The notes under the pieces: model-generated
Database searches by the model: none
Told to the model about the DNA's origin: nothing
Seen by the model: the letters and a program-made list of their open reading frames with translations, nothing else
Part shown: in pieces, positions 1-64,000 of the stretch
Position numbering within the stretch: position 1 is the first letter of the stretch
Layout: every line of letters starts with the position of its first letter
NCBI RefSeq assembly: GCF_018860635.1
Contig: NZ_JAHKPT010000021.1
Span: 94,674-158,673 of the forward strand
DNA length: 64,000 nucleotides
From: Aliiglaciecola lipolytica
Lineage (GTDB): Bacteria; Pseudomonadota; Gammaproteobacteria; Enterobacterales; Alteromonadaceae
Direction: 5' to 3'
Position numbers and translations under genes: made by a program

Positions 1-35
1 CCACCGCCTACAGGCCATGGAGTAGGGGGGTGCAA

Positions 36-329
36 TTATTTTTGCAGGGACTGGGTTAAATTCAATACTTGCTGTTCCAATGACTCGATGCGCTTTTCCA
101 ATGTAACAATATGCTGCATTAAATCATTTGGTTTTTGAGGCGATGCTTCCTCAACTGGTGTAGAAGGGAATTGATCTGGATCGTCTTGCCAGCGTTTTAG
201 TACATCAATGATATCCCGCAATGGTAACGGACGATTTGAGGCCTTTTTAATTAATGCCACACTGGGAACTTTCCCGTTGGATTTTAAGTTCTTACATAGT
301 GACGCAATATACTGAAACTGATTAGACAT
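36..329 (-). CDS. Small hypothetical protein, HTH-like N-terminus plus C-terminal coiled coil
   Basis: A protein of about 97 residues that I do not recognise with certainty. The N-terminal half (SNGKVPSVALIKKA, then LRDIIDVLKRW) has the look of a small helix-turn-helix or winged-helix fold, loosely like the KfrA-type N-terminal domain. The last 30 residues (IVTLEKRIESLEQQVLNLTQ) have heptad-spaced hydrophobics and should form a coiled coil. DNA binding by a dimer is a plausible guess only. I chose the ATG at 329; the frame stays open to a GTG at 341, and neither has a clear ribosome binding site. Confidence 0.6.
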   Translation of the reverse strand: MSNQFQYIASLCKNLKSNGKVPSVALIKKASNRPLPLRDIIDVLKRWQDDPDQFPSTPVEEASPQKPNDLMQHIVTLEKRIESLEQQVLNLTQSLQK

Positions 330-491
330 GATGAAAAACACTAATATTTAGCGAATGTGCCTATCTTAGCGGTATTGGTAATCACATGCATTAATTTTTT
401 TATATATAAAACAATAAGTTAAATTTTGGCCTCGATTTTGTATTGTGGAATGCTAATTAACAAACATAAATACAACACCAAGGAAACTAAA

Positions 492-854
492 ATGAAAAAA
501 ACGCTTGTTGCTGCAGCATTAGTATTACCACTGACATTATCTGGATGTGTTATATCGGTCGGTGGGGAAGGGGATTACTCATACCAATCGGATTGGGAAC
601 AAAAAGAACGTAAAAATAGAAAGGCGATTGCAAGACTGGAATCCAATACAGCCATCGAAGATATTAGAAGTCGCATGGGCACGCCAGATTTCAGTGAACT
701 ATATCAACAAAATAATGATGAAATAAATGTTTTGTTTTATCGCACCCAGCGTCGCGAAGGTGATGGTGTCACAACTAAAGATGAATGCACGCCTTTGGTG
801 TTCAAAAATGGTAATTTAATTGGTTGGGGCGACTCTGCTTACAACAATATCTAA
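492..854 (+). CDS. DUF3192 family lipoprotein
   Basis: A 120-aa predicted lipoprotein. The N-terminus MKKTLVAAALVLPLTLSGC is a type II signal peptide with lipobox LSGC, so the mature protein should be lipid-anchored at its cysteine. The rest matches the DUF3192 pattern of Shewanella, Vibrio and Alteromonas: NRKAIARLESN, then RMGTPDFSE, then VLFYRTQRREGDG, then TTKDECTPLVF and a terminal GWG. Its function is unknown. The frame is open from 426, but the ATG at 492 is preceded by AAGGAAAC and begins the signal peptide, so it is the start. It stands alone and converges on the DUF2789 gene. Confidence 0.88.
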   Translation: MKKTLVAAALVLPLTLSGCVISVGGEGDYSYQSDWEQKERKNRKAIARLESNTAIEDIRSRMGTPDFSELYQQNNDEINVLFYRTQRREGDGVTTKDECTPLVFKNGNLIGWGDSAYNNI

Positions 855-888
855 GCTTCACTTTTTCTGCTACGCCTAGTTTGGAAGC

Positions 889-917
889 AGCAGGCCAAGC
901 CATATTCTTGGCCTGCT
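889..917. terminator. Hairpin between convergent genes
   Basis: A perfect 11-bp inverted repeat, AGCAGGCCAAG (889-899) and CTTGGCCTGCT (907-917), with a 7-nt loop. It lies in the 70-bp gap between the convergent DUF3192 and DUF2789 genes, so it may end transcription from both sides. The flanking T tract is poor (ATTAATATT), which makes it an atypical intrinsic terminator. Confidence 0.5.
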
Positions 918-924
918 ATTAATA

Positions 925-1155
925 TTATCGTAGTCGATTGTCTAGCTGATCGATCAACTCAGTCCATTCCGCATCTTCAAAAAAAGATTGTCTAATAAAA
1001 GTCGATTGAGCCTGTGTCCAAAAACTAGCTTCTTCTAGTTTTGTCGATTTATCCAATCCTTTGTGTTTGGCTATAAAGTTTTCAATTGACTCCTCGTCAT
1101 TGGCTAAACCTAATTGCAGAAACAAATCCTTTAACTCTAAATTTTCAGTTAGCAT
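925..1155 (-). CDS. DUF2789 family protein
   Basis: A 76-aa soluble acidic protein matching the DUF2789 family across its full length: an N-terminal LKDLFLQLGL segment, ENFIAKHKGL in the middle, then the characteristic SFWTQAQSTFIRQSF and a terminal WTELIDQLDNRL. No function is known for the family. The start ATG is preceded on the minus strand by GGAGACA, a good ribosome binding site. It is a single gene facing away from the GNAT gene. Confidence 0.87.
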   Translation of the reverse strand: MLTENLELKDLFLQLGLANDEESIENFIAKHKGLDKSTKLEEASFWTQAQSTFIRQSFFEDAEWTELIDQLDNRLR

Positions 1156-1438
1156 TTAATGTCTCCTTGATGGAATTTTAAACTCGAGTTGTGTTGGCAT
1201 TTCATGTAGATTGATACTCGTTGAGAAAGTTTGGATTACTTGTTCTCACTAAGTCAATCAAGTTCATTGTCATTCGCACCCTTTCACTGCTTCTACTTAA
1301 GTCTTGGGGGGAATAGGCTATAAATCAACCTCATCTAGCCAAAATAGTAAAATTAGTTTGCCGTTATTTTTAATGAGTTGTTAACAATTGGTTAATAATT
1401 ATGTAGAGTGAAACTTCCTAATTGAAGAGAGTCGAACT

Positions 1439-2083
1439 ATGTCAAATACTGCACAAGACATAAATCCGCTAGATAAAATCAAAGCTGTTTATCTGGCCGC
1501 TGAAGATTTAAAAATTGCCGCATCAATTTTATATCAAGCTTATCATGATGATCCGCTGTTTTTAGATATATTCGATTCTGAGAAGGAAGGGTATGAATCC
1601 CGTTTAAGGGGCGCAATTAGAGAAGAGTTAAATGCCTTTTGGTCCGCTAAACAGCCAATGATTGGTCTTTTTGAAGATGAACGTTTATTGGCAGTAGCAT
1701 GTATGATTAAACCTGATAGTGCGTTCAACCCCGACCGATTTTGGCATTGGCGCTTAAAGATGTTGCTTACCGCTGGTTATATAGGCACCAAGCAAATGAT
1801 CGAAAAGGAACAGCGGGTAAGAGAGCGTATTCCCCATGAAAAATACCATATGTTGTCGTTTATTGGAGTGCATCCAGATCATCAGCACAGAGGTCTTGGA
1901 CACGTTTTAATGAGTGCGATTGATAGTATTGTGCTAGAAGAAGAAAAAAGTGAAGGTGTTGGGGTTTATGTCACTCTACCTAAATGTTTGTCATTCTTCT
2001 CCGACGGAAAATATGACCATATTGATGAACTAAAAGTCTCACGCATAACTGGGCAAATAATGTTTAGACCTCGGTCAGAGTAA
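1439..2083 (+). CDS. GNAT family N-acetyltransferase
   Basis: A 214-aa protein with the GNAT acetyl-CoA fold. The diagnostic motif A is at about residues 141-160: FIGVHPDHQHRGLGHVLM, where QHRGLG is the Q/R-x-x-G-x-G pyrophosphate-binding loop. The C-terminal strand GVGVYVTLPKCLSFF ... FFSDGK fits motif B of the family. The substrate is unknown; nothing in the neighbourhood suggests one. Translation starts at the ATG after GAAGAGAG. The gene is monocistronic, and the next feature downstream on this strand is the CsrB-like RNA. Confidence 0.85.
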   Translation: MSNTAQDINPLDKIKAVYLAAEDLKIAASILYQAYHDDPLFLDIFDSEKEGYESRLRGAIREELNAFWSAKQPMIGLFEDERLLAVACMIKPDSAFNPDRFWHWRLKMLLTAGYIGTKQMIEKEQRVRERIPHEKYHMLSFIGVHPDHQHRGLGHVLMSAIDSIVLEEEKSEGVGVYVTLPKCLSFFSDGKYDHIDELKVSRITGQIMFRPRSE

Positions 2084-2273
2084 AAAACCGCGGAATTTAT
2101 TCTAAAGGGTAAAGTAACCATCTTGCATTGTTTAGTCTTACTTTACCCTACTAATACCGTTTCTTATTGTCATTTTCAGCAATCTAAAATCCGCAAAATC
2201 AGTAAAATTTTAAATTCATTTTCATTAAATCCATTAGGTTCAAATTCTAGAGTAAGAAAATAACCTTTTTATT
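2084..2273. other. Intergenic region upstream of the CsrB-type RNA
   Basis: AT-rich spacer without a credible ORF. It holds a perfect 12-bp inverted repeat, AGGGTAAAGTAA (2106-2117) and TTACTTTACCCT (2138-2149), with a 20-nt loop, just after the GNAT stop codon. This may be a 3' stability hairpin or weak terminator for that gene (there is no T tract), or a protein-binding site of the RNA promoter. The whole gene-free stretch continues to 2830 and carries the GacA-type box and the RNA described separately. Confidence 0.45.
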
Positions 2274-2291
2274 TGTAAGATATTTCGTACA
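2274..2291. promoter_or_regulatory. GacA/UvrY-type upstream activating box
   Basis: TGTAAG-ATATTT-CGTACA, matching the GacA/UvrY/VarA upstream activating consensus TGTAAG-N6-CTTACA with one mismatch. Such boxes lie 100-200 bp upstream of csrB, rsmY and rsmZ start sites; this one lies about 185 bp upstream of the inferred RNA start at 2461. The position and spacing, together with the RNA, support activation of the RNA by a BarA-UvrY type two-component system encoded elsewhere. Confidence 0.62.
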
Positions 2292-2428
2292 TGGCTGTAG
2301 GTCTTAAGCGGAATAAACACTTAGGGTAAAGCTTACCTTTTATTTAACTTTATGAATTTAAAGGCTTATTTTTCAAAATGTAGACTTTAGTATAATGGCT
2401 TACAAAATAAAGCTAGATTGGGTACTAG

Positions 2429-2457
2429 TAGAAACTTTTAATTGCTTTATCTTATAC
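2429..2457 (+). promoter_or_regulatory. csrB: Putative promoter of the CsrB-type RNA
   Basis: A -10-like TTATAC (2452-2457) lies a few bases before the GTCACAGGGA that I take as the RNA 5' end. At 17-bp spacing the -35 position (2429-2434) reads TAGAAA, a poor match to TTGACA. A weak -35 fits an activator-dependent promoter driven from the upstream TGTAAG box. The exact start site is inferred. Confidence 0.4.
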
Positions 2458-2460
2458 CTC

Positions 2461-2817
2461 GTCACAGGGAAATACGACGGGTCAGGAAGACTTAAGGAAA
2501 GCCAGAAGGACACTTTCATTGGATGAAAGAAAATGGTCAGGATGAGCATTTAGTAAAGGACTACAAACTCAAGGATAGATAGGGAAGACGAAGGACAATC
2601 TTAAGGATGAGAAATGCTGTAAGTAAGGATGTGCAGCTAAATAAGGAATAAAGGAAAGGGACTCACTTAGGAAGAGTGACTCACTTAAGGATGAGCGAGA
2701 ATAGAGGGAAAGGGGCGTATACGGATGTTGACCGGGATGGTTTAATAGCGAAGGAAAGCTGAGAGGGATTCTCAAAATTCTGAAAGGTGTGTCTAATTTA
2801 TTAGACACACCTTTTTT
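2461..2817 (+). ncRNA. csrB: CsrB-type regulatory RNA (sequesters CsrA/RsmA)
   Basis: A non-coding RNA of about 355 nt. On this strand I count 22 GGA trinucleotides in 300 nt (first at 2468, last at 2766), many in the AGGA or AAGGAT context that CsrA binds. Several sit in loops of small stems: CTTTCAT-TGG-ATGAAAG at 2513-2529, CTCA-CTTAAGGA-TGAG at 2680-2695, GAGA-GGGAT-TCTC at 2761-2773. The 5' end GTCACAGGGA resembles the E. coli CsrB 5' end, and a strong intrinsic terminator closes it. Known members titrate the translational repressor CsrA and so control biofilm, motility and carbon storage. No ORF with a ribosome binding site covers it. The family call is strong; the 5' end is approximate. 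Confidence 0.88.
2784..2817. terminator. Intrinsic terminator of the CsrB-type RNA
   Basis: A perfect 13-bp stem, AAGGTGTGTCTAA (2784-2796) paired with TTAGACACACCTT (2801-2813), a 4-nt loop and then a T-rich tail on the plus strand. On the minus strand the stem starts with a matching A/T-rich edge, so it may also stop transcripts of the hybrid kinase gene, whose stop codon is at 2830. Confidence 0.9.
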
Positions 2818-2829
2818 ATTTGTTTAATG

Positions 2830-5800
2830 CTACTTTTCGATCCACTTGAGTATACCTTGCTCTAAATCTTCGATGATTATTGGTTTACTGATATATCCAT
2901 CCATTCCAGCATCAAAGCACTTTTCCTTATCTCCTTTCATTGCATTGGCGGTTAACGCGATAATCGGAATGTTCGGATCAAAATTTACACCTTGATATCC
3001 ACGTATTATTCTACTGGCTTCGTAGCCATCCATTATTGGCATCTGGCAATCCATTAGTACAATATCAAAAGGAGTCGTCGCTCGGCTCAACTGTTCAATT
3101 GCTTCCATACCGTTATTTGCTAACTCAGTAATACAGTCTAATTTTTTAAGCATTTCCTTTGCTACTGCTTGGTTAATCGCATTGTCTTCGACTAACAAAA
3201 TACGCGGCACTGCTTTTGATGGACTGGTCGCGTTGTGTCGGGTTATTAATTCAATTTGTTGTTTTCTTGTTTCTGATTTAATGAGTTTTTGATTACTAAT
3301 TTGGGTAATTGCAAAAAACAAATCGTCATTTTTAATGGGTTTATGAAAGTATGCATCAAAACCTATATTTTTAAACTTCTGAGCATCTCCTCGTCTTGCA
3401 CTTGCTGTCATTAAAATCATATTCAACGATGCAAACCTTTCATCACTTTTAATCGCTTTGCCTAATTCTGTGCCATTGATACCAGGCATATCCGCATCGA
3501 TAATTGCGATATCTATTTTGTCTCTAATTTCACAATGTTTACGCAGTGTTTTTAATGCTTCAGGAGAATTTTTGGCTTGCACAACCTTAATTTTTTCCGA
3601 TTCCAGAATGGATGACAAAACGTCTCGACTGGTTTGGTTATCATCCACAACCAGCACTTTCAATTGCGCTAGATTTGCTTTGGATAAATCGTATTTTTGC
3701 GTGTTATGCTTGTTTACAGCAGGCTCAAACTGAAGGGTAAACCAAAATTCTGAGCCTTTTTGCCATTCACTGTTAACCCCAATTTCGCCGTTCAATAACT
3801 CTACCAGTTCTTTGGCGATGGAAAGACCCAAACCCGTGCCACCAAATTTGCGCGTGGTTGAGGCGTCTAATTGACTAAACTTGTGGAACAGTTGTTGTTG
3901 TTTTTCTTTGGAAATACCCATTCCAGAATCTATCACACAAAAGATCAGTTTATTTTCACTGGTCAAATTAACTTTAATAACGATTTCACCTTGTTGGGTG
4001 AATTTGATTGCGTTACTGGTTAAGTTTGTGAGTATTTGCCGTATTCTGCCAGGATCACCTTGAATCCACCTTGGAACACTTGGGTGCATGGAAAATATCA
4101 GTTCCAAATGTTTGTCTTCTGCTCGAATTGAGAAACTCTCAATAAATTTATTCAGCATTTCATGCAGATCAAATTCTATATTTTCGATTTCTAGCTTACC
4201 GGCTTCGATTTTTGAAAAGTCTAAAATATCATTAATTAAGGTCAGCAAAATGTGACCACTACTTTGCGCCAACTCTGCATATTTTAACTGTTGTTCTGAC
4301 AACGGCGTATTTAGCAGAAGATCATTCATACCAATAATGCCATTTATGGGAGTTCGAATTTCGTGACTCATATTCGCTAAAAAGTCGCTTTTGGCCTGAC
4401 TGGCAACTTTTGCTTTTTCCTCTGCTTCTTTTAATTCCGTTATGTCTTGAAATGCGCCTCGTAAAATAACCTCACCTTTTTGGTTGTGTTCTCTAAACCC
4501 AAAAGACTTCACCCATATTTTTTTGTTATTTGCGGTGATAAACGGCAATTGAAAATCGAATGGGATGTTGTTAGTGGTTGCTTCGGTTAATGCGTCTTGT
4601 ACTTTTTGACGGTCTTCTGGCAGATAAAAATTAATCGCATTTTCAACATCAATTTTGCTACCGATGGGCAGTTCATGAATGCGATAGACTTCATCAGACC
4701 AATATATCTCGCCCGTTGTGAAATTCACTTCCCAAGCCCCTAATTTGGCTACTTTTCCAGTGGCCATCAATAACGAAGCACTGCGCTCTTTTTCTTCTTC
4801 AATGCGCTTAAGTTCAGTGATATCTCGCCCTATTAATAAGAAGCCTTCAACATCTTTGTCAGCATTCATCACTGGGGTTATCGTTAACTGAATTGGAATT
4901 AGCTTGCCACTCTTGCTTATAAATTGAGTTTCAAATTCGTCAGCAATCCCTTGTCTGGCGGAATAGGTTATTGACGCCATTCCTGACGGGATTTCTTTAC
5001 CTAGCTTGGTGCTGAGGTGTTTGGCATGAACTGCTAATGACTCTGATTTAAAGAACAACTCTGGGGTTAATAGACCAACGACCGAACTTCGATGATATTC
5101 AAGTGTCTTTTCTGCAAAGTTATTGTAAGTGATGATATTGCCCGATAAATTGGTGGACATAATGAGCAGATTGGCACTATTTAGAATAGCGTCCTGCATG
5201 TTACTGTAGTTTACGAGCTCGAGTTCTTGTTGTTTAGATTTTGTAATATCTGTGGCAACAACTATGATTCGAACGATTTTGTCGTTCTCAAATAGCGGTT
5301 TTATATTTGCCCGAAACCAAAGAGTTTGACCTTGTTTATTATAATGAATTAACTCGTAACTGTGGCCCTTGCCATTAGCGATTGCTTGTTTGATTTTAAG
5401 CACCGTTGAGGTGTCTGTTTGAGGACCAAACAAAAACTCTTGAGGGGATTTACCGACGATTTCCGCTAGGGTGAAGCCACTCAATTTGATAAACGCCGGA
5501 TTAACCCATTCGATTGTCATATCTGGGTTAAATATCATGATCGCGTTTTCGGATTCTTGCACAATGCTGGCTAAAAACTCATTTTCCGCCTTGCTTTCTA
5601 GTAGTTTTTGTTGGGTTTCATATTGCTCCGTTAAGTCAATATTGATACCCGTAATTTTAAGTGGGCTGTTGTCGCCTGTGCGTATAACCTGACCAAACGC
5701 TTGAATGTATTTTTCTTTTTCAGTTGCGGTTTTAATTCGAAATTCAGCTTCATATTTATTGTTTAATTTATTGGCTTGCTGAAATTCGTTGATCGCCATT

Positions 5801-6432
5801 TCTCTATCTTCAGGGTGGATAAATGAAAACCAATCTTGTATGTCAGTTGAGTAATTCTCTGGAGATACGTCGTACAATCGACACATCTGCTCGTCCCACA
5901 CCATTTGTTTAGTAGAAAAGTCATATTGCCAAACACCAATGCCCGACTGTTTCGCCACTTCATACCTTGCCAATAGATTTTTAACGATGGTTTGAGCGGA
6001 TAGCAGCTTTTTCGCAGGGCTGAAGGAAATGACCACACCTTGGAAATCATTGTTGGATAATTCATCGATTAAAACGGTGACATAACTAATGGCGAAAGTT
6101 GGGGTTGAAATAGCGATGGGATCGCCGTCATTTAATTCAAAGTGTAGGTTAAGTTCGTGGGGCGCATTTAACTGCTTAAATAATTCGACAAAAATAGCTC
6201 TGCTGTGATCTAAGGTGAAAAGCCCATCAACCGGATTGCCAATTATTGATGAGGTATCAACATCAAATAATCGCCGCGCCGCGTTGTTTAAATTGGCTAC
6301 TTGGCCGGTGGTATTGCAGACTATCATTGCAATGGAACTTTGCTCGAATAACGATTGAGCTACATCAAGTTTCCAATTATCTTTTTTTGTCACGTTCAAA
6401 TATCCTATAAGAGAATTCTCTACCCCTACCAT
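2830..6432 (-). CDS. Soluble hybrid sensor histidine kinase with five PAS domains and two receiver domains
   Basis: About 1200 residues. In order: five PAS-like domains (about residues 25-140, 157-272, 287-397, 412-540, 552-667), a HisKA dimerisation domain with H-box FLANMSHEIRTPINGIIGM (phospho-His about 690), a HATPase_c domain with N-box NLTSNAIKFT, VIDSGMGI and GGTGLGLSI, then two receiver domains, REC1 (LVVDDNQTS, acceptor in IIDADMPG) and REC2 (LVEDNAINQ, acceptor in LMDCQMPIMDG). I see no membrane segment, no HAMP and no C-terminal HPt domain, so it is a cytosolic hybrid kinase needing an external phosphotransfer partner. The start is uncertain: ATG at 6432 is used, but the frame is open to a TTG at 6546, and neither has a good ribosome binding site. 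It converges on the CsrB-type RNA and shares its terminator region. Confidence 0.88.
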   Translation of the reverse strand: MVGVENSLIGYLNVTKKDNWKLDVAQSLFEQSSIAMIVCNTTGQVANLNNAARRLFDVDTSSIIGNPVDGLFTLDHSRAIFVELFKQLNAPHELNLHFELNDGDPIAISTPTFAISYVTVLIDELSNNDFQGVVISFSPAKKLLSAQTIVKNLLARYEVAKQSGIGVWQYDFSTKQMVWDEQMCRLYDVSPENYSTDIQDWFSFIHPEDREMAINEFQQANKLNNKYEAEFRIKTATEKEKYIQAFGQVIRTGDNSPLKITGINIDLTEQYETQQKLLESKAENEFLASIVQESENAIMIFNPDMTIEWVNPAFIKLSGFTLAEIVGKSPQEFLFGPQTDTSTVLKIKQAIANGKGHSYELIHYNKQGQTLWFRANIKPLFENDKIVRIIVVATDITKSKQQELELVNYSNMQDAILNSANLLIMSTNLSGNIITYNNFAEKTLEYHRSSVVGLLTPELFFKSESLAVHAKHLSTKLGKEIPSGMASITYSARQGIADEFETQFISKSGKLIPIQLTITPVMNADKDVEGFLLIGRDITELKRIEEEKERSASLLMATGKVAKLGAWEVNFTTGEIYWSDEVYRIHELPIGSKIDVENAINFYLPEDRQKVQDALTEATTNNIPFDFQLPFITANNKKIWVKSFGFREHNQKGEVILRGAFQDITELKEAEEKAKVASQAKSDFLANMSHEIRTPINGIIGMNDLLLNTPLSEQQLKYAELAQSSGHILLTLINDILDFSKIEAGKLEIENIEFDLHEMLNKFIESFSIRAEDKHLELIFSMHPSVPRWIQGDPGRIRQILTNLTSNAIKFTQQGEIVIKVNLTSENKLIFCVIDSGMGISKEKQQQLFHKFSQLDASTTRKFGGTGLGLSIAKELVELLNGEIGVNSEWQKGSEFWFTLQFEPAVNKHNTQKYDLSKANLAQLKVLVVDDNQTSRDVLSSILESEKIKVVQAKNSPEALKTLRKHCEIRDKIDIAIIDADMPGINGTELGKAIKSDERFASLNMILMTASARRGDAQKFKNIGFDAYFHKPIKNDDLFFAITQISNQKLIKSETRKQQIELITRHNATSPSKAVPRILLVEDNAINQAVAKEMLKKLDCITELANNGMEAIEQLSRATTPFDIVLMDCQMPIMDGYEASRIIRGYQGVNFDPNIPIIALTANAMKGDKEKCFDAGMDGYISKPIIIEDLEQGILKWIEK

Positions 6433-6725
6433 TATAGATAAAGAATTCTTTTTTACGGTAAATACAATCAGTTTGTGTTTACCCTCTTTTACAACCAATC
6501 CAGATTTAACATTAGTGCAAAAGATCGTGTTATTGAGACCTGTCAATTTATTGAAAACAAATAATAATGACTAATCCATTTACAATACTCATATTGGCTT
6601 AAAGTTTGCCTTAAAAACACCTAAAGTTCGCAAACGGGCTAAAATTATTTAAATAAGTCTGAAAATCGCTAAGTTTGCGTCAATTGAGTGCAAAAAAATT
6701 CAACCTGAGAATAAAAAGGAGCAAA

Positions 6726-8252
6726 ATGAAAACCCAAGTCAGTGCACATTTAACGCGGATTATTGCGGTCACTCTTGTTTTTGTTTCATTGACGGTAGTG
6801 GCCAAGTCTGATCTTGAATTACTTGTTGATGAAAATTTCAAAGAAACAATTTTACTGCACAAAGAACTGGTAAGTATCCCCAGTTTGCCTGCGAATCCTG
6901 AACAGATGCTTGAGAATATTCACTGGGCTGAAGCGCAATATAACAACTTGGGGTTCAAAACGACTTTATTAGAAACTCCTTCGTTACCTATTTTGCTGGC
7001 GGAAAGAGTCTTTGATCCAAGTTATAAAACCATATTATTTTACTTTCACATCGACGGTCAGCCTGTTAATCCAGCAGCTTGGGTGCAAGCAGATCCATTC
7101 GTACCTGAGCTGAAAGAACAAGACGCAAGTGGTGAATGGCGCACTATCGATTGGCAAACATTAAATCAACGTATTGACGATGAGTGGCGTATTTTTGCGC
7201 GTGCGGCTGCTGATGATAAGGCGCCTATAACAATGTTTCTCAGCGCCCTTAAAACTCTTGAGATGCAAGGGGAAAAGCCCAAAATCAACGTTAAAGTTAT
7301 CTTCGATCCAGAAGAAGAATACGGTTCACGTGGGTTACAGTCCACCTTGAACAAATACAAAGCGCGTTATCAGGCCGATTATTTTATCGTGATGGATGGC
7401 CCCGCTCACGACTCTAATAAACCAACAGTCACATTTGGTTGTCGCGGCATAGCGACTGCTAGTATCACAACTTTTGGCGCTAAACTGCCGCAACACAGTG
7501 GACATTTTGGTAACTATTCTCCCAATCCTGTGTTTACTTTAGCGAATCTTCTGTCGTCTATGAAAGATGATAATGGTCGAGTGTTAATTAAAGATTATTA
7601 CCAAGGAATAGTGCTAAATCCAGACACGCAAAAGCTTCTCAACGCAGTGCCCTTTGATGGCGAAAAAGTAAATCAAGCGTTAGGTATTCATTCCGCAGAA
7701 CAGGTAGGCGCTAATTACCAGCAAGCATTGCAGTATCCATCACTTAATGTGCGTCAAATCGGTACATCTTGGAAAGGTGAGGGATTAAAAACGGTGATCC
7801 CTGAATATGCTACCGCTAACCTTGATGTCCGCTTGGTTCCAGAAACGCAAGGGGCAGTGCAGTTGGATAAGATTAAAAAGCATATTGAAGGTTTAGGATA
7901 TTACGTCATTGATCGTGATCCCACCGACGCTGAACGACGTGAATATAAAAAAATTGTTAAATTCAATGGTTCAAAAGGGGTGAGTGCGTTTAGAACTGAT
8001 CCAGATTCCGATTTCGGCTTACAGGTAAGAGCGAGCCTTGCTAAGGGCATGGGCGAAGAACCTGTGGTTATTCGTATGATGGGCGGCACGGTTCCGATTG
8101 TGCCAATCATAAATGCGCTGAATATTCCCACGGTGATTGTTCCTATGGTAAACATGGACAATAACCAACACAGCCCGAATGAGAACATCCGAATCGGAAA
8201 TATACGCCAAGGCATTCATATCTCATTATCGCTATTGAACTCGGAATTTTAA
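6726..8252 (+). CDS. Secreted M20 family metallopeptidase
   Basis: A 508-aa zinc-dependent exopeptidase or aminoacylase of the M20/M25/M40 family, probably periplasmic. Residues 1-27 form a signal peptide (VTLVFVSLTVVAKS). Metal and catalytic motifs are intact: FYFHIDGQP (H108, D110), RAAADDKAP (bridging Asp about 163), DPEEEYGS (catalytic Glu pair about 196-198), FIVMDGPAHD (Asp about 224) and a C-terminal NNQHSPNEN His ligand. The lid dimerisation domain lies between. The ATG at 6726 is preceded by AAAAAGGAGC and opens the signal peptide, so it is preferred over the in-frame codon at 6675. Substrate unknown; a single gene. Confidence 0.88.
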   Translation: MKTQVSAHLTRIIAVTLVFVSLTVVAKSDLELLVDENFKETILLHKELVSIPSLPANPEQMLENIHWAEAQYNNLGFKTTLLETPSLPILLAERVFDPSYKTILFYFHIDGQPVNPAAWVQADPFVPELKEQDASGEWRTIDWQTLNQRIDDEWRIFARAAADDKAPITMFLSALKTLEMQGEKPKINVKVIFDPEEEYGSRGLQSTLNKYKARYQADYFIVMDGPAHDSNKPTVTFGCRGIATASITTFGAKLPQHSGHFGNYSPNPVFTLANLLSSMKDDNGRVLIKDYYQGIVLNPDTQKLLNAVPFDGEKVNQALGIHSAEQVGANYQQALQYPSLNVRQIGTSWKGEGLKTVIPEYATANLDVRLVPETQGAVQLDKIKKHIEGLGYYVIDRDPTDAERREYKKIVKFNGSKGVSAFRTDPDSDFGLQVRASLAKGMGEEPVVIRMMGGTVPIVPIINALNIPTVIVPMVNMDNNQHSPNENIRIGNIRQGIHISLSLLNSEF

Positions 8253-8400
8253 ATTAAGCCATGGCGGCACAGTTTCTCGTCATCAATGTCATTCAGTGGA
8301 TAGTTTAATCTAGTGTCGCAATAATTTTCACGGTGACAATATTGGTAACTGTGGCGTTTGTTAATTACAATAGCGAAAATTTCTAATAAGAGGTTAACGC

Positions 8401-9333
8401 TTGTCGAACGCTCGGGTGACTGCCCCCCCATTTAAAATGTCTTTCTTACTGCCCCAATACTGGCCTGTTTGGATTGGTGTGGGGGTGCTCTATAGCATTT
8501 CATGGCTGCCTTACCGATTGCAGATATTTATTGGTAGAGGAATTAGCTTTTTATTAAAAATTTTTGGTAAAAAGCGTGTTGCCGTTGCCAAACGTAACCT
8601 CGAATTGTGTTTTCCAGAGAAAACTGAAGAACAGCGAGCTGAGATACTGGCTAAAAACATCGAGTATGCTGGCATGGCAGTCCTTGAGTCGAGTATGGGA
8701 TGGTGGTGGCCAGATTGGCGGGTTAAGCGTCATGGGCAAATCGAAGGCTACGAGCACGTGCAGGCGATTTTAGATAAAGGCAAAGGTGTCTTTGGATTAG
8801 CTATCCATAATATGAATTTAGAACTAGGATGTAGAATAGCGGGTTTAAAAAATCCTTCAGTGGCATTTTATCGAAAACACAATAATGCGTTGATGGAATA
8901 CATGCAGTATCACGGTCGGGCGCGTTCTAATAAGTACATGATTCATAAACGCAACGCCAAAGGATTAGTCAAGGCACTAAACCAAAAAGAAGTCTGTTTC
9001 TATTTGCCAGACCAAGATTATGGGCGTCATTTTAGTGAGTTTGTCCCTTTCTTTGCGGTTGAAGAAGTGGCCTCCACTAAAGGAACCATACTGTTTTCGA
9101 AAAATTCAAATAGCGAGATGGTGTTTATTGTATCGTTGCGCACCAAAGATGGTTATAAAGTCAAATTCGTACCAGGACTTAATAATTTTCCGTCTGGGGA
9201 CGATAAACAAGATATAACTAGAATTAATCAAAAAATTGAAGAGTTGGTTAGTATTGCTCCTGAACAATACCTTTGGATGCATAAACGTTTTAAAACGCGT
9301 CCCCATGAAGATGACCCTTCGTTATATGATTAA
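8401..9333 (+). CDS. LpxL/LpxM-like lipid A acyltransferase
   Basis: A 310-aa member of the lysophospholipid/lipid A late acyltransferase family, which adds secondary acyl chains to Kdo2-lipid IVA from acyl-ACP at the inner membrane. The catalytic HX4E motif is at H136-E141 (HNMNLE). Other family blocks are LLPQYWPVWIGVG (membrane anchor, about residues 16-38), VAKRNLELCFPE, FYLPDQDYG and YLWMHKRFKTRP near the C-terminus. The start is a TTG with AAGAGG 8 nt upstream. It is followed 29 bp later by the TcpQ-domain gene and may be cotranscribed with it. LpxL is the more likely role, but paralogues are common. Confidence 0.85.
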   Translation: MSNARVTAPPFKMSFLLPQYWPVWIGVGVLYSISWLPYRLQIFIGRGISFLLKIFGKKRVAVAKRNLELCFPEKTEEQRAEILAKNIEYAGMAVLESSMGWWWPDWRVKRHGQIEGYEHVQAILDKGKGVFGLAIHNMNLELGCRIAGLKNPSVAFYRKHNNALMEYMQYHGRARSNKYMIHKRNAKGLVKALNQKEVCFYLPDQDYGRHFSEFVPFFAVEEVASTKGTILFSKNSNSEMVFIVSLRTKDGYKVKFVPGLNNFPSGDDKQDITRINQKIEELVSIAPEQYLWMHKRFKTRPHEDDPSLYD

Positions 9334-9362
9334 CCATTTAACTTGGAAATGAGGCTCGAAAT

Positions 9363-9974
9363 ATGAGCAAGAGAACATCGAACTTTCTGTTTTGGATTAG
9401 GCACATCGGCTTAGCTTTAGCGTTGATTATAATTGCCGCGATAGTTCTCAATTTTCAACGTTTTAATATGTCCAGCCCTAAACCTGAAGGGCAGTCAGAG
9501 CAAAAAAGTGTTTCCCAAGGTATGACTGACTTTTATGCTGCTTACCGGATGTCTTCATCGAAACCCTTTGAAGATGATATTGGTGATTTTGTGTTACCTG
9601 TCAATCCCCCCAAACAGCCCTTAGAAGAACGCTTGAAAAAAATGGAAAGTATTCAAAGTAATATTAATCCTAGGTGGGTTGGAGAACACAAGTATCGAAG
9701 TTTTCGAGCGGGTAGCACCCTTCGAGAAGCAATTACCAATTATGCTCAATCTGAGGGGATGCAAGTATTGTGGGAGCTGGATAAAGACTTCATTATTAAA
9801 AGTCAGTTCCAATTAGATGATACCATTACAGGCTCAATTGCCGAAATAGCCAGTGCTGTAAATGGCAGTTTTGAAGGGGAAGTAAAAGCTTATATTTGCC
9901 CCAAACAACGTTCGATGATTGTCACTCAAGAACTCAATGAGTATGTTCGGGAAAATTGTACTTTATTAGAGTAA
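9363..9974 (+). CDS. TcpQ-domain inner-membrane protein
   Basis: A 203-aa protein with one N-terminal membrane anchor (about residues 11-29, ALALIIIAAIVLNF), a low-complexity linker and a C-terminal TcpQ-like domain (about 113-200: YRSFRAGSTLREAITNYAQSEG ending in YVRENC). TcpQ domains occur in pilus and secretion assembly proteins and resemble peptidoglycan- or secretin-associated folds. No pilus genes are near, so the role here is open. ATG after GGAAATGAGG; probably in an operon with the LpxL-like gene upstream. Confidence 0.75.
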   Translation: MSKRTSNFLFWIRHIGLALALIIIAAIVLNFQRFNMSSPKPEGQSEQKSVSQGMTDFYAAYRMSSSKPFEDDIGDFVLPVNPPKQPLEERLKKMESIQSNINPRWVGEHKYRSFRAGSTLREAITNYAQSEGMQVLWELDKDFIIKSQFQLDDTITGSIAEIASAVNGSFEGEVKAYICPKQRSMIVTQELNEYVRENCTLLE

Positions 9975-9979
9975 GACGT

Positions 9980-10025
9980 GCCCTTTAACATCATATAAAT
10001 TGAAAATGCAATGATGTTAAAGGGC
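9980..10025. terminator. Long hairpin between convergent genes
   Basis: A perfect 15-bp inverted repeat, GCCCTTTAACATCAT (9980-9994) and ATGATGTTAAAGGGC (10011-10025), with a 16-nt loop. It fills the gap between the convergent TcpQ-domain gene and glnE, as expected of a bidirectional terminator, though no long T run follows on either strand. Confidence 0.6.
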
Positions 10026-10038
10026 TAACATAACTACG

Positions 10039-12915
10039 CTAATTACTTAGTTCAAATGTCGCATCCCAGATCTGTTTTACATTTTTTTGGTGTTCTGAAT
10101 ACTGGCTTTTATCGACTAAATTGTCTTTTTCTAACAAGGTTAATCTGTGAGAGCGGTTGCGGTAATCTAAGTAAGCTTCTTCTAGTTGTGTTTTACACTC
10201 AGCACTAATGCAATCAGCTTGACACAATTGTTCCAGTAATCGAATGTTATCAGACCAATCTACCATTTTAGGAAAATGCTGGGCATTTTTGAGCACCCAA
10301 AATTGCACTAAAAACTCGATGTCAGCCATAGCTCCAGCGTCTTGTTTAACATCTAACCAGTCCTCGTTTCCTTTATTTAAATGATCGCGCATTTTTTGCC
10401 GCATCTTTGCAACATCCTGTTGTAGAATTTGGTTATCTCTGGGGCGGCACAAGATATCCCGTCTAATAGCCTCAATGCGCTGGGTAAATTCTACCGTGCC
10501 ATTTACTACTCTTGCGCGGACTAGAGCTTGGTGTTCCCATGTCCACGCTTCCTGCGATTGGTATTGTTCAAAGCCATTTATATGACAAACCAGCAAACCA
10601 GCATTGCCGGATGGACGCAAGCGCATATCGATATCGTACAATTGACCTGATGGCGTTTTGGTCATGAATAAGTGCATAATACGTTGCGCTAATTTCGTGT
10701 AGAACTGGTTGGCTTCTATTGATTTAGTACCATCGGTGACGGTCTGTGAATCACATTTGTGAACAAAGACCAAATCCAGATCTGAACCATAACCTAACTC
10801 TATTCCGCCTAGCTTGCCGTAGCCTATTACTGCAAACTTTTTATCTTGTTCAGAACTGCCTTCAGGAACACCATATTTTTCCTTCATTTGTTCCCAGGCC
10901 ATATTCACCACTTCACTGATAATTGCCTCGGCTAAATAGGTGAGATGATCACTTACCTTCATTATGGGTAACACACCGGTGACATCTGCGGCTGCAATTT
11001 TAAGTTGCTGGATTTGTTTAAATTGCCTTAGGGTTTCCATTTGCAGTTCAAGATCATCCGGCTCTACTCGCAACAGTGATTGGCGCAATTCATCTGGGTA
11101 TTCATGCAATTCTGTGGGGTGATATAACAACGCTGGGTTGAGGAGTTCATCCAGTAAAATTGGATATTTTGCTATTTGTTCGGCTATCCATGGGCTTGCA
11201 TAACACAGTCTGACTAACTGATGCTGCGCTCCTTGATTTTCAACCAGTAATTGTAAATAGGTGGTTCTTCTTAAAACCGTTAATAGAATATGATTAATTC
11301 GGTCGAGTAACACCGATAATTCACTGCCATCTATATTCGATTCATCGAGGCTAATAATGTTCGCTAACAACTGCGGGACTAAAGTATTCAAGGCGACAAT
11401 TGCTTTTGGTGATGGATGCTTTTTCTCAACCTGACTTTTTAATTCATTGATGTGTTGTGCAAGTAATTGCGAGGTTTCTGGTGAGGCCAATTGGTCGAAT
11501 AAATCTGATATTTCTTGTATGCTCAGATCTAACTTCCATGCATCCATAAATGCAGTAATGTGAGTCAGGTCTTGGTCATCATTGTCACTTGGATTATCAC
11601 CAATTAACATTTGAAACTGCTGATTTATCCAACTGCAATGCTTACTCAATTGTTGTTGCAATTCAGAATAATCCTTGCATTGCATAATACTACTAAGACG
11701 CTCTTCATCTAACGCTGTTTCTGGTAATACTTGGGTTTGTTTATCTGCAAATTGTTGCAGACAATGTTCAACTTTGCGCAAAAACAAGTAACTTTCTTTA
11801 AGCTGCAAGGATTCTTTTTCAGGTAACAGATCTAACTGCGTCAACTGCTCAAGGGTGTAGAGTAAACTTGGAAATTGTAAGCGCGGCTCTCGACCACCTT
11901 TGATAAGTTGAAAACTCTGCGCAATAAACTCCACTTCACGAATCCCGCCAGAACCCAGTTTAATATTATTGGTCAATCCGCGACGTCTAACTTCTTGATT
12001 GATTAACGACTTCATATCTCTGAGGGAGTCGATAGCACTGTAATCTAAATATCGTCGGTAAATAAAAGGTTTGAGTATGTCGTGTAATTCTTGTGCATAT
12101 TCAGATTGATCGTTGAGGATGCGAGCTTTGACCATGGCGTAGCGTTCCCATTCGCGACCTTGTTCTTGATAGTAGTCCTCAAAAGCCGCCATGTGCATGA
12201 CTAAGGGGCCGCTTTCACCTAGGGGACGTAATCGCATGTCTACACGAAACACTTGCCCCTGCTGATTGGTGTGGTTCAGGGCATGAATAAGGCGTTGTGC
12301 AAGTCGGCTAAAGAACTGCTGATGCTCTAGGGATTTTTTGCCATTATCTATTTCTCCTTTGCTTGGGTAGCAAAAAATCAGATCTATGTCGGAAGAAAAG
12401 TTGAGCTCTTTGCCGCCTAACTTACCCATCCCTAAAATTAATAGTGGCTGGGGCCCAAAGTCGCCCATAGGGGTGCCATAACGGGCACAAAAATTATCAT
12501 ATAACCAAGAATAGGCTCCGTTGATGAGAGTATCTGCCAACTCCGAGGTAAGGGTTAATGAACGTTCAATGGATTGTAGATTTAATAAATCTAAACCTGC
12601 AATAGCCATCATTTGTTGTTTTCGAAATATCCGCAAACAATCCAACAGTTCAGGCTCGCTGGTTACTTTTTCTAACTGCTCTGCTAGCCATTGTTTATAT
12701 TCAAAATTCTGCGTGGGATTTTCGAGTGTTTGTATGAGTGGCTCTAGCTTCAGTGGATCAGCAAGTAAGGCGTCACTGATAAAGTCACTTAATCCTAGAA
12801 GCTGTTTTATCTTTTTCTGAATTGCACTTGGTTGCTGTTCAATAGCGGATATTTCAGATAACTGTTGCCAGTTTTTTTCAGCGGTTTTATTTACCAACGG
12901 GAAAGAAGTATTCAT
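10039..12915 (-). CDS. glnE: Bifunctional glutamine synthetase adenylyltransferase/deadenylase
   Basis: About 958 residues (E. coli GlnE has 946). The enzyme adenylylates and deadenylylates GlnA in response to PII and glutamine. Two nucleotidyltransferase modules are visible, each with its Gly/Ser-Ser-Asp-x-Asp metal site: KLGGKELNFSSDIDLIF (D176/D178, phosphorylase half) and KLGGIELGYGSDLDLVFV in the C-terminal adenylylating half, each followed by an MRLRP motif. The frame is open to 12990, but the ATG at 12915 (MNTSFPLVNK) matches the family N-terminus better. A stand-alone gene, divergent from the DUF350 gene. Confidence 0.96.
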   Translation of the reverse strand: MNTSFPLVNKTAEKNWQQLSEISAIEQQPSAIQKKIKQLLGLSDFISDALLADPLKLEPLIQTLENPTQNFEYKQWLAEQLEKVTSEPELLDCLRIFRKQQMMAIAGLDLLNLQSIERSLTLTSELADTLINGAYSWLYDNFCARYGTPMGDFGPQPLLILGMGKLGGKELNFSSDIDLIFCYPSKGEIDNGKKSLEHQQFFSRLAQRLIHALNHTNQQGQVFRVDMRLRPLGESGPLVMHMAAFEDYYQEQGREWERYAMVKARILNDQSEYAQELHDILKPFIYRRYLDYSAIDSLRDMKSLINQEVRRRGLTNNIKLGSGGIREVEFIAQSFQLIKGGREPRLQFPSLLYTLEQLTQLDLLPEKESLQLKESYLFLRKVEHCLQQFADKQTQVLPETALDEERLSSIMQCKDYSELQQQLSKHCSWINQQFQMLIGDNPSDNDDQDLTHITAFMDAWKLDLSIQEISDLFDQLASPETSQLLAQHINELKSQVEKKHPSPKAIVALNTLVPQLLANIISLDESNIDGSELSVLLDRINHILLTVLRRTTYLQLLVENQGAQHQLVRLCYASPWIAEQIAKYPILLDELLNPALLYHPTELHEYPDELRQSLLRVEPDDLELQMETLRQFKQIQQLKIAAADVTGVLPIMKVSDHLTYLAEAIISEVVNMAWEQMKEKYGVPEGSSEQDKKFAVIGYGKLGGIELGYGSDLDLVFVHKCDSQTVTDGTKSIEANQFYTKLAQRIMHLFMTKTPSGQLYDIDMRLRPSGNAGLLVCHINGFEQYQSQEAWTWEHQALVRARVVNGTVEFTQRIEAIRRDILCRPRDNQILQQDVAKMRQKMRDHLNKGNEDWLDVKQDAGAMADIEFLVQFWVLKNAQHFPKMVDWSDNIRLLEQLCQADCISAECKTQLEEAYLDYRNRSHRLTLLEKDNLVDKSQYSEHQKNVKQIWDATFELSN

Positions 12916-13232
12916 AGTGATTGCAACCAAATTGGAGTTGTCTTGAATGATCATAAATATCAATGCTATATCATGTGCCGCTACAATCAAAAGGTTAAAT
13001 CAATTCTGTACTAGATCTGAACTTTTAATTTGTTTCTAACGTTTAATTATATTAATTGATTGTATTTCACTAGGGCGACAAGATTTTTCACGAATGAATT
13101 GTGAGGGATGCCAAATATAAAGCACAAAAGCAGCGAGTAAAATTCGTGCAGTAACGCTATCAACTCTAGTGTTTTCTAGCGTTAAACTGTTAATATGAAA
13201 ATTGAAACATTAGAAGTTTGGAATTATTGTTT
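12916..13232. other. Divergent promoter region of glnE and the DUF350 gene
   Basis: A 317-bp AT-rich region with no credible ORF. It carries a perfect 8-bp inverted repeat, TAACGCTA (13152-13159) and TAGCGTTA (13177-13184). Between the arms lies a near copy of the half-site, CTAGTGTT (13165-13172), giving three TAGYGTT-like half-sites in about 33 bp. This could be an operator for one or both genes; I cannot name the protein. Confidence 0.4.
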
Positions 13233-14135
13233 ATGCAAGATTTGGTTAACTTAGTGCCATTATCACCTAAGACTTGGGTTTATCTGGGGATTGATATTTG
13301 CATCGCTATTTGCCTGTTATTTGCCTTGCGGTTAATGTCGGGAAAAATGGCATCAGTAAGTACCACCGAGGAACTTGGCTCGCAGGACAATATAGCCTTC
13401 GGCATTAGTGTAGCTGGACGCATGTTAGCGCTATGTTTGGTGTTATCTGCGGCTGCCGCGAGCTCTGACACAAATGGCTACCAAGAAGCTGCTTTGAGTA
13501 TGTTGTTGTATGGTTTAGTCGGTATCTTTTTGATAAAAATTGGCAGAATTTTACACGACAAGATTATTTTAAATCGCATTAACAAAGAAGAAATGATCAA
13601 AGAGCGCAATACCAGCGTTGCAATGATAGATGCCGCTAGCTCAGTTTCTACCGCCTTGATTGTCAGTAACGTTATGTTATGGGTTATTGGCACCGATTTA
13701 AACGCTTTGTTTGCGGTCATATCCGGATTTATCGTTACCCAAGCTATTTTGTTAATCAGAACACGCATTTATGAACGTCGTTTTCTGGCCACTAATCAAA
13801 GTAGCACATTCCAACAAACCATTGGCAAAGGTCAATTGGCTGTTGCGGTTCAGCATTCGGGCAATTTACTTGCAACGGCAATCGTTGTTTCAGCCAGTAG
13901 TAACCTGCTGATTTATAATCCGATCGGTTACGTAAGTAATTTAACCGGTTGGTTGATTGTCGGTATGGGATTATCTTTATTATTGGTTGTTTTGGTGATT
14001 ATCGCCAAAAAGGTTATTTTGGCTGGTTTGAATTTAGTTCAGGAGGTTGAACAGCAGCACAATGTGGGCGTAGCCAGTATTGAAATGGTGCTCAGTGTCG
14101 GCCTTGCATTAATCGTAAGCGGATTGTTTACTTAG
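13233..14135 (+). CDS. DUF350 family membrane protein
   Basis: A polytopic inner-membrane protein of about 300 aa with two repeats of the DUF350 module, each a group of hydrophobic helices (for example VYLGIDICIAICLLFALRL, MLALCLVLSAAAAS, MLLYGLVGIFLIKIGRIL, then MLWVIGTDLNALFAVISGF and LIVGMGLSLLLVVLVIIA). Function unknown; E. coli YjfL is a small relative. The ATG at 13233 has GGAA about 9 nt upstream and is preferred over the TTG at 13218. It converges on the GIY-YIG gene. Confidence 0.8.
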   Translation: MQDLVNLVPLSPKTWVYLGIDICIAICLLFALRLMSGKMASVSTTEELGSQDNIAFGISVAGRMLALCLVLSAAAASSDTNGYQEAALSMLLYGLVGIFLIKIGRILHDKIILNRINKEEMIKERNTSVAMIDAASSVSTALIVSNVMLWVIGTDLNALFAVISGFIVTQAILLIRTRIYERRFLATNQSSTFQQTIGKGQLAVAVQHSGNLLATAIVVSASSNLLIYNPIGYVSNLTGWLIVGMGLSLLLVVLVIIAKKVILAGLNLVQEVEQQHNVGVASIEMVLSVGLALIVSGLFT

Positions 14136-14150
14136 TCTGACATTAATTAT

Positions 14151-14513
14151 TCAAGTGTCAGGAGAGGTACCCTTCATCAATTTATTTTCGATTTGCTGTT
14201 GAAGCTCATTTAGTTGGCTCTGTTCAACTTTAATTGGGTCTGATGGCAGATTTAACTGCCCCTTAATTATTTTCAATTTTGTCGTTCTTGATTGTTTTTT
14301 GAACCAATACTCGAGCTTTAAAGCGCTTGAATGGTCGCCGACTATTGCCGCATATTTTAATACTAGCGGGCCTTTTCCCCGTAACGCTTTTGCGCAACGT
14401 TTGGAGTTGCTGGCATGTTCATAGAATCGCCTAGATAAATCAGTGCAAATTCCGCAATAGTTCATACCTAATCGGTTTTCGATCATGTAAATCGACCATT
14501 GTTTTTCTACCAT
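14151..14513 (-). CDS. GIY-YIG nuclease family protein (YhbQ-like)
   Basis: A 120-aa protein with an N-terminal GIY-YIG domain: WSIYMIENR, then the variant NYCGICTDLSRRFYEH, in which the usual YVGIT is YCGIC and the conserved Arg and His are kept. The downstream SALKLEYWFKK contains the family's Glu. The last 30 residues are a Gln/Glu-rich helix. Such stand-alone proteins act as DNA endonucleases in a few studied cases; the role here is not known. The start follows TAGGCGA on the minus strand. Confidence 0.82.
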   Translation of the reverse strand: MVEKQWSIYMIENRLGMNYCGICTDLSRRFYEHASNSKRCAKALRGKGPLVLKYAAIVGDHSSALKLEYWFKKQSRTTKLKIIKGQLNLPSDPIKVEQSQLNELQQQIENKLMKGTSPDT

Positions 14514-14527
14514 CGTTCGCCTATAAA
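14499..14527 (+). promoter_or_regulatory. Putative sigma-70 promoter of the HlyIII-family gene
   Basis: TTGTTT (14499-14504), a 17-bp spacer and TATAAA (14522-14527). The predicted start site, about 14534, falls on the first base of the FabR-like palindrome described next, which suits repression by steric block. The -35 lies within the 5' end of the GIY-YIG coding sequence. Confidence 0.5.
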
Positions 14528-14533
14528 TAATTC

Positions 14534-14551
14534 AGTGTACAAGTGTACGCT
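14534..14551. promoter_or_regulatory. FabR-like TetR-family operator
   Basis: An 18-bp palindrome, AGTGTACA-AG-TGTACGCT, whose arms agree at 7 of 8 positions. It fits the FabR operator form AGCGTACA-N2-TGTNCGCT known from fabA and fabB. It overlaps the predicted transcription start of a HlyIII/YqfA-family gene, and from memory E. coli yqfA is itself a FabR target. A further GTACACTT half-site lies just downstream (14558-14565). Confidence 0.6.
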
Positions 14552-14598
14552 CAGTGAGTACACTTAAAATTCTGTCAACCTTAGAACAGGATTTAATC

Positions 14599-15249
14599 GT
14601 GAGACCGGCTCCATTAGTCAATACTTCCGAGCAAGCTTATTCCCACAAAGAAGAAGTCATGAATGTTGTGAGCCATGCTATTGGCTTAGTTTTCGCGATT
14701 ATCGGTTTAGTATATCTTGTCTTAAGAAGTGACACAGCAACATCGGTCACATCATCTGCTATATATGGGGCAAGCTTAACCATTATGTTTTTGTCGTCGA
14801 CAATTTATCATTGGGTGAGAGGCCCCCATGCCAAGCAATTTTTCAAGTTATTGGATCATAGTGCAATATATTTGTTGATAGCTGGTACTTACACGCCGAT
14901 TTTGGCCATCAGTATTGGCGGTTGGGTTGGATGGGCTTCAATAGCTGTTATCTGGTCGATTGCAATATTCGGCGTGGTGTTTAAGTGTTTTGTTCGTCAT
15001 CGTTTTCCTAAAGTATCTGTTATCACGTATTTAGTCATGGGATGGTTGTCGGTTATTTTGGTCTACCCGTTATACCAAAATTTGGCAGCATATGGCCTAT
15101 TACTGCTGGTGGCCGGAGGGCTGTTTTTTAGTATAGGCGTAATTTTCTACGTTAAAAAACATCTGGCGTTTACCCATGCCATTTGGCACCTGTTTGTTAT
15201 TGCTGGGTGTGCTTGTCATTATTTCGCTATTTACTATTTTGTTATTTAG
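14599..15249 (+). CDS. Hemolysin III / PAQR-family membrane protein (YqfA-like)
   Basis: A seven-helix inner-membrane protein of about 216 aa in the HlyIII/PAQR family. The metal-site motifs are present: SHAIGLVFA in helix 1, FLSSTIYHW, DHSAIYLLIAGTYTPI, and HAIWHLFVIAG near the end. PAQR relatives bind zinc and some act in lipid metabolism or membrane homeostasis; bacterial function is not settled, and the name hemolysin is historical. The frame is open from a GTG at 14554, but that codon has no ribosome binding site and directly follows the operator. GTG at 14599 has AGGA 8 nt upstream and gives the usual N-terminal length. Confidence 0.85.
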   Translation: MRPAPLVNTSEQAYSHKEEVMNVVSHAIGLVFAIIGLVYLVLRSDTATSVTSSAIYGASLTIMFLSSTIYHWVRGPHAKQFFKLLDHSAIYLLIAGTYTPILAISIGGWVGWASIAVIWSIAIFGVVFKCFVRHRFPKVSVITYLVMGWLSVILVYPLYQNLAAYGLLLLVAGGLFFSIGVIFYVKKHLAFTHAIWHLFVIAGCACHYFAIYYFVI

Positions 15250-15314
15250 AGTAAAGCAATTCCTTTTAACTTAAGTATAATTCAGCTAATTAAGTTTAGT
15301 TACGGAATAGGTTT

Positions 15315-16742
15315 ATGCTGTTACCTGATTTTTCGAAAAGTCGTATCCTAGTCGTGGGCGATGTCATGCTCGATCGATATTGGACCGGTCCTACAGGACG
15401 TATTTCTCCAGAAGCCCCAGTGCCTGTAGTGGCGATTCGTGATATCGAAGACCGGCCAGGAGGAGCTGCAAACGTAGCAATGAATGTGGCAGCGCTAGGG
15501 GCTAATGTGACATTGCTGGGCATGACTGGGCAGGATGAATCTGCTCAGATTCTGCAGCGCGGCTTAAATTCTTTGGGTGTTTTGTGCGATTTTTGTCAAA
15601 TATCCGGATTTGATACCATCACCAAGCTTCGGGTATTGAGTCGAAATCAACAATTAATTCGTTTGGACTTTGAAAAGAGTTTTGCTGACGTAGATAAAGC
15701 TCAATTGCAAGAGCGCTTTATTCAGCACCTAGAGAACGCCGATTTAGTTATACTGTCTGACTATGCTAAGGGCGCTTTAAGCGATGTGGAAACGCTGATA
15801 GCTCTTGCTAAACAGCATAATGTGCCAGTGGTTGTTGATCCTAAAGGGGACGATTTCGACAAATACCGTGGAGCTACGTTATTGACACCGAACATGGGTG
15901 AATTCGAAGCCATTGTTGGTCAGTGTCATGACGAAAGTGTTCTGGTTGAGAGAGCGCAGCAACTTATCTCAAACTTAGATTTAGATGCCTTCTTGTTGAC
16001 CCGTTCAGAAAACGGTATGACGCTTTTGCAAGGCAATCAGGATGAAGTTCACTTCCCAGCTAAAGCCAAAGAGGTGTATGACGTAACTGGGGCAGGGGAT
16101 ACTGTTATTTCAACTTTGTCTGTCGCAATTGCTGCTGGTTGCAGTTTTTCTGAAGCAAGTTTTCTAGCGAACACCGCAGCAAGCATCGTGGTTGGAAAGT
16201 TAGGAACATCCACGGTAAGTAGCTCTGAGTTGCGTCAAGCAGTCGAGAAAGTTGAGCATTATGGTCGAGGGGTTATGACCCAACAGCAGTTGTCCATTGC
16301 TGTTCACAGTGCCAAGCGTAGTGGTGATAAAATTGTGATGACCAATGGTTGTTTTGATATTCTCCACGCAGGCCATGTTTCTTATCTGGAAAATGCCGCA
16401 AAACTCGGTGATAAATTAATTGTCGCAGTGAATTCCGATGATTCAGTGCGTCTTTTAAAAGGCCCTGGAAGACCGGTGAATAACGTTAATCGACGTATGT
16501 CGGTATTGGCTGGTTTAGCGTCAGTTTATTGGGTGGTTGAATTTGATGAGGACACTCCCGAGCGTTTGATTAGCGAATTGTTACCGGACGTGCTGGTCAA
16601 AGGTGGGGACTATAGTGTTTCTGAAATCGCCGGTGGCAAGCAAGTTATGGCAAACGGTGGGGAAGTGAAAGTACTGAATTTCGAAGACGGTGTGTCTACA
16701 TCAAGTATCATCAAAACAATAGTGCAATCCACGGATACCTGA
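15315..16742 (+). CDS. hldE: Bifunctional heptose-7-phosphate kinase / heptose-1-phosphate adenylyltransferase
   Basis: A 475-aa fusion for ADP-heptose synthesis, the precursor of the LPS inner core. The N-terminal ribokinase-like half (1 to about 320) has [23 protein letters not shown] and the catalytic DVTGAGDT (GAGD 259-262). The C-terminal nucleotidyltransferase half (from about 340) has [16 protein letters not shown] with the HxGH motif at 351-354 and LVKGGDY. Full-length and intact. A stand-alone gene that converges on mscS. Confidence 0.97.
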
Positions 16743-16755
16743 TTTAGGTATCCGT
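16731..16755. terminator. Hairpin at the hldE stop codon
   Basis: A perfect 9-bp inverted repeat, ACGGATACC (16731-16739) and GGTATCCGT (16747-16755), with a 7-nt loop. It spans the hldE stop codon and lies between the convergent hldE and mscS genes. There is no T tract. Part of it (ATTTAGGTATC) is repeated once about 23 bp downstream, so it could also be a short repeat remnant. Confidence 0.4.
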
Positions 16756-16822
16756 AGTGTTCGTTATTTAGGTATCAGCAGTGCTCATTGCTGCATATTT
16801 ACTGCAGCTAATTGCTGCCAAT

Positions 16823-17665
16823 TTACTTAGCTTGAAATAGATGCACATCCCGTTGTGGGAAAGGAATTGTGATGTCGTTTTCGTCAAACGCGTATTTCAC
16901 TTTTTCATGTAATCCGAAATGCACCTGCCAATAGTCTTCACTTTTTACCCAACAACGGGTGAGTATATTAATAGAGCTGTCGGCGTGTGCAGAAACAAAA
17001 ATTTCCATCTCAGGATCGGTTAAAATGCGTTCGTCAGCACTTAATACATCTTTTAGAATTTGTTTTACTTTAGCAATATCATCGTCATAACTAATCCCAA
17101 AAGTGACTTCTACACGACGTTTTTCTTCGCAAAATAAATTAGTAACACAACCGTTAGAAAGTAATGAGTTGGGGATGACTACCCTTCGGTTATCAAGAGT
17201 CAGTACAATCGTATTAAAAATTTGAATTTCTTTGACTTTACCTAAAAATCCTTGAGCTTCAATGACATCACCGGCTTTAAAAGGTTTAAATAATAAAATC
17301 AGCACCCCGCCAGCAAAATTGGCCAAACTGCCCTGTAGTGCGAGTCCTATAGCCAAACCAGCTGCGCCAAGCATAGCGATTAACGACGCTGTTTCTACCC
17401 CTATCATTGAGGCAAACACTATTACTAACATTAGTTTGAGCGTGACACTGATTATACTGTGTAAAAATTTGTTTAAGGTCTCGTCAACTTTAGCCCCTGC
17501 CAAAGCTCGGTCAATGCCCTTTAAAATGACGCCAATGACCCAAAATCCAACAATTAATACGACCAAGGCGAGCACTAGCTTTGGCCCATAGGTCATTGAT
17601 AACTCTATTCCTGTCTCAGTGATCATATCAATCGTATCTGAGCCATTTTGCATAGTTTCGTCCAT
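16823..17665 (-). CDS. mscS: MscS-family small-conductance mechanosensitive channel
   Basis: About 280 aa, the length of E. coli MscS (286). Three membrane helices are followed by the beta and alpha/beta cytoplasmic domains. The pore helix TM3 is clear: ASLIAMLGAAGLAIGLALQG, then SLANFAGGVLILLFKPF. After it come FNTIVLTLDNRRVVIPNSLL and a C-terminal FPQRDVHLF. It relieves turgor during osmotic downshock. The start is ATG 17665 or ATG 17653; the frame is open to 17749, but that extension is not MscS-like. Confidence 0.92.
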   Translation of the reverse strand: MDETMQNGSDTIDMITETGIELSMTYGPKLVLALVVLIVGFWVIGVILKGIDRALAGAKVDETLNKFLHSIISVTLKLMLVIVFASMIGVETASLIAMLGAAGLAIGLALQGSLANFAGGVLILLFKPFKAGDVIEAQGFLGKVKEIQIFNTIVLTLDNRRVVIPNSLLSNGCVTNLFCEEKRRVEVTFGISYDDDIAKVKQILKDVLSADERILTDPEMEIFVSAHADSSINILTRCWVKSEDYWQVHFGLHEKVKYAFDENDITIPFPQRDVHLFQAK

Positions 17666-17866
17666 TTTTTGTACCGCTTGAAGGTTGCTTGAATTGAGAG
17701 TATTGCAAAGTTTAAAAGAAAAGCATAAATTTTTATTTGCATATATCAAAAGGGTAGTTTTCTCCTTTTAAGCATCGTCATTTTGTATAAAAAATTTGCG
17801 ACTTGCAGCACACCCCGCTAAGCTACTCACCTCAAAAGTAATCAGTATCTCAGGTGATTTTGCGCT

Positions 17867-18952
17867 ATGTATGAAAATTATTATGGACTCTCGTCGAAGC
17901 CTTTCCAACTTACACCTGATCCTAGTTTCTTTTTTGCCAGTAAATGGCACAAAAGAGCTATGTCTTATCTTCAATATGGATTGTCGCAGGCGGAAGGATT
18001 TATCGTAATTACTGGTGATATAGGTACCGGTAAAACAACTATTGCTAATAGTCTTCTTGATAACATCGAAGATGATATTGTGGCTGCACAAATTGTGACG
18101 CCAAAGCTGTCGCCAGATGAATTAGTAAAAATGGTTGCTAGTAAATTTGAAGTCGATACGTTAAATAAAACCAAAGCTGACATTCTAAAAGACTTGGAAA
18201 AGTACTTATTTGATTTGCACAAGTTAGGCAAGCGAGCACTGTTGATTGTGGATGAGGCGCAAAACTTACCGTTGGAAACAATTGAAGAGTTGCGAATGCT
18301 GTCGAACTTTCAACAACAAGGTAAACCATTGCTACAGAGCTTTTTATTGGGGCAAGAAGAATTGCAACCGATTCTAAGAGCACCCAATATGGAGCAGTTT
18401 CGTCAGCGTATTGTTGCATCATGTCATCTTGCGCCTCTCAATGAACCCGAGTGCAGGGAATATATTGAGTACCGCTTAAAACATGCGGGTTTAGAAAATG
18501 ACAAACTGTTTGCAGACGGTGCCTTTGACAAAATATATCAATTTACCAACGGCGTTCCTCGCCGAATAAATACACTAATGGATCGAATTCTTTTATATGG
18601 ATTTTTAGAAGAGCTGACGTATTTAGATGAAAAGGCGGTTGATACCGTGACTGCAGAAGTGGCTGATGAAATGTTCCGTCCCGAAGAGGGGACAGGGGTA
18701 ACACCATTGCCTGCTGCAGGACAACCGCAGCCCAAAGCCCCCGAACCAAAGACTGACGGTGGGGCTGAGGTGATGTCTGAGTTGACACCTGATGGCAGAG
18801 TCAAAGATGTACAATATTACAAAACCATGTTGAATGAATTGACTGACGCATTAGATAACGCTATCAGCCATAAAATAAAATTGACTCGCTATATCGACAA
18901 TTTATTAAAGAAAAAATATAAAACTTATGTTCGCTTGAAATCGGATGACTAA
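17867..18952 (+). CDS. XrtA-associated AAA ATPase (TIGR03015 type)
   Basis: A 361-aa ExeA/GspA-like ATPase typical of exosortase A loci. The hallmark N-terminus YYGLSSKPFQLTPDPSFFF is present, then Walker A GDIGTGKTT (50-58), Walker B LLIVDEAQN (D129, E130) and an FRQR arginine region. The C-terminal 100 residues are Pro-rich and then coiled, without a membrane helix. Its exact job in polysaccharide export is unknown. ATG after AGGTGA. It is alone on the plus strand, while the rest of the export genes run toward it on the minus strand, so it is not in one operon with them. Confidence 0.92.
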   Translation: MYENYYGLSSKPFQLTPDPSFFFASKWHKRAMSYLQYGLSQAEGFIVITGDIGTGKTTIANSLLDNIEDDIVAAQIVTPKLSPDELVKMVASKFEVDTLNKTKADILKDLEKYLFDLHKLGKRALLIVDEAQNLPLETIEELRMLSNFQQQGKPLLQSFLLGQEELQPILRAPNMEQFRQRIVASCHLAPLNEPECREYIEYRLKHAGLENDKLFADGAFDKIYQFTNGVPRRINTLMDRILLYGFLEELTYLDEKAVDTVTAEVADEMFRPEEGTGVTPLPAAGQPQPKAPEPKTDGGAEVMSELTPDGRVKDVQYYKTMLNELTDALDNAISHKIKLTRYIDNLLKKKYKTYVRLKSDD

Positions 18953-18964
18953 AAACTAGACCTG

Positions 18965-19053
18965 AAATTTCAACTAATTGATTGAATTAATAGGTAAATT
19001 GTTTAAAAATGTTGTTTTACAATTTTACCTATGAAATTAATTGGTTGAAATTT
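18965..19053. repeat. Long imperfect inverted repeat
   Basis: The left arm starts AAATTTCAACTAATT (18965) and includes TAGGTAAATTGT (18991-19002). The right arm runs ACAATTTTACCTA (19019-19031) to AATTGGTTGAAATTT (19039-19053). The arms pair over about 30 bp with a few mismatches and a small internal loop; the terminal loop is about 16 nt. It lies just after the XrtA ATPase and before the 54-aa gene. It could be a terminator or attenuator, a cruciform-type site or a small miniature-element remnant; no flanking target duplication was found by eye. Confidence 0.6.
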
Positions 19054-19121
19054 GAACTAATTGTGTGTATTAATCTCTAATAGTTCTGGAGTATTTATTT
19101 TACCGATATTTTGGGGGAGCC

Positions 19122-19286
19122 ATGAGACCGTTAAAAAGTACAGGAAACAGTGGGGCTAGATTTCACGACCAATTTAGAAATAGAAGAAAGGCGTATTTTC
19201 ACGGTAAATATAATCGAGAAATATTTACCGTATTAATTGCTGTATCTATCTTAAGTTGGGTTTTGGCTAGCGCTAAAGTTATTTGA
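19122..19286 (+). CDS. 54-aa single-helix membrane microprotein
   Basis: A short ORF: ATG at 19122, TGA at 19284-19286. The first 33 residues are strongly basic (RNRRKAYFHGKYNR), and the rest is one hydrophobic helix, IFTVLIAVSILSWVLASA, ending AKVI. The layout suggests a type II or tail-anchored inner-membrane peptide with a basic cytoplasmic side. The run GGGGGAG stands directly before the ATG (2-3 nt spacing, short but strong). I know no family. There is no PEP-CTERM motif (no Pro-Glu-Pro before the helix and no Arg cluster after it), so it is not an obvious exosortase substrate. Its position between the XrtA ATPase and the export operon is the only context. Confidence 0.55.
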   Translation: MRPLKSTGNSGARFHDQFRNRRKAYFHGKYNREIFTVLIAVSILSWVLASAKVI

Positions 19287-19688
19287 CAGAACCTTACCGC
19301 GCTCATTGATTAAAACTAAAGAAATATTAGTTGAGTGACTGTTGAGGGAAGTTAGCTATTGGCTGTGGATTTATCGGTCGATTAATCCTCCGTGTGTCCC
19401 ATTTTCTCGGTAATTAATTCCTAAAAACGTATTTATAACGCAGGCAGTATTTATTTATCTTATTTTGGTTTGAAGTTACTTTGATGTGTAAAAATAAAGA
19501 TATATACATTACAGCTGAATTAAGAGATGAGGAACTAGCATTGAGTTCTTAACAATAATTTACCCTCGTATTAAGAACTATCCTCTTTAACACTTCTATT
19601 TTCGCCGCAGTTGACTAATCTTAAATTACTATAACTTTAAATCAATGTTAGTTTAAGTTAAGTCGAGACTTATACACCAACCGCAGAA
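19287..19688. other. Gene-free intergenic stretch
   Basis: About 400 bp, AT-rich, without a convincing ORF. The only structure I see is an inverted repeat, GTTCTTAA (19545-19552) and TTAAGAAC (19571-19578), with an outer GAGGA/TCCTC pair. Lying downstream of the minus-strand export operon, it may be that operon's terminator, but there is no T tract. Confidence 0.4.
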
Positions 19689-21302
19689 TTAAAACAGTTT
19701 GTATTTTAGCTGCAATGAAATTCGGTCAGAATCAAAATCCCGATTTTGCACGGGGGAGCGACGAAGTGTATGTTGATAACTAATCGTAGCGTTGAGATCT
19801 CGATTTATTTTTCGAGTGAAGTTGATATTTGCACTTAATACTTCGTCGTTATCTGCGCTCAATCTATCTTCATCTACTGTATTATCAAAACGAGTGTAAG
19901 TTAAAGAACCGCTAAGAGTCGACTTACGATTCATTTGTAAGCTGTTATTCAACGATATGGTTTGGGTTTGCTGTTCCCGTGAGCCGTCTAAATATTCTGT
20001 ATTTGTATTTCTAAACGTCAGGTTAGAATTTACTTTACGGAAGCTGTAACCAATATTTGCTATAAAACTTTTTCTTAGTATTTCGGCTTCACTAATTTCA
20101 GGAACAATAAAACTGAAGTTCGAATATTCTTCCCCAGGTTGCAGCTCATAATTTATAGAGGGTGGCTGAAAGCACTGCAATATATCACTAGATCCAATAG
20201 GGCAAACAAAAGAACCGGTAATAACGTCACCCGCAATTAACCGCGTGTAGTTAGTTACATCTTCTTCATAAGTTATTTCGGTACGAATTTTTCTAGTTTT
20301 ATGACTTAGCCCTAAGCTACCACTTTCTCCATAAAATCGGCGTCCGTATTCTCCGTGTATAGATGTTCTTGAAGTGAAGCGCCAATTAAATTTCAGGCCC
20401 AAGAAACCTTGGGTTTCATCCTCGTCTCTCGTGGAACGATTGTAAGTCACATCGATAAAGCGCTGTGCAGAATGATACCAAGATAAACCTAAACCATAAC
20501 TATTGTAATCAAAGTTACTTGTAGAATCTGTATCAGTACTACTAATTTCATTTTTTTCACTTTGCCCGGTGAATACCAGGTTCAATTCGCTAAACAAACC
20601 TACTCTAAAATCGCCTTGATACATTTGTGATATAGAATCGTTGAAACCAGAACCATTTGTTTCATTGTAGGTACCAACAAGGTTCCAGTTAACTAATTTT
20701 ACTTCATCACCAGAGTAGATTTGAGCATTTAAGGATGTATTGTCACTGTCCAATTTACTATCGGTATAAACTTGTCTATCACTTTTTACATTGGAATAAC
20801 TGCCGCCCATTCCTAAACCAATCCAATCCCCTTGACTCAAATTAAGATTGAAACTGGCAGTATTTCTTTGCGTTTTAGATAACTCTTGGCTTCCAAATAA
20901 CTCATCATTTACCAAAGCGTTTCCTGCAATGGTATTATTATATGACTGCGCACCAACTGCCGAGAGAGTAAGCACATTTTCTATCACATTTAATCGACCG
21001 TTATAATCAAAACTGGTAAAGGTATTGTTTTGATTAAGTTCGATATCACTAGCTCCACCACTAGCATTATTGTTAACTTTGATATATTTAACGTTCGCAG
21101 CGCCTTGTACTTTTTTAGCTGTGTACACGGCTCCCAAAGAGGGTTGCAAGGTTAAAATATTGGACTTACGACGAGAAAAAGCCTCAGATTTAGACGAGTC
21201 ATTTACATAAGACGCCATAAAATTAGAATTGAATTTTAACTCAGCATTGGCTAGCGTTGAAAAAGCAAGCGTTCCAGATGCAAAAACATAAACTAATTTC
21301 AA
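19689..21302 (-). CDS. XrtA-associated outer-membrane beta-barrel protein (TIGR03016 type)
   Basis: A 537-aa protein with a signal peptide (about 1-20, FASGTLAFSTLANA) and then a long series of alternating-hydrophobic strands ending in ISLQLKYKLF, an outer-membrane C-terminal signature with terminal Phe. This matches the PEP-CTERM-locus outer-membrane family. It is probably the outer-membrane component or partner of polysaccharide export, replacing a classic Wza barrel; that role is inferred. It is last in the minus-strand operon, 12 bp after the tyrosine kinase gene. Confidence 0.85.
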   Translation of the reverse strand: MKLVYVFASGTLAFSTLANAELKFNSNFMASYVNDSSKSEAFSRRKSNILTLQPSLGAVYTAKKVQGAANVKYIKVNNNASGGASDIELNQNNTFTSFDYNGRLNVIENVLTLSAVGAQSYNNTIAGNALVNDELFGSQELSKTQRNTASFNLNLSQGDWIGLGMGGSYSNVKSDRQVYTDSKLDSDNTSLNAQIYSGDEVKLVNWNLVGTYNETNGSGFNDSISQMYQGDFRVGLFSELNLVFTGQSEKNEISSTDTDSTSNFDYNSYGLGLSWYHSAQRFIDVTYNRSTRDEDETQGFLGLKFNWRFTSRTSIHGEYGRRFYGESGSLGLSHKTRKIRTEITYEEDVTNYTRLIAGDVITGSFVCPIGSSDILQCFQPPSINYELQPGEEYSNFSFIVPEISEAEILRKSFIANIGYSFRKVNSNLTFRNTNTEYLDGSREQQTQTISLNNSLQMNRKSTLSGSLTYTRFDNTVDEDRLSADNDEVLSANINFTRKINRDLNATISYQHTLRRSPVQNRDFDSDRISLQLKYKLF

Positions 21303-21314
21303 AATTCTTCCCTA

Positions 21315-22334
21315 CTACTTTTTCTCATCGCTACCATAGTAATAACCGTAATATCCTGCACCGTTACTATTATTTTGTTTAGACTTATTAAGCACAAATC
21401 CTTTAGCCATGTCTGGATTAAGATGCTCAACGGCTTGGGATAATCTATTTAATGAGGTTTTGCCTTCCTGCACTACAACCACAGCTTGCCCTGCTAGATT
21501 CGCTAATATGGCAGTTTCGTTTATGCCCAATAAAGGAGGACTGTCTATGATTACAACACGGTCTGGATAACGATTTGCAAACTCACTCACGGACTCCAAC
21601 ATTTTTTCACTGGCCAAAAGCTCGGTAGACAAATGGTGAGACTTACCCGCAGGGATGATTCTCAAAGTATCTAAGCTGGTATGATGAATAACGTCTGCTA
21701 AATCATCTACTTCCCCTAACAAATACTCCATTAAACCACTTTCAAATGGTTGATCGATAGTTTTCATTACACTGGGTCTAAGCACATCTGCATCAACCAG
21801 TAACACTGTTTTATCTTGTTCCAAGGCTATACTTAACGCTAAGTTAATGGCCGTAAATGTCTTGCCTTCATTTGGGTTCGGACTCGTTACCATCACAATA
21901 TTTGCGTTGGTCAAAGTTTTTGACAAAGGACCAAAAGCGTTACTCAAAACTTTACGTTTTATCGCGCGATATTCTTCATTGATGGTATTGCGTCCCATAT
22001 TAGAGACAAAACCTTCTTTTTGAATATGGGTTAAAGGAATAAATTTTTCCTTTGACGTCTCGTAGGACAATACTTCTGGCTCTTTATCAGATATAACAGG
22101 CTCTTGTCTTTCATCTGTTTGTGTAAGAGTGTCGCTTTGTTGAGCTGCTGAGCTCTCATTTTTAATATCTATATCAGTTTTAGACTCTAAACCACTGTTT
22201 TCACTGCTTGCCTCACTCTTAGCGTTTTGGGCTATTTGCTGGGCTTTTTCTTGAGCTGCTTCTAGAGTTGATTTCTCTGAATTCTCAGCCTTCAATTGTT
22301 TATTCTTTTGTAGTGCTTTTTCTATAGTACTCAT
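21315..22334 (-). CDS. XrtA-associated tyrosine autokinase (TIGR03018 type)
   Basis: A 339-aa bacterial tyrosine kinase of the BY-kinase type, acting on capsule or EPS chain-length control. A charged, low-complexity N-terminal 90 residues precede the kinase fold: Walker A SPNPNEGKT (151-159), Walker A' LLVDADVLRPS (about 177-187) and Walker B VVIIDSPPLL (about 255). The C-terminus carries a tyrosine cluster (Y328, Y329, Y331-Y333), the expected autophosphorylation site. It overlaps the chain-length gene by 4 bp (ATGA), so the two are translationally coupled, as expected for a kinase with its membrane activator. Confidence 0.94.
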   Translation of the reverse strand: MSTIEKALQKNKQLKAENSEKSTLEAAQEKAQQIAQNAKSEASSENSGLESKTDIDIKNESSAAQQSDTLTQTDERQEPVISDKEPEVLSYETSKEKFIPLTHIQKEGFVSNMGRNTINEEYRAIKRKVLSNAFGPLSKTLTNANIVMVTSPNPNEGKTFTAINLALSIALEQDKTVLLVDADVLRPSVMKTIDQPFESGLMEYLLGEVDDLADVIHHTSLDTLRIIPAGKSHHLSTELLASEKMLESVSEFANRYPDRVVIIDSPPLLGINETAILANLAGQAVVVVQEGKTSLNRLSQAVEHLNPDMAKGFVLNKSKQNNSNGAGYYGYYYGSDEKK

Positions 22335-23935
22335 ATCAAATTCCCCAAAAGATAAATAGGCAATCTACCGTACACAATATCAGCATAGACTAATCCAATA
22401 AATATCAACAATAATGCAAGGCTTGAAGCACTAAATACAAGCATTCTACGCCGATCTACCTTAGCGATAGCCTTTGCATCGATATGGGAAACTTTACCAA
22501 ATACAGGAATACCAAAATTACTTACTAATTGACTAGGACTAAGTACAACAGGGTTAATTTGGCTAACTAAAAACGCGATACCAAGACCTGTGCCAAAACC
22601 GACAAATAAAATCATTGAATAAAACAATATTCTATTTGGCCCAGAAGGTTTGGTAGGCAGGGTAGGAGGATCGATTACACGAAACTGTACATCATCGGAA
22701 GTTGCTTCAGCTTTACGTGATAGTTCAGCTTGTTCACGGCGACTTATTAACTCGAGGTATTTTTCCCGAGTAATTTCATAATCTCGGTTGAGACCTTGAG
22801 CTTCCGCTTCAATTTGCGGAACTAAATCAACAATCTTCTCTAACTCGGCGATCTTCGCTCGAATATTATCAGCTCGAACATTCAGTTGAGATAATTGGCC
22901 TTCATACTGTGCAACAGAAAGTTTTAATTCTTGATAAACGGGATTTTGGTTAATATTCCCAAATTGACTGTAGGAGCCAGTTTCTTCAGCCACATCACTT
23001 AAACTTTTTATATGCGCTTCACGTTCGTCATATAAATTCTCAAGTAAGTTTTTGGTTTTGACGACTTCAGGGTGAATTTCTGTGTATTGGATAAGTAAGT
23101 CATCAATGCTACTTTCAAGGGCTGCAATTCGATTATCATACTTAGTAGAAATCGAAGGAGCCACACGAGAATCTGGGGCTGCCAAACCGAAAACTGGAGC
23201 CTCGCCAATCATTTGCGCTTTAGCCGCTTCTAATTGGGAGTTAAGTTCTAAAATGCGTAATTCAGTGGACTGTAGTTCACTTATTTGACGTTGTAATTGA
23301 CTGTAATAGTCACGGCTAGAGCCTGGGGCACGGTCAATGCGGCTAACTTTAAAGGCTGCTAATCGTTGTTCAGCTTCTTCAAGTCGTTGCTCGTATTCCT
23401 CAATTTGGCGATTAATAAACTCTTCTGCAGAGTCACTACTTTGGCGATTGTTGCCTAACGAGTTTTCGACAAATTCATTGAGTGTTATTTGAACGATTTT
23501 TTGCGCTAGTTCAGGGGAAGGGGAATTATATCTGATACTATAAATATTCTGCTCAGCAGTACTATTGAGCTTAATATCCCTGCGCATGTTATTTATCAAG
23601 TCATCCATTTCAGCTTGGGTGGTCACGGTAATGTCAAGATCCGCTTCCCTGGCTATTTTTTCTAAATTTGGACGACTCAATAAGGTTCGCGCTACAAGAT
23701 TAACTTGTTCACTGGGGTTATTGTATACAGCGAGCCCCCTCAAAAGTGGACGTAACAAGCTACTGGTATCAACAAATAAACGCGCAGATGATGCATATTG
23801 GTCTGGTAAATTAGCCACATATGCCCATCCGAGTGGACATATTAACCAAGTCGATATGATGATATAGCGTTTCTTTATCCAGACACCTTTTACATAGGTG
23901 TGGATTTGATCTATCGCTTCCTGAATTCCTAACAT
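22331..23935 (-). CDS. XrtA-system polysaccharide chain-length determinant (Wzz-like, TIGR03007 type)
   Basis: A 534-aa polysaccharide co-polymerase. TM1 is at about 22-42 (YIIISTWLICPLGWAYVA), then a periplasmic Wzz domain (SARLFVDTSSLLRPLLRGLAV) and a long coiled coil (about 165-400, EEFINRQIEEYEQRLEEAEQ). The Pro-rich PPTLPTKPSGPNR precedes TM2 (about 435-458). Unusually for simple Wzz proteins, a third hydrophobic helix lies near the C-terminus (VFSASSLALLLIFIGLVYA). It sets polymer length together with the tyrosine kinase encoded next. Confidence 0.93.
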   Translation of the reverse strand: MLGIQEAIDQIHTYVKGVWIKKRYIIISTWLICPLGWAYVANLPDQYASSARLFVDTSSLLRPLLRGLAVYNNPSEQVNLVARTLLSRPNLEKIAREADLDITVTTQAEMDDLINNMRRDIKLNSTAEQNIYSIRYNSPSPELAQKIVQITLNEFVENSLGNNRQSSDSAEEFINRQIEEYEQRLEEAEQRLAAFKVSRIDRAPGSSRDYYSQLQRQISELQSTELRILELNSQLEAAKAQMIGEAPVFGLAAPDSRVAPSISTKYDNRIAALESSIDDLLIQYTEIHPEVVKTKNLLENLYDEREAHIKSLSDVAEETGSYSQFGNINQNPVYQELKLSVAQYEGQLSQLNVRADNIRAKIAELEKIVDLVPQIEAEAQGLNRDYEITREKYLELISRREQAELSRKAEATSDDVQFRVIDPPTLPTKPSGPNRILFYSMILFVGFGTGLGIAFLVSQINPVVLSPSQLVSNFGIPVFGKVSHIDAKAIAKVDRRRMLVFSASSLALLLIFIGLVYADIVYGRLPIYLLGNLI

Positions 23936-23985
23936 AGATAAGTCTTTTTAACCTTTAATTTACTAATTATTACTAACTGTAAAGC

Positions 23986-24621
23986 CTAAAACCAAGCTTC
24001 TGGAATAATTAATATGTCACCGGGAAGGATATCTACATTGTCTGAAATATTCCCTTCTTTAACCAGTGAATCCAATCTCACTGAGAATTCCTTTTGCTCA
24101 CCATTTACGACTCTGATTAATTTGGCACCGTCTCCGTCTGCAAATTCAGTTAGACCGCCTACTTGAATCATCAAATCCAATAACGTCATGTCCTCAGAGT
24201 AACTAATAGCTCTCGGTGAAGCTGCTTCGCCAACTACTCTAACTTGCTCACTAAAAGGGCCGTTGAAACCACTGACACTGACTGTCACGATAGGATCACG
24301 TATATATTTGCCAAGTTCCTGTTCTAAGTCACGGGCTAGAGCTGTAGGGGTTTTACCGGAAACTGGGATGTCTTCAACCAATGAAGTTGTAATCATGCCA
24401 TCTGGACGAACCAAAAATGATCCGGATACATCTGGGTTACGCCATACAAAAATCGAAAGGTTATCTCCTGGACCGATCAAATAACTGTAGTCGTCTATAT
24501 TCGTGGTTAAAGATGCTCTTGTAGTTGCTTGAGGCAAAGAATTGCCTGAGCTGGTACATGCATTTAACGCCGTAAATGCAGCAGCTGCAATCAATAATTG
24601 AGCTATTCTACTTGCTTTCAT
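23986..24621 (-). CDS. XrtA-system polysaccharide export lipoprotein (Wza-like, TIGR03027 type)
   Basis: A 211-aa outer-membrane export protein. Signal peptide II with lipobox LNAC (Cys about 22). Poly_export domain at about 45-120 (YLIGPGDNLSIFVWRNPDVSG, DIPVSGKTP), then one SLBB-like domain (VRVVGEAASPRAISY, MTLLDLMIQVGGLTEFA) ending VDILPGDILIIPEAWF. It is shorter than E. coli Wza (379 aa) and lacks the C-terminal barrel helix, consistent with the separate beta-barrel protein at the end of the operon. First gene of the minus-strand export operon. Confidence 0.93.
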   Translation of the reverse strand: MKASRIAQLLIAAAAFTALNACTSSGNSLPQATTRASLTTNIDDYSYLIGPGDNLSIFVWRNPDVSGSFLVRPDGMITTSLVEDIPVSGKTPTALARDLEQELGKYIRDPIVTVSVSGFNGPFSEQVRVVGEAASPRAISYSEDMTLLDLMIQVGGLTEFADGDGAKLIRVVNGEQKEFSVRLDSLVKEGNISDNVDILPGDILIIPEAWF

Positions 24622-24661
24622 ATTATGTCTTTCCTATCCAAACAGAAACAAATGTAGCAAA

Positions 24662-24702
24662 TCAGCCATTTACCCGAGCGTTATAATCTCTATAATGGCT
24701 GA
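24662..24702. promoter_or_regulatory. Divergent EPS promoter with 9-bp inverted repeat
   Basis: In the 158-bp gap between the export operon (-) and the biosynthesis operon (+). A perfect inverted repeat, TCAGCCATT (24662-24670) and AATGGCTGA (24694-24702), flanks two perfect TATAAT hexamers (24682-24687 and 24691-24696). The complementary strand reads TATAGA and TTATAA, so promoters could fire both ways. The layout suggests a dimeric regulator controlling the whole locus. No -35 is convincing. Confidence 0.5.
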
Positions 24703-24779
24703 CCAGAAAAGTTAGTCTATCTCAAATAATTCGTTTAGCATATGATAAATTTAGCAAAAAAATCCATAGGTAAGAGCTA

Positions 24780-26189
24780 ATGGCAGCGACCAACAAACAA
24801 AATAAAAGGTCCAATGCTCTTGTTCTCGCAGAAGCAGTGATCGTTTCTTATTCTGCGTACTTAGCAAACTTTTTAGTAGTGAGTATTCTAGATGTAGAAT
24901 CTCCAAGCATTTTAAAACTAGCGGCTAATATCTCTCTTATGACCTTTTTAGTGTTGGTTTCATCTCTCTCTGTGGGATTGTATGAAGCCAAATTAAGAGA
25001 AACCTTCCGTGGCATTATAAGACGAATCTTTGTTAGCTTAGCCCTAACTTATTTCGTTGTAGAAGTAATAACCAGTACCTTTATGGAAGAGCTGAGGATG
25101 CATCCTTACTTCCTGCCAGTCGCTGCTGGAGTAGTGATTCTATCTCTTGTCACATTCCGTTATTTTACCAATCGTTTAGGTCTACTTGGACTTGGACGTA
25201 CTCGAATCGTGGTAATTGGAGCCGGTGAAAGAGCTTCAATTATTGAAAAAAGAATGCGTAGAGATGTTGATAGGTTGGGATTCGAGTTATTAGGTTTTAT
25301 CCCTATCCCAGGAGACAATCGTGAGGACGGTATCCGTAACGAGCGATTAGTACACGTTAAAATCGATGATAATTTCCGTAATTATGTAATTGATAATGAA
25401 ATTGACGAAATTATTATTGCCTGCGACCAGCGAAGAGGTACCTTACCCATCGAAGTTTTATTTGATTGCAGGTTACGCGGTGTTGAGATTACCGATTTGC
25501 TTGATTTCATGGAACGGGAAACGGGCCAAATTGTGGTGAACTTGATGTATCCGAGTTGGGTGGTATATTCAAATGGATTTAACTCCCAAAACTATTTAAG
25601 AGATATTCTTGAATATGGTATCAATGCCTTTGTGGCGATTTTTGTGATGCTGTTTACCTGGCCTTTCATGTTGCTAACCGCCGTCATTATTTATCTTGAT
25701 GATGGTCGACGTACAGGAACCTCTGTTTTTTATAAGCAAGAGCGAGTGGGCTTAAATGGCAAGCTGTTTAAAATAATAAAGTTCCGCAGCATGCGCCCTG
25801 ACGCCGAAAAAGACGGTGCAAAATGGGCCTCACAAAATGATAGTAGGGTAACTCGTATTGGTGCTTTCATCCGGAAATATCGTATCGACGAATTACCGCA
25901 ATTAATTAATGTGCTGAAAGGCGAAATGGCATTTATTGGCCCTCGTCCAGAACGTCCGCAGTTTGTTGAACAATTAATAAGGGAAATTCCATATTACAAT
26001 CAACGCCATAACGTGAAGCCGGGACTGGCAGGTTGGGCACAACTCAATTATCCTTATGGCGCAAGTGTCGAAGATTCGATGGAAAAGTTAAAATTCGATC
26101 TTTATTACGTGAAACATCAAAGTTTATTGTTAGATATGCTTATTTTTATTCGAACAGTGGAAGTTGTATTGTTCGGAAAGGGACGATGA
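24780..26189 (+). CDS. XrtA-system initiating sugar transferase (TIGR03013 type)
   Basis: A 469-aa polyprenyl-phosphate hexose-1-phosphate transferase that starts repeat-unit synthesis on undecaprenyl phosphate. The N-terminal half has four membrane helices (VIVSYSAYLANFLVVSI to YFLPVAAGVVILSLVTFRYF) and a Rossmann-like domain (TRIVVIGAGERAS). After another helix (about 285-310) comes the catalytic bacterial sugar transferase domain: KIIKFRSMRPDAE, SRVTRIGAFIRKYRIDELPQ, FIGPRPERPQF, VKPGLAGWAQ. First gene of the long plus-strand operon; the deacetylase starts 1 bp after its stop. Confidence 0.95.
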   Translation: MAATNKQNKRSNALVLAEAVIVSYSAYLANFLVVSILDVESPSILKLAANISLMTFLVLVSSLSVGLYEAKLRETFRGIIRRIFVSLALTYFVVEVITSTFMEELRMHPYFLPVAAGVVILSLVTFRYFTNRLGLLGLGRTRIVVIGAGERASIIEKRMRRDVDRLGFELLGFIPIPGDNREDGIRNERLVHVKIDDNFRNYVIDNEIDEIIIACDQRRGTLPIEVLFDCRLRGVEITDLLDFMERETGQIVVNLMYPSWVVYSNGFNSQNYLRDILEYGINAFVAIFVMLFTWPFMLLTAVIIYLDDGRRTGTSVFYKQERVGLNGKLFKIIKFRSMRPDAEKDGAKWASQNDSRVTRIGAFIRKYRIDELPQLINVLKGEMAFIGPRPERPQFVEQLIREIPYYNQRHNVKPGLAGWAQLNYPYGASVEDSMEKLKFDLYYVKHQSLLLDMLIFIRTVEVVLFGKGR

Positions 26190-26190
26190 A

Positions 26191-27030
26191 GTGGTAAAAA
26201 ATACGGCGCTAAATGCTATGACAGTTGATGTTGAAGATTTTTTTCACGTTTCTGCATTCGACTCAATTATCAAGCCTGAAGACTGGGATCAATATAAACC
26301 CCGTGTTGACGCTAATACGCGCAGGTTGCTTGATGTTTTCGCTAAAGCCGATGTGAAGTCTACGTTTTTTGTTCTTGGATGGGTCGCAGAGCTTTATCCG
26401 CAACTGATTAAAGATATTCATGCCCAAGGCCATGAAATTGCTAGCCATGGTTACGCACATCGAAGAGCTTATCAGCAGAACCGTAAAGAACTCACTGCCG
26501 ACATTACCCGCTCAAAAAATCATTTAGAAGATTTAATTGGTGAGCCTGTTATCGGTTATCGGGCACCAAGTTTCTCTATTGGTTATGATAACGAATGGGC
26601 GTTTGAAGTGTTAGCAGAGTTGGGCTTTAAATATAGCTCTAGCACTTATCCGGTTAAACATGATTTGTACGGTACACCTGATTGGCCTAGGTTTGCTTAC
26701 CAACGACCAGAAAATATTATCGAAATTCCTATCCCTACGTTAAAGCTAATGGGCAAACAAATTCCTATTGGAGGTGGGGGCTATTTTCGATTATATCCGT
26801 ATAAAATGACTCGAATGTTAGTGAATCGCTATTTGAGTCAGGAAAAACAACCTTACTCTTTCTATTTTCATCCTTGGGAGATTGATGGTGCGCAGCCAAG
26901 ATTAACTAATGCCCCATTAAAATCGCGTTTTAGACATTATATCAATTTGGATAAAACCGAGGCAAAATTAGAAAGATTACTGGCAGACTTTAATTGGTCA
27001 ACGATGAAAGACGTGTATGGAGTAGCATAA
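26191..27030 (+). CDS. XrtA-system polysaccharide deacetylase (TIGR03006 type)
   Basis: A 279-aa NodB-fold deacetylase. The motifs are AMTVDVEDFFHVSAF (catalytic base and metal Asp), FVLGWVAELYP, GHEIASHGYAHR (metal His pair), GYRAPSFSI and FYFHPWEID. No signal peptide, so it probably acts at the cytoplasmic face or on lipid-linked intermediates. GTG start at 26191 with AAGGGA upstream, just after the preceding TGA at 26187-26189; the frame open upstream lies inside the previous gene. It directly abuts the FemAB gene. Confidence 0.93.
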   Translation: MVKNTALNAMTVDVEDFFHVSAFDSIIKPEDWDQYKPRVDANTRRLLDVFAKADVKSTFFVLGWVAELYPQLIKDIHAQGHEIASHGYAHRRAYQQNRKELTADITRSKNHLEDLIGEPVIGYRAPSFSIGYDNEWAFEVLAELGFKYSSSTYPVKHDLYGTPDWPRFAYQRPENIIEIPIPTLKLMGKQIPIGGGGYFRLYPYKMTRMLVNRYLSQEKQPYSFYFHPWEIDGAQPRLTNAPLKSRFRHYINLDKTEAKLERLLADFNWSTMKDVYGVA

Positions 27031-28077
27031 GTGACGGAAAACTACCAACTTTGTAAGTTAGGTGACGGTGCGCAAGAGTCGCAAAAATGGGATGATTTTG
27101 TAGATAGTATTGATACCGGCACTTTTTTCCATTTAACAGGTTGGAAACGAGTTATTGAGTCGGTTTACGGTCACTCCTGTCATTATATTTATGCAACCAT
27201 TGATAACACTATTGTCGGCGTTCTACCCTTAGTTGAACAAAAAAGTTTACTCTTTGGTCATGCGCTCATTTCCACGCCATTCTGTGTCTATGGCGGTGTT
27301 GCTTCAGACTCTGAAGAGGCCACATTATTTTTAGAAAAGCAGGCTATTGAACTCGCCCATAATCTTGGGGTGGATTATTTAGAAATGCGTTATCCATTTG
27401 CGCGCAATAATCCTGATTTAACAGAAAAATGCGCCCACTCCTCTTTTGGTTGGGAGCTCGCTGATACACCAGAAGCGATCTTAGCGGGTATCAAAAAGAA
27501 ACAAAGAGCCGTTGTTAGGCATTCTTTAAAAAATGATCTTAGTTTTCGTATCGAAGAGGATACTAAAACAGCCTACGATGTGTATTCTGAAAGTGTTCGC
27601 AACTTAGGGACGCCAGTATTTCCGAAAAAGTATTTCGCGGCATTAAAACAAGAGTTTGCTGAAAACTGTGACGTATTGACCGTAGAGAAAGACCATAAAG
27701 CAGTTTCTTCGGTGCTTAGTTTTTATTACAAAAATCAAGTCTTACCTTTTTATGGTGGAGGCTTGTTTGATGCCAGAGCACTGAAAAGTAATGACTTTAT
27801 GTATTACCAGTTGATGTGCCATGCGTTGGAAAATAAACAATGCAATTACTTTGATTTTGGTCGAAGTAAAGACGACTCAGGTGCGTTTAAGTACAAACGT
27901 ACCTGGGGTATGGAACCGGTTGCGTTGCACTATCAATTTCATTTGGTAAAAGCTGAAGCATTACCTAATTTAAGTCCAAATAATCCAAAGTATCAGTTCT
28001 TTATCAAAATGTGGCAAAAACTGCCTGTTTGGTTGAGTCGTCGCATTGGACCCTTTCTATCCAAATTTTTAGGATAG
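27031..28077 (+). CDS. XrtA-system FemAB-family protein (TIGR03019 type)
   Basis: A 348-aa double-GNAT-fold protein of the FemAB family found in exosortase A loci. Landmarks are GTFFHLTGWKRVIESVYGH at the N-terminus, GVLPLVEQKSLLFG, LISTPFCVYGGV, and C-terminal LPFYGGGLFDARALKSNDFMY with FDFGRSKDDSGAFKYKRTWGME. FemAB proteins transfer an aminoacyl group from tRNA; in EPS loci the acceptor is presumably an amino sugar, which would fit the deacetylase just upstream. Substrate is inference. GTG start directly after the previous stop. Confidence 0.92.
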   Translation: MTENYQLCKLGDGAQESQKWDDFVDSIDTGTFFHLTGWKRVIESVYGHSCHYIYATIDNTIVGVLPLVEQKSLLFGHALISTPFCVYGGVASDSEEATLFLEKQAIELAHNLGVDYLEMRYPFARNNPDLTEKCAHSSFGWELADTPEAILAGIKKKQRAVVRHSLKNDLSFRIEEDTKTAYDVYSESVRNLGTPVFPKKYFAALKQEFAENCDVLTVEKDHKAVSSVLSFYYKNQVLPFYGGGLFDARALKSNDFMYYQLMCHALENKQCNYFDFGRSKDDSGAFKYKRTWGMEPVALHYQFHLVKAEALPNLSPNNPKYQFFIKMWQKLPVWLSRRIGPFLSKFLG

Positions 28078-28083
28078 AAGCGA

Positions 28084-29277
28084 ATGAATAAGCCGCCGCT
28101 GCTTTTTTTGTGTCACCGGATTCCTTTTCCACCCAATAAAGGTGACAAAATTCGTTCGTTTAATATGCTCAAAGTATTGAGCGAACGATTTGATATTTAT
28201 TTAGGCAGTTTCGTGGATGATCCCTACGATTGGCAATATGCATCAAACTTGGATAAATACTGCAAGCAAGTCTTTCTCATTAATCAGAATAAAACCTGGT
28301 CCAAAATCAAAGGGTTAACTGCTTTTATTAGCGGTAAGTCAATTTCTGAACCCTATTACGCTAACTCTAAGATGCAACAATGGGTAGATAAAACGTTGCG
28401 CCAGCAACAGATTACACAAGTGTTCATCTACTCTTCGGTGATGGCTATGTTTACTTCATCCCATCAACAAAGGATTCATCAGGTTGTCGACTATGTGGAC
28501 GTTGATTCAGATAAATGGCGACAGTACGCAGACAACAAGACAGGCATCAGTCGTTGGGTTTATCGACGAGAGCATCAGAAATTAAAAAGATTTGAAAATC
28601 GAGTTTGCGAGCGTTCGCAGCATGCTTTATTTGTTTCTGATCCTGAAGCCGAGCTATTTAAACAACAATTGCCAACGCTTCAGCATGGCAAGGTACAAGG
28701 TTTGTTGAACGGTGTTGACGTGGATTACTTTTCACCTGATAGCGACATTGAAGCGGTAACCGAACAGGTGGATGTGGTATTCACTGGAGCAATGGATTAT
28801 TGGGCAAATGTCGATGCGGTGATATGGTTTGTCAATCACGTTTGGCCTAAAATCAGAACGCTACACCCAAATGCGAATTTTTACGTGGTTGGAGGCAATC
28901 CAACTACGCAAATTAAATCGTTAAACAATACTAATGGTATTGTGGTTACCGGCAGAGTGAAAGATGTTCGACCCTTTATACGCAGCGCCAAAGTATCTGT
29001 TGCTCCGTTGCAAATCGCCAGAGGGATTCAGAACAAAGTGTTAGAGGCTTTATCTATGGCCAAGCCAGTAGTGGCAACAAGTATGGCAATAGAAGGGATT
29101 GACGCTAAAAACGAACATATCAGAGTGACTGATGATGCAGAGCAATTTTGTTCAGCGGTTTGTCATTATTTGGATACTCCTGTAGAAGTACCCGAAAATC
29201 GTCAGTGGATTATGGAAAATTTACAGTGGACTGCCACTATGAGCAAGTTAGCTGGATTATTTAAGGTTGAATTATGA
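28084..29277 (+). CDS. XrtA-system glycosyltransferase, family 4 (TIGR03087 type)
   Basis: A 397-aa GT-B glycosyltransferase. The N-terminus LLFLCHRIPFPPNKGDKIRS is the signature of this exosortase-linked family. The donor-binding half has VVFTGAMDYWANVDAV, YVVGGNP, VTGRVKDVRPFI and the conserved ARGIQNKVLEALSMAKPVVAT, which replaces the usual EGF...E loop. It adds one sugar of the repeat unit at the cytoplasmic membrane face. It overlaps the exosortase gene by 4 bp (ATGA). Confidence 0.93.
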   Translation: MNKPPLLFLCHRIPFPPNKGDKIRSFNMLKVLSERFDIYLGSFVDDPYDWQYASNLDKYCKQVFLINQNKTWSKIKGLTAFISGKSISEPYYANSKMQQWVDKTLRQQQITQVFIYSSVMAMFTSSHQQRIHQVVDYVDVDSDKWRQYADNKTGISRWVYRREHQKLKRFENRVCERSQHALFVSDPEAELFKQQLPTLQHGKVQGLLNGVDVDYFSPDSDIEAVTEQVDVVFTGAMDYWANVDAVIWFVNHVWPKIRTLHPNANFYVVGGNPTTQIKSLNNTNGIVVTGRVKDVRPFIRSAKVSVAPLQIARGIQNKVLEALSMAKPVVATSMAIEGIDAKNEHIRVTDDAEQFCSAVCHYLDTPVEVPENRQWIMENLQWTATMSKLAGLFKVEL

Positions 29278-30728
29278 CATTTTGGAAAAGTAGTATCTTC
29301 AAATATTTAATCGCGATATTTATTGTTTGGGGAGCTGTTTTCTTTGACAGTATTTCGTCAACAGCCGCCATATGGATTCGTTCAGAAACCTTCACCCATT
29401 GTTTTATTATTTTACCTATCTGTATTTACCTGATTAAACTTAAATGGACTAAATTAAATAACGCCACACTTCAACCTTCCTATATATCGTTAATTTTTGT
29501 AGTCGGCACTATTTTTGTTTGGCTATTTGGCAGCATGGCGCAAGTTTTAGTAATAGAGCAGTTAGCAAGCTTTGCTATGTTACCTATGATGATTTGGTGC
29601 GTGATGGGCAATCAGGTCGCGCGTATCCTGCTATTTACATCGTTCTTCTGGCTATTCAGCGTTCCTGCAGGTGAGTTTTTGATTCCCCAGTTACAAGAGT
29701 TAACCGCTGATATTACTGTTTTTGCGATCCAATTGACCGGTATTCCAGTATTCCGCGAAGGACTCTATATCGCTATTCCAGGAGGTCTATTTGAAGTGGC
29801 GGTAGCCTGTTCGGGGATTCGATATTTAATCGCTTCGTTTACTCTAGGTACGTTGTTTGCGTATTTGAATTATAACGGTCTTAAGAAGCGTCTGATTTTT
29901 ATCCTGTTCTCAATCTTTTTACCATTACTGGCCAATGGAATAAGAGCCTACGGCATAGTGATGATCGCTCATTTGTCGGACATGAAATATGCTACAGGGG
30001 TCGACCACCTTATTTATGGTTGGTTATTTTTTGGTTTGGTTATTCTGATTATGTTTACTGTTGGGGGGAGATGGGCTGATCCGCTTCCGAAAACTGAAAA
30101 ACTAGAAAATGAAGCTGGACCAGATTATCCCGTTTCTTCGATAACCAAACCTGTAGTTGCGTTGGTATTCATACTCGGAGTAAGCATAGGTTATAAATCA
30201 GCTTTCGAGAATCCAGTCAGTCCTGTTAACCCAGATTTTGCCGCAAGCTTTAATCTCGATGAGACGTCCAACACTGCAACTTGGTTGCCGATTTTTCATA
30301 ATCCAACCAGTGTTTATCGTGGCACCAATGGTGACGTTGAATTCTTCATTGCGTATTACAATGCGAATATTCAGGGACAAGAATTGATTAACGGACGCAA
30401 TAAACTGTATAACATCGAAAAATGGTCAATTGTGTCGGAAGATAGAAACCCAACTTATCGCTCGATGCAAATAATTGATAATTATGGGAATAAACGTTTA
30501 TTAAGTTATACCTATGTCACTCCATGGCGGGTGACACACAAATCCTTAGAGATTAAATTGGTACAAGCCATTCAGGCGCTGTTTGGTCAGGCTCAAAATG
30601 GCTACTTGATTATGTTGTCAGTTCCTGATGACAAGAATGAAAAAACCAAACAAGCGCTAGAGAATATGTCGCAGCAAATTTTTAATGATGAATTGCAATC
30701 ATTACTGAATGAAAGCAAGACTGAGTGA
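29274..30728 (+). CDS. xrtA: Exosortase A fused to an EpsI domain
   Basis: A 484-aa membrane protein. Residues 1 to about 270 form the exosortase core with about eight helices and the complete catalytic triad: Cys179 in VAVACSGIRYL, Arg224 in NGIRAYGIV and His245 in VDHLIYGW. The cysteine protease/transpeptidase processes PEP-CTERM sorting signals at the inner membrane. After a further helix (about 292-308, PVVALVFILGVSIGY) comes a periplasmic EpsI-like domain (about 325-475, YRGTNGDVEFFIAYYNANIQGQ...NRLLSYTY-type block), usual for XrtA of EPS loci. No PEP-CTERM protein is encoded in this window, so its substrates must be elsewhere. Confidence 0.95.
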   Translation: MTFWKSSIFKYLIAIFIVWGAVFFDSISSTAAIWIRSETFTHCFIILPICIYLIKLKWTKLNNATLQPSYISLIFVVGTIFVWLFGSMAQVLVIEQLASFAMLPMMIWCVMGNQVARILLFTSFFWLFSVPAGEFLIPQLQELTADITVFAIQLTGIPVFREGLYIAIPGGLFEVAVACSGIRYLIASFTLGTLFAYLNYNGLKKRLIFILFSIFLPLLANGIRAYGIVMIAHLSDMKYATGVDHLIYGWLFFGLVILIMFTVGGRWADPLPKTEKLENEAGPDYPVSSITKPVVALVFILGVSIGYKSAFENPVSPVNPDFAASFNLDETSNTATWLPIFHNPTSVYRGTNGDVEFFIAYYNANIQGQELINGRNKLYNIEKWSIVSEDRNPTYRSMQIIDNYGNKRLLSYTYVTPWRVTHKSLEIKLVQAIQALFGQAQNGYLIMLSVPDDKNEKTKQALENMSQQIFNDELQSLLNESKTE

Positions 30729-30773
30729 AGACAATTCTAGCTAAATTGAGATTGAGTAGGGAATAACATCGAC

Positions 30774-31916
30774 ATGGATTTCAAAAAGATTCACATTATG
30801 CATATCATTTACCGGTTTGACACCGGTGGATTAGAGAATGGTGTGGTCAATCTGATAAATCGTTTAGACTCTCAAAAGTACCAACATACAATTGTTACTT
30901 TGAAAGGTTATTCCGAGCTTTTTTGTCAACGTATTCAAACTCAAAACGTCGAATTTTTTGATTTAGCAAAAAAAGATGGTAACGACATAAGTATCTTTTT
31001 TAAATTGCGTAAATTATTAAAAAAGCTCAACCCAGATATTCTGCACACTCGTAATACTGCTACTATCGAAAATCAGCTGGTAGGATGGTGGTGCAGGGTG
31101 CCATACCGTATTCATGGTGAACACGGTTGGGATGTCAATGATATGCATGGGCAAAACAAAAAATATCAAATGCTTAGGCGCTTTATGAAAACCTATATTC
31201 ATAAGTATGTTGCGTTATCTACTGAAGCCTTTGATTATTTGCGCGATACGATTGGTGTTTATACTGATGACATCCGACATATTTGTAATGGTGTCGATGT
31301 CGATAAATTTACTCCTCAAAATTCTGACCTCAGCTTATTTCCTGAACATTTCGCTACCGAAAACATGCTTGTTTTTGGCACTGTAGGTCGTTTAGCCGAA
31401 GTTAAAAATCAACCCTTTTTACTCGAAGCATTCATCGCGCTTGTTGGTCAATTTCCTGAACATAAAGAGCGTCTCCGTTTAGTCATTGTTGGTGATGGCG
31501 TGCTGATGGAAAAAATGTTGGCTAGGACACAACAAGCAGATTTGTCATCGCAAGTTTGGTTTGCTGGCAATCGTTCCGATGTGGCGCAACTAATGAACTG
31601 TATGGATGTTTTTGTATTGCCTTCCTTAGCTGAGGGGATTTCGAACACTATTCTTGAAGCATCGGCAAGCGGCTTACCGGTGATTGCCACCAATGTTGGT
31701 GGAAATCCTGAATTGATTGCAGCAGATTTAAAAAAGTCACATCTAGTTGAAGTTAATGATATTAACGCACTAGTCTCGGCGATGAGTCAATATGTTAGTT
31801 CACCTGAACTTAAGCATAAAAATGGCCTTATCGTAAGAAACCATTGCGTGGCAAACTTTAGTATAGATACAATGGTTGGGAAATATAATGAGCTTTATCA
31901 AGCCTTTAATGGTTGA
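30774..31916 (+). CDS. XrtA-system glycosyltransferase, family 4 (TIGR03088 type)
   Basis: A 380-aa GT-B enzyme. The N-terminal signature is IMHIIYRFDTGGLENGVVNLI. The C-terminal half has FGTVGRLAEVKNQPFLLEAF, IVGDGVLMEKM, VWFAGNRSDVAQLM and the EX7E-type donor loop PSLAEGISNTILEASASGLPVIA. It acts on a lipid-linked intermediate in the cytoplasm. A 45-bp gap after xrtA and a 10-bp gap before the amidotransferase keep it within the same operon. Confidence 0.93.
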   Translation: MDFKKIHIMHIIYRFDTGGLENGVVNLINRLDSQKYQHTIVTLKGYSELFCQRIQTQNVEFFDLAKKDGNDISIFFKLRKLLKKLNPDILHTRNTATIENQLVGWWCRVPYRIHGEHGWDVNDMHGQNKKYQMLRRFMKTYIHKYVALSTEAFDYLRDTIGVYTDDIRHICNGVDVDKFTPQNSDLSLFPEHFATENMLVFGTVGRLAEVKNQPFLLEAFIALVGQFPEHKERLRLVIVGDGVLMEKMLARTQQADLSSQVWFAGNRSDVAQLMNCMDVFVLPSLAEGISNTILEASASGLPVIATNVGGNPELIAADLKKSHLVEVNDINALVSAMSQYVSSPELKHKNGLIVRNHCVANFSIDTMVGKYNELYQAFNG

Positions 31917-31926
31917 GGATTAACGA

Positions 31927-33825
31927 ATGTGCGGAATAGCTGGTATTTTTCACCTGTCAGATCAAACCCGAGTTGATGCTGATTTGATTGCAAAGATGAA
32001 TGATCGACAAATTCATCGAGGACCTGATGCAGGTGATTACTTTTTTGACCCAGGCGTGGCGCTTGCTCACAGACGTCTATCTATTATCGATTTAGAAGGC
32101 AGCCCTCAACCGATGTTAAGCGCTGATAAGCGTGCTTGTGTTGTCTTTAACGGCGAAATATACAACTTTAAAGAATTGCATAAAGAGCTTTCTGCTAAAG
32201 GTTACACATTCAATACCCATGGTGACACTGAAACTATCCTTAATGCTTGGTTAGAGTGGGGGGAAGAATGTGTACATAAATTAAGAGGGATGTTTGCCTT
32301 TGCGATTTGGGATAGACAAAAAGAGTGTTTGTTTATTGCTCGTGACCGTTTAGGCATTAAACCTTTTTTCTACAGTCTATTACCTAGCGGTGAGTTTATT
32401 TTCGGCTCTGAATTAAAAGTCATCACAGCTCACCCAGCTTTTAATCGTGATCTTAGAAATACCACTATTGAAGACTACTTCAGCCTAGGTTATGTACCAG
32501 AGCCTCACACTATTTATCAAAACGCCTTTAAGTTGTCACCTGGTCACACCTTAATGTTGCACAAAGGTGATAGAGGGTTACCAGAATCTAAAGAGTATTG
32601 GGATGTACCTGTAAACTATGACCATCCGCTAGATCAGAAGGAAATCGATGAGCAACTTGTAGAGCGTCTCAAAGAAGCGGTCGATATCCGTATGGTTGCT
32701 GATGTGCCTTTAGGTTCATTTTTATCCGGAGGCGTAGACTCAAGTGCCGTTGTCGCTATGATGTCGCAGTTGCAAACGGAACCTGTGAATACCTGTGCAA
32801 TCGGTTTTGATGTAAAAGAGTTTAACGAAACAGAATATGCACAATCAGTCGCAGATCGATATAAAACCAATCATCGTGTTGAAGTGGTTGGCCAAGATGA
32901 TTTTGATTTAGTCGATCAATTAGCGCATTTATACGATGAACCCTATGCAGATAGTTCAGCAATTCCTACATTTAGAGTCTGCGAATTAGCGAGGAAGCAC
33001 GTTACCGTAGCGCTTTCTGGTGATGGTGGCGATGAGTTGTTTGCAGGCTATAGTCGCTACAGAATGCATCAGGGGGAAGAAAAAATTCGTAACTTATTGC
33101 CGCTGGGAATACGCAAACCTATCTTTGGTCCACTGGGCAAGTTATATCCTAAAGCCGATTGGGCACCGAAGTTTCTGCGAGCAAAAACAACCTTTCAATC
33201 TATGGCTATGGATACCGTCGAAGGGTATCACAATACTATGAGTATTCTGCGCACAGGTGATCGAGCTAAATTATTTTCTGAAGACTATAAACAAAGTCTT
33301 AATGGTTACACTTCGCTGGAAATCTTCCAAAAATACGGTGATAAAGTTAAACATTTGGATGAAACCAAAATAGCCCAGTATATCGACATGAAAACCTATT
33401 TGGTTGGCGATATTTTAACTAAAGTCGACAGGGCTTCCATGGCACATTCTCTTGAAGTTCGAGTGCCAATTATCGATCACAAATTTGTTGAATGGGCGTT
33501 TAACGTGCCTACCAATAAAAACCTTGCTAACGGGGTCGGAAAACTCTCATTCAAGAAGGCATTAGAACCGCATCTTCCCCATGATGTTCTGTATCGCAAA
33601 AAAATGGGGTTTGCCGTGCCTTTAGCAAATTGGTTTAGGGGGCCTCTGAAAGAACGATTGTATGAAGGGGTTTTATCTAAACAGATGACTGAATCAGGTT
33701 ATTTCAACAAGTCACAATTACAACGATTGATTAATGATCATATTTCTGGGCGACGAGACAACAGCGCGTCATTGTGGACATTAATGATGTTTGAGTCATT
33801 TTTACGTCAACAAAAGGCGCAGTAA
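31927..33825 (+). CDS. XrtA-system amidotransferase (asparagine synthase-like, TIGR03108 type)
   Basis: A 632-aa glutamine-dependent amidotransferase. The N-terminal class II glutaminase domain is intact with nucleophile Cys2 (MCGIAGIFHL) and RGPDAGDYF. The synthetase domain has the PP-loop SGGVDSSA (267-274), DEPYADSSAIPTF, LSGDGGDELFAGYSRY and the C-terminal RKKMGFAVPL. By homology it should amidate a carboxyl group, plausibly a uronic acid of the polymer; the true substrate is unknown. The next gene starts 3 bp after its stop. Compare the degenerate paralogue at 42211. Confidence 0.94.
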   Translation: MCGIAGIFHLSDQTRVDADLIAKMNDRQIHRGPDAGDYFFDPGVALAHRRLSIIDLEGSPQPMLSADKRACVVFNGEIYNFKELHKELSAKGYTFNTHGDTETILNAWLEWGEECVHKLRGMFAFAIWDRQKECLFIARDRLGIKPFFYSLLPSGEFIFGSELKVITAHPAFNRDLRNTTIEDYFSLGYVPEPHTIYQNAFKLSPGHTLMLHKGDRGLPESKEYWDVPVNYDHPLDQKEIDEQLVERLKEAVDIRMVADVPLGSFLSGGVDSSAVVAMMSQLQTEPVNTCAIGFDVKEFNETEYAQSVADRYKTNHRVEVVGQDDFDLVDQLAHLYDEPYADSSAIPTFRVCELARKHVTVALSGDGGDELFAGYSRYRMHQGEEKIRNLLPLGIRKPIFGPLGKLYPKADWAPKFLRAKTTFQSMAMDTVEGYHNTMSILRTGDRAKLFSEDYKQSLNGYTSLEIFQKYGDKVKHLDETKIAQYIDMKTYLVGDILTKVDRASMAHSLEVRVPIIDHKFVEWAFNVPTNKNLANGVGKLSFKKALEPHLPHDVLYRKKMGFAVPLANWFRGPLKERLYEGVLSKQMTESGYFNKSQLQRLINDHISGRRDNSASLWTLMMFESFLRQQKAQ

Positions 33826-33828
33826 GCC

Positions 33829-35034
33829 GTGAAAATAATGCACATTTTAGATCATTCCATCCCGTTGCACAGTGGTTATACTTTTCGTACTCGCTCTATT
33901 TTGAATCAGCAGCGTGCTCGAGGGTGGGAAACTTGTCATGTTACTAGCGCTAAACAAGGGATATGTGAAGCTGAAATTGAAGATGTGGATGGTTTAAGGT
34001 TTTATCGAACTAAACCACCTACAGGGTTAAGCAGCAAACTCCCCGTGTTAAATCAATTATCCTTAGTGAACCCTCTGCGAGATCGTATTTTAGAAGCGAT
34101 TGAAATTGAGAAGCCGGATATTTTGCATGCTCATTCACCGGCCTTAAATGGTTTGGCAGCTATCAAAGCAGCCAACAAAACCGGACTACCTTTAGTCTAT
34201 GAGATTCGTGCTTTTTGGGAAGATGCAGCGGTTGATCACGGTACTTGTAAAGAAGGCGACTTACGTTATCGTTTGACACAAAAAATGGAAACTCACGTGG
34301 TTAATAAAGCGAATGCTGTGACCACTATTTGCCAAGGTCTGCGTCAAGATCTGCTTGCTCGGGGCATTGCAGACAGTAAGATTACCGTTATACCCAATGC
34401 AGTCAATATTGAACAATTCAATATTATCACTGAGCGTAATCAAGCATTAGAAAAACAGTACAATTTAAATAACAAAGTGGTGCTGGGATTCCTTGGATCC
34501 TTTTACGGTTACGAAGGATTAGACTTAATCGTTGCCGCTTTGCCACAAATTCTTAAAACTATTCCTAATGCTGTATTTTTGTTAGTGGGTGGCGGACCTC
34601 AAGAACAGAATTTAAAAAATCAGATTAAACAACTTGGTTTGCAAGAGCATGTGATTATGCCTGGCCGCGTTCCTCATTCTGAAGTAGATAAATATTATAG
34701 TTTGGTTGATTTACTTGTTTATCCACGAAAACCCATGCGTTTAACTGAATTGGTGACGCCGCTTAAACCGTTGGAAGCTATGGCGCAAGGGAAACTTGTT
34801 CTTGCTTCTGATGTGGGGGGGCACAAAGAATTGATTGAAGACGGCAAAACCGGTTGGTTGTTTGACAGTGGCAATATTGATGCGCTGGCCAATACAGCTA
34901 TAAAGGTTTTATCAAATCGTGATTCTTGGCCTGCAATGGTTGAGAATGGACGTAATTTTGTGATGCAAATTAGGAACTGGAAAAACTCAGTTGCCAATTA
35001 TCAGTCTATTTACGAAAATTTACTGAGTAAGTGA
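33829..35034 (+). CDS. XrtA-system glycosyltransferase, family 4 (TIGR04063 type)
   Basis: A 401-aa GT-B enzyme with the family N-terminus MHILDHSIPLHSGYTFRTRS. The donor half shows VLGFLGSFYGYEGLDLI, LVGGGPQE, IMPGRVPHSEVDKYYSLVDLLVYPRKP and a conserved TPLKPLEAMAQGKLVLASDVGG loop. GTG start at 33829. The stop overlaps the next gene (GTGA at 35031-35034), so the two glycosyltransferases are translationally coupled. Confidence 0.93.
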   Translation: MKIMHILDHSIPLHSGYTFRTRSILNQQRARGWETCHVTSAKQGICEAEIEDVDGLRFYRTKPPTGLSSKLPVLNQLSLVNPLRDRILEAIEIEKPDILHAHSPALNGLAAIKAANKTGLPLVYEIRAFWEDAAVDHGTCKEGDLRYRLTQKMETHVVNKANAVTTICQGLRQDLLARGIADSKITVIPNAVNIEQFNIITERNQALEKQYNLNNKVVLGFLGSFYGYEGLDLIVAALPQILKTIPNAVFLLVGGGPQEQNLKNQIKQLGLQEHVIMPGRVPHSEVDKYYSLVDLLVYPRKPMRLTELVTPLKPLEAMAQGKLVLASDVGGHKELIEDGKTGWLFDSGNIDALANTAIKVLSNRDSWPAMVENGRNFVMQIRNWKNSVANYQSIYENLLSK

Positions 35035-36245
35035 CAGTGAAACGCCCAAGAATTGTTGTCTTGAGTTCTTTATTCCCTAACTCAGTGCGCAAACAGTCTG
35101 GCTTGTTTGTGCGTGAAAGAATGTTTCGCGTGGCAGAGTATGCCGACATTGAAGTGATAAGCCCTGTTCCATGGTTTCCTGGACAAGGTTTGATTCGGTT
35201 TTTCAAACCTAATTATCGCCCTATGCCTGAAAAAAAGGAAGTTCAGCAGGGGATCACCGTTCATTTCCCTCGATTCTTATCTATTCCGAAGTTTTTTCGA
35301 AAGTTAGATGGGGCGATGATGGCCCGAGCGGCTTACAAAGTACTCAAAAAATTAGAGCAACAACACAAAATTGATATTATCGATAGCCACTTTACTTATC
35401 CTGATGGATTAGCTGCGACTAAACTTGCTAAGCGCATGAATAAAAAAGTCACTATCACATTGCGCGGAACAGAATTAACCCATAGCAAAGATCCTGATAA
35501 GTTGAAGTTAATGCTGCAAGCATGGCAAGACGCTGATCACATGATTTGTGTCGCCGACTCACTAAAACAGCTTGCCGTATCTCTAGGTGCTGATGGGAAT
35601 AAATTTACGGTTGTAGGGAATGGGGTTGATACCCATAAGTTTTCCGCAATGAGTCCGCATAAAGCGCGACAATTTCTGGCAATCGAAGAAGATGCTAAAG
35701 TGCTTATTACGGTAGGCGGTTTGGTCAAACGAAAAGGCTTTCATCGGGTTATTGAATGTCTTCCTGAATTATTAAAAATCTATCCTAATTTGGTTTATCT
35801 CATTGTCGGTGGAGCGAGTGCCGAAGGTAATATTGAAGCTGAATTGCGTGCACAGGTCAAAAGGTTAGGGGTGGAGAGTCAGGTTAAGTTTTTAGGTTCA
35901 CTACCTCCCGATAAGCTCAGTAATCCTCTATCATCTGCAGATCTCTTTGTGCTTTCGACTGCCAATGAAGGTTGGGCCAATGTTATTCTAGAGAGTATGG
36001 CCTGCGGTACGCCTGTTATCGCCAGTGACGTTGGCGGTAATAGTGAAGTCATAAATAGTGACGATGTTGGCGAGATAGTGCCTTTTGATGATCATTTGGC
36101 GCTGCTGACATCACTCAAAAAAGGCTTAAACAAAGAGTGGGATCGACAAGCTATCGTTGAATATGCACAGCAAAATCATTGGGATACCAGAATGGCTAAA
36201 ATTATGGATATTTATAACAATTTATTGAGCCCAAAGGAGCACTAG
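35031..36245 (+). CDS. Glycosyltransferase, family 4, EPS-associated
   Basis: A 404-aa GT-B enzyme. Features are VVLSSLFPNSVRKQSGLFVRER at the N-terminus, IDSHFTYPDGLAATKLAKR, VTLRGTELTH-type acceptor loop, ITVGGLVKRKGFHRVIE, LIVGGAS and the EX7E motif in ANEGWANVILESMACGTPVIAS. It probably adds a sugar in the same repeat-unit pathway. GTG start overlapping the upstream stop; a second in-frame GTG is at 35037. Confidence 0.92.
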   Translation: MTVKRPRIVVLSSLFPNSVRKQSGLFVRERMFRVAEYADIEVISPVPWFPGQGLIRFFKPNYRPMPEKKEVQQGITVHFPRFLSIPKFFRKLDGAMMARAAYKVLKKLEQQHKIDIIDSHFTYPDGLAATKLAKRMNKKVTITLRGTELTHSKDPDKLKLMLQAWQDADHMICVADSLKQLAVSLGADGNKFTVVGNGVDTHKFSAMSPHKARQFLAIEEDAKVLITVGGLVKRKGFHRVIECLPELLKIYPNLVYLIVGGASAEGNIEAELRAQVKRLGVESQVKFLGSLPPDKLSNPLSSADLFVLSTANEGWANVILESMACGTPVIASDVGGNSEVINSDDVGEIVPFDDHLALLTSLKKGLNKEWDRQAIVEYAQQNHWDTRMAKIMDIYNNLLSPKEH

Positions 36246-36248
36246 TTT

Positions 36249-37607
36249 ATGTCTGGAATGTATACCAAAATAGTCTCTAATGTGCTGTTTCCTTTGCATG
36301 AAAAGCTTAAAAAGCATGATACGGTTAAAATTCGAAAATCGTTAGAAAAGTCCCAGTGGTTTGATAAAGAAACCTTGCAGCAGGAACAATCGAATCGGTT
36401 GCAGCGTTTTATCCAAACCGTATATAAAAATGTGCCCTATTATCGTCAAATGTTTGATTCATCGAACATCAGTCCTAATGACATACAAAGCGCCGAAGAT
36501 CTGGTCAAATTGCCGTTTTTAGACAAAGCCACTATTTCGGCAAATTTTGAAAAACTAAAATCTGAGATTGCCGGTCCTTTAGCGCGATTTAATACTGGTG
36601 GTTCAAGCGGTCAGCCTCTCATTTTTTTATTAGGCAATGAACGAGTATCCCACGACGTAGCAGAAAAGTGGCGTGCCACGCGTTGGTGGGATGTGGATAT
36701 TGGCGATAAAGAGATTGTTGCTTGGGGGTCACCCATTGAGTTAGGAGCGCAAGATAGGGTGCGTTTGATTCGTGATGGGTTGTTTCGCTCTGAATTAATT
36801 CCTGCATTTGATATGACCGAACAAAAGCTGTTGTCATTTTTAAAAACCATTCGAGATACTAAACCGAAAATGCTATTTGGTTATCCCTCGGTGTTCGATT
36901 TGCTGGCGAAAACCGCTAAGCAACATGGAATGGAAATGAACAATTTAGGCATTAAGGTCGCGTTTGTTACCTCAGAAAGACTTTACCCCTATCAGCGCGA
37001 AAGTATTGAACAAGTGTTTGGTTGCCCAGTCGCTAATGGTTACGGTGGTAGAGATGCTGGATTCATTGCTCACCAATGTCCTGAAGGCGGCATGCACTTG
37101 TCTTATGAAGATATAGTCGTGGAGATAATCGATCCTCAGGGCAATCCGCTGCCGGCAGGACAATCTGGTGAAATTGTTGTTACCCATATGGGGACATCCG
37201 AGTTTCCATTTATCCGCTATCGGACCGGTGATATTGCCATTATGTCCGATAAAAAATGTGCCTGCGGACGCGGTTTACCCATGCTTGAATCAATTGAAGG
37301 GCGCAGTACCGATTTTGTTGTAGCTGCAGATGGGACAATTTTGCATGGCCTTTCTCTAATTTATATTCTCAGGGATATCAAAAGCGTCGAAGCGTTTAAA
37401 ATTGTGCAAGAGTCGATGCAACATACCCATGTGCAAGTTGTATCAAAAAATGGTGAAGTCGATGAGCAGACGCAGAATATTATTATTACCGGAATTCAAG
37501 CAAGACTTGGCGCAGAAGTATCTGTTACTGTAGAATCTTTAACCGAAATTGCCCCTGAGAAATCCGGCAAATATCGATATGTAATCAGCAAAGTGAGCGT
37601 AACATGA
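36249..37607 (+). CDS. CapK/phenylacetate-CoA ligase-like adenylating enzyme
   Basis: A 452-aa ANL-superfamily protein. The N-terminal LQRFIQTVYKNVPYYRQMFD is typical of the CapK/F390-synthetase-like branch. The ATP-binding P-loop is FNTGGSSGQPL, followed by LFGYPSVFDLLAK, NGYGGRDAGFIAHQC, FIRYRTGDIA and CACGRGLPMLESIEGRSTDF (a Cys pair as in phenylacetate-CoA ligase). It should adenylate a carboxylate; in a capsule locus this may activate an acyl or amino acid for decoration. No acyl-carrier protein is encoded nearby. Its stop overlaps the 27-aa gene. Confidence 0.88.
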   Translation: MSGMYTKIVSNVLFPLHEKLKKHDTVKIRKSLEKSQWFDKETLQQEQSNRLQRFIQTVYKNVPYYRQMFDSSNISPNDIQSAEDLVKLPFLDKATISANFEKLKSEIAGPLARFNTGGSSGQPLIFLLGNERVSHDVAEKWRATRWWDVDIGDKEIVAWGSPIELGAQDRVRLIRDGLFRSELIPAFDMTEQKLLSFLKTIRDTKPKMLFGYPSVFDLLAKTAKQHGMEMNNLGIKVAFVTSERLYPYQRESIEQVFGCPVANGYGGRDAGFIAHQCPEGGMHLSYEDIVVEIIDPQGNPLPAGQSGEIVVTHMGTSEFPFIRYRTGDIAIMSDKKCACGRGLPMLESIEGRSTDFVVAADGTILHGLSLIYILRDIKSVEAFKIVQESMQHTHVQVVSKNGEVDEQTQNIIITGIQARLGAEVSVTVESLTEIAPEKSGKYRYVISKVSVT

Positions 37608-37687
37608 TAGACAGTTTGTATCTTATGGCTGATATTGCAGCTATTTGTTATATGTTTTGGTGGTCGAGTATGCAGGATGATGACTGA
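37604..37687 (+). CDS. 27-aa overlapping membrane microprotein
   Basis: ATG at 37604 overlaps the CapK-like gene's stop (ATGA), and its TGA at 37685-37687 overlaps the ATG of the O-ligase gene (TGATG). Double overlap is the usual sign of a translationally coupled gene. The peptide is one hydrophobic helix (LYLMADIAAICYMFWW) with an acidic DDD tail. I recognise no family. The ribosome binding site is weak (AAGTGAG), as expected for coupling. Alternatively the ORF is a leader that only carries ribosomes to the next start, which has its own AGGA. Confidence 0.55.
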   Translation: MIDSLYLMADIAAICYMFWWSSMQDDD

Positions 37688-39018
37688 TGCGTGATCTGCT
37701 CCTTGTTGGTTTCCTATTTGTTGCCATTTATTACAGTTTTAAACGTCCCTATATTGGCACGGCTGCATGGGTGTGGATTGCACTTACCGCACCGGCAAAA
37801 TGGGCGTTTGGTTTTTCTAGTCACTTTCGTTTGAATCTAACCATAGTGGTTATCACTGCGCTTTCGTATATCATCGTCCAAAAGTATAAACAATGGAAAT
37901 TCAATGGCTTAACTTTTTGGGTGTTACTATTTGCCCTGTGGACACTGCTTTCCACTGCGACGAATCAGACATCCTATTCTTATTTCGTATGGGATTATTG
38001 GAATCAATTTATTAAAGTAATCCTACTTTACTTTTTTATCACCTTAACTATCTATAAGCGACTGCACATAAATACAATGGTTTGGGCTATTGTATTGGCG
38101 ATATCCTCCTTTGCAGCAATGGAGGCTGTTAAATTCATGTTATCTGGTGGTAGCCACCGAATTGTGGGTAAGGCAGGAATTATTCACGATCGGAATGATT
38201 TAGCAGTAGCGATAAATATGTGTATACCACTGGTTATTTATCTGATCTCAGTGACTGAAAATTTTGTAGTAAAACGTGGCTTAAAGATCATCTTATTACT
38301 CAATATATTGGCTATTATTGGTACGTATTCTCGTGGCGGATTTATTGGTTTGGTGATTCTTGGTGCAGCGTTTTGGTGGACTTCAAAGCGCAAATTTTTG
38401 TATGGGGTAATAGCCGCAATAATCATCCCAGTCTTTTTTGCTTTTGCTCCAGGAGAATGGAAAGAAAGGCAAAATACGGTGTCAACTGCTGCGAGTGAAG
38501 ATGGCTCGTTTATTGGTAGATTATGGGCTTGGAAAATTTCTACTTTAATTGCTTTGGATAACCCTTTCACTGGAGGTGGTTTTCATGCGGTTAAAGATAC
38601 TCCGTTATGGCGTTACTATGCGCCAATGACACCGAATTTTGGGCCAATAGAAACACCGCCAATTCCGCCTAAACTGGGTGCAAAGGCAGCTCATAATATT
38701 TACATGCAGGTGCTGGGTGATCATGGGTTTGGCGGTTTGTTTATCTTTTTGATGATACTCTTGGGTACACTAAGGATGAATTTTAAAAATAAAAAATGGG
38801 CAGAACAAAATAATGAAGTATGGCTAGTTAATTTAAGTAAGGCGCTGACGCTGACACTCGTTGGATATTGTATTACTGGTGGTAATGTGAGTTTGGCTTA
38901 TTTTGATTTATTTTATACGATAGTTGGTGTGGTTTGCGCAATTTCAATTCATATAGTGAATGCCAAGAAAGTGACCGAAAATCGGTCGACAGTAAAACAA
39001 CCTATTAAACAGATATAA
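37687..39018 (+). CDS. Exosortase A-associated O-ligase/polymerase (TIGR03097 type)
   Basis: A 443-aa polytopic membrane protein of the Wzy/O-antigen ligase superfamily. The exosortase-locus version is recognisable by its N-terminus (LLLVGFLFVAIYYSFKRP, YIGTAAWVWIALTAPAKWAFGF). About 11 helices; the long periplasmic loop has AHNIYMQVLGDHGFGGLFIF, the ligase signature with the conserved His, plus a cytoplasmic-to-membrane DRNDLAVAINM block. It polymerises repeat units or ligates glycan to an acceptor in the periplasm. The ATG has AGGA 9 nt upstream. Operon continues with the TPR gene 10 bp later. Confidence 0.92.
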   Translation: MRDLLLVGFLFVAIYYSFKRPYIGTAAWVWIALTAPAKWAFGFSSHFRLNLTIVVITALSYIIVQKYKQWKFNGLTFWVLLFALWTLLSTATNQTSYSYFVWDYWNQFIKVILLYFFITLTIYKRLHINTMVWAIVLAISSFAAMEAVKFMLSGGSHRIVGKAGIIHDRNDLAVAINMCIPLVIYLISVTENFVVKRGLKIILLLNILAIIGTYSRGGFIGLVILGAAFWWTSKRKFLYGVIAAIIIPVFFAFAPGEWKERQNTVSTAASEDGSFIGRLWAWKISTLIALDNPFTGGGFHAVKDTPLWRYYAPMTPNFGPIETPPIPPKLGAKAAHNIYMQVLGDHGFGGLFIFLMILLGTLRMNFKNKKWAEQNNEVWLVNLSKALTLTLVGYCITGGNVSLAYFDLFYTIVGVVCAISIHIVNAKKVTENRSTVKQPIKQI

Positions 39019-39028
39019 GAACTTAAAT

Positions 39029-39727
39029 ATGGCTAAAATTAAAATAACGAAAACGACACTGATACAGTCAGTGCTTTTTGCTTTGTTGGCTTTTGGGCCA
39101 ATTGCTGAAGCCTTTGCTAAATCTGATTGTATGAAAATGGGGTGGAGGCGTGGTAAGCCATTTGACTATTATGCGGCAGAAACGCGACAAAGTACCGGAA
39201 CATACCGAGGGGGGTTATTATACTTAGTAGAATCAGCCCACTTTACTAAAAAGGTGCGACGATTAATAGAAGGTAGCACCAGTAAACAACCTGGTGATTT
39301 ATTATTTGTGCTGGGGTCAATACCTAACCATCCTGTTGCTCTAGATGCTTATGCTCGCTATGAATATCAGTGGGAAAATTCCCGCTCTTTTAAAGCTAGT
39401 TTAAATACAGATGAACCTAAATATGACGCTGGATGCTTTTTTGAACGAGCCGCTAAAATTTATCCAGGACAAGCCTCTACCTATTTAACCTGGGGAATTT
39501 ATTATTATCGCCGAGGTGAGCATCAGAAAGCCTTAGAAAAATTCTTGGAGGCTGACAAACTTTCACCAGGATCTGCAGAGGCAAAATATAATGTTGGGCT
39601 TGCATATGCTGAAGTAAACGATCTTGCCAATGCTAAAAAGTATGCCGAAGCAGCCTACAAATTGGGCTATCCTTTACCGGGTTTAAAAATGAAGATCGCT
39701 GAGTTAGAAAAAGCACAAAATAACTAG
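39029..39727 (+). CDS. Secreted TPR protein of the EPS operon
   Basis: A 232-aa protein with an N-terminal signal peptide (TLIQSVLFALLAFGPIAEAFA). The C-terminal half has two or three TPR units: STYLTWGIYYYRRGEHQKALEKFLEA, then GSAEAKYNVGLAYAEVNDLANAKKYAEAAYKLGYP. The middle region (LLYLVESAHFTKKVRRLIEG) I do not recognise. A periplasmic scaffold for the polymerase or exosortase machinery is a reasonable guess from its place between the ligase and the flippase. Confidence 0.8.
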   Translation: MAKIKITKTTLIQSVLFALLAFGPIAEAFAKSDCMKMGWRRGKPFDYYAAETRQSTGTYRGGLLYLVESAHFTKKVRRLIEGSTSKQPGDLLFVLGSIPNHPVALDAYARYEYQWENSRSFKASLNTDEPKYDAGCFFERAAKIYPGQASTYLTWGIYYYRRGEHQKALEKFLEADKLSPGSAEAKYNVGLAYAEVNDLANAKKYAEAAYKLGYPLPGLKMKIAELEKAQNN

Positions 39728-39736
39728 GAGTTGAGG

Positions 39737-40729
39737 GTGTCTAAGAAACTGATGTTGTCAGGAGGCTGTTTACGTTCAAATGGTTTTGAGTTGGGGGAAG
39801 GTAAATATTATGGAAAGGCCAGTTTAGTATTATTGGATCTAGAGTCTGGAGAGTTTTCTCAAATACTCACAAAAACGGAAGGCGGCGATAATTATCCAGA
39901 TGAACATCCTAATTTACAATTTACCGCGGGGTGTATCGATGGCGATAAATTATGGTTGCCAACAGACACAGAAGTTCACTGTTATAGCTTGCCTGATTTA
40001 AAGCTATTGTCTGTTTTTTCTCACCCGTGCTTTCATAATATTCATTCAGCCCACGTTTTAAACGGCGATCTTGTTGTTACGTCTACAGGTCTAGATAACG
40101 TTGTTGTTATGGATATTGAGAGTGGAGAAATTAAATCAATTTTAAATACACAAGGAAAAACCCCTTGGCATAGATTTGATAAAGCGGTTGATTATCGATT
40201 AGTTCATTCTACTCGTCCACATGATAGCCATCCTAATTTTGTATTCAAAATTGGAGATGATTTATGGGCTACGCGCTGTACCCAAGAAGATGCTGTGAAC
40301 TTGTCTAATCCTGATGATGTGATTGATATCAGTTTAGGGGGCGATGTTAGTGTCCATGATGGAATTTGGTATGACAACAAGTTGATATTTACCCGTGTAG
40401 ATGGAAACCTGGTTTTTTGTGATCCAATCGAAAAGAAAGTCATCGAGACTTATGATCCCTTTGGCGGGGCATTAAATCGACCTATGGGCTGGTGTCGAGG
40501 TTTACATGTTGAAGGCGATATTTTTTATGTCGGCTATTCAAAATTACGCAAAACAAATCTGAAATCAAAAATTAAGTTTCTGTCAAAAGGAAATTTTAAA
40601 TATTCCTCTGGAAACAATTCATTAGTGGTCGCATTAAATATACGCACACGGAAAGTCGAAAAAGTTTATTCATCGCCTGATGGTCTAATCGACGCTATCT
40701 ACGGGATTTTGCCTTTCAATTATGACTGA
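39737..40729 (+). CDS. Putative beta-propeller protein of unknown function
   Basis: About 330 aa without a signal peptide. The sequence has repeating strand blocks (KASLVLLDLESGEFSQIL, KLWLPTDTEVHCYSLPDLKLL, LVVTSTGLDNVVVMDIESGEI, LVFCDPIEKKVIETYDP) as in six- or seven-bladed propellers. Conserved-looking His-rich stretches HNIHSAHV and HDSHPNFVF might bind metal or substrate. I cannot name a family. GTG at 39737 has AGGAG 6 nt upstream and is preferred over the TTG at 39731. It overlaps the flippase gene by 8 bp, so it belongs to the operon. Confidence 0.75.
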   Translation: MSKKLMLSGGCLRSNGFELGEGKYYGKASLVLLDLESGEFSQILTKTEGGDNYPDEHPNLQFTAGCIDGDKLWLPTDTEVHCYSLPDLKLLSVFSHPCFHNIHSAHVLNGDLVVTSTGLDNVVVMDIESGEIKSILNTQGKTPWHRFDKAVDYRLVHSTRPHDSHPNFVFKIGDDLWATRCTQEDAVNLSNPDDVIDISLGGDVSVHDGIWYDNKLIFTRVDGNLVFCDPIEKKVIETYDPFGGALNRPMGWCRGLHVEGDIFYVGYSKLRKTNLKSKIKFLSKGNFKYSSGNNSLVVALNIRTRKVEKVYSSPDGLIDAIYGILPFNYD

Positions 40730-42176
40730 GACAGTTAAGACCAATACGCTTTTTAGTATTATCTGGTCTATTTTATCTAAATGGGGTTCTAAACTGATTG
40801 GAATGGTGAGCACATTTGTACTCGCCAGACTTTTGGCACCAGCTGATTTTGGTATTATTGCAATGGCGACCATTGTCGTTGCCTTGCTAGAGTCAATGAC
40901 TCAGGCTGGTTTGAATCTTTATATATTAAGATATAAAGAACATGATACTCGTGTTTTTAACGCCGCATGGACCGTTGGGATTATCCAGGCTTTTGTCATT
41001 GCAATTCCTCTAGTGATACTTGCCCCATTTATATCTGATTTTTATAGTCAACCTGTACTTACTGAGGTTATTTATTGCTTAGCGCTTGTTCGGATTATTC
41101 AAGGATTAAATAATTTTGGAATTATAATCGCCCAAAAGGAAATGAACTTTAAAGTCGATTTTGTGTTAACCATATGGACTCGATTAAGTTATCTTACCGC
41201 TACAATAGGCTTTGCGTGGTATTTGCAGAGCTTTTGGGCGCTAGTGTTTGGTCAATTGATATCTTCAGTGTTTGGCTGCGGTTTAAGTTATTTTTTACAT
41301 CCATTTCGACCGAAATTTAGTTTGTATAACTGGCGGGACATGCTCAAATACTCTAAGGCTACCGTACCATTGAGCATTGCTAGATATATTAATAATCAGG
41401 CTGATGTTGCTATTGTTGGAAGAGTTGCCTCTGCGCAATTTTTAGGTTTTTATCATATTGCAGTTAATCTAGCCGGTTTATTCACAAAAGAATTGCTGAT
41501 GCCAGTGATCCGCGGCCTAATACCTAATTTATCGGTACTTAGAGAAAGCGCTAACTTCAAAGACATATTATTAGTCACATTTGCTGCTGCTGTTTATGTT
41601 TTTCTACCTGTTGGTATTGGATTATCAATGGTTGCACAAGAGTTTGTGCCGGTATTTTTAGGCGATAAATGGCTTGCCGCAATTCCACTGCTACAGTGGT
41701 TTAGCTTATATGCGATGATTGGCGGTATAATGATGTTTTTTAGTGAGCAGTTTTTGGTCATGATGGAAAAAGAAGTCGTTTCCAATCGATTGATGTGGGC
41801 TCGGAATATCATTTTAATTACCACTATTGTATTGACGCTTTCTTATGGACAAGTTTCTGACTTGCCTAAAATGTTGTTCTTTAGTGCTCTGGTAGCGTTA
41901 CCAATGGTATTAGTGAGTATCAGTCGTGAATTAGAAATAACTTTAAAACGTATTTTATACAGCTGGTGGCCAGCATTGACAGGAGCTTTCGTGATGTTTG
42001 TTGTCTTGCAGTTATTCCCTGTGCTTGATTGGCCTTTGTTTATAGTGTTGCTAGCCAAAGTTGCCCTCGGTGGGGTTAGCTATTTAGCCACTATTGTGTT
42101 GCTTTTTGTGGTTCGAGGTCGACCTGAAAATACACTGGAAAGCCTAGTGTTTAATAAAGCTTTTGGGTATAACTAA
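40722..42176 (+). CDS. Polysaccharide flippase (MOP superfamily, Wzx/PST-like)
   Basis: A 484-aa protein with about 12-14 membrane helices. The N-terminal FSIIWSILSKWGSKLIGMV and LARLLAPADFGIIAMATIVVALLESMTQAGLN are typical of the PST/Wzx lipid-linked oligosaccharide flippases. SKATVPLSIARYINNQADVAIVGR marks the middle of the protein. It should move the undecaprenyl-linked repeat unit to the periplasmic face. It overlaps the propeller gene; a 34-bp gap separates it from the asparagine-synthase-like gene. Confidence 0.92.
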   Translation: MTETVKTNTLFSIIWSILSKWGSKLIGMVSTFVLARLLAPADFGIIAMATIVVALLESMTQAGLNLYILRYKEHDTRVFNAAWTVGIIQAFVIAIPLVILAPFISDFYSQPVLTEVIYCLALVRIIQGLNNFGIIIAQKEMNFKVDFVLTIWTRLSYLTATIGFAWYLQSFWALVFGQLISSVFGCGLSYFLHPFRPKFSLYNWRDMLKYSKATVPLSIARYINNQADVAIVGRVASAQFLGFYHIAVNLAGLFTKELLMPVIRGLIPNLSVLRESANFKDILLVTFAAAVYVFLPVGIGLSMVAQEFVPVFLGDKWLAAIPLLQWFSLYAMIGGIMMFFSEQFLVMMEKEVVSNRLMWARNIILITTIVLTLSYGQVSDLPKMLFFSALVALPMVLVSISRELEITLKRILYSWWPALTGAFVMFVVLQLFPVLDWPLFIVLLAKVALGGVSYLATIVLLFVVRGRPENTLESLVFNKAFGYN

Positions 42177-42210
42177 CTTTGTTTCGTAATTTTTTAAAGG
42201 ATAAATCAGC

Positions 42211-43962
42211 GTGCAATTAGCGGATTGGTATCAAATAGCCGATGGCAGTGAATTTGAGTTGTTCGTTCATCATCACAAGCAGACAAGTGCTTATACTTCA
42301 CCAGAAGGCAACATCATCTTTCATGGTTATGTTTTGTTAAATGGTCTTAAAGCAGACTCCAAATCTGTTTTAGAGGCGTATTTAGCAAGCGCTTCGCTAT
42401 CCGCTTTTTATCAACAGTTATCAGGTCAGTTTTGGATGGTTATCTATGAAAAAGACCAACCAGCTATTGTGTTAACAGACCACCTAGCCACTAAACCATG
42501 CTTTTATTTTAAGTTGGGCAACAAACTTTATATTAGTGATTCGTTAAAAGCCATTAAAGCGCTTGAAAACGTCTCATTACAAATAAACAAACAAGCTTTA
42601 TACAATTATATTTATTTCCACTGTATCCCTGCACCTACTACAGTTTATGAAAACGTATTTAAAATTGAACCGGGTAAAGCTATATATTTTGGCTCTGACG
42701 GTATTGTAAATAGTGAGTTACTTTATTGCCCTGAATTCGCCACACAACTTGATGATCCTGAAGCTGCGTTAAAAACATGCTTAAGTACTATTGAAACCGC
42801 CGTAGAATCTCATTCAAGCGATAATGTTGGTGCTTTTTTAAGTGGCGGATTAGACAGCTCAACTGTGGCAGGTATGCTGGCTAAAATTCAAGGCAAAAAG
42901 GACACACCTGAAAAAGCGAAGACCTTTTCAATTGGCTTTAAAGTGCCGGGTTATGACGAAACAGAATATGCACTCATCACTGCTAAGCATTTCGATACAA
43001 ATCATGAAGTCTTGTATTTAAAACCAGAAGAAGCCGCTAAAGAATTTGTTAAAGTGGCACAATTTTTTGATGAACCATTTGGTAATTCTTCAGCAATGGC
43101 TGCTTATTTTTGTGCAACATTCGCTAAAAACAAGGGCATAGACGTGTTGCTTGCAGGTGATGGTGGCGATGAGTTTTTTGCCGGTAATGAGCGCTATGCA
43201 AAACAAAAAGTATTTGAGCATTATACGAAGTTACCCAAATGGTTGGCGAATGGTTTAGATTTTCTGCTGAATAACCAACTCACACGTAAACTTCCATTGT
43301 TCAAAAAAGTAGCTAGCTATATTGCCCAAGCTAAAGTTGCTTTGCCAGGTCGACTGCAAACTCATAATTTTGTTAATCAGCTGGGAAATGACGCTATTTT
43401 TACTGCGGCAATACTTGATCAAGTAGATGTTAATCAGCCAGCTGAACAGCTGAAAAGTCGTTTTAAGGATTGTAAAAGCGAGCATCCTGTAGATGGCATG
43501 TTATATCTGGATTGGAAGTTCACATTGGCCGACAATGATTTGGTTAAAGTGAATAAAATGTGCGAGTTGGCCGGTGTTGAGGTACGTTATCCTTTAATCG
43601 ATAAAAATATTGTTGATTTCAGTTGCACCATTCCTGCCGATGTTAAATTACCTGGTAAAACCTTACGCGATTTTTATAAGAAAACCTGCAAAGGATTCTT
43701 ACCTGATGAGACCCTCAATAAAAGCAAACATGGTTTTGGCCTGCCATTTGGTGTTTGGATGAATGAAAACCAAACATTAAAAGATTTAACGATACAAGCA
43801 TTAAACAGCTTTAAAAAGCGTAATATCGTTAAGCAAAGTTTAGTTGAAAAGGCCCTAGAGTCTCATGGCAGTGTTCACGCTGGCTATTACGGCGAGCTTA
43901 TTTGGATCATGGTGGTGTTAGAGTTGTGGTTGCAAAAAGAAGCCGAGGATTTTCGTGCATAG
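42211..43962 (+). CDS. Asparagine synthase-like protein with degenerate glutaminase domain
   Basis: 583 aa. The C-terminal synthetase domain looks active: PP-loop SGGLDSST (211-218), FDEPFGNSSAMAAYF, LAGDGGDEFFAGNERY, EVRYPLIDKNIVDF and SKHGFGLPF. The N-terminal half keeps traces of the class II glutaminase fold (FWMVIYEKDQPAIVLTDHLATKP) but starts MQLADWYQIA, with no Cys at position 2 and no RGPD motif. It therefore cannot use glutamine in the normal way and must take ammonia or another nucleophile, or rely on a partner. GTG at 42211 with AAGGA upstream; no earlier start would restore the Cys. It overlaps the deacetylase gene by 8 bp. Confidence 0.9.
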   Translation: MQLADWYQIADGSEFELFVHHHKQTSAYTSPEGNIIFHGYVLLNGLKADSKSVLEAYLASASLSAFYQQLSGQFWMVIYEKDQPAIVLTDHLATKPCFYFKLGNKLYISDSLKAIKALENVSLQINKQALYNYIYFHCIPAPTTVYENVFKIEPGKAIYFGSDGIVNSELLYCPEFATQLDDPEAALKTCLSTIETAVESHSSDNVGAFLSGGLDSSTVAGMLAKIQGKKDTPEKAKTFSIGFKVPGYDETEYALITAKHFDTNHEVLYLKPEEAAKEFVKVAQFFDEPFGNSSAMAAYFCATFAKNKGIDVLLAGDGGDEFFAGNERYAKQKVFEHYTKLPKWLANGLDFLLNNQLTRKLPLFKKVASYIAQAKVALPGRLQTHNFVNQLGNDAIFTAAILDQVDVNQPAEQLKSRFKDCKSEHPVDGMLYLDWKFTLADNDLVKVNKMCELAGVEVRYPLIDKNIVDFSCTIPADVKLPGKTLRDFYKKTCKGFLPDETLNKSKHGFGLPFGVWMNENQTLKDLTIQALNSFKKRNIVKQSLVEKALESHGSVHAGYYGELIWIMVVLELWLQKEAEDFRA

Positions 43963-44881
43963 TATTTTAGGGGCGATAAACAAAATAATTGGTGGTAACA
44001 AGCTCAGTATTTTAATTTACCATCAGGTATTAGAAGAATTTGATCCAATGCGCCCCTATGAAGTCACTGCCGATGTTTTTAATTGGCATATGAAGCTGAT
44101 TAACCAACATTTTTCACCTATTAGTCTTTCAGAAGCTGCAAAACACATACAAAACAATACACTGCCTAAGCGTGCCATATGTGTCACTTTCGATGACGGT
44201 TATTTGAATAATCTAACCGTTGCCCAACCAATTCTGACGAAGTACAAAATTCCTGCGACTGTCTATGTAGCCACGGCCTTTACTGAGGGCGCTGATATGT
44301 GGAATGACAGGGTATTGGATTTATTCAAGGACGTTGCATTGGAGAGCTTACTAATCGAAGATGAAATGGTAGCCTTAGGTGATTGGGCGAACCGTAATAA
44401 ACTAGCAGAAGCCCAATTGATGCGGCTTAAATATATGCCCATTGAAGCGCGTTTAGCTGGTGTACAAAAGTTATATGATGATAATAATTTGTCAGATCCT
44501 GAACCGCGAATGATGAATGCGTCGCAAGTCAAACAACTAGCACAATGCGGTGTTGAAATTGGCGGGCATACGGTTAACCATCCTATTCTTAAAGTACTTT
44601 CTAGAGAACAACAGTTTGAAGAAATTAACCAATGCAAAAAGCAATTGGAAGATTGGACAGGCAAACCTGTAAAACACTTTGCCTACCCTAATGGTTCATA
44701 TGGCAAAGATTTAACCGATGAAACCGTTGCTCTTGTTAAACAGGCGGGTTATGAAACTGCTGTAGTAACTGACTGGGGCACTTCCAGCCATGGTGACGAC
44801 CTGCTAAGGCTTAAACGCTTCACACCTTGGGATACCTCACCGTTTAAATTTCACGCACGTTTAGTGAAGTCACGCATTTAA
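43955..44881 (+). CDS. Polysaccharide deacetylase family protein
   Basis: A 308-aa NodB-fold protein of the PgaB/IcaB-like branch. LSILIYHQVLEEFD is the N-terminal strand and AICVTFDDGYLNNLTVA holds the catalytic Asp pair. VEIGGHTVNHPIL gives the metal His residues, and KHFAYPNGSYG follows. A mid-protein insertion (about 115-180, DMWNDRVLDLF...) is common in this branch. No clear signal peptide. Last gene of the plus-strand operon, GTG start with AGGA upstream and overlapping the previous gene. Distinct from the deacetylase at 26191. Confidence 0.9.
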   Translation: MHSILGAINKIIGGNKLSILIYHQVLEEFDPMRPYEVTADVFNWHMKLINQHFSPISLSEAAKHIQNNTLPKRAICVTFDDGYLNNLTVAQPILTKYKIPATVYVATAFTEGADMWNDRVLDLFKDVALESLLIEDEMVALGDWANRNKLAEAQLMRLKYMPIEARLAGVQKLYDDNNLSDPEPRMMNASQVKQLAQCGVEIGGHTVNHPILKVLSREQQFEEINQCKKQLEDWTGKPVKHFAYPNGSYGKDLTDETVALVKQAGYETAVVTDWGTSSHGDDLLRLKRFTPWDTSPFKFHARLVKSRI

Positions 44882-44954
44882 ATTGCTCTTTTCTTTTGCA
44901 TGATGTTACGGAGTCCTATATTGTAACTTTTTTGTTACCTAAAAGTTGCGAGTT

Positions 44955-45773
44955 ATGTTCATATCCAATGAGGTGGTTTTTGTAGAACTTCACAAAACAG
45001 CATGTACTCATATTGATAATCTTTTGTGTAAAATTTTGAATGGCAGACTCGAAGGTAAGCATAATAAGGCCTATTCCGAACTGTTTAATGGAAAGCGTCA
45101 GTTTATCGGCTCTATTCGTAACCCATGGGATTGGTATGTTTCTTTATGGGCATTTGGTTGCGAACACAAAGGCGGTTTGTATAAACATGTAACTGATACT
45201 AAAGTAAATTTAATTGGTATCACCGTTAAAGATGGTTGCAATGCGTTTGGCTTATCATTACTGGGTAAATTAACCAAAAATCCTAGTAAGTGGAAAGAGT
45301 CTTATAAAGATGTGAATGATCCAGCCTGTTTTAAGCGCTGGCTTAAGCTTTTACATGATCCTCGCCGTAGTTTTGATTTTGGAGAAGGTTATGGTGCGGC
45401 TCCAATGCATAATTTTGCAGGGTTGCTGACATATCGTTATTTTAATTTATTTTGCAGTATTGCGTCAGATATTAAGCCATTTTCAAAGCAAACAAGCCTA
45501 AGCGAACTTGTTCAGTATGATAAAGAAAACTGTTTTATTGATAGCTTTATACGCAATGAAAACTTAGAAAGTGATTTTTTAGTTGGCCTTGAAAAAGCAG
45601 GTATCAGTATTACTGAACAACATCGAGAAATCATTTTTTCGAGCAATAAAACCAATGTTTCTCAACATGATCGAAATACCGCGCAGTTTTTTGATGAAGA
45701 AACCAACCGAATAATTCTAAATAGAGAAAAATTCATAATTGAAAAGTTTGGTTATAAATCGCCTTTGAGTTAA
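44955..45773 (+). CDS. Sulfotransferase-family protein
   Basis: About 272 aa with a PAPS-dependent sulfotransferase pattern. The N-terminal FVELHKTACTHIDNLL resembles the 5'-phosphosulfate loop, and GSIRNPWDWYVSLWAFG matches the 3'-phosphate-binding segment with Arg and Ser. The remainder is family-specific. It probably sulfates a sugar of the exopolysaccharide, common in marine bacteria. ATG at 44955 is used; a TTG at 44946 is possible. A 73-bp gap from the deacetylase suggests possible readthrough from the operon. Confidence 0.78.
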   Translation: MFISNEVVFVELHKTACTHIDNLLCKILNGRLEGKHNKAYSELFNGKRQFIGSIRNPWDWYVSLWAFGCEHKGGLYKHVTDTKVNLIGITVKDGCNAFGLSLLGKLTKNPSKWKESYKDVNDPACFKRWLKLLHDPRRSFDFGEGYGAAPMHNFAGLLTYRYFNLFCSIASDIKPFSKQTSLSELVQYDKENCFIDSFIRNENLESDFLVGLEKAGISITEQHREIIFSSNKTNVSQHDRNTAQFFDEETNRIILNREKFIIEKFGYKSPLS

Positions 45774-45788
45774 CTCGGTATGTAACTT

Positions 45789-47366
45789 CTAATTTTGATT
45801 CAAAGCGTTAAGGTCAACTTTATACAACCTAATTATTAGGTTGTTCTCGGAACTTGAACTCGTAGCTTGAAACAATTGTGTAAATGCCTGAGGGTTTTGT
45901 TCTACCATATATTCAGCAGGCTCACTCATCCTTCCAAATTTGTCATAGGTAACTAAATACTCAGTTCGATATTTTAACATTCGTGCAATGCTTTGCTTGT
46001 TGTCAGGGTCGTTAAGCAGAGGTATTGATCGTCTTTGCAGAACATAGGGCAGTACACCCCAGTCTACCGTAGCTATAACTGCATCTAATGGTAATTCTTG
46101 GTGAGCAAATTCTGATAGTCTCGTAATTAGATCTTGCTCATTTTGAAGTCTGTCTTTTTGACCATGTATTTTGGCTAGATTCGGTAGTGATAAAAGCATT
46201 AGCACGCACACAATTGTAATCGCACTATATTGAGCAGGCTTTTTTAGCCCCTTTAAAGCCTTCATTGAGGCAATTGTTTTAATACCAAAACCAAGCATAA
46301 TCACTATAAATGGCAGCATTGGAATCCAATATCGATACACAATGTGTAAATTTTTATTCAATAATATATCTTTACTAATAAAGACTAATGAAAACCCAAC
46401 GTATAGAAGTTCAAGTTTATTAGCTCGTTTGGCCCAAGGTCTAACACCAACGCCTATTAGTAGTAACATGGTGACTGTAATGATATGCCTATTCAGAGCG
46501 CTCACACCACCGTACCAAGATTCAAATAAACCCCCAACAAACATACTCGTTCGATATAAGGGGAACTGCCAGGCGGCCTCAACAACTTCTGACGAGGCAT
46601 TGCCAGGTAATCCTTTGGCGTAGATGCTTAGTCCTTTTAAACCAAAAAAGTAGCCATTGGCCATATTAAATGTATCTGGTGTATGAGCCAAATAGTTGCG
46701 TAATGTCCATAATACAAAAGGTAAACAAACAGCACCTCCTATTACCAGCATTTTGAACACTGATAGCGTTAATGTGTCTTTATTATACTGATACGCATGG
46801 ATGAGTAACGCTAAGCCTAAGGCACCGCAAAAAAACAATCCTTGAAGGCGAACTAACGACGAAAACGCCACTAAAGCACAGCATGCTAGTAAAAAACCTT
46901 TGTGTCCACTTTGATCATAATGACGCCAACAGAGCAAAGCCGCTATGGTGATGGATAAAAATAATGTGTCTGAAATTAAGGCATAAAAGTGAATCATCAC
47001 AATACCACTACAGATCACAAAAAATGGCGCAAAGAAACCAACGACACCATACTTAGCAACTGAGAAATAACGAGCTACTCCCCAAATTCCTAAAAGTGAA
47101 ATAACGCCCATAAACCCTTGGAGTACCCAAAAGTTTTCACCGGCTAAAAACAATGGAACACTTATGACAATGGAGGTGCCCGGATAATATTGGAGATTAG
47201 GCTGAAAGTTAAACCAATAGCAAAAAGAGTCTAGCATGGTTGTAGCAGTACCGAGATAATAACCTGAATCTGGGTATTGCAACCACGCACTAGGGATGGT
47301 CCAAAGCAGATAGGCACTCAAAATTGTAAGTAGTATTTTTTGTATAAATGATAATTTTTCTATCAC
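45789..47366 (-). CDS. GT-C (ArnT/PMT-like) membrane glycosyltransferase
   Basis: A 525-aa protein with about 11-12 membrane helices followed by a soluble C-terminal part of about 130 aa. The first periplasmic loop has WLQYPDSGYYLGTATTML, with an Asp placed like the catalytic acidic residue of GT-C enzymes. Such enzymes take the sugar from a polyprenyl-phosphate donor on the periplasmic side. The donor could come from the DPM1/GtrB-like enzyme at 54606. It converges on the sulfotransferase gene (15-bp gap) and is divergent from the second flippase. Confidence 0.8.
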   Translation of the reverse strand: MIEKLSFIQKILLTILSAYLLWTIPSAWLQYPDSGYYLGTATTMLDSFCYWFNFQPNLQYYPGTSIVISVPLFLAGENFWVLQGFMGVISLLGIWGVARYFSVAKYGVVGFFAPFFVICSGIVMIHFYALISDTLFLSITIAALLCWRHYDQSGHKGFLLACCALVAFSSLVRLQGLFFCGALGLALLIHAYQYNKDTLTLSVFKMLVIGGAVCLPFVLWTLRNYLAHTPDTFNMANGYFFGLKGLSIYAKGLPGNASSEVVEAAWQFPLYRTSMFVGGLFESWYGGVSALNRHIITVTMLLLIGVGVRPWAKRANKLELLYVGFSLVFISKDILLNKNLHIVYRYWIPMLPFIVIMLGFGIKTIASMKALKGLKKPAQYSAITIVCVLMLLSLPNLAKIHGQKDRLQNEQDLITRLSEFAHQELPLDAVIATVDWGVLPYVLQRRSIPLLNDPDNKQSIARMLKYRTEYLVTYDKFGRMSEPAEYMVEQNPQAFTQLFQATSSSSENNLIIRLYKVDLNALNQN

Positions 47367-47670
47367 TTTGCCATCCTAATTAATTACCAACATACAGAAA
47401 ACTAAGTTTGTACTGAGATTTCAACTTTCGGGTTAAGTTGTATCATTAGCAACATCATCTTTCCTTGAAACGACATTTCAAATAGGTTGATTGAAAATAT
47501 ATATCCCTCAAATCACATATATAATAATATGCTTTTACCTGTTTAATACACTTTTATACATCTTAAAGAGTAAATTCATATCGAAGCTCTGTTTGTTACA
47601 CTTTAACAGAATAAAGTGTTAACTTTACCCACTATTTTAGCCATTTTTGAACAATGACAAGAGGAACAAA
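47367..47670. other. Divergent intergenic region with inverted repeat
   Basis: 304 bp, very AT-rich, separating the GT-C gene (-) from the second flippase (+). The one structure seen is TTACACTTTA (47596-47605) and TAAAGTGTTAA (47612-47622), an inverted repeat with a 6-nt centre about 50 bp upstream of the flippase start, which could be an operator. No ORF with a ribosome binding site. Confidence 0.4.
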
Positions 47671-49113
47671 GTGTCACATAAAGGGGCATTGAAAATACTT
47701 AAAAACGCGAAGTATTTGTACATGGCTTTGCTCATGTCACAAGGTTTGCGCTTTTTTTATATGTTGATTTTAGCGCGAATGCTAGGTGCTGAATTATATG
47801 GGTTATTTAGTTATGGGCAATCATGGTATTTGATGTTTTTGCCACTAACTGGCCTTGGTTTAGGGGCAATGCTTTCTCGAGAGGTAGGTAAAAATAGAAA
47901 GAATGTAAAATCCATAGTCGATTTAGTGGCATCTATTCGTATCGCTGCAGTTTGCATAGTTGCTATCTTATCTATGACCTTAGGTATTATATATGCAGAT
48001 AATCAATTTATTGCTTCGTTGCTCGTTATTTTTTCTGTGGCGTTAATTGGGAAGGGCATGGTGTTGTGGGCAAATCAAATGTTCCAAGCGTTTGAAGCAA
48101 CATACTTAATTTTCAAAATTGAACGTATTTTTAAGCCAAGTGAAATTTTGGTTAGTATTTCTGTTGCAATTCTAACTGAAAACATCCTGCTGATCGCTGC
48201 AGTTCATGCAGTTGGTCAAGTTATTCAAGGTTTAGTGAGTATCCATTTAGTTAATTCTAACTTAAAAAAAGTTACTTTGGTTTTTGTTCCACGGAAAATG
48301 ATAACAACCGTTATAAAACTATTACCATTGGCTGTCGCCGTGGTCGCCGGGCAATTTCTTTTCCATGGCTCGGTAGTACAAGCAAAAAATCTATTTACAA
48401 CTTCGGAGCAATTGGGTAATTTCAGCTTACTGATGCAATTATTTATTGTGTTACTTACAATTTTTTCGTCCGTCTCAAATGCAGCATTACCTGCACTGAG
48501 CCGATCAGCTGAAAATAATCAAAATAATCTCAAATTATATAGTCGAATAGCGCTCTATGTGGCTAGTGTTTTTGGTATTTTTGCATATATAGCCGCATCA
48601 TTAATTGGGCAACAGTTAATAGTATTTATTTTCACTGAGAAATTTATGCTAGCAAGTGAGAGTTTTGCTTTTATTATGTTGACACTCATTCCTGCAATTA
48701 TTGTTAATCTTCTGAATAGCGTACAAATATCATTAGGTCACAATATTAGAGTGCTAGTTTGTAATACTTCTGGTGCACTATTATTGGTGTCGAGTATGCC
48801 CTATTGCATACAACATTTTGGTTTTCAAGGCGCTCCAATCAGTTTATGTCTGAGCTTTTCTTTTAGTGCTTCAATTGGGGTTTTATTCCTCTTAAGAGAG
48901 CGAATTATTGCGATTAGAGATGCCGTCGCCGTGCCTATATTGATAGCGACGTTATTCACGATAACAGAATGGTTAAGTAGTATATTTGATGGTGAAAATA
49001 TAAGTTTATTGGTAGGAGGAGGATTAGTTATTCTCGCTCTTTGGTACGTTGCACTTCAGAAACAAGAAAGAGTATTGTTTAAGTCAAAGATCGGGTCTTT
49101 ATTAAAACGTTGA
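47671..49113 (+). CDS. Second polysaccharide flippase (MOP superfamily)
   Basis: About 480 aa with 12-14 membrane helices. GLRFFYMLILARMLGAELYGLFSYGQSW is the usual N-terminal signature of Wzx-type proteins; its middle helices are diverged from the flippase at 40722. It presumably moves a different lipid-linked glycan. GTG at 47671 has AGAGGA 6 nt upstream, better than the TTG at 47647. It is the only plus-strand gene in this second module and converges on the glycosyltransferase at 49157. Confidence 0.88.
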   Translation: MSHKGALKILKNAKYLYMALLMSQGLRFFYMLILARMLGAELYGLFSYGQSWYLMFLPLTGLGLGAMLSREVGKNRKNVKSIVDLVASIRIAAVCIVAILSMTLGIIYADNQFIASLLVIFSVALIGKGMVLWANQMFQAFEATYLIFKIERIFKPSEILVSISVAILTENILLIAAVHAVGQVIQGLVSIHLVNSNLKKVTLVFVPRKMITTVIKLLPLAVAVVAGQFLFHGSVVQAKNLFTTSEQLGNFSLLMQLFIVLLTIFSSVSNAALPALSRSAENNQNNLKLYSRIALYVASVFGIFAYIAASLIGQQLIVFIFTEKFMLASESFAFIMLTLIPAIIVNLLNSVQISLGHNIRVLVCNTSGALLLVSSMPYCIQHFGFQGAPISLCLSFSFSASIGVLFLLRERIIAIRDAVAVPILIATLFTITEWLSSIFDGENISLLVGGGLVILALWYVALQKQERVLFKSKIGSLLKR

Positions 49114-49156
49114 TGCTCACAATTTTTCAGACTTCCGAATTAAACGACCATGATTA

Positions 49157-50344
49157 TTACCCTGATTTTTGCATAATCATATGACATAGTGTCAATAGCA
49201 TGTCAGTTTGACTAGTAGTTATTTCTTCAAATCTCCTATGACCCCTTGCAATTAAATCGTTGCGCTTGTTATTGTCAAAATATACTTCAGCTATTCGGTT
49301 CGCAATCTCTGATTCATTATAAGGATTAAAATATAAAACTGCGTCACCACAAACCTCGGGAATAGCTGATACCGCAGACGCAAGGACTGGAGTGCCGTGT
49401 TTCATTGCTTCCAAGGGAGGGTAGCCGAACCCTTCATTTAAGGAAGGGTAAATAAATGCATAGGCTTTAGCGAATGCCGATTCCAACTCGTCTCTTGATA
49501 CATATCCCTTAAATATAAAGTGATCGTCGTGTGCAAATTCTGTAGGTGGTTTGTCTAGACCTAATACGAGAGTTTTTACATCGCATTCTGGATTGGAAGC
49601 GTAAAAACATTTCAAGGCTTTAAGTGCTCGGTATGAGTTTTTTATCCATCTGTTACCATTAATGAGTAAAAAATACTTAAACGTATTTTGAGAAGTTTCT
49701 TGAGTTTGCGTGTTTGCTTTGCCATCAAGTAATGGTGAATAGAGTTTAGTTAAATCCTCTGCGCTTACGATATCTCCAAATTGTTGTAATATCGAGTATT
49801 TACTGTGTTCTGAGATGGTTATTATTTGACTGTTAGGTTTTTGTAACAACTCTTTGAAACGATTTTTAGTGCGCTTTAGATATAATTGAGTGAAGCACAT
49901 TGCAAACAACCATTCGACGATTCTTTTCCAGTGTAGGCTATAGCGCCACTGCTGCACTGAATAGGGGGCTTCCAATTCACGCAAGCCATGAATAGTGTAC
50001 AAAAATCGAATGTTCTGAGTATCAGTTTCTGTGAAGTTTTCATATGGTAAAGCCGAATAAAGAGTATGGTATTTTCCCGTATCTATTAATGTTTGAATAT
50101 CACTCCGAGTGTTAATTTTATGCTCAACAATGCCGTACTGTTGACACAGTGCAAGAATATTAGGGGCAATTTTTTTATGTGCGAAATAAAACACATCTAA
50201 AGTATTTTGTTCAACTAAAGATGCTAACTTTTCGAAAACAACTTCCGCATAAACCCCCCCACCATGCATCGAACCTAAAGCCCCTGGGTGAGTGGCAGCA
50301 AGATCAAACAAAATTTTTGTGGCCGATGGAGTGATTATTTCCAT
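49157..50344 (-). CDS. Glycosyltransferase, family 4
   Basis: A 395-aa GT-B enzyme. The N-terminal KILFDLAATHPGALGSMHGGGVYAE-like block is that of mannosyltransferase-type GT4 enzymes. The donor half has YFLLINGNRWIKNSYRALKAL, FKGYVSRDELESAF and the EX7E motif in SLNEGFGYPPLEAMKHGTPVLAS, then AIPEVCGDAVLYFNPYN, typical of WbaZ/MtfB-like mannosyl- or rhamnosyltransferases. It overlaps the sulfotransferase gene by 10 bp. Last gene of the minus-strand run. Confidence 0.91.
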   Translation of the reverse strand: MEIITPSATKILFDLAATHPGALGSMHGGGVYAEVVFEKLASLVEQNTLDVFYFAHKKIAPNILALCQQYGIVEHKINTRSDIQTLIDTGKYHTLYSALPYENFTETDTQNIRFLYTIHGLRELEAPYSVQQWRYSLHWKRIVEWLFAMCFTQLYLKRTKNRFKELLQKPNSQIITISEHSKYSILQQFGDIVSAEDLTKLYSPLLDGKANTQTQETSQNTFKYFLLINGNRWIKNSYRALKALKCFYASNPECDVKTLVLGLDKPPTEFAHDDHFIFKGYVSRDELESAFAKAYAFIYPSLNEGFGYPPLEAMKHGTPVLASAVSAIPEVCGDAVLYFNPYNESEIANRIAEVYFDNNKRNDLIARGHRRFEEITTSQTDMLLTLCHMIMQKSG

Positions 50345-51240
50345 TGAGATAGGCTCCGGTCTAGTAAGTTTTCAAGTTCAACAATTTCTTCAGCATAGTG
50401 TGCTTGTAACATCGCTTTTGTGGCTGGTGCTATCTTAGGTTTATCAACTATTTTCATATTCTTATTTTTAATAAAATCTCTGATTTTCCATCTAGTCGTT
50501 TTAGGTAAAATAAAGCTTCCTACAGTTCCCATCCATTTTGGAGGAGTCGTGACAAAATGAGTGAGTTTTGGTGACCTAGCTATTTTACTTGGGTTATGTA
50601 CTTTAAATGATTCTGGGTATATATAAGGCAAACCTAAAAAGTCTAACAACTTCTCATAGCAAACTTGGTTATTGTCTTTGAAATCATCAAATAAAATAAT
50701 ATGTACATTGTCTGCACCAAAAATGTTTCTGTAGTGTGTTATGTGACTGCTATATAGACCTAAGCTTTGATAACGGGTGGTATACTCCAGTCGTGCGTTG
50801 GTTGGCATACACTCTCCTTGTAATCTTTTACTTTCTAGCTCCCAAGCTTCCTCAAAGGTTTTTGCGTCTTCCCTATTACCAAATAGAGCTTCAAAGTACA
50901 TAGAGTAAGCTACTTCCACCGGATTCCTCAACATGATAATGATTTTTGCGTCAGGGGATTTTTCCAAAAATTCACGAGGGGCAGAATCTGAATATAAATA
51001 AAAGGGTGAGGCATCGAGGGCATATTTTTCATCCTTCCAAGCTTCAAACCATTTTAAATAAGCCTTTTCTGTAATTAATTCGGCATAACGAACTAGATCT
51101 TTTCCAAAATAAGTGAATTCCTTTTGCAATGGCGTATAGATTCCAGGGTGGGCAACTAAGTGTCGGGCCATAGCAGTAGTGCCAGACTTAGGGGCTCCGA
51201 CAATAAATAAATTAGGATATGAAGATTTTAGTTCTCGCAT
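50335..51240 (-). CDS. Sulfotransferase
   Basis: A 301-aa PAPS-dependent sulfotransferase of the heparan-sulfate type (Sulfotransfer_1). The 5'-PSB loop is LFIVGAPKSGTTAMARHL near residue 15 and the 3'-PB motif is IIIMLRNPVEVAYSMYFEAL near 105. RYQSLGLYSSHITHYRNIFG and LFDDFKDN are family blocks. No membrane anchor, so it should act in the cytoplasm on an activated or lipid-linked sugar. Start and stop overlap both neighbours (TAATG with the gene upstream, 10 bp with the one downstream). Confidence 0.92.
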   Translation of the reverse strand: MRELKSSYPNLFIVGAPKSGTTAMARHLVAHPGIYTPLQKEFTYFGKDLVRYAELITEKAYLKWFEAWKDEKYALDASPFYLYSDSAPREFLEKSPDAKIIIMLRNPVEVAYSMYFEALFGNREDAKTFEEAWELESKRLQGECMPTNARLEYTTRYQSLGLYSSHITHYRNIFGADNVHIILFDDFKDNNQVCYEKLLDFLGLPYIYPESFKVHNPSKIARSPKLTHFVTTPPKWMGTVGSFILPKTTRWKIRDFIKNKNMKIVDKPKIAPATKAMLQAHYAEEIVELENLLDRSLSQWK

Positions 51241-52373
51241 TAACAGATTTCCTCAATTAACGAATGCATATCCGCTACCGATCGTTGAATTTTATATTTT
51301 TCACTTACTAAACGTTCTGAGTCTATTCTCATTTGGCTCGAAATTGTTTTTTGATTTAATGCTTTTGATATGGATTGTGCCATTTTTTGTGGATCGCCAA
51401 TGGGCACCAAGAACCCGGTCTGTCCTTCTACTACAATTTCCCTATTTCCTGTTGGACAACTTGTTATTACGGCAGGTGTCCCTAAACATTGGGCTTCAAT
51501 TGCTGCGTTACATAACCCTTCAAAATCACTGGCTAATACAAAAAGTTTTGCATGCTTTACATACGGATAAGGGTTGGTAACAAACCCCTTAAAATGAACT
51601 TTATTAATAATACCTAGTTTATTGGCCAACGCCGTTAAATTGTCGTGTAAGGGACCACCACCTAAAATCAACAAAGGTATTTGGTCACTTTCTGGCAATT
51701 GTGCATATGCGGTTAAAAGTACGTCATGCCTTTTTTGATCTGTCAATGAACCAACTGAAACCATGAAAGGTTCATTTGGTATTAGTATGTCGGGGGATAA
51801 TTGAGTGGCTTTTCCGTTTAATTCACTGAGGTTAAAACCATTGCGTATTAAATATGTTTTCCCAGATGAAAAGGGATAATGAGCAATAAAGTTATCACGT
51901 AACTCATTGCATAAAACAATGAAGCCGTCCGCCTTTTTGTATAGCCAATTAAAAACCCATTTTTTCCACCCAAACTCTTCATCAGCTGGATTATTCGCTA
52001 TTCTAGGGATCCAAATACTCTTGCTTCTTGTAAAAAACATTGCCAGACCGGTTAATAAGCTGGGAAAAGACCAAACACTGATCACTATTTTAGGCTTAAG
52101 TTTAAGCAAATGGTACATCAATAAAATAAAACACAATGGAATATGAAAAGGTGAGCGTTTGCGCAAATCAACTATTTTAACTGATGATGGTACAGGGTAG
52201 GTAACGACACCATTTAGAAGTAAAACTGTGACCTCTAAATGAGTTAAATCCATATTACATAACAAGTTACTCAGTGCTCTTTCTGCACCACCATTTGATA
52301 ATGTGCTGCTAACAAAACACAGCCGTTTCGATTTTTGAATACTTTGGTTTTGTGATTTCGATATACTGCTCAT
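51240..52373 (-). CDS. Glycosyltransferase, family 4
   Basis: A 377-aa GT-B enzyme. CFVSSTLSNGGAERALSNLL is the classic GT4 N-terminus. The donor half has FMVSVGSLTDQKRHDVLLTAY, LILGGGPLHDNL, HFKGFVTNPYPYVKHAKLFVL and the EX7E motif in SDFEGLCNAAIEAQCLGTPAVIT. ATGA overlap with the GT2 gene upstream and TAATG overlap with the sulfotransferase downstream place it firmly in the minus-strand operon. Confidence 0.93.
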   Translation of the reverse strand: MSSISKSQNQSIQKSKRLCFVSSTLSNGGAERALSNLLCNMDLTHLEVTVLLLNGVVTYPVPSSVKIVDLRKRSPFHIPLCFILLMYHLLKLKPKIVISVWSFPSLLTGLAMFFTRSKSIWIPRIANNPADEEFGWKKWVFNWLYKKADGFIVLCNELRDNFIAHYPFSSGKTYLIRNGFNLSELNGKATQLSPDILIPNEPFMVSVGSLTDQKRHDVLLTAYAQLPESDQIPLLILGGGPLHDNLTALANKLGIINKVHFKGFVTNPYPYVKHAKLFVLASDFEGLCNAAIEAQCLGTPAVITSCPTGNREIVVEGQTGFLVPIGDPQKMAQSISKALNQKTISSQMRIDSERLVSEKYKIQRSVADMHSLIEEIC

Positions 52374-53335
52374 GTTCTTGTTGTACTTATAATCATACGT
52401 ATTTTTAAATGATCCAATATGCGCTCTCTAACGTTCACGGAACAGAAAAATAGCGCTAACAAATATGGAATTCTAGTAATCGAATGTTTTGCTTCAGCTT
52501 TTCGCAGCTTGGTTATTAAACTGGCGACTAAGGGAGAATCTTGTTGTTGCGATAACAATTGTTCGAGTTCATCGGTAGAATAGTTATCTTTGCCAGAAGT
52601 AACTCTTTGTTGATGCAATGCCTTAATATAATGCCGAACTTTATAACGTTTTAAATTCATACCACTGGTAATGCTAGCGCCATGTAATCGGTATTGAAGC
52701 AAGGGACGATCCAAGTTAGTGATTTTGCCACCTGCATCTAAAATACGATATAAAAAATCATAATCTTCCGCACCCTGCAACATACGATAACCGCCTATTG
52801 AATCAAACATCGATTTTTTAAACATCCAAGTTGGGTGGCAAGCTACTGAGCAATAGGGAATAATTTTTTGTATAACCTCTGATGAGGACTGAAAGTGGCT
52901 AATACCTAGAGACGTCCCGCAATCATCAATGTTTTCAATTGCTGAGCCAATAAGACTCACATCAGGATTGGCTCGCAAATATTCAAATTGCATTTGCAGT
53001 CGTTCAGGTAATGATATGTCATCAGCATCCATGCGAGCAATGATCTGCGATTTTGACTGCTCTATACCTTTATTCAATGAGGCTGGTAAACCTATGTTTT
53101 TTTGATTTTTGAGTACTTTTAATCGAGAGTCATTGGTTTGTTTTTGTGCTAAAAAATCACAAATTTTAAGGTTGCTAGGGTCGTCAATCACGACTATCAA
53201 TTCAATGTTGATAAAGGTTTGTTGTAAAATTGAGTCAATTGCGAGACCTAACCATTCGACAGGCTCCCGATAACAGGCCATTACCACCGAAACTAGGGGA
53301 GTGTCATTCGAATTACTTGACAACAGTGCCTCCAT
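52370..53335 (-). CDS. Glycosyltransferase, family 2
   Basis: A 321-aa GT-A enzyme. PLVSVVMACYREP is the nucleotide-binding strand, IELIVVIDDPSN the second Asp site, and IIARMDADDISLPERLQMQ the DXD metal site. RMLQGAEDYDFLYRILDAG carries the catalytic-base ED motif. Probable EPS or O-antigen sugar transfer in the cytoplasm. The start overlaps the upstream GT4 gene by 23 bp. Confidence 0.92.
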   Translation of the reverse strand: MEALLSSNSNDTPLVSVVMACYREPVEWLGLAIDSILQQTFINIELIVVIDDPSNLKICDFLAQKQTNDSRLKVLKNQKNIGLPASLNKGIEQSKSQIIARMDADDISLPERLQMQFEYLRANPDVSLIGSAIENIDDCGTSLGISHFQSSSEVIQKIIPYCSVACHPTWMFKKSMFDSIGGYRMLQGAEDYDFLYRILDAGGKITNLDRPLLQYRLHGASITSGMNLKRYKVRHYIKALHQQRVTSGKDNYSTDELEQLLSQQQDSPLVASLITKLRKAEAKHSITRIPYLLALFFCSVNVRERILDHLKIRMIISTTRT

Positions 53336-54569
53336 TAATAAAAGGCAAAATCAAAAAATCGGCATGTTGATGGATCATGTTATCCCATAAGAATGACTCC
53401 CCAGCCGCCTTTGCTTGCTTGGCGATTTGTTGCCGTTGAACTTCAGGCATCTTAGCAACTTGTTGAAAAATAGCGGCGAGAGCATCACTACTTTTGGCTT
53501 TGAATAACAGCGCTGTTTCCCCATCATCAATAATATCTGGAGCTCCTGACTCATCAGATGCACAGCAAAGTGCACCGGCAGACATAGCCTCCAATAAGCT
53601 CACTGGTAAGCCTTCAGCATCACCGTCGACAGTTACAATTGAAGGCAAAACAAATAAATCTGTATTTTGAATAAACCGAAACTTTTCTTGACCGTTTACG
53701 AAACCTTGAAAGTTAACATCGTTATCTAAGTTAAGTGCTTTCACTTGTTTTTGTATGGTATCGAGCAGTGGTCCATCACCTAATAAGTCTAAGTGCACCG
53801 ACAGACCTTTGGCCTTTACTTGGGCCATGGCATTTAATAAGAATGTAATCCCTTTTTTTTCAGCTAATCGGCCAACAAAAAGTAATTTTAAACTTTCACC
53901 AATTGTAGTCTCCGGCTTTGGAATTTGTTGTTCCGGAAGTTGTAAATCAACGCCCATCGGTAGAACTTGACTATTGTCAGCGATCGCGGTTTGTTGTTCA
54001 TCGTTAAAAAAAGCCAAAGCTTGATCTCTACCGCGACTACCAGCGAAAGAAATGGCTTTAAATTGCGGGATTATACGTTTAACCAGGAATGGACCTAACC
54101 AAGGGATTTTTTTAAGTATAATTATGTCTGCTGCATGGGACGTGAGAGTATGGGGAATGTTGTTGTCTCGAGCTACCTTGTTGCACATCAAACCTTGAGG
54201 AGTAAACCAATGGGAGTAAATCAAATCAAAATTATAGGTTTTAACTAATCTTTTTGTAGCTAAATAACATGACAATAGTAAAAAAGGGACCTGTAAAAGG
54301 CGAAATGGGTTCTCTTTTATATTTGGCCAAATTGCAGGATAGACTAAGCTCTGCGCTGACTCAGGTTTAAAATACGTATATCTATGTATATGCACACCTT
54401 CCCATACTTCATGCTTTAAAGATTCAGGCGCATGAGGCACTAATACATGAACTTCAAAATGCGAATAATGCTTTTTTAAATAGCGTGCTTGTTGCCATAC
54501 AAAATCAACCATCCCATCTTCTTTGAACCGAGGGAACGTTGAGGCACAAATAAGGATTTTAATGGCCAT
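53313..54569 (-). CDS. Glycosyltransferase, family 4
   Basis: A 418-aa GT-B enzyme. ILICASTFPRFKEDGMVDFVW and VLVPHAPESLKHEVWEGVHIHRY are N-terminal blocks; YSHWFTPQGLMCNKVA and LTSHAADI mark the acceptor side. The donor half has LLFVGRLAEKKGITFLLNAM, LDLLGDGPL, NFQGFVNGQEKF and VDGDAEGLPVSLLEAMSAGALCC with the EX7E motif. 36 bp after the polyprenyl-phosphate GT2 gene. Confidence 0.93.
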   Translation of the reverse strand: MAIKILICASTFPRFKEDGMVDFVWQQARYLKKHYSHFEVHVLVPHAPESLKHEVWEGVHIHRYTYFKPESAQSLVYPAIWPNIKENPFRLLQVPFLLLSCYLATKRLVKTYNFDLIYSHWFTPQGLMCNKVARDNNIPHTLTSHAADIIILKKIPWLGPFLVKRIIPQFKAISFAGSRGRDQALAFFNDEQQTAIADNSQVLPMGVDLQLPEQQIPKPETTIGESLKLLFVGRLAEKKGITFLLNAMAQVKAKGLSVHLDLLGDGPLLDTIQKQVKALNLDNDVNFQGFVNGQEKFRFIQNTDLFVLPSIVTVDGDAEGLPVSLLEAMSAGALCCASDESGAPDIIDDGETALLFKAKSSDALAAIFQQVAKMPEVQRQQIAKQAKAAGESFLWDNMIHQHADFLILPFINGGTVVK

Positions 54570-54605
54570 GATTGAGATTTTAATCCATTTTAAATTTGCT
54601 GATGG

Positions 54606-55574
54606 TTACTTTTTGTTCGCTTTATCTTGTTCCATCAATTTCAATTCCAACCTTCTAATTTTCTCTAGGCTTTGTTCTATCAATTGACGATTAAAATTAA
54701 TAAGGTCAGCTAACAATGCAATCAAAAAAGTAATAATACCTAAAATTGACAAGGTGCCGCCAAGAATGAGTGATTGTATATGTCCACTGCCATCACCGGT
54801 AAAGTAAAAATATAAAAATCGTACGATAGGAATAAAACCCAGAATGGATAGGGTTAACGCTATAAAAAAGAACACTTTTAGTGGCTGGTACATGGTGTAC
54901 ATGCGCACAATAGTTGTTAGTTGACGTTCAATAAATTTAGGTATGCTGGTAAAGAGTCTTGATTCCCGCGTTTTTTCGTTTGTGTCAACAGGTACGGATG
55001 TCACTGCCATGTGTTTTTTGCCAGCTTGGATTAAGGCTTCAATGGTGTAGCTGAAAGGCGATACAATATTTAACTGCAGAGCGGCTTCTCGGCTATAGGC
55101 TCGGAACCCACTTACTGCATCGGGTACATCTACTCCAGAAAGTTGACGCACTACAAAACTGCCAAGTCGCTGTAAAAATTTCTTTAATCCGGAAAAGTGG
55201 TCAATTTGTCCAGTGCGACGATCCCCCACTACAACATCTGCTTTATGATCGAGTATCGGCTGGATCAGTTTAGGTATGTCCCATCCCGCATATTGGTTGT
55301 CGCCGTCGGTATTAACAATAATATCGGCTCCCAATTTAAGACATTCATCGATACCTTTACGAAAGGTGCGGGCTAATCCTCTGTTATTCTTATTAATAAC
55401 GATATGATCTACGCCAAGTTCTTTGGCAACTTCGATGGTTCGATCTTTGGAACCATCATCAATAATCATAATTTCTACCTGATCAATTCCCTCAATCGTT
55501 TTGGGAATATCATTGAATGTCGCAGGCAATGTATGTTCTTCGTTGTAGCAGGGAATTTGTACTATTAGTTTCAA
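54606..55574 (-). CDS. GT2 polyprenyl-phosphate sugar transferase (DPM1/GtrB-like)
   Basis: 322 aa. The catalytic GT-A domain has LIVQIPCYNEEHTLPATF, IMIIDDGSKDRT and the DXD in VNTDGDNQYAGWDIPKLI, followed by VVVGDRRTG and SGFRAYSREAALQL. Two C-terminal membrane helices follow (about 236-258 VFFFIALTLSILGFIPIV and 270-292), then a basic/coiled tail. This is the layout of enzymes that load a sugar onto undecaprenyl phosphate for periplasmic GT-C transferases, so it may feed the GT-C enzyme at 45789. That pairing is inference. Confidence 0.88.
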   Translation of the reverse strand: MKLIVQIPCYNEEHTLPATFNDIPKTIEGIDQVEIMIIDDGSKDRTIEVAKELGVDHIVINKNNRGLARTFRKGIDECLKLGADIIVNTDGDNQYAGWDIPKLIQPILDHKADVVVGDRRTGQIDHFSGLKKFLQRLGSFVVRQLSGVDVPDAVSGFRAYSREAALQLNIVSPFSYTIEALIQAGKKHMAVTSVPVDTNEKTRESRLFTSIPKFIERQLTTIVRMYTMYQPLKVFFFIALTLSILGFIPIVRFLYFYFTGDGSGHIQSLILGGTLSILGIITFLIALLADLINFNRQLIEQSLEKIRRLELKLMEQDKANKK

Positions 55575-55633
55575 CGTATATTCCTAATACTAAGTGTAAA
55601 TGTCACCACAGGTGAGTTGCATTTAAACGTCAG

Positions 55634-56587
55634 CTATTTAATTCGTTTTAAAAACGTGTCGCGAAAAGGTTTATTGTACGTAAAGTGTTTCAAAAGCAAA
55701 ACAATTCCGGAGAGTTTAAGCCTTTTCAGCATAGATTGTAAGTTGCCAATATACGCATTTCGATTGTCGAAAAGCATTTCTACAACTCTTAGGCGATTAG
55801 ACTCTGTCATCGCAATATTCTGCAGTAAAAAATAGCGATAATTAATTTCATCGAATAACCGTTTGCTTAAATGGGCACTGCACCAAGCTGCACCAGAAAA
55901 CAAATTGATCCCTTCACCGCAGTGAGTGGTTATTTTATTTGTAAAACTAATACCATCAGTATTGCGTGTAATATCAAGCCACATTAGATAATCTTCACCA
56001 GCAAATTGAAAATCTGTTTTAAAACGACAATCTTTGTGTTTCTTGATGTCATAAATCACTGATGAAGCGCCAATTACGTTGGCAGTGGTTATCTGGCGAA
56101 CAATATCACCTTTATAAGTATGATTGTATTCATTGTCTAACGGAGGATGTTCACTTGGTGTTATGTATCCTGCGCGCTCAAAAGCGCCAACGGTTTGGCC
56201 AATATGTGTGAAGTTATTAAAGTGGAAATCACTTCCAGATCTTAAAGCCTCCAAAGCAAGTTCTAGATGATCTGGTAACCAAACATCATCGGGGTCAAGC
56301 AAAGCAACATACTTTACTTCAGCCGATACCGCATCGATACCCGCGTTTCGAGCTGACGCAACGCCACCGTTTGGCTTTTCAATCAACTGAATTTTTTCGA
56401 GCAATGGTTGATTGTTGTTTAGTTGCTCAATTTCCTCTCGCGCACCGATGGGGGAACCATCATCTACAACAATAACTTTATCAATTTGCGAAAATGCACT
56501 TTGCTGCGCAACGCTAAGCAATGCTTTCTCAAGTAGGCCCATGCTTCGTTGATAAAATGGAATAATTACGGAAACTGAGTTTTTCAT
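55634..56587 (-). CDS. Glycosyltransferase, family 2
   Basis: A 317-aa GT-A enzyme. SVSVIIPFYQRSMGLLEKAL, KVIVVDDGSPIGAREEIEQ and the metal-binding YVALLDPDDVWLPDHLELAL are clear. FAGEDYLMWLDITRNTDG gives the catalytic ED. The C-terminal region is basic and helical. 11 bp after the FemAB/GNAT-like gene, in the same operon. Confidence 0.91.
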   Translation of the reverse strand: MKNSVSVIIPFYQRSMGLLEKALLSVAQQSAFSQIDKVIVVDDGSPIGAREEIEQLNNNQPLLEKIQLIEKPNGGVASARNAGIDAVSAEVKYVALLDPDDVWLPDHLELALEALRSGSDFHFNNFTHIGQTVGAFERAGYITPSEHPPLDNEYNHTYKGDIVRQITTANVIGASSVIYDIKKHKDCRFKTDFQFAGEDYLMWLDITRNTDGISFTNKITTHCGEGINLFSGAAWCSAHLSKRLFDEINYRYFLLQNIAMTESNRLRVVEMLFDNRNAYIGNLQSMLKRLKLSGIVLLLKHFTYNKPFRDTFLKRIK

Positions 56588-56597
56588 AATCTTATAA

Positions 56598-57620
56598 TTA
56601 CTTTTTCACTTGTTTTAATAGTTTTATGGCCGTTTTAACCAATTTGTTGGGGAAATAGGTTATGTGTTCTATTTCCCTTAACGTTGAATCTAGTCGCTTA
56701 TGCCATTCCATCGCTTTACCGTAAAACTCTATGTTATTGATTCCTTCGAGTTCTCTTTGTTGAGAATAATGCTTTATCATTTCAATTTTAAGCATCAGCG
56801 CGGGAGATTGTTTATTAAATTGTTCGTTATAGGTGGTTTTTAAAATAATTAAACAGTCATCTTGCTGAATACATAAATCCACAGCGACTATTTCTTCATT
56901 AATTAAATAATACCAACAACATGCTTTACCTTGCTCTGCCAAATTACTTAATGCTTGTTGATAGAATTTTCCTTGCGTATTGTCAGGCGATATAGCTGTA
57001 CCTTCTTCGCCTTTCCAGCCGTTACTTTCCAGCTCACCATACTTGATTATAGCTTGCTTAACCTCCGCTGGCTTAGTTACTTTTTGCCAAGATAATGTAT
57101 CTTCGGCACGGGCTGCGCGATTAATCACTTTGTTGTAGTTCTGCCGCATATTTTTTCCAAGTGATTGAAAATACTTGTCAAAATCTTCAGGAATGGGGCG
57201 ATTACCCGAAGTGATATAAGGCATGAGTTCAAAATCATCTGCAGGTGTGAACTGGGTGTATTTGGAATCCATCTGTAGCATATCTAACATTGCTACTTTA
57301 CCTGGTAGGGCAGAGCATAATGATTTCATCAGATCACTACTAACGTGCTGTTCACGATGTAAAAACAACCCTAATGGGCATTGCGAGGGCATGGCTGTAG
57401 CCCATCGTCCTTTGCCTAAGGCTTTAAAAAATCCGGCGAGTTGCAATTCATCGTTTTGGTAAGCAACTACTAGTTTTTCGCTTCCATCAAAAAAGTGGGT
57501 AATTAGCCCATTGACGAAGTCAGGTTCAAAAAACGCTAGATTCATGGTTTTACGATTTAGATCTTCCCAAGCTTGTTGATGGGTAGAAAATTCAGAACAA
57601 CTTAAAACTGACCAATTCAT
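56598..57620 (-). CDS. FemAB/BioF2-like acyl- or aminoacyltransferase
   Basis: A protein of about 340 aa with the GNAT_acetyltransf_6 (BioF2-like) pattern. FEPDFVNGLITHFFDGSEKLVVAYQND is in the N-terminal lobe; MRQNYNKVINRAARAED is the signature strand-helix. NGWKGEEGTAI, CCWYYLINEEIVAVDLCIQQDD and NIEFYGKAMEWHKRLDSTLREI mark the catalytic lobe. It probably acylates or aminoacylates an amino sugar of the second glycan. ATG 57620 has AGGA 6 nt upstream, so the frame to 57659 is not used. It follows the DegT-like gene. Confidence 0.85.
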   Translation of the reverse strand: MNWSVLSCSEFSTHQQAWEDLNRKTMNLAFFEPDFVNGLITHFFDGSEKLVVAYQNDELQLAGFFKALGKGRWATAMPSQCPLGLFLHREQHVSSDLMKSLCSALPGKVAMLDMLQMDSKYTQFTPADDFELMPYITSGNRPIPEDFDKYFQSLGKNMRQNYNKVINRAARAEDTLSWQKVTKPAEVKQAIIKYGELESNGWKGEEGTAISPDNTQGKFYQQALSNLAEQGKACCWYYLINEEIVAVDLCIQQDDCLIILKTTYNEQFNKQSPALMLKIEMIKHYSQQRELEGINNIEFYGKAMEWHKRLDSTLREIEHITYFPNKLVKTAIKLLKQVKK

Positions 57621-57627
57621 AACTATC

Positions 57628-58773
57628 CTAGGGGCGCAATTGATTGAAAGTGTCGACAATGAAATTTAGCTGTCGGTTGGAAAGTTGCTGATGACATGGC
57701 ACTTGTATAAGTCTCGAGCGGTAATCTTGACTTATTTTACAATCACTAATCGCAACTTCTTCCCACCTAAGTATTTGTATGCCTTTTTTACGTAAATCAA
57801 AAAAGTACTTTTCATCTTGCAGCAAAAAAGGAATAACGTAAGGAATATCTTCATCATTCAATTGCTTGAATAACGCATTGCCTACCTCGGGATTATCAAT
57901 GTTTTTTACAATGAATTCGAAATTTTCACGTCTTTGCTTGCGTATATGCTTTAAATTACTGTGACAGAATATGGTTTTAGTGTGACGGTAACTCGCAGAT
58001 GCTAAGTCAATTGGTTGAAAATAACGTAAGTGAGCATCCTCTTCGGCTGGATCCGAGATTTGAGGGACTTGTTCTGGTTTAGATTGGTTAACTAGGCTTT
58101 TTACTTTGGCAAGCATTTGCGGGATCCCGACAATGAATGCGCAAGCTTTAGCTTCTTCTGACCAGCCGACATGAGTTAATTTTGCTTCATATTTATCTTT
58201 TAGATATAAAGCTCCACCATCTATTGTGGGCAATATTTTGTTGATGCTGCAGATACTAGCGCTAACATCCGGCACTCGTTTACCTGAATCTGCGAAATGG
58301 TCGACAAATCTAAATAAGGAATGGGCACAATCTTCTATTATTTCTACCGACTGAGTATGTAAAAATTGAATTACTTCATCGTTATTCTGACCAAATCCAA
58401 AATATCTCACTACCACACAGTGGGTAATATCTCCTTTTGCCATTGCTTGCTCTAAAACGGCGATATCGACAGATAAATCAGCCTGTACTGGATAAAATCG
58501 GATTTCGTAGCCTAACCAGATGAAAGGTTCAACTAACGCAGGGCAGTGATAAGCAGGAATGAGAATGACATTATTTACATTTTCCTTTCTTAACGCAGTT
58601 CCTGCTATACCTATTGCGCCGCGGCCATTTCGGGTAAATGTGGTTTCCCTTACATCCCCTTGAGTGTGTTGCGCCAAATCTAAATCGCTCAATCTAAATT
58701 TAGGAGTGGCTGTAACGCTGGGGGCCGGAAATTGACTTGCATCGGCAAGGGGTTTTAAAAATTTTACTGCCAT
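57628..58773 (-). CDS. DegT/DnrJ/EryC1-like PLP-dependent enzyme
   Basis: A 381-aa fold-type I PLP enzyme. RNGRGAIGIAGTAL is the phosphate-binding region, ILIPAYHCPALVEPFIWLGYEIRFYP the typical DegT block and VEIIEDCAHSL the PLP-ring Asp. SICSINKILPTIDGGALYL contains the Schiff-base Lys (in INKILPT, a divergent form of the usual SFxxxK). It may aminate a keto-sugar to make an amino sugar for the second glycan, which would supply the acceptor for the acyltransferase encoded next. First gene of the minus-strand run. Confidence 0.82.
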   Translation of the reverse strand: MAVKFLKPLADASQFPAPSVTATPKFRLSDLDLAQHTQGDVRETTFTRNGRGAIGIAGTALRKENVNNVILIPAYHCPALVEPFIWLGYEIRFYPVQADLSVDIAVLEQAMAKGDITHCVVVRYFGFGQNNDEVIQFLHTQSVEIIEDCAHSLFRFVDHFADSGKRVPDVSASICSINKILPTIDGGALYLKDKYEAKLTHVGWSEEAKACAFIVGIPQMLAKVKSLVNQSKPEQVPQISDPAEEDAHLRYFQPIDLASASYRHTKTIFCHSNLKHIRKQRRENFEFIVKNIDNPEVGNALFKQLNDEDIPYVIPFLLQDEKYFFDLRKKGIQILRWEEVAISDCKISQDYRSRLIQVPCHQQLSNRQLNFIVDTFNQLRP

Positions 58774-58916
58774 GTGATTCCGCTAAACTGTGCCTGATAT
58801 AGTTTTTCTTCATGAAAAACTGAGAATTCCTAGGCTTATGCTAAGGTATGTTTGGCTAAATTGCTATATTGTTGCTTCAGTTAACTAAAAAGTGATAATA
58901 AAGTAGAATTATCAGA

Positions 58917-58943
58917 GCGATGCTAATACTGTTTTAGCATCGC
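58917..58943. promoter_or_regulatory. 10-bp inverted repeat in a divergent promoter region
   Basis: A perfect repeat, GCGATGCTAA (58917-58926) and TTAGCATCGC (58934-58943), 7-nt loop, in the 239-bp gap between the DegT-like gene (-) and hydrolase 2 (+). GC-rich for this gap. It could be an operator or a short attenuator hairpin; only CTTTT follows, so it is not a strong terminator. Confidence 0.45.
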
Positions 58944-59012
58944 CGATGTCTTTTCAAATCTAATGAGATATTATTATCTTCCTTAAAAAACATGTACCTA
59001 TAGGAAGCAAAT

Positions 59013-59804
59013 GTGATTAAAGGTTATTTCCTACCTAGTGCCGAAGGTAACTTGTTTGTCAGCCAATATGGGCAAACAAATCCGCAAAAGACAATTTTAC
59101 TGCTTCCATCTATTTTCGAAGAGCTAAATCTAAGTAGAGCAATAGTTGCAAAGCAAGCTTTGTTTTTAGCCAAACAAGGCTACAGCGTCTTTGCGCTGGA
59201 CTACCTTGGAACGGGTGACAGTGAAAAAGAAATCGAGCAAGTCAATGCTGCTATTTGGCGAGAAAATATCATTTGTGTCGCGCAGTGGCTGAAATCCTTA
59301 GGTATCGAAAATATTACTCTTTGGGGGCTACGTTTCGGTGGATTGTTGGCATTAAGAGAGCTACAGACCATTAACCAAATTTTGCCAGTGAAAGATGTCC
59401 TATTGTGGAAACCTGTTACTAAAGGTAAGCAGTTTATGACGCAATTCTTACGTTTAAAACAAGCAAACTCAATGATGCAGGGAGAGCAAAAAGTCAATTG
59501 GCGTGAGCGCATAATGTCGGGTGTTAATGTTGAGGTGGCAGGTTATGAAATTAGCTCAGACCTACTTGCTTCTATCGACAACCTTGAAGTATCTAAATCG
59601 TTAAATTTACCCTGCCCAGTCACATGGTTTGAGTTGGCAAGTGCCTCAATTACCCCTGCAGTTAATATTCAGACTAAAGAGTGGGATCAACAATTTCTTA
59701 AAATTGTTTGTTTTGAAGGCTCAGCTTTTTGGCAAATTCCAGAAATATTCGAGCAGAGTCAATTGCATCAACCCACACTAAATGCGTTACAGGGAGAATT
59801 ATGA
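59013..59804 (+). CDS. Exosortase A system-associated hydrolase 2 (alpha/beta fold)
   Basis: A 263-aa alpha/beta-hydrolase-like protein of the TIGR03101 type. LLLPSIFEELNLSRAIVAKQA and YSVFALDYLGTGDSEKE are family blocks. The nucleophile elbow reads LWGLRFGGLLAL, so the usual Ser (G-x-S-x-G) is Arg, as in other members of this subfamily. It therefore may not be a classical esterase. Its 4-bp overlap (ATGA) with hydrolase 1 suggests that the two proteins work together, possibly as a pair. GTG or ATG context: the GTG at 59013 has TAGGAAGC upstream. Confidence 0.88.
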   Translation: MIKGYFLPSAEGNLFVSQYGQTNPQKTILLLPSIFEELNLSRAIVAKQALFLAKQGYSVFALDYLGTGDSEKEIEQVNAAIWRENIICVAQWLKSLGIENITLWGLRFGGLLALRELQTINQILPVKDVLLWKPVTKGKQFMTQFLRLKQANSMMQGEQKVNWRERIMSGVNVEVAGYEISSDLLASIDNLEVSKSLNLPCPVTWFELASASITPAVNIQTKEWDQQFLKIVCFEGSAFWQIPEIFEQSQLHQPTLNALQGEL

Positions 59805-60652
59805 TGACGCCTGATAGTATTGAGTCAGCTGTGGTTTTTAATAGTGGTGAAGCTCAATTAATGGGGATTTTGCATAAGCCTTCTACCCCTTTGAAAACCG
59901 CAGTACTTATAGTCGTCGGAGGCCCTCAGTATCGTGTTGGCAGCCATCGACAATTTGTGCAACTTTCCCGGGCGTTAGCCAAAGCAAACATTGCTTCGTT
60001 GAGATTTGACTACACTGGAATGGGCGACAGCGAAGGTGATAAAAAGTCTTTTGATGAGATTAACGAAGATATTAAAGCTGCATGTGATCATATGTGTGCT
60101 CAGCTTGGTATAGAATCTATTGTGATTTGGGGACTTTGTGATGCAGCATCGGCTGCTATGATTTATGCGCCACAAGACAGCCGTATTAAAGGCTTGTTTT
60201 TGCTAAACCCATGGTTAAGAAGTGACGCTGCAATGGGCAAAACAATGTTGAAATATTATTATGTACAAAGGTTACTTTCAAAAGAGTTTTGGTTGAAACT
60301 GATTCGTGGAAAAGTGAATGTGGCTAGCAGTCTTGGAGATGCAAAAGGTTTTGTTAGCGACAGTGTTTCGAGTCAAGATAATCAACAACAAAGTTATCAA
60401 GCTCAAATGCAAAAGGGCCTACAAACATTTACAGGTAAAGTTTGTTTAGTATTGAGTGGAGTTGATTTGACAGCAAAAGAGTTTGAACAACAGACGCTTA
60501 ATAATAAGGCATGGAAAAAATTAAACAGCAGTGATACCACTGTTCATCGTATCTCAAAAGCCGATCATACTTTTTCAAGTAAAGAGTTTAAACAACAAGT
60601 CGAAAATTACACCGTTGAATTTGTTGAAAAAAACGAATTTTCTTGTGTTTAG
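59801..60652 (+). CDS. Exosortase A system-associated hydrolase 1 (alpha/beta fold)
   Basis: A 283-aa alpha/beta-hydrolase of the TIGR03100 type. VLIVVGGPQYRVGSHRQFVQLSRAL is the family signature, with SLRFDYTGMGDSEGD after it. The nucleophile elbow is IWGLCDAASAA, with Cys in place of Ser. HTFSS near the end is a possible catalytic His. ATG at 59801 follows GGGAG and overlaps the previous stop; the upstream extension to 59729 lies inside hydrolase 2. The substrate is unknown, but the gene pair is usually found with exosortase A loci. Confidence 0.89.
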   Translation: MMTPDSIESAVVFNSGEAQLMGILHKPSTPLKTAVLIVVGGPQYRVGSHRQFVQLSRALAKANIASLRFDYTGMGDSEGDKKSFDEINEDIKAACDHMCAQLGIESIVIWGLCDAASAAMIYAPQDSRIKGLFLLNPWLRSDAAMGKTMLKYYYVQRLLSKEFWLKLIRGKVNVASSLGDAKGFVSDSVSSQDNQQQSYQAQMQKGLQTFTGKVCLVLSGVDLTAKEFEQQTLNNKAWKKLNSSDTTVHRISKADHTFSSKEFKQQVENYTVEFVEKNEFSCV

Positions 60653-60745
60653 TCGAAGGGCGCTTTTAATATAGTTAAATTAAAGGCGCGCAGTTAGAAC
60701 CTACTTCTAAAAACTGTTAGGTTTATAAATTTTATAGGATTGAAT
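60653..60745. promoter_or_regulatory. Spacer with hairpin before the dehydrogenase-cytochrome gene
   Basis: A near-perfect 11-bp inverted repeat, GCGCTTTTAAT (60660-60670) and ATTAAAGGCGC (60679-60689), 8-nt loop, just after the hydrolase 1 stop. It is likely a terminator-type or stability hairpin, though no T tract follows. It separates the hydrolase pair from the next gene. Confidence 0.4.
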
Positions 60746-62863
60746 GTGTCAAACACTAGTCGTCAATATTTTATTTTAAGCACACTTATACAGCTTATTT
60801 TAATTGCTCTCACAGTATCTCTAAGTTTTAGCTTTACCAAAACTTTTGAGATTATTCCAGATAGCATATTACATCTCCCCGATGTATACGTGAGTCACGC
60901 TGATATGCTGCAAATTGTAAAGATTTTTGTGATTACCTATGCAATCCAAATTGGTCTAGCATTTTGGCGTAATGGTAGTAGTGCTTTTTCAAGCGCTAAA
61001 CGTTTCGCAAATGAGTACATCTGGTTTTTATATGCTTACACAACAGCGTCGCTGTATTTGTTCCTCGCGACAACAATCAATTATGATCCGCAGTTAATCG
61101 CAGCTATTGGCTTGTTCGCAACGCTGTTTTATCTACTGGCATTCGTAGTGATGCAGAGCTTGTTGTTTAGTGGTTCAATTTTAGGCAGCTTAGGAAGTGG
61201 TATTGCGGCCACATTTAGGCGTGTTTTTAGCGTAACTGGTATATTGGCATTGATTTACTTCCTCGTTCCACTGGGAATGGGCAAAGCGTTTACATCCGAT
61301 CGCGATATTGCAAATGCTATTACTCAAGTCCGTATTTGGTTTAACCCAGTGGAGACATCTGATTGGGGATTCAAAAATTACTTACCTAAGCTCAAATTTG
61401 CACAACCTGTGTTGGTACGTGAAGGTCCGGAAAATGACGGTACTGTTTACGTGTTAGAAAGAGGCGGAAAAATCAAAAAAATAGCCAATGCCGATGGAGA
61501 TGACGCGCAGATAGTTGTTGATGTTTCAGAATTCATGGGTGAAGTAGAAATGGAAAATGGTGCGATTGGCTTTGATTTTCACCCAAAATTTGCCGATTCA
61601 ACTGCGCCTAAACCATTCATTTATCTTTATTACACCGACACTCGGGAAGATAATATACAACATAATCGTATTTCTCGTTTCGAAATCACGTCGCAAGATG
61701 CCGTGGTGAATACTGCTTCGGAAACTATTTTATTCGATTTGATTCGCAACGATTCAGGCTTCCACAATGGTGGCTCTATGGAATTTGGCGCAGATGGATT
61801 TCTGTATATTGGTTTAGGTGAAGGTGTACATCCGCCCGAAGCGACCACATCCTCTGAAGTGCTGCGCTCTGGTATTTTACGTATTGATGTTGACATGGAT
61901 CCTGAAAAGAGCAATCCAATTGATGCACCTATGCAATATGGGACAGTTCAGAATTACTATATTCCTAAAGATAATCCGTTTTGGGATAATGACAACATAC
62001 GTAACGAATATTATGCGTTAGGCCTACGTAATCCGTTTCGGTTCAAGTTCGACCCGCTGACAAATGACCTTTGGCTAGGTGATGTAGGTTCAACTATTTG
62101 GGAAGAAGTAAACAAAATTGAAGCCGGTAAACATTATCAATTCCCGGTAATTGAAGGGCGCAGTGAAAGTGGTGTTAAAGCTTGGGAAACCCTCGATATC
62201 CCACAACAAGGCCCAGTTTATACATACGAGCACAATGCTTATGACAGAGCCGTTATTGGCGGAATTGTAAATCGTTCTGATATGTACCCAAAATTGAAAG
62301 ACAAATATGTTTTTGCGGATAATTATTCGGCGAAAGTATTTGTGATGGATTCAGATAAACCGCAAGTAGAAAGTGTTGAATTGATTGCTAGGGCAAATCA
62401 ATATGCGCAACGCGGAATAAGCTCGGTGGTGCAGCTAAGTGGCGGAGAAATTTTAGTTACAACATTAGGAGCCGCATCCGAGCCAAGTGGTGAAGTATTG
62501 CAACTGGTTCACGCAGATCAAGCCAACGTTTTTAGAGAAGAAGTTGATAATACGCCAGAAGGATATGATCAAAATGCGACCGCCGGATTGTTTGCGGTTA
62601 ACTGTGCTCGCTGTCACGGTGTCAAAGGCGATGGTAAAGGGCCTGATGCAGCCTTGTTAGGTGTTCCAATGCCCGATTTTACTTCGCCTTTATATCACCA
62701 CAATACGGATACTACAGCTATAAAATCGATAATTGTGGAAGGCGGCGCTGCGGTAGGAAAAAGTCCATTAATGCCACCTTGGGGCGGATTTTTGAAGCCT
62801 AAAGAAATCGATCATTTGGTGACCTACTTAGAGTCTTTACCTGATCAGCACCATCAACATTAA
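60746..62863 (+). CDS. Membrane-anchored glucose/sorbosone dehydrogenase-like protein fused to cytochrome c
   Basis: About 705 aa in three parts. The first 190 residues hold five membrane helices (for example FILSTLIQLILIALTVSLSF, IVKIFVITYAIQIGLAF, LIAAIGLFATLFYLLAFVV). Then comes a GSDH-type PQQ-dependent beta-propeller (about 220-590: GTVYVLERGGKIKKI, GAIGFDFHPKF, FHNGGSMEFGADGFLYIGLGEG, LGLRNPFRFKFDP, LWLGDVGSTIWEEVN). Last is a class I cytochrome c with NCARCHG (Cys 620, Cys 623, His 624) and a Met ligand in SPLMPPWGG. It should oxidise a sugar or aldose-like substrate in the periplasm and pass electrons to its own haem. GTG at 60746 has AGGA upstream. Confidence 0.87.
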   Translation: MSNTSRQYFILSTLIQLILIALTVSLSFSFTKTFEIIPDSILHLPDVYVSHADMLQIVKIFVITYAIQIGLAFWRNGSSAFSSAKRFANEYIWFLYAYTTASLYLFLATTINYDPQLIAAIGLFATLFYLLAFVVMQSLLFSGSILGSLGSGIAATFRRVFSVTGILALIYFLVPLGMGKAFTSDRDIANAITQVRIWFNPVETSDWGFKNYLPKLKFAQPVLVREGPENDGTVYVLERGGKIKKIANADGDDAQIVVDVSEFMGEVEMENGAIGFDFHPKFADSTAPKPFIYLYYTDTREDNIQHNRISRFEITSQDAVVNTASETILFDLIRNDSGFHNGGSMEFGADGFLYIGLGEGVHPPEATTSSEVLRSGILRIDVDMDPEKSNPIDAPMQYGTVQNYYIPKDNPFWDNDNIRNEYYALGLRNPFRFKFDPLTNDLWLGDVGSTIWEEVNKIEAGKHYQFPVIEGRSESGVKAWETLDIPQQGPVYTYEHNAYDRAVIGGIVNRSDMYPKLKDKYVFADNYSAKVFVMDSDKPQVESVELIARANQYAQRGISSVVQLSGGEILVTTLGAASEPSGEVLQLVHADQANVFREEVDNTPEGYDQNATAGLFAVNCARCHGVKGDGKGPDAALLGVPMPDFTSPLYHHNTDTTAIKSIIVEGGAAVGKSPLMPPWGGFLKPKEIDHLVTYLESLPDQHHQH

Positions 62864-62902
62864 GTGCCATTGACCCGTCATAGTATGGGCATAAGTGAGA
62901 AT

Positions 62903-62936
62903 AAAAAGCCCCTGTTAAACAGGGGCTTTTTGATTT
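62903..62936. terminator. Bidirectional intrinsic terminator
   Basis: A perfect 13-bp stem, AAAAAGCCCCTGT (62903-62915) and ACAGGGGCTTTTT (62919-62931), with a 3-nt loop and A/T runs on both sides. It lies between the convergent dehydrogenase-cytochrome gene and fghA and can stop transcripts from both. Confidence 0.93.
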
Positions 62937-62976
62937 ATTAAGTGCGTGTGTAGATGTTCAACATAATTCGTTTTCG

Positions 62977-63831
62977 CTACTCTACTGCGGTCAAAAATTT
63001 GTGATGGAAACGCAGATGATCTTCAATAAAACTAGCGATGAAAAAGTAGCTGTGGTCATAACCTGGATGGTAATTGACCGTGGCTGGGTAGTGCATTTTT
63101 TTAGCTAGTTCGTCAAACGGCTTGGTTAATTTCTGACTCTCATAAAAGTTATCATCTAAACCCTGATCAATTAATATTGGCAGCTGCAAAAATTGACCTT
63201 GTTGCTGCAGCAATGTACACGCGTCGTACTGTTCCCATGCACTAATATCATCCCCTAAATAAGCGCGGAACGCTTTTTCACCCCAAGGGCAATTCAATGG
63301 ATTTACAATTGGCGCAAATGCAGAAATAGAGGTGTATTTTTGCATGTTAGATAGACCCAAAGTGAGCGCACCGTGGCCACCCATAGAGTGTCCTGCTAAT
63401 GCTACTTTTGGCATGCAATTAAAGGTTTGATTAATTAATTTGGGCAACTCATCCACAATGTAATCATACATATGATAATGAGCATTCCACGGTGCCTGGG
63501 TAGCGTTTAAATAAAAACCAGCCCCTTTACCTAAATCATAGCCTTCATCATCGGCAACCTCATCGCCTCTAGGGCTAGTATCGGGAGATACAATAATCAA
63601 CCCCAGTTCAGCCGCTACTCGCGCCGCACCAGCTTTAGTTACGAAGTTCTCGTCGGTACAGGTAAGACCACTTAACCAATAAATTACCGGTAAGGGCTTG
63701 TTTTGTTCAGCTTGTGGGGGCACATAAACACTCAAGTTCATTTCGCAATCCAGCACGCTCGATTGATGCTTAAAACGCTGCTGTTGACCACCGAATGATT
63801 TAATTGAAGAGGTTAGTTCCAAAACTGACAT
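62977..63831 (-). CDS. fghA: S-formylglutathione hydrolase
   Basis: A 284-aa alpha/beta-hydrolase that splits S-formylglutathione into formate and glutathione, the second step of glutathione-dependent formaldehyde detoxification. The hallmarks are YWLSGLTCTDENFVTKAGA, SPDTSPRGD, the nucleophile elbow GHSMGGHGAL (Ser149), an Asp in DQGLDDNFY and the His in GYDHSYFFI. The length matches the family (about 280). Its start overlaps the frmA stop by one base (TAATG), so the two are translationally coupled. Confidence 0.95.
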   Translation of the reverse strand: MSVLELTSSIKSFGGQQQRFKHQSSVLDCEMNLSVYVPPQAEQNKPLPVIYWLSGLTCTDENFVTKAGAARVAAELGLIIVSPDTSPRGDEVADDEGYDLGKGAGFYLNATQAPWNAHYHMYDYIVDELPKLINQTFNCMPKVALAGHSMGGHGALTLGLSNMQKYTSISAFAPIVNPLNCPWGEKAFRAYLGDDISAWEQYDACTLLQQQGQFLQLPILIDQGLDDNFYESQKLTKPFDELAKKMHYPATVNYHPGYDHSYFFIASFIEDHLRFHHKFLTAVE

Positions 63832-64000
63832 TAGAAATGTACCACCGATCTAATAGACTTACCTTCGTGCATTAAGTCGAAGGCTTTATTAATGTCTTCC
63901 AAACCCATTGTATGGGTGATGAAAGTATCGAGTTCGAATTCACCATCCATATACCGTTGCACATAATCGGGTAATTGGCTGCGACCTTTCACACCGCCAA
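63831..64000 (-). CDS. frmA: S-(hydroxymethyl)glutathione dehydrogenase, C-terminal fragment (cut by window edge)
   Basis: Only the last 55 codons are inside the window. The visible residues [16 protein letters not shown], then [18 protein letters not shown] and [15 protein letters not shown] are nearly the textbook C-terminus of class III alcohol dehydrogenase. The enzyme makes S-formylglutathione from the formaldehyde-glutathione adduct, the substrate of fghA directly downstream. The remainder lies beyond 64000 on the plus coordinate, so it is partial by window limit and not by mutation. Confidence 0.94.

Follow-up and report, generated by a model that had tools for sequence, protein, structure and literature searches.

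A probable CsrB-type regulatory RNA of Aliiglaciecola lipolytica with relatives across the Alteromonadaceae

Positions 2461-2817 of the 64,000-nt stretch of Aliiglaciecola lipolytica DNA analysed here (the window) form a purine-rich gap between an acetyltransferase gene and a convergent histidine kinase gene, and raise the question of whether this gap encodes a regulatory RNA of the CsrB type. The + strand of these 357 nt contains 22 GGA trinucleotides, the number given in an initial annotation of the region, and no TCC, an accumulation of GGA on one strand that is a mark of the CsrB-type class. Mononucleotide shuffles of the same sequence have a mean of 11.2 GGA and reached 22 in none of 5,000 cases, and dinucleotide shuffles, which preserve the GG and GA counts, have a mean of 15.7 and reached 22 in 28 of 2,000. 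On both strands of the 64-kb window the mean is 3.4 GGA per 357 nt, and the highest count on either strand, with starts at 2001-2999 set aside, is 12. The bias was also said to have no protein gene behind it, and the sole open reading frame of at least 50 aa that overlaps the RNA is indeed a 79-aa frame at 2569-2808 on the minus strand, presumably spurious. The RNA is predicted, from its conserved 5′ end, to start at ~2462 (GTCACAGGGA...). The features of the locus are listed in Table 1.

Table 1. Predicted features of the CsrB-type RNA locus and its flanking genes, in positions of the window
Feature	Position	Strand	Basis or remark
GNAT-type acetyltransferase gene	1439..2083	+	Upstream neighbour, frequently conserved; context, outside the RNA
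GacA/UvrY-type 18-bp inverted repeat, TGTAAG-N6-CTTACA, 1 mismatch	2274..2291	+	
Presumed -10 region	2446..2461	+	Adjoins the RNA start; assigned by eye
Probable CsrB-type RNA, 22 GGA motifs	2462..2817	+	GGA counts, fold, alignments, covariation
Most conserved 5′ segment	2462..2499	+	Two short GTC..GAC pairings, the second around AGGA
3′ domain, model R1	2593..2780	+	Seven helices, GGA inside each in this sequence
Intrinsic terminator	2782..2815	+	14 perfect pairs, 15 with a G-T pair
PAS hybrid histidine kinase gene	2830..6546	-	Convergent neighbour; context

In the local fold of 2462-2781, from which the terminator was left out, GGA is present in eight of the nine hairpin loops. Shuffles of this segment have a mean of 2.9 GGA-bearing loops, with eight or more in none of 200, so the placement in apical loops that the initial annotation described is well founded. 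The stability of the fold is ordinary, with 34 of 200 shuffles at least as stable, and it is therefore the placing of the GGA motifs, not stability, that is the unusual feature. When the terminator is included, the fold energy has a z-score of -2.57 and 1 of 100 shuffles was as good. A Rho-independent terminator is a further mark of the class, and the one present here is strong, as had been annotated, although its stem consists of 14 perfect base pairs (15 with a G-T pair) rather than 13.

Blastn returned matches in 17 of 60 genomes, the source genome included. One match (L018) was rejected, being short, located upstream and without a GGA-dense stretch; the remaining 16 loci, again including the locus described here, each have 18 to 25 GGA in 300 nt and a box-like site upstream with 0 to 3 mismatches. 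A degenerate pattern for the 5′ end, built from these relatives, identified 38 loci in named genomes, which partly overlap the 60 used for blastn. They belong to Alteromonas, Paraglaciecola, Aliiglaciecola, Marisediminitalea, Neptunicella, Aestuariibacter and further Alteromonadaceae, together with one MAG labelled only Gammaproteobacteria. In an alignment of 20 sequences (A3), 25 columns of the 5′ segment are invariant. RNAalifold, run on the full set of 20, did not return helix 4, and a hand-written structure of seven helices was counted instead on an alignment of 16 of them (A2), from which four sequences with long insertions had been dropped. In this alignment 93.9% of cells are paired, versus 31-48% in slid control structures, a comparison that favours the counted structure because it was drawn from the same sequences. 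Both sides have changed in 19 of the 31 pairs, and there are 68 double-changed cells versus 22.6 in shuffles, a control that related sequences inflate, while further pair types are at the level of the shuffles (39 versus 37.1; 129 of 500). Presentation of GGA in the loops of a conserved fold, as in the CsrB-type class, is thus found in this family.

At E ≤0.01, model R1 has matches in 25 of the 60 genomes and in 103 of 295 genomes of the family, the source genome being included in both counts; under the strict filters applied, which may have lost some, 35 and 192 genomes, respectively, gave no R1 match. In the other families of the order, R1 gave weak matches (E 1e-7 to 0.0025). Three weak R1 matches in a genome of the same order (L104, L111 and L112 in G043) lie on one strand with a spacing of ~700-800 nt, and are possibly tandem CsrB-like genes.

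The 18-bp box, which as a GacA/UvrY-type element is also typical of the class, is centred 178 nt upstream of the likely 5′ end of the RNA. By the same measure the box of Escherichia coli csrB is 182 nt upstream, and the available text of a published study places the centre of the UvrY repeat there at -183/-182 (PMC4682653). When 260 nt upstream of the 5′ end are scanned, the best box at each of the 38 named loci is located 174-181 nt upstream; it has 0 to 2 mismatches at 37 loci and 3 at the remaining one. The pattern used to find these loci makes them share a 5′ end by construction, but not a box. In a set of 56 distinct 5′ ends, 54 have a box with 0 to 2 mismatches, 53 of these at 174-181 nt, a count biased towards that result as only ~140-190 nt upstream were scanned and each locus was represented by whichever 5′ motif had the best box. 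Duplicates, loci without the RNA, L103-L112 and loci from several other searches had been excluded from this set beforehand, and ten loci were dropped because they did not have the 5′ motif in its exact form, sufficient sequence or 12 GGA. The source genome has six box-like sites with at most one mismatch, and GGA density sets one apart, with 21 per 300 nt beside the site described here and at most 8 per 300 nt beside the other five. The box-like pattern is not enriched genome-wide, with 6 forward matches versus 10 in a reversed control. No sigma-70-like promoter was scored on the + strand of 2100-2900.

A GNAT relative is present upstream in 26 of the 38 named loci, ~4 kb off in one, and at 15 of the 16 loci of the blastn set. 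It was not found in 12 of the 38, although in three of these the upstream sequence is shorter than 900 nt. Only loci of the same genus, and not every one of them, have the convergent histidine kinase. Such a variable context argues for a free-standing RNA gene. Because the RNA follows the GNAT gene on the same strand and a GNAT relative is so often retained, the transcript might instead be an untranslated extension of the acetyltransferase mRNA, or otherwise the leader of the downstream gene. We consider this very improbable, since the downstream gene is convergent, loci exist with no GNAT relative found, and the 5′ end keeps a near-fixed spacing to the box across genera.

Further from the RNA, the proteins scanned at 24780-37607 of the window include a sugar transferase, glycosyltransferases, an exosortase and an AMP-binding enzyme, and from its sequence this region appears to be an exopolysaccharide/exosortase-type cluster. 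It is 22 kb away, or 15 kb if the AAA ATPase at 17867 is counted (seven proteins scanned). The initial annotation took this proximity as a route for biofilm control. Csr RNAs act in trans, so proximity is no evidence of such control and adds nothing to the interpretation of the RNA.

The genome also has the protein partners, CsrA and UvrY/GacA, that accompany RNAs of the CsrB-type class. A single match to CsrA aligns over 59 residues, with few changes, to the solved CsrA structure 1y00, which we take to be that of E. coli. The UvrY/SirA/GacA equivalog scores 347.6 bits (cut-off 280), and this UvrY orthologue is 61% identical to E. coli UvrY and adjoins uvrC, as it does in E. coli. The best BarA-like kinase (L077:382-3489) scores 602.1 bits against a BarA cut-off of 890 and has a 7TMR-DISM sensor and HisKA, HATPase, receiver and Hpt domains; the sensor and the score below cut-off suggest that the input signal may differ. 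AAGGA, the form taken by 11 of the 22 motifs of the RNA, resembles Shine-Dalgarno sequences, and the RNA could conceivably titrate some other GGA-binding or ribosome-linked factor rather than CsrA. A sponge for CsrA is, however, better suited to GGA motifs in hairpin loops, to a UvrY-type box and to a CsrA that barely differs from the solved one, and a target other than CsrA seems to us just as improbable as an extended mRNA.

Covariance models, to which the initial annotation had looked for confirmation, gave weak support. The CsrC model RF00084 scores 25.1 bits on the RNA (gathering 61; E 1.4e-05 in a search of 651 nt) and the CsrB model RF00018 scores 13.6 bits (gathering 71), and Rfam has no match at the gathering level in the 64-kb window. 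Searched over the source genome at E ≤10, RF00018 gave one match inside this RNA (12.7 bits, E 0.53); the same search in controls gave matches in 8 of 14 genomes, in one of them above the cut-off, so scores this low mean little. The RNA is not a threshold member of RF00018 or RF00084. A functionless purine-rich spacer or decayed gene would fit the lack of a gathering-level match and an interior with the 79-aa minus-strand frame as its only open reading frame of at least 50 aa, and is nevertheless the least probable alternative, scarcely credible for an RNA that is conserved and covaries across genera.

With stricter filters, R1 has one match in the source genome and one in a genome of the same species, which suggests a single copy within the reach of these searches, although they might overlook a second RNA that has diverged and lacks the box. 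A pattern of three AGGA at fixed spacing gave no matches, not even to this RNA, and is uninformative on copies.

We conclude that 2462-2817 very probably encodes a CsrB-type regulatory RNA that serves as a sponge for CsrA. The CsrB/RsmZ-type identity first proposed for it is supported by its conservation in the Alteromonadaceae, by GGA hairpins that covary, by a GacA/UvrY-type box spaced as at csrB and by the presence of csrA and uvrY in the genome. Computation established the GGA motifs, a fold that is conserved and covaries, a terminator, the box with its nearly constant spacing, the one csrA match and the UvrY orthologue. By analogy with known Csr/Rsm systems, the phosphorylated UvrY/GacA regulator would bind the 18-bp box and switch on transcription from ~2462 to the terminator at 2815. 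The resulting RNA of ~355 nt would present ~22 GGA motifs, many within small hairpin loops, and would bind several CsrA dimers together, so freeing CsrA-controlled mRNAs; regulated targets are presumed on the same analogy. A likely Csr sponge RNA of Aliiglaciecola is thereby identified, and R1 provides a working model for its relatives, the RNA in this genome being one that the Rfam thresholds miss.

Across the family these RNAs differ considerably in predicted length. A terminator was called at 51 of the 56 loci, and the predicted ends give a shortest RNA of 248 nt with 14 GGA (L099) and a longest of 711 nt with 46 GGA (L051), the highest GGA count being 48 in a predicted RNA of 631-641 nt (L123). 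A length of 923 nt at L059 was discarded, the terminator there lying beyond the GGA-dense region. In genus g24, five of the ten loci read have RNAs of 600-641 nt with 42-48 GGA (L010, L123, L124, L129 and L133); among the remaining five are shorter RNAs, ambiguous cases and loci without the 5′ motif. Together with L051, the five long ones have predicted RNAs of ~600-710 nt and 42-48 GGA, about double the number in E. coli. All six keep the 5′ end and box spacing of the family, and in several relatives R1 matches two or three times, often at adjacent positions, as expected for longer RNAs. It is possible, if somewhat doubtful, that in the CsrB lineage of the Alteromonadaceae segments with GGA hairpins are gained and lost between a fixed promoter and 5′ end and a conserved 3′ domain, from ~250 nt with 14 GGA to ~630-710 nt with 46-48 GGA, that this changes the capacity of the sponge, and that the three Aln1 RNAs of Alteromonas macleodii might represent different 5′ ends of a single long RNA of this sort. 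The loci constitute a natural series of CsrB-type RNAs with a shared start and promoter spacing and a several-fold range of predicted CsrA-binding motifs, which could allow titration capacity to be compared directly.

Among known systems, Aln1a-c of A. macleodii Te101 come from the same bacterial family as the RNA described here. The available text of that report describes them as CsrB-C-like, very highly expressed RNAs in a strain with a CsrA homologue, with A(N)GGA motifs in single-stranded parts; it gives three RNAs, with three start sites, within a gap of 404 bp (PMC5864184). They are CsrB-like, as is the RNA here, and differ from it in being reported as three. The two are likely orthologous, although none of the genomes searched was identified as that of Te101. 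At L124, a 93-aa minus-strand frame (L124:1140-1421) overlaps the long RNA; annotation of this frame as a gene would narrow the apparent gap and, speculatively, might explain the 404-bp gap at Aln1. The published account of three RNAs in Alteromonas merits re-examination. RNAs of this kind, and their occurrence in the Alteromonadaceae, are already known, and the present locus is a new member; nothing on a small RNA in Aliiglaciecola was found in the open-licence literature. Csr RNAs were reportedly predicted by Kulkarni in 2006, and an earlier computational prediction of such an RNA in Alteromonadaceae may exist. The present analysis adds a promoter layout and a fold that appear to be family-wide, what is probably a single copy within the reach of the searches, and a predicted length range of ~250-710 nt with 14-48 GGA.

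Pf1, Pf2 and Pf3 of Pseudoalteromonas fuliginea are likewise CsrB-type RNAs. In the available text of the reports on them, Pf1 has 21 GGA and a putative GacA box, resembles E. coli CsrB little in sequence, and is reported to act on CsrA-controlled glycogen synthesis, and no significant matches to Pf1 and Pf2 outside Pseudoalteromonas are reported (PMC9927453, PMC11882849). That strain has three such RNAs, whereas one was found here.

Compared with CsrB and CsrC of E. coli, the RNA is sub-threshold to both Rfam models; its gene neighbours are not those of csrB, and an IHF consensus was not found between box and RNA start. In size and motif count it is about equal to E. coli CsrB (369 nt, 22 GGA), which by the same method has GGA in 9 of 12 hairpin loops versus 8 of 9 here. 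The first bases of the two RNAs are similar, and both have a UvrY inverted repeat at nearly the same distance upstream, 182 nt in E. coli versus 178 nt here.
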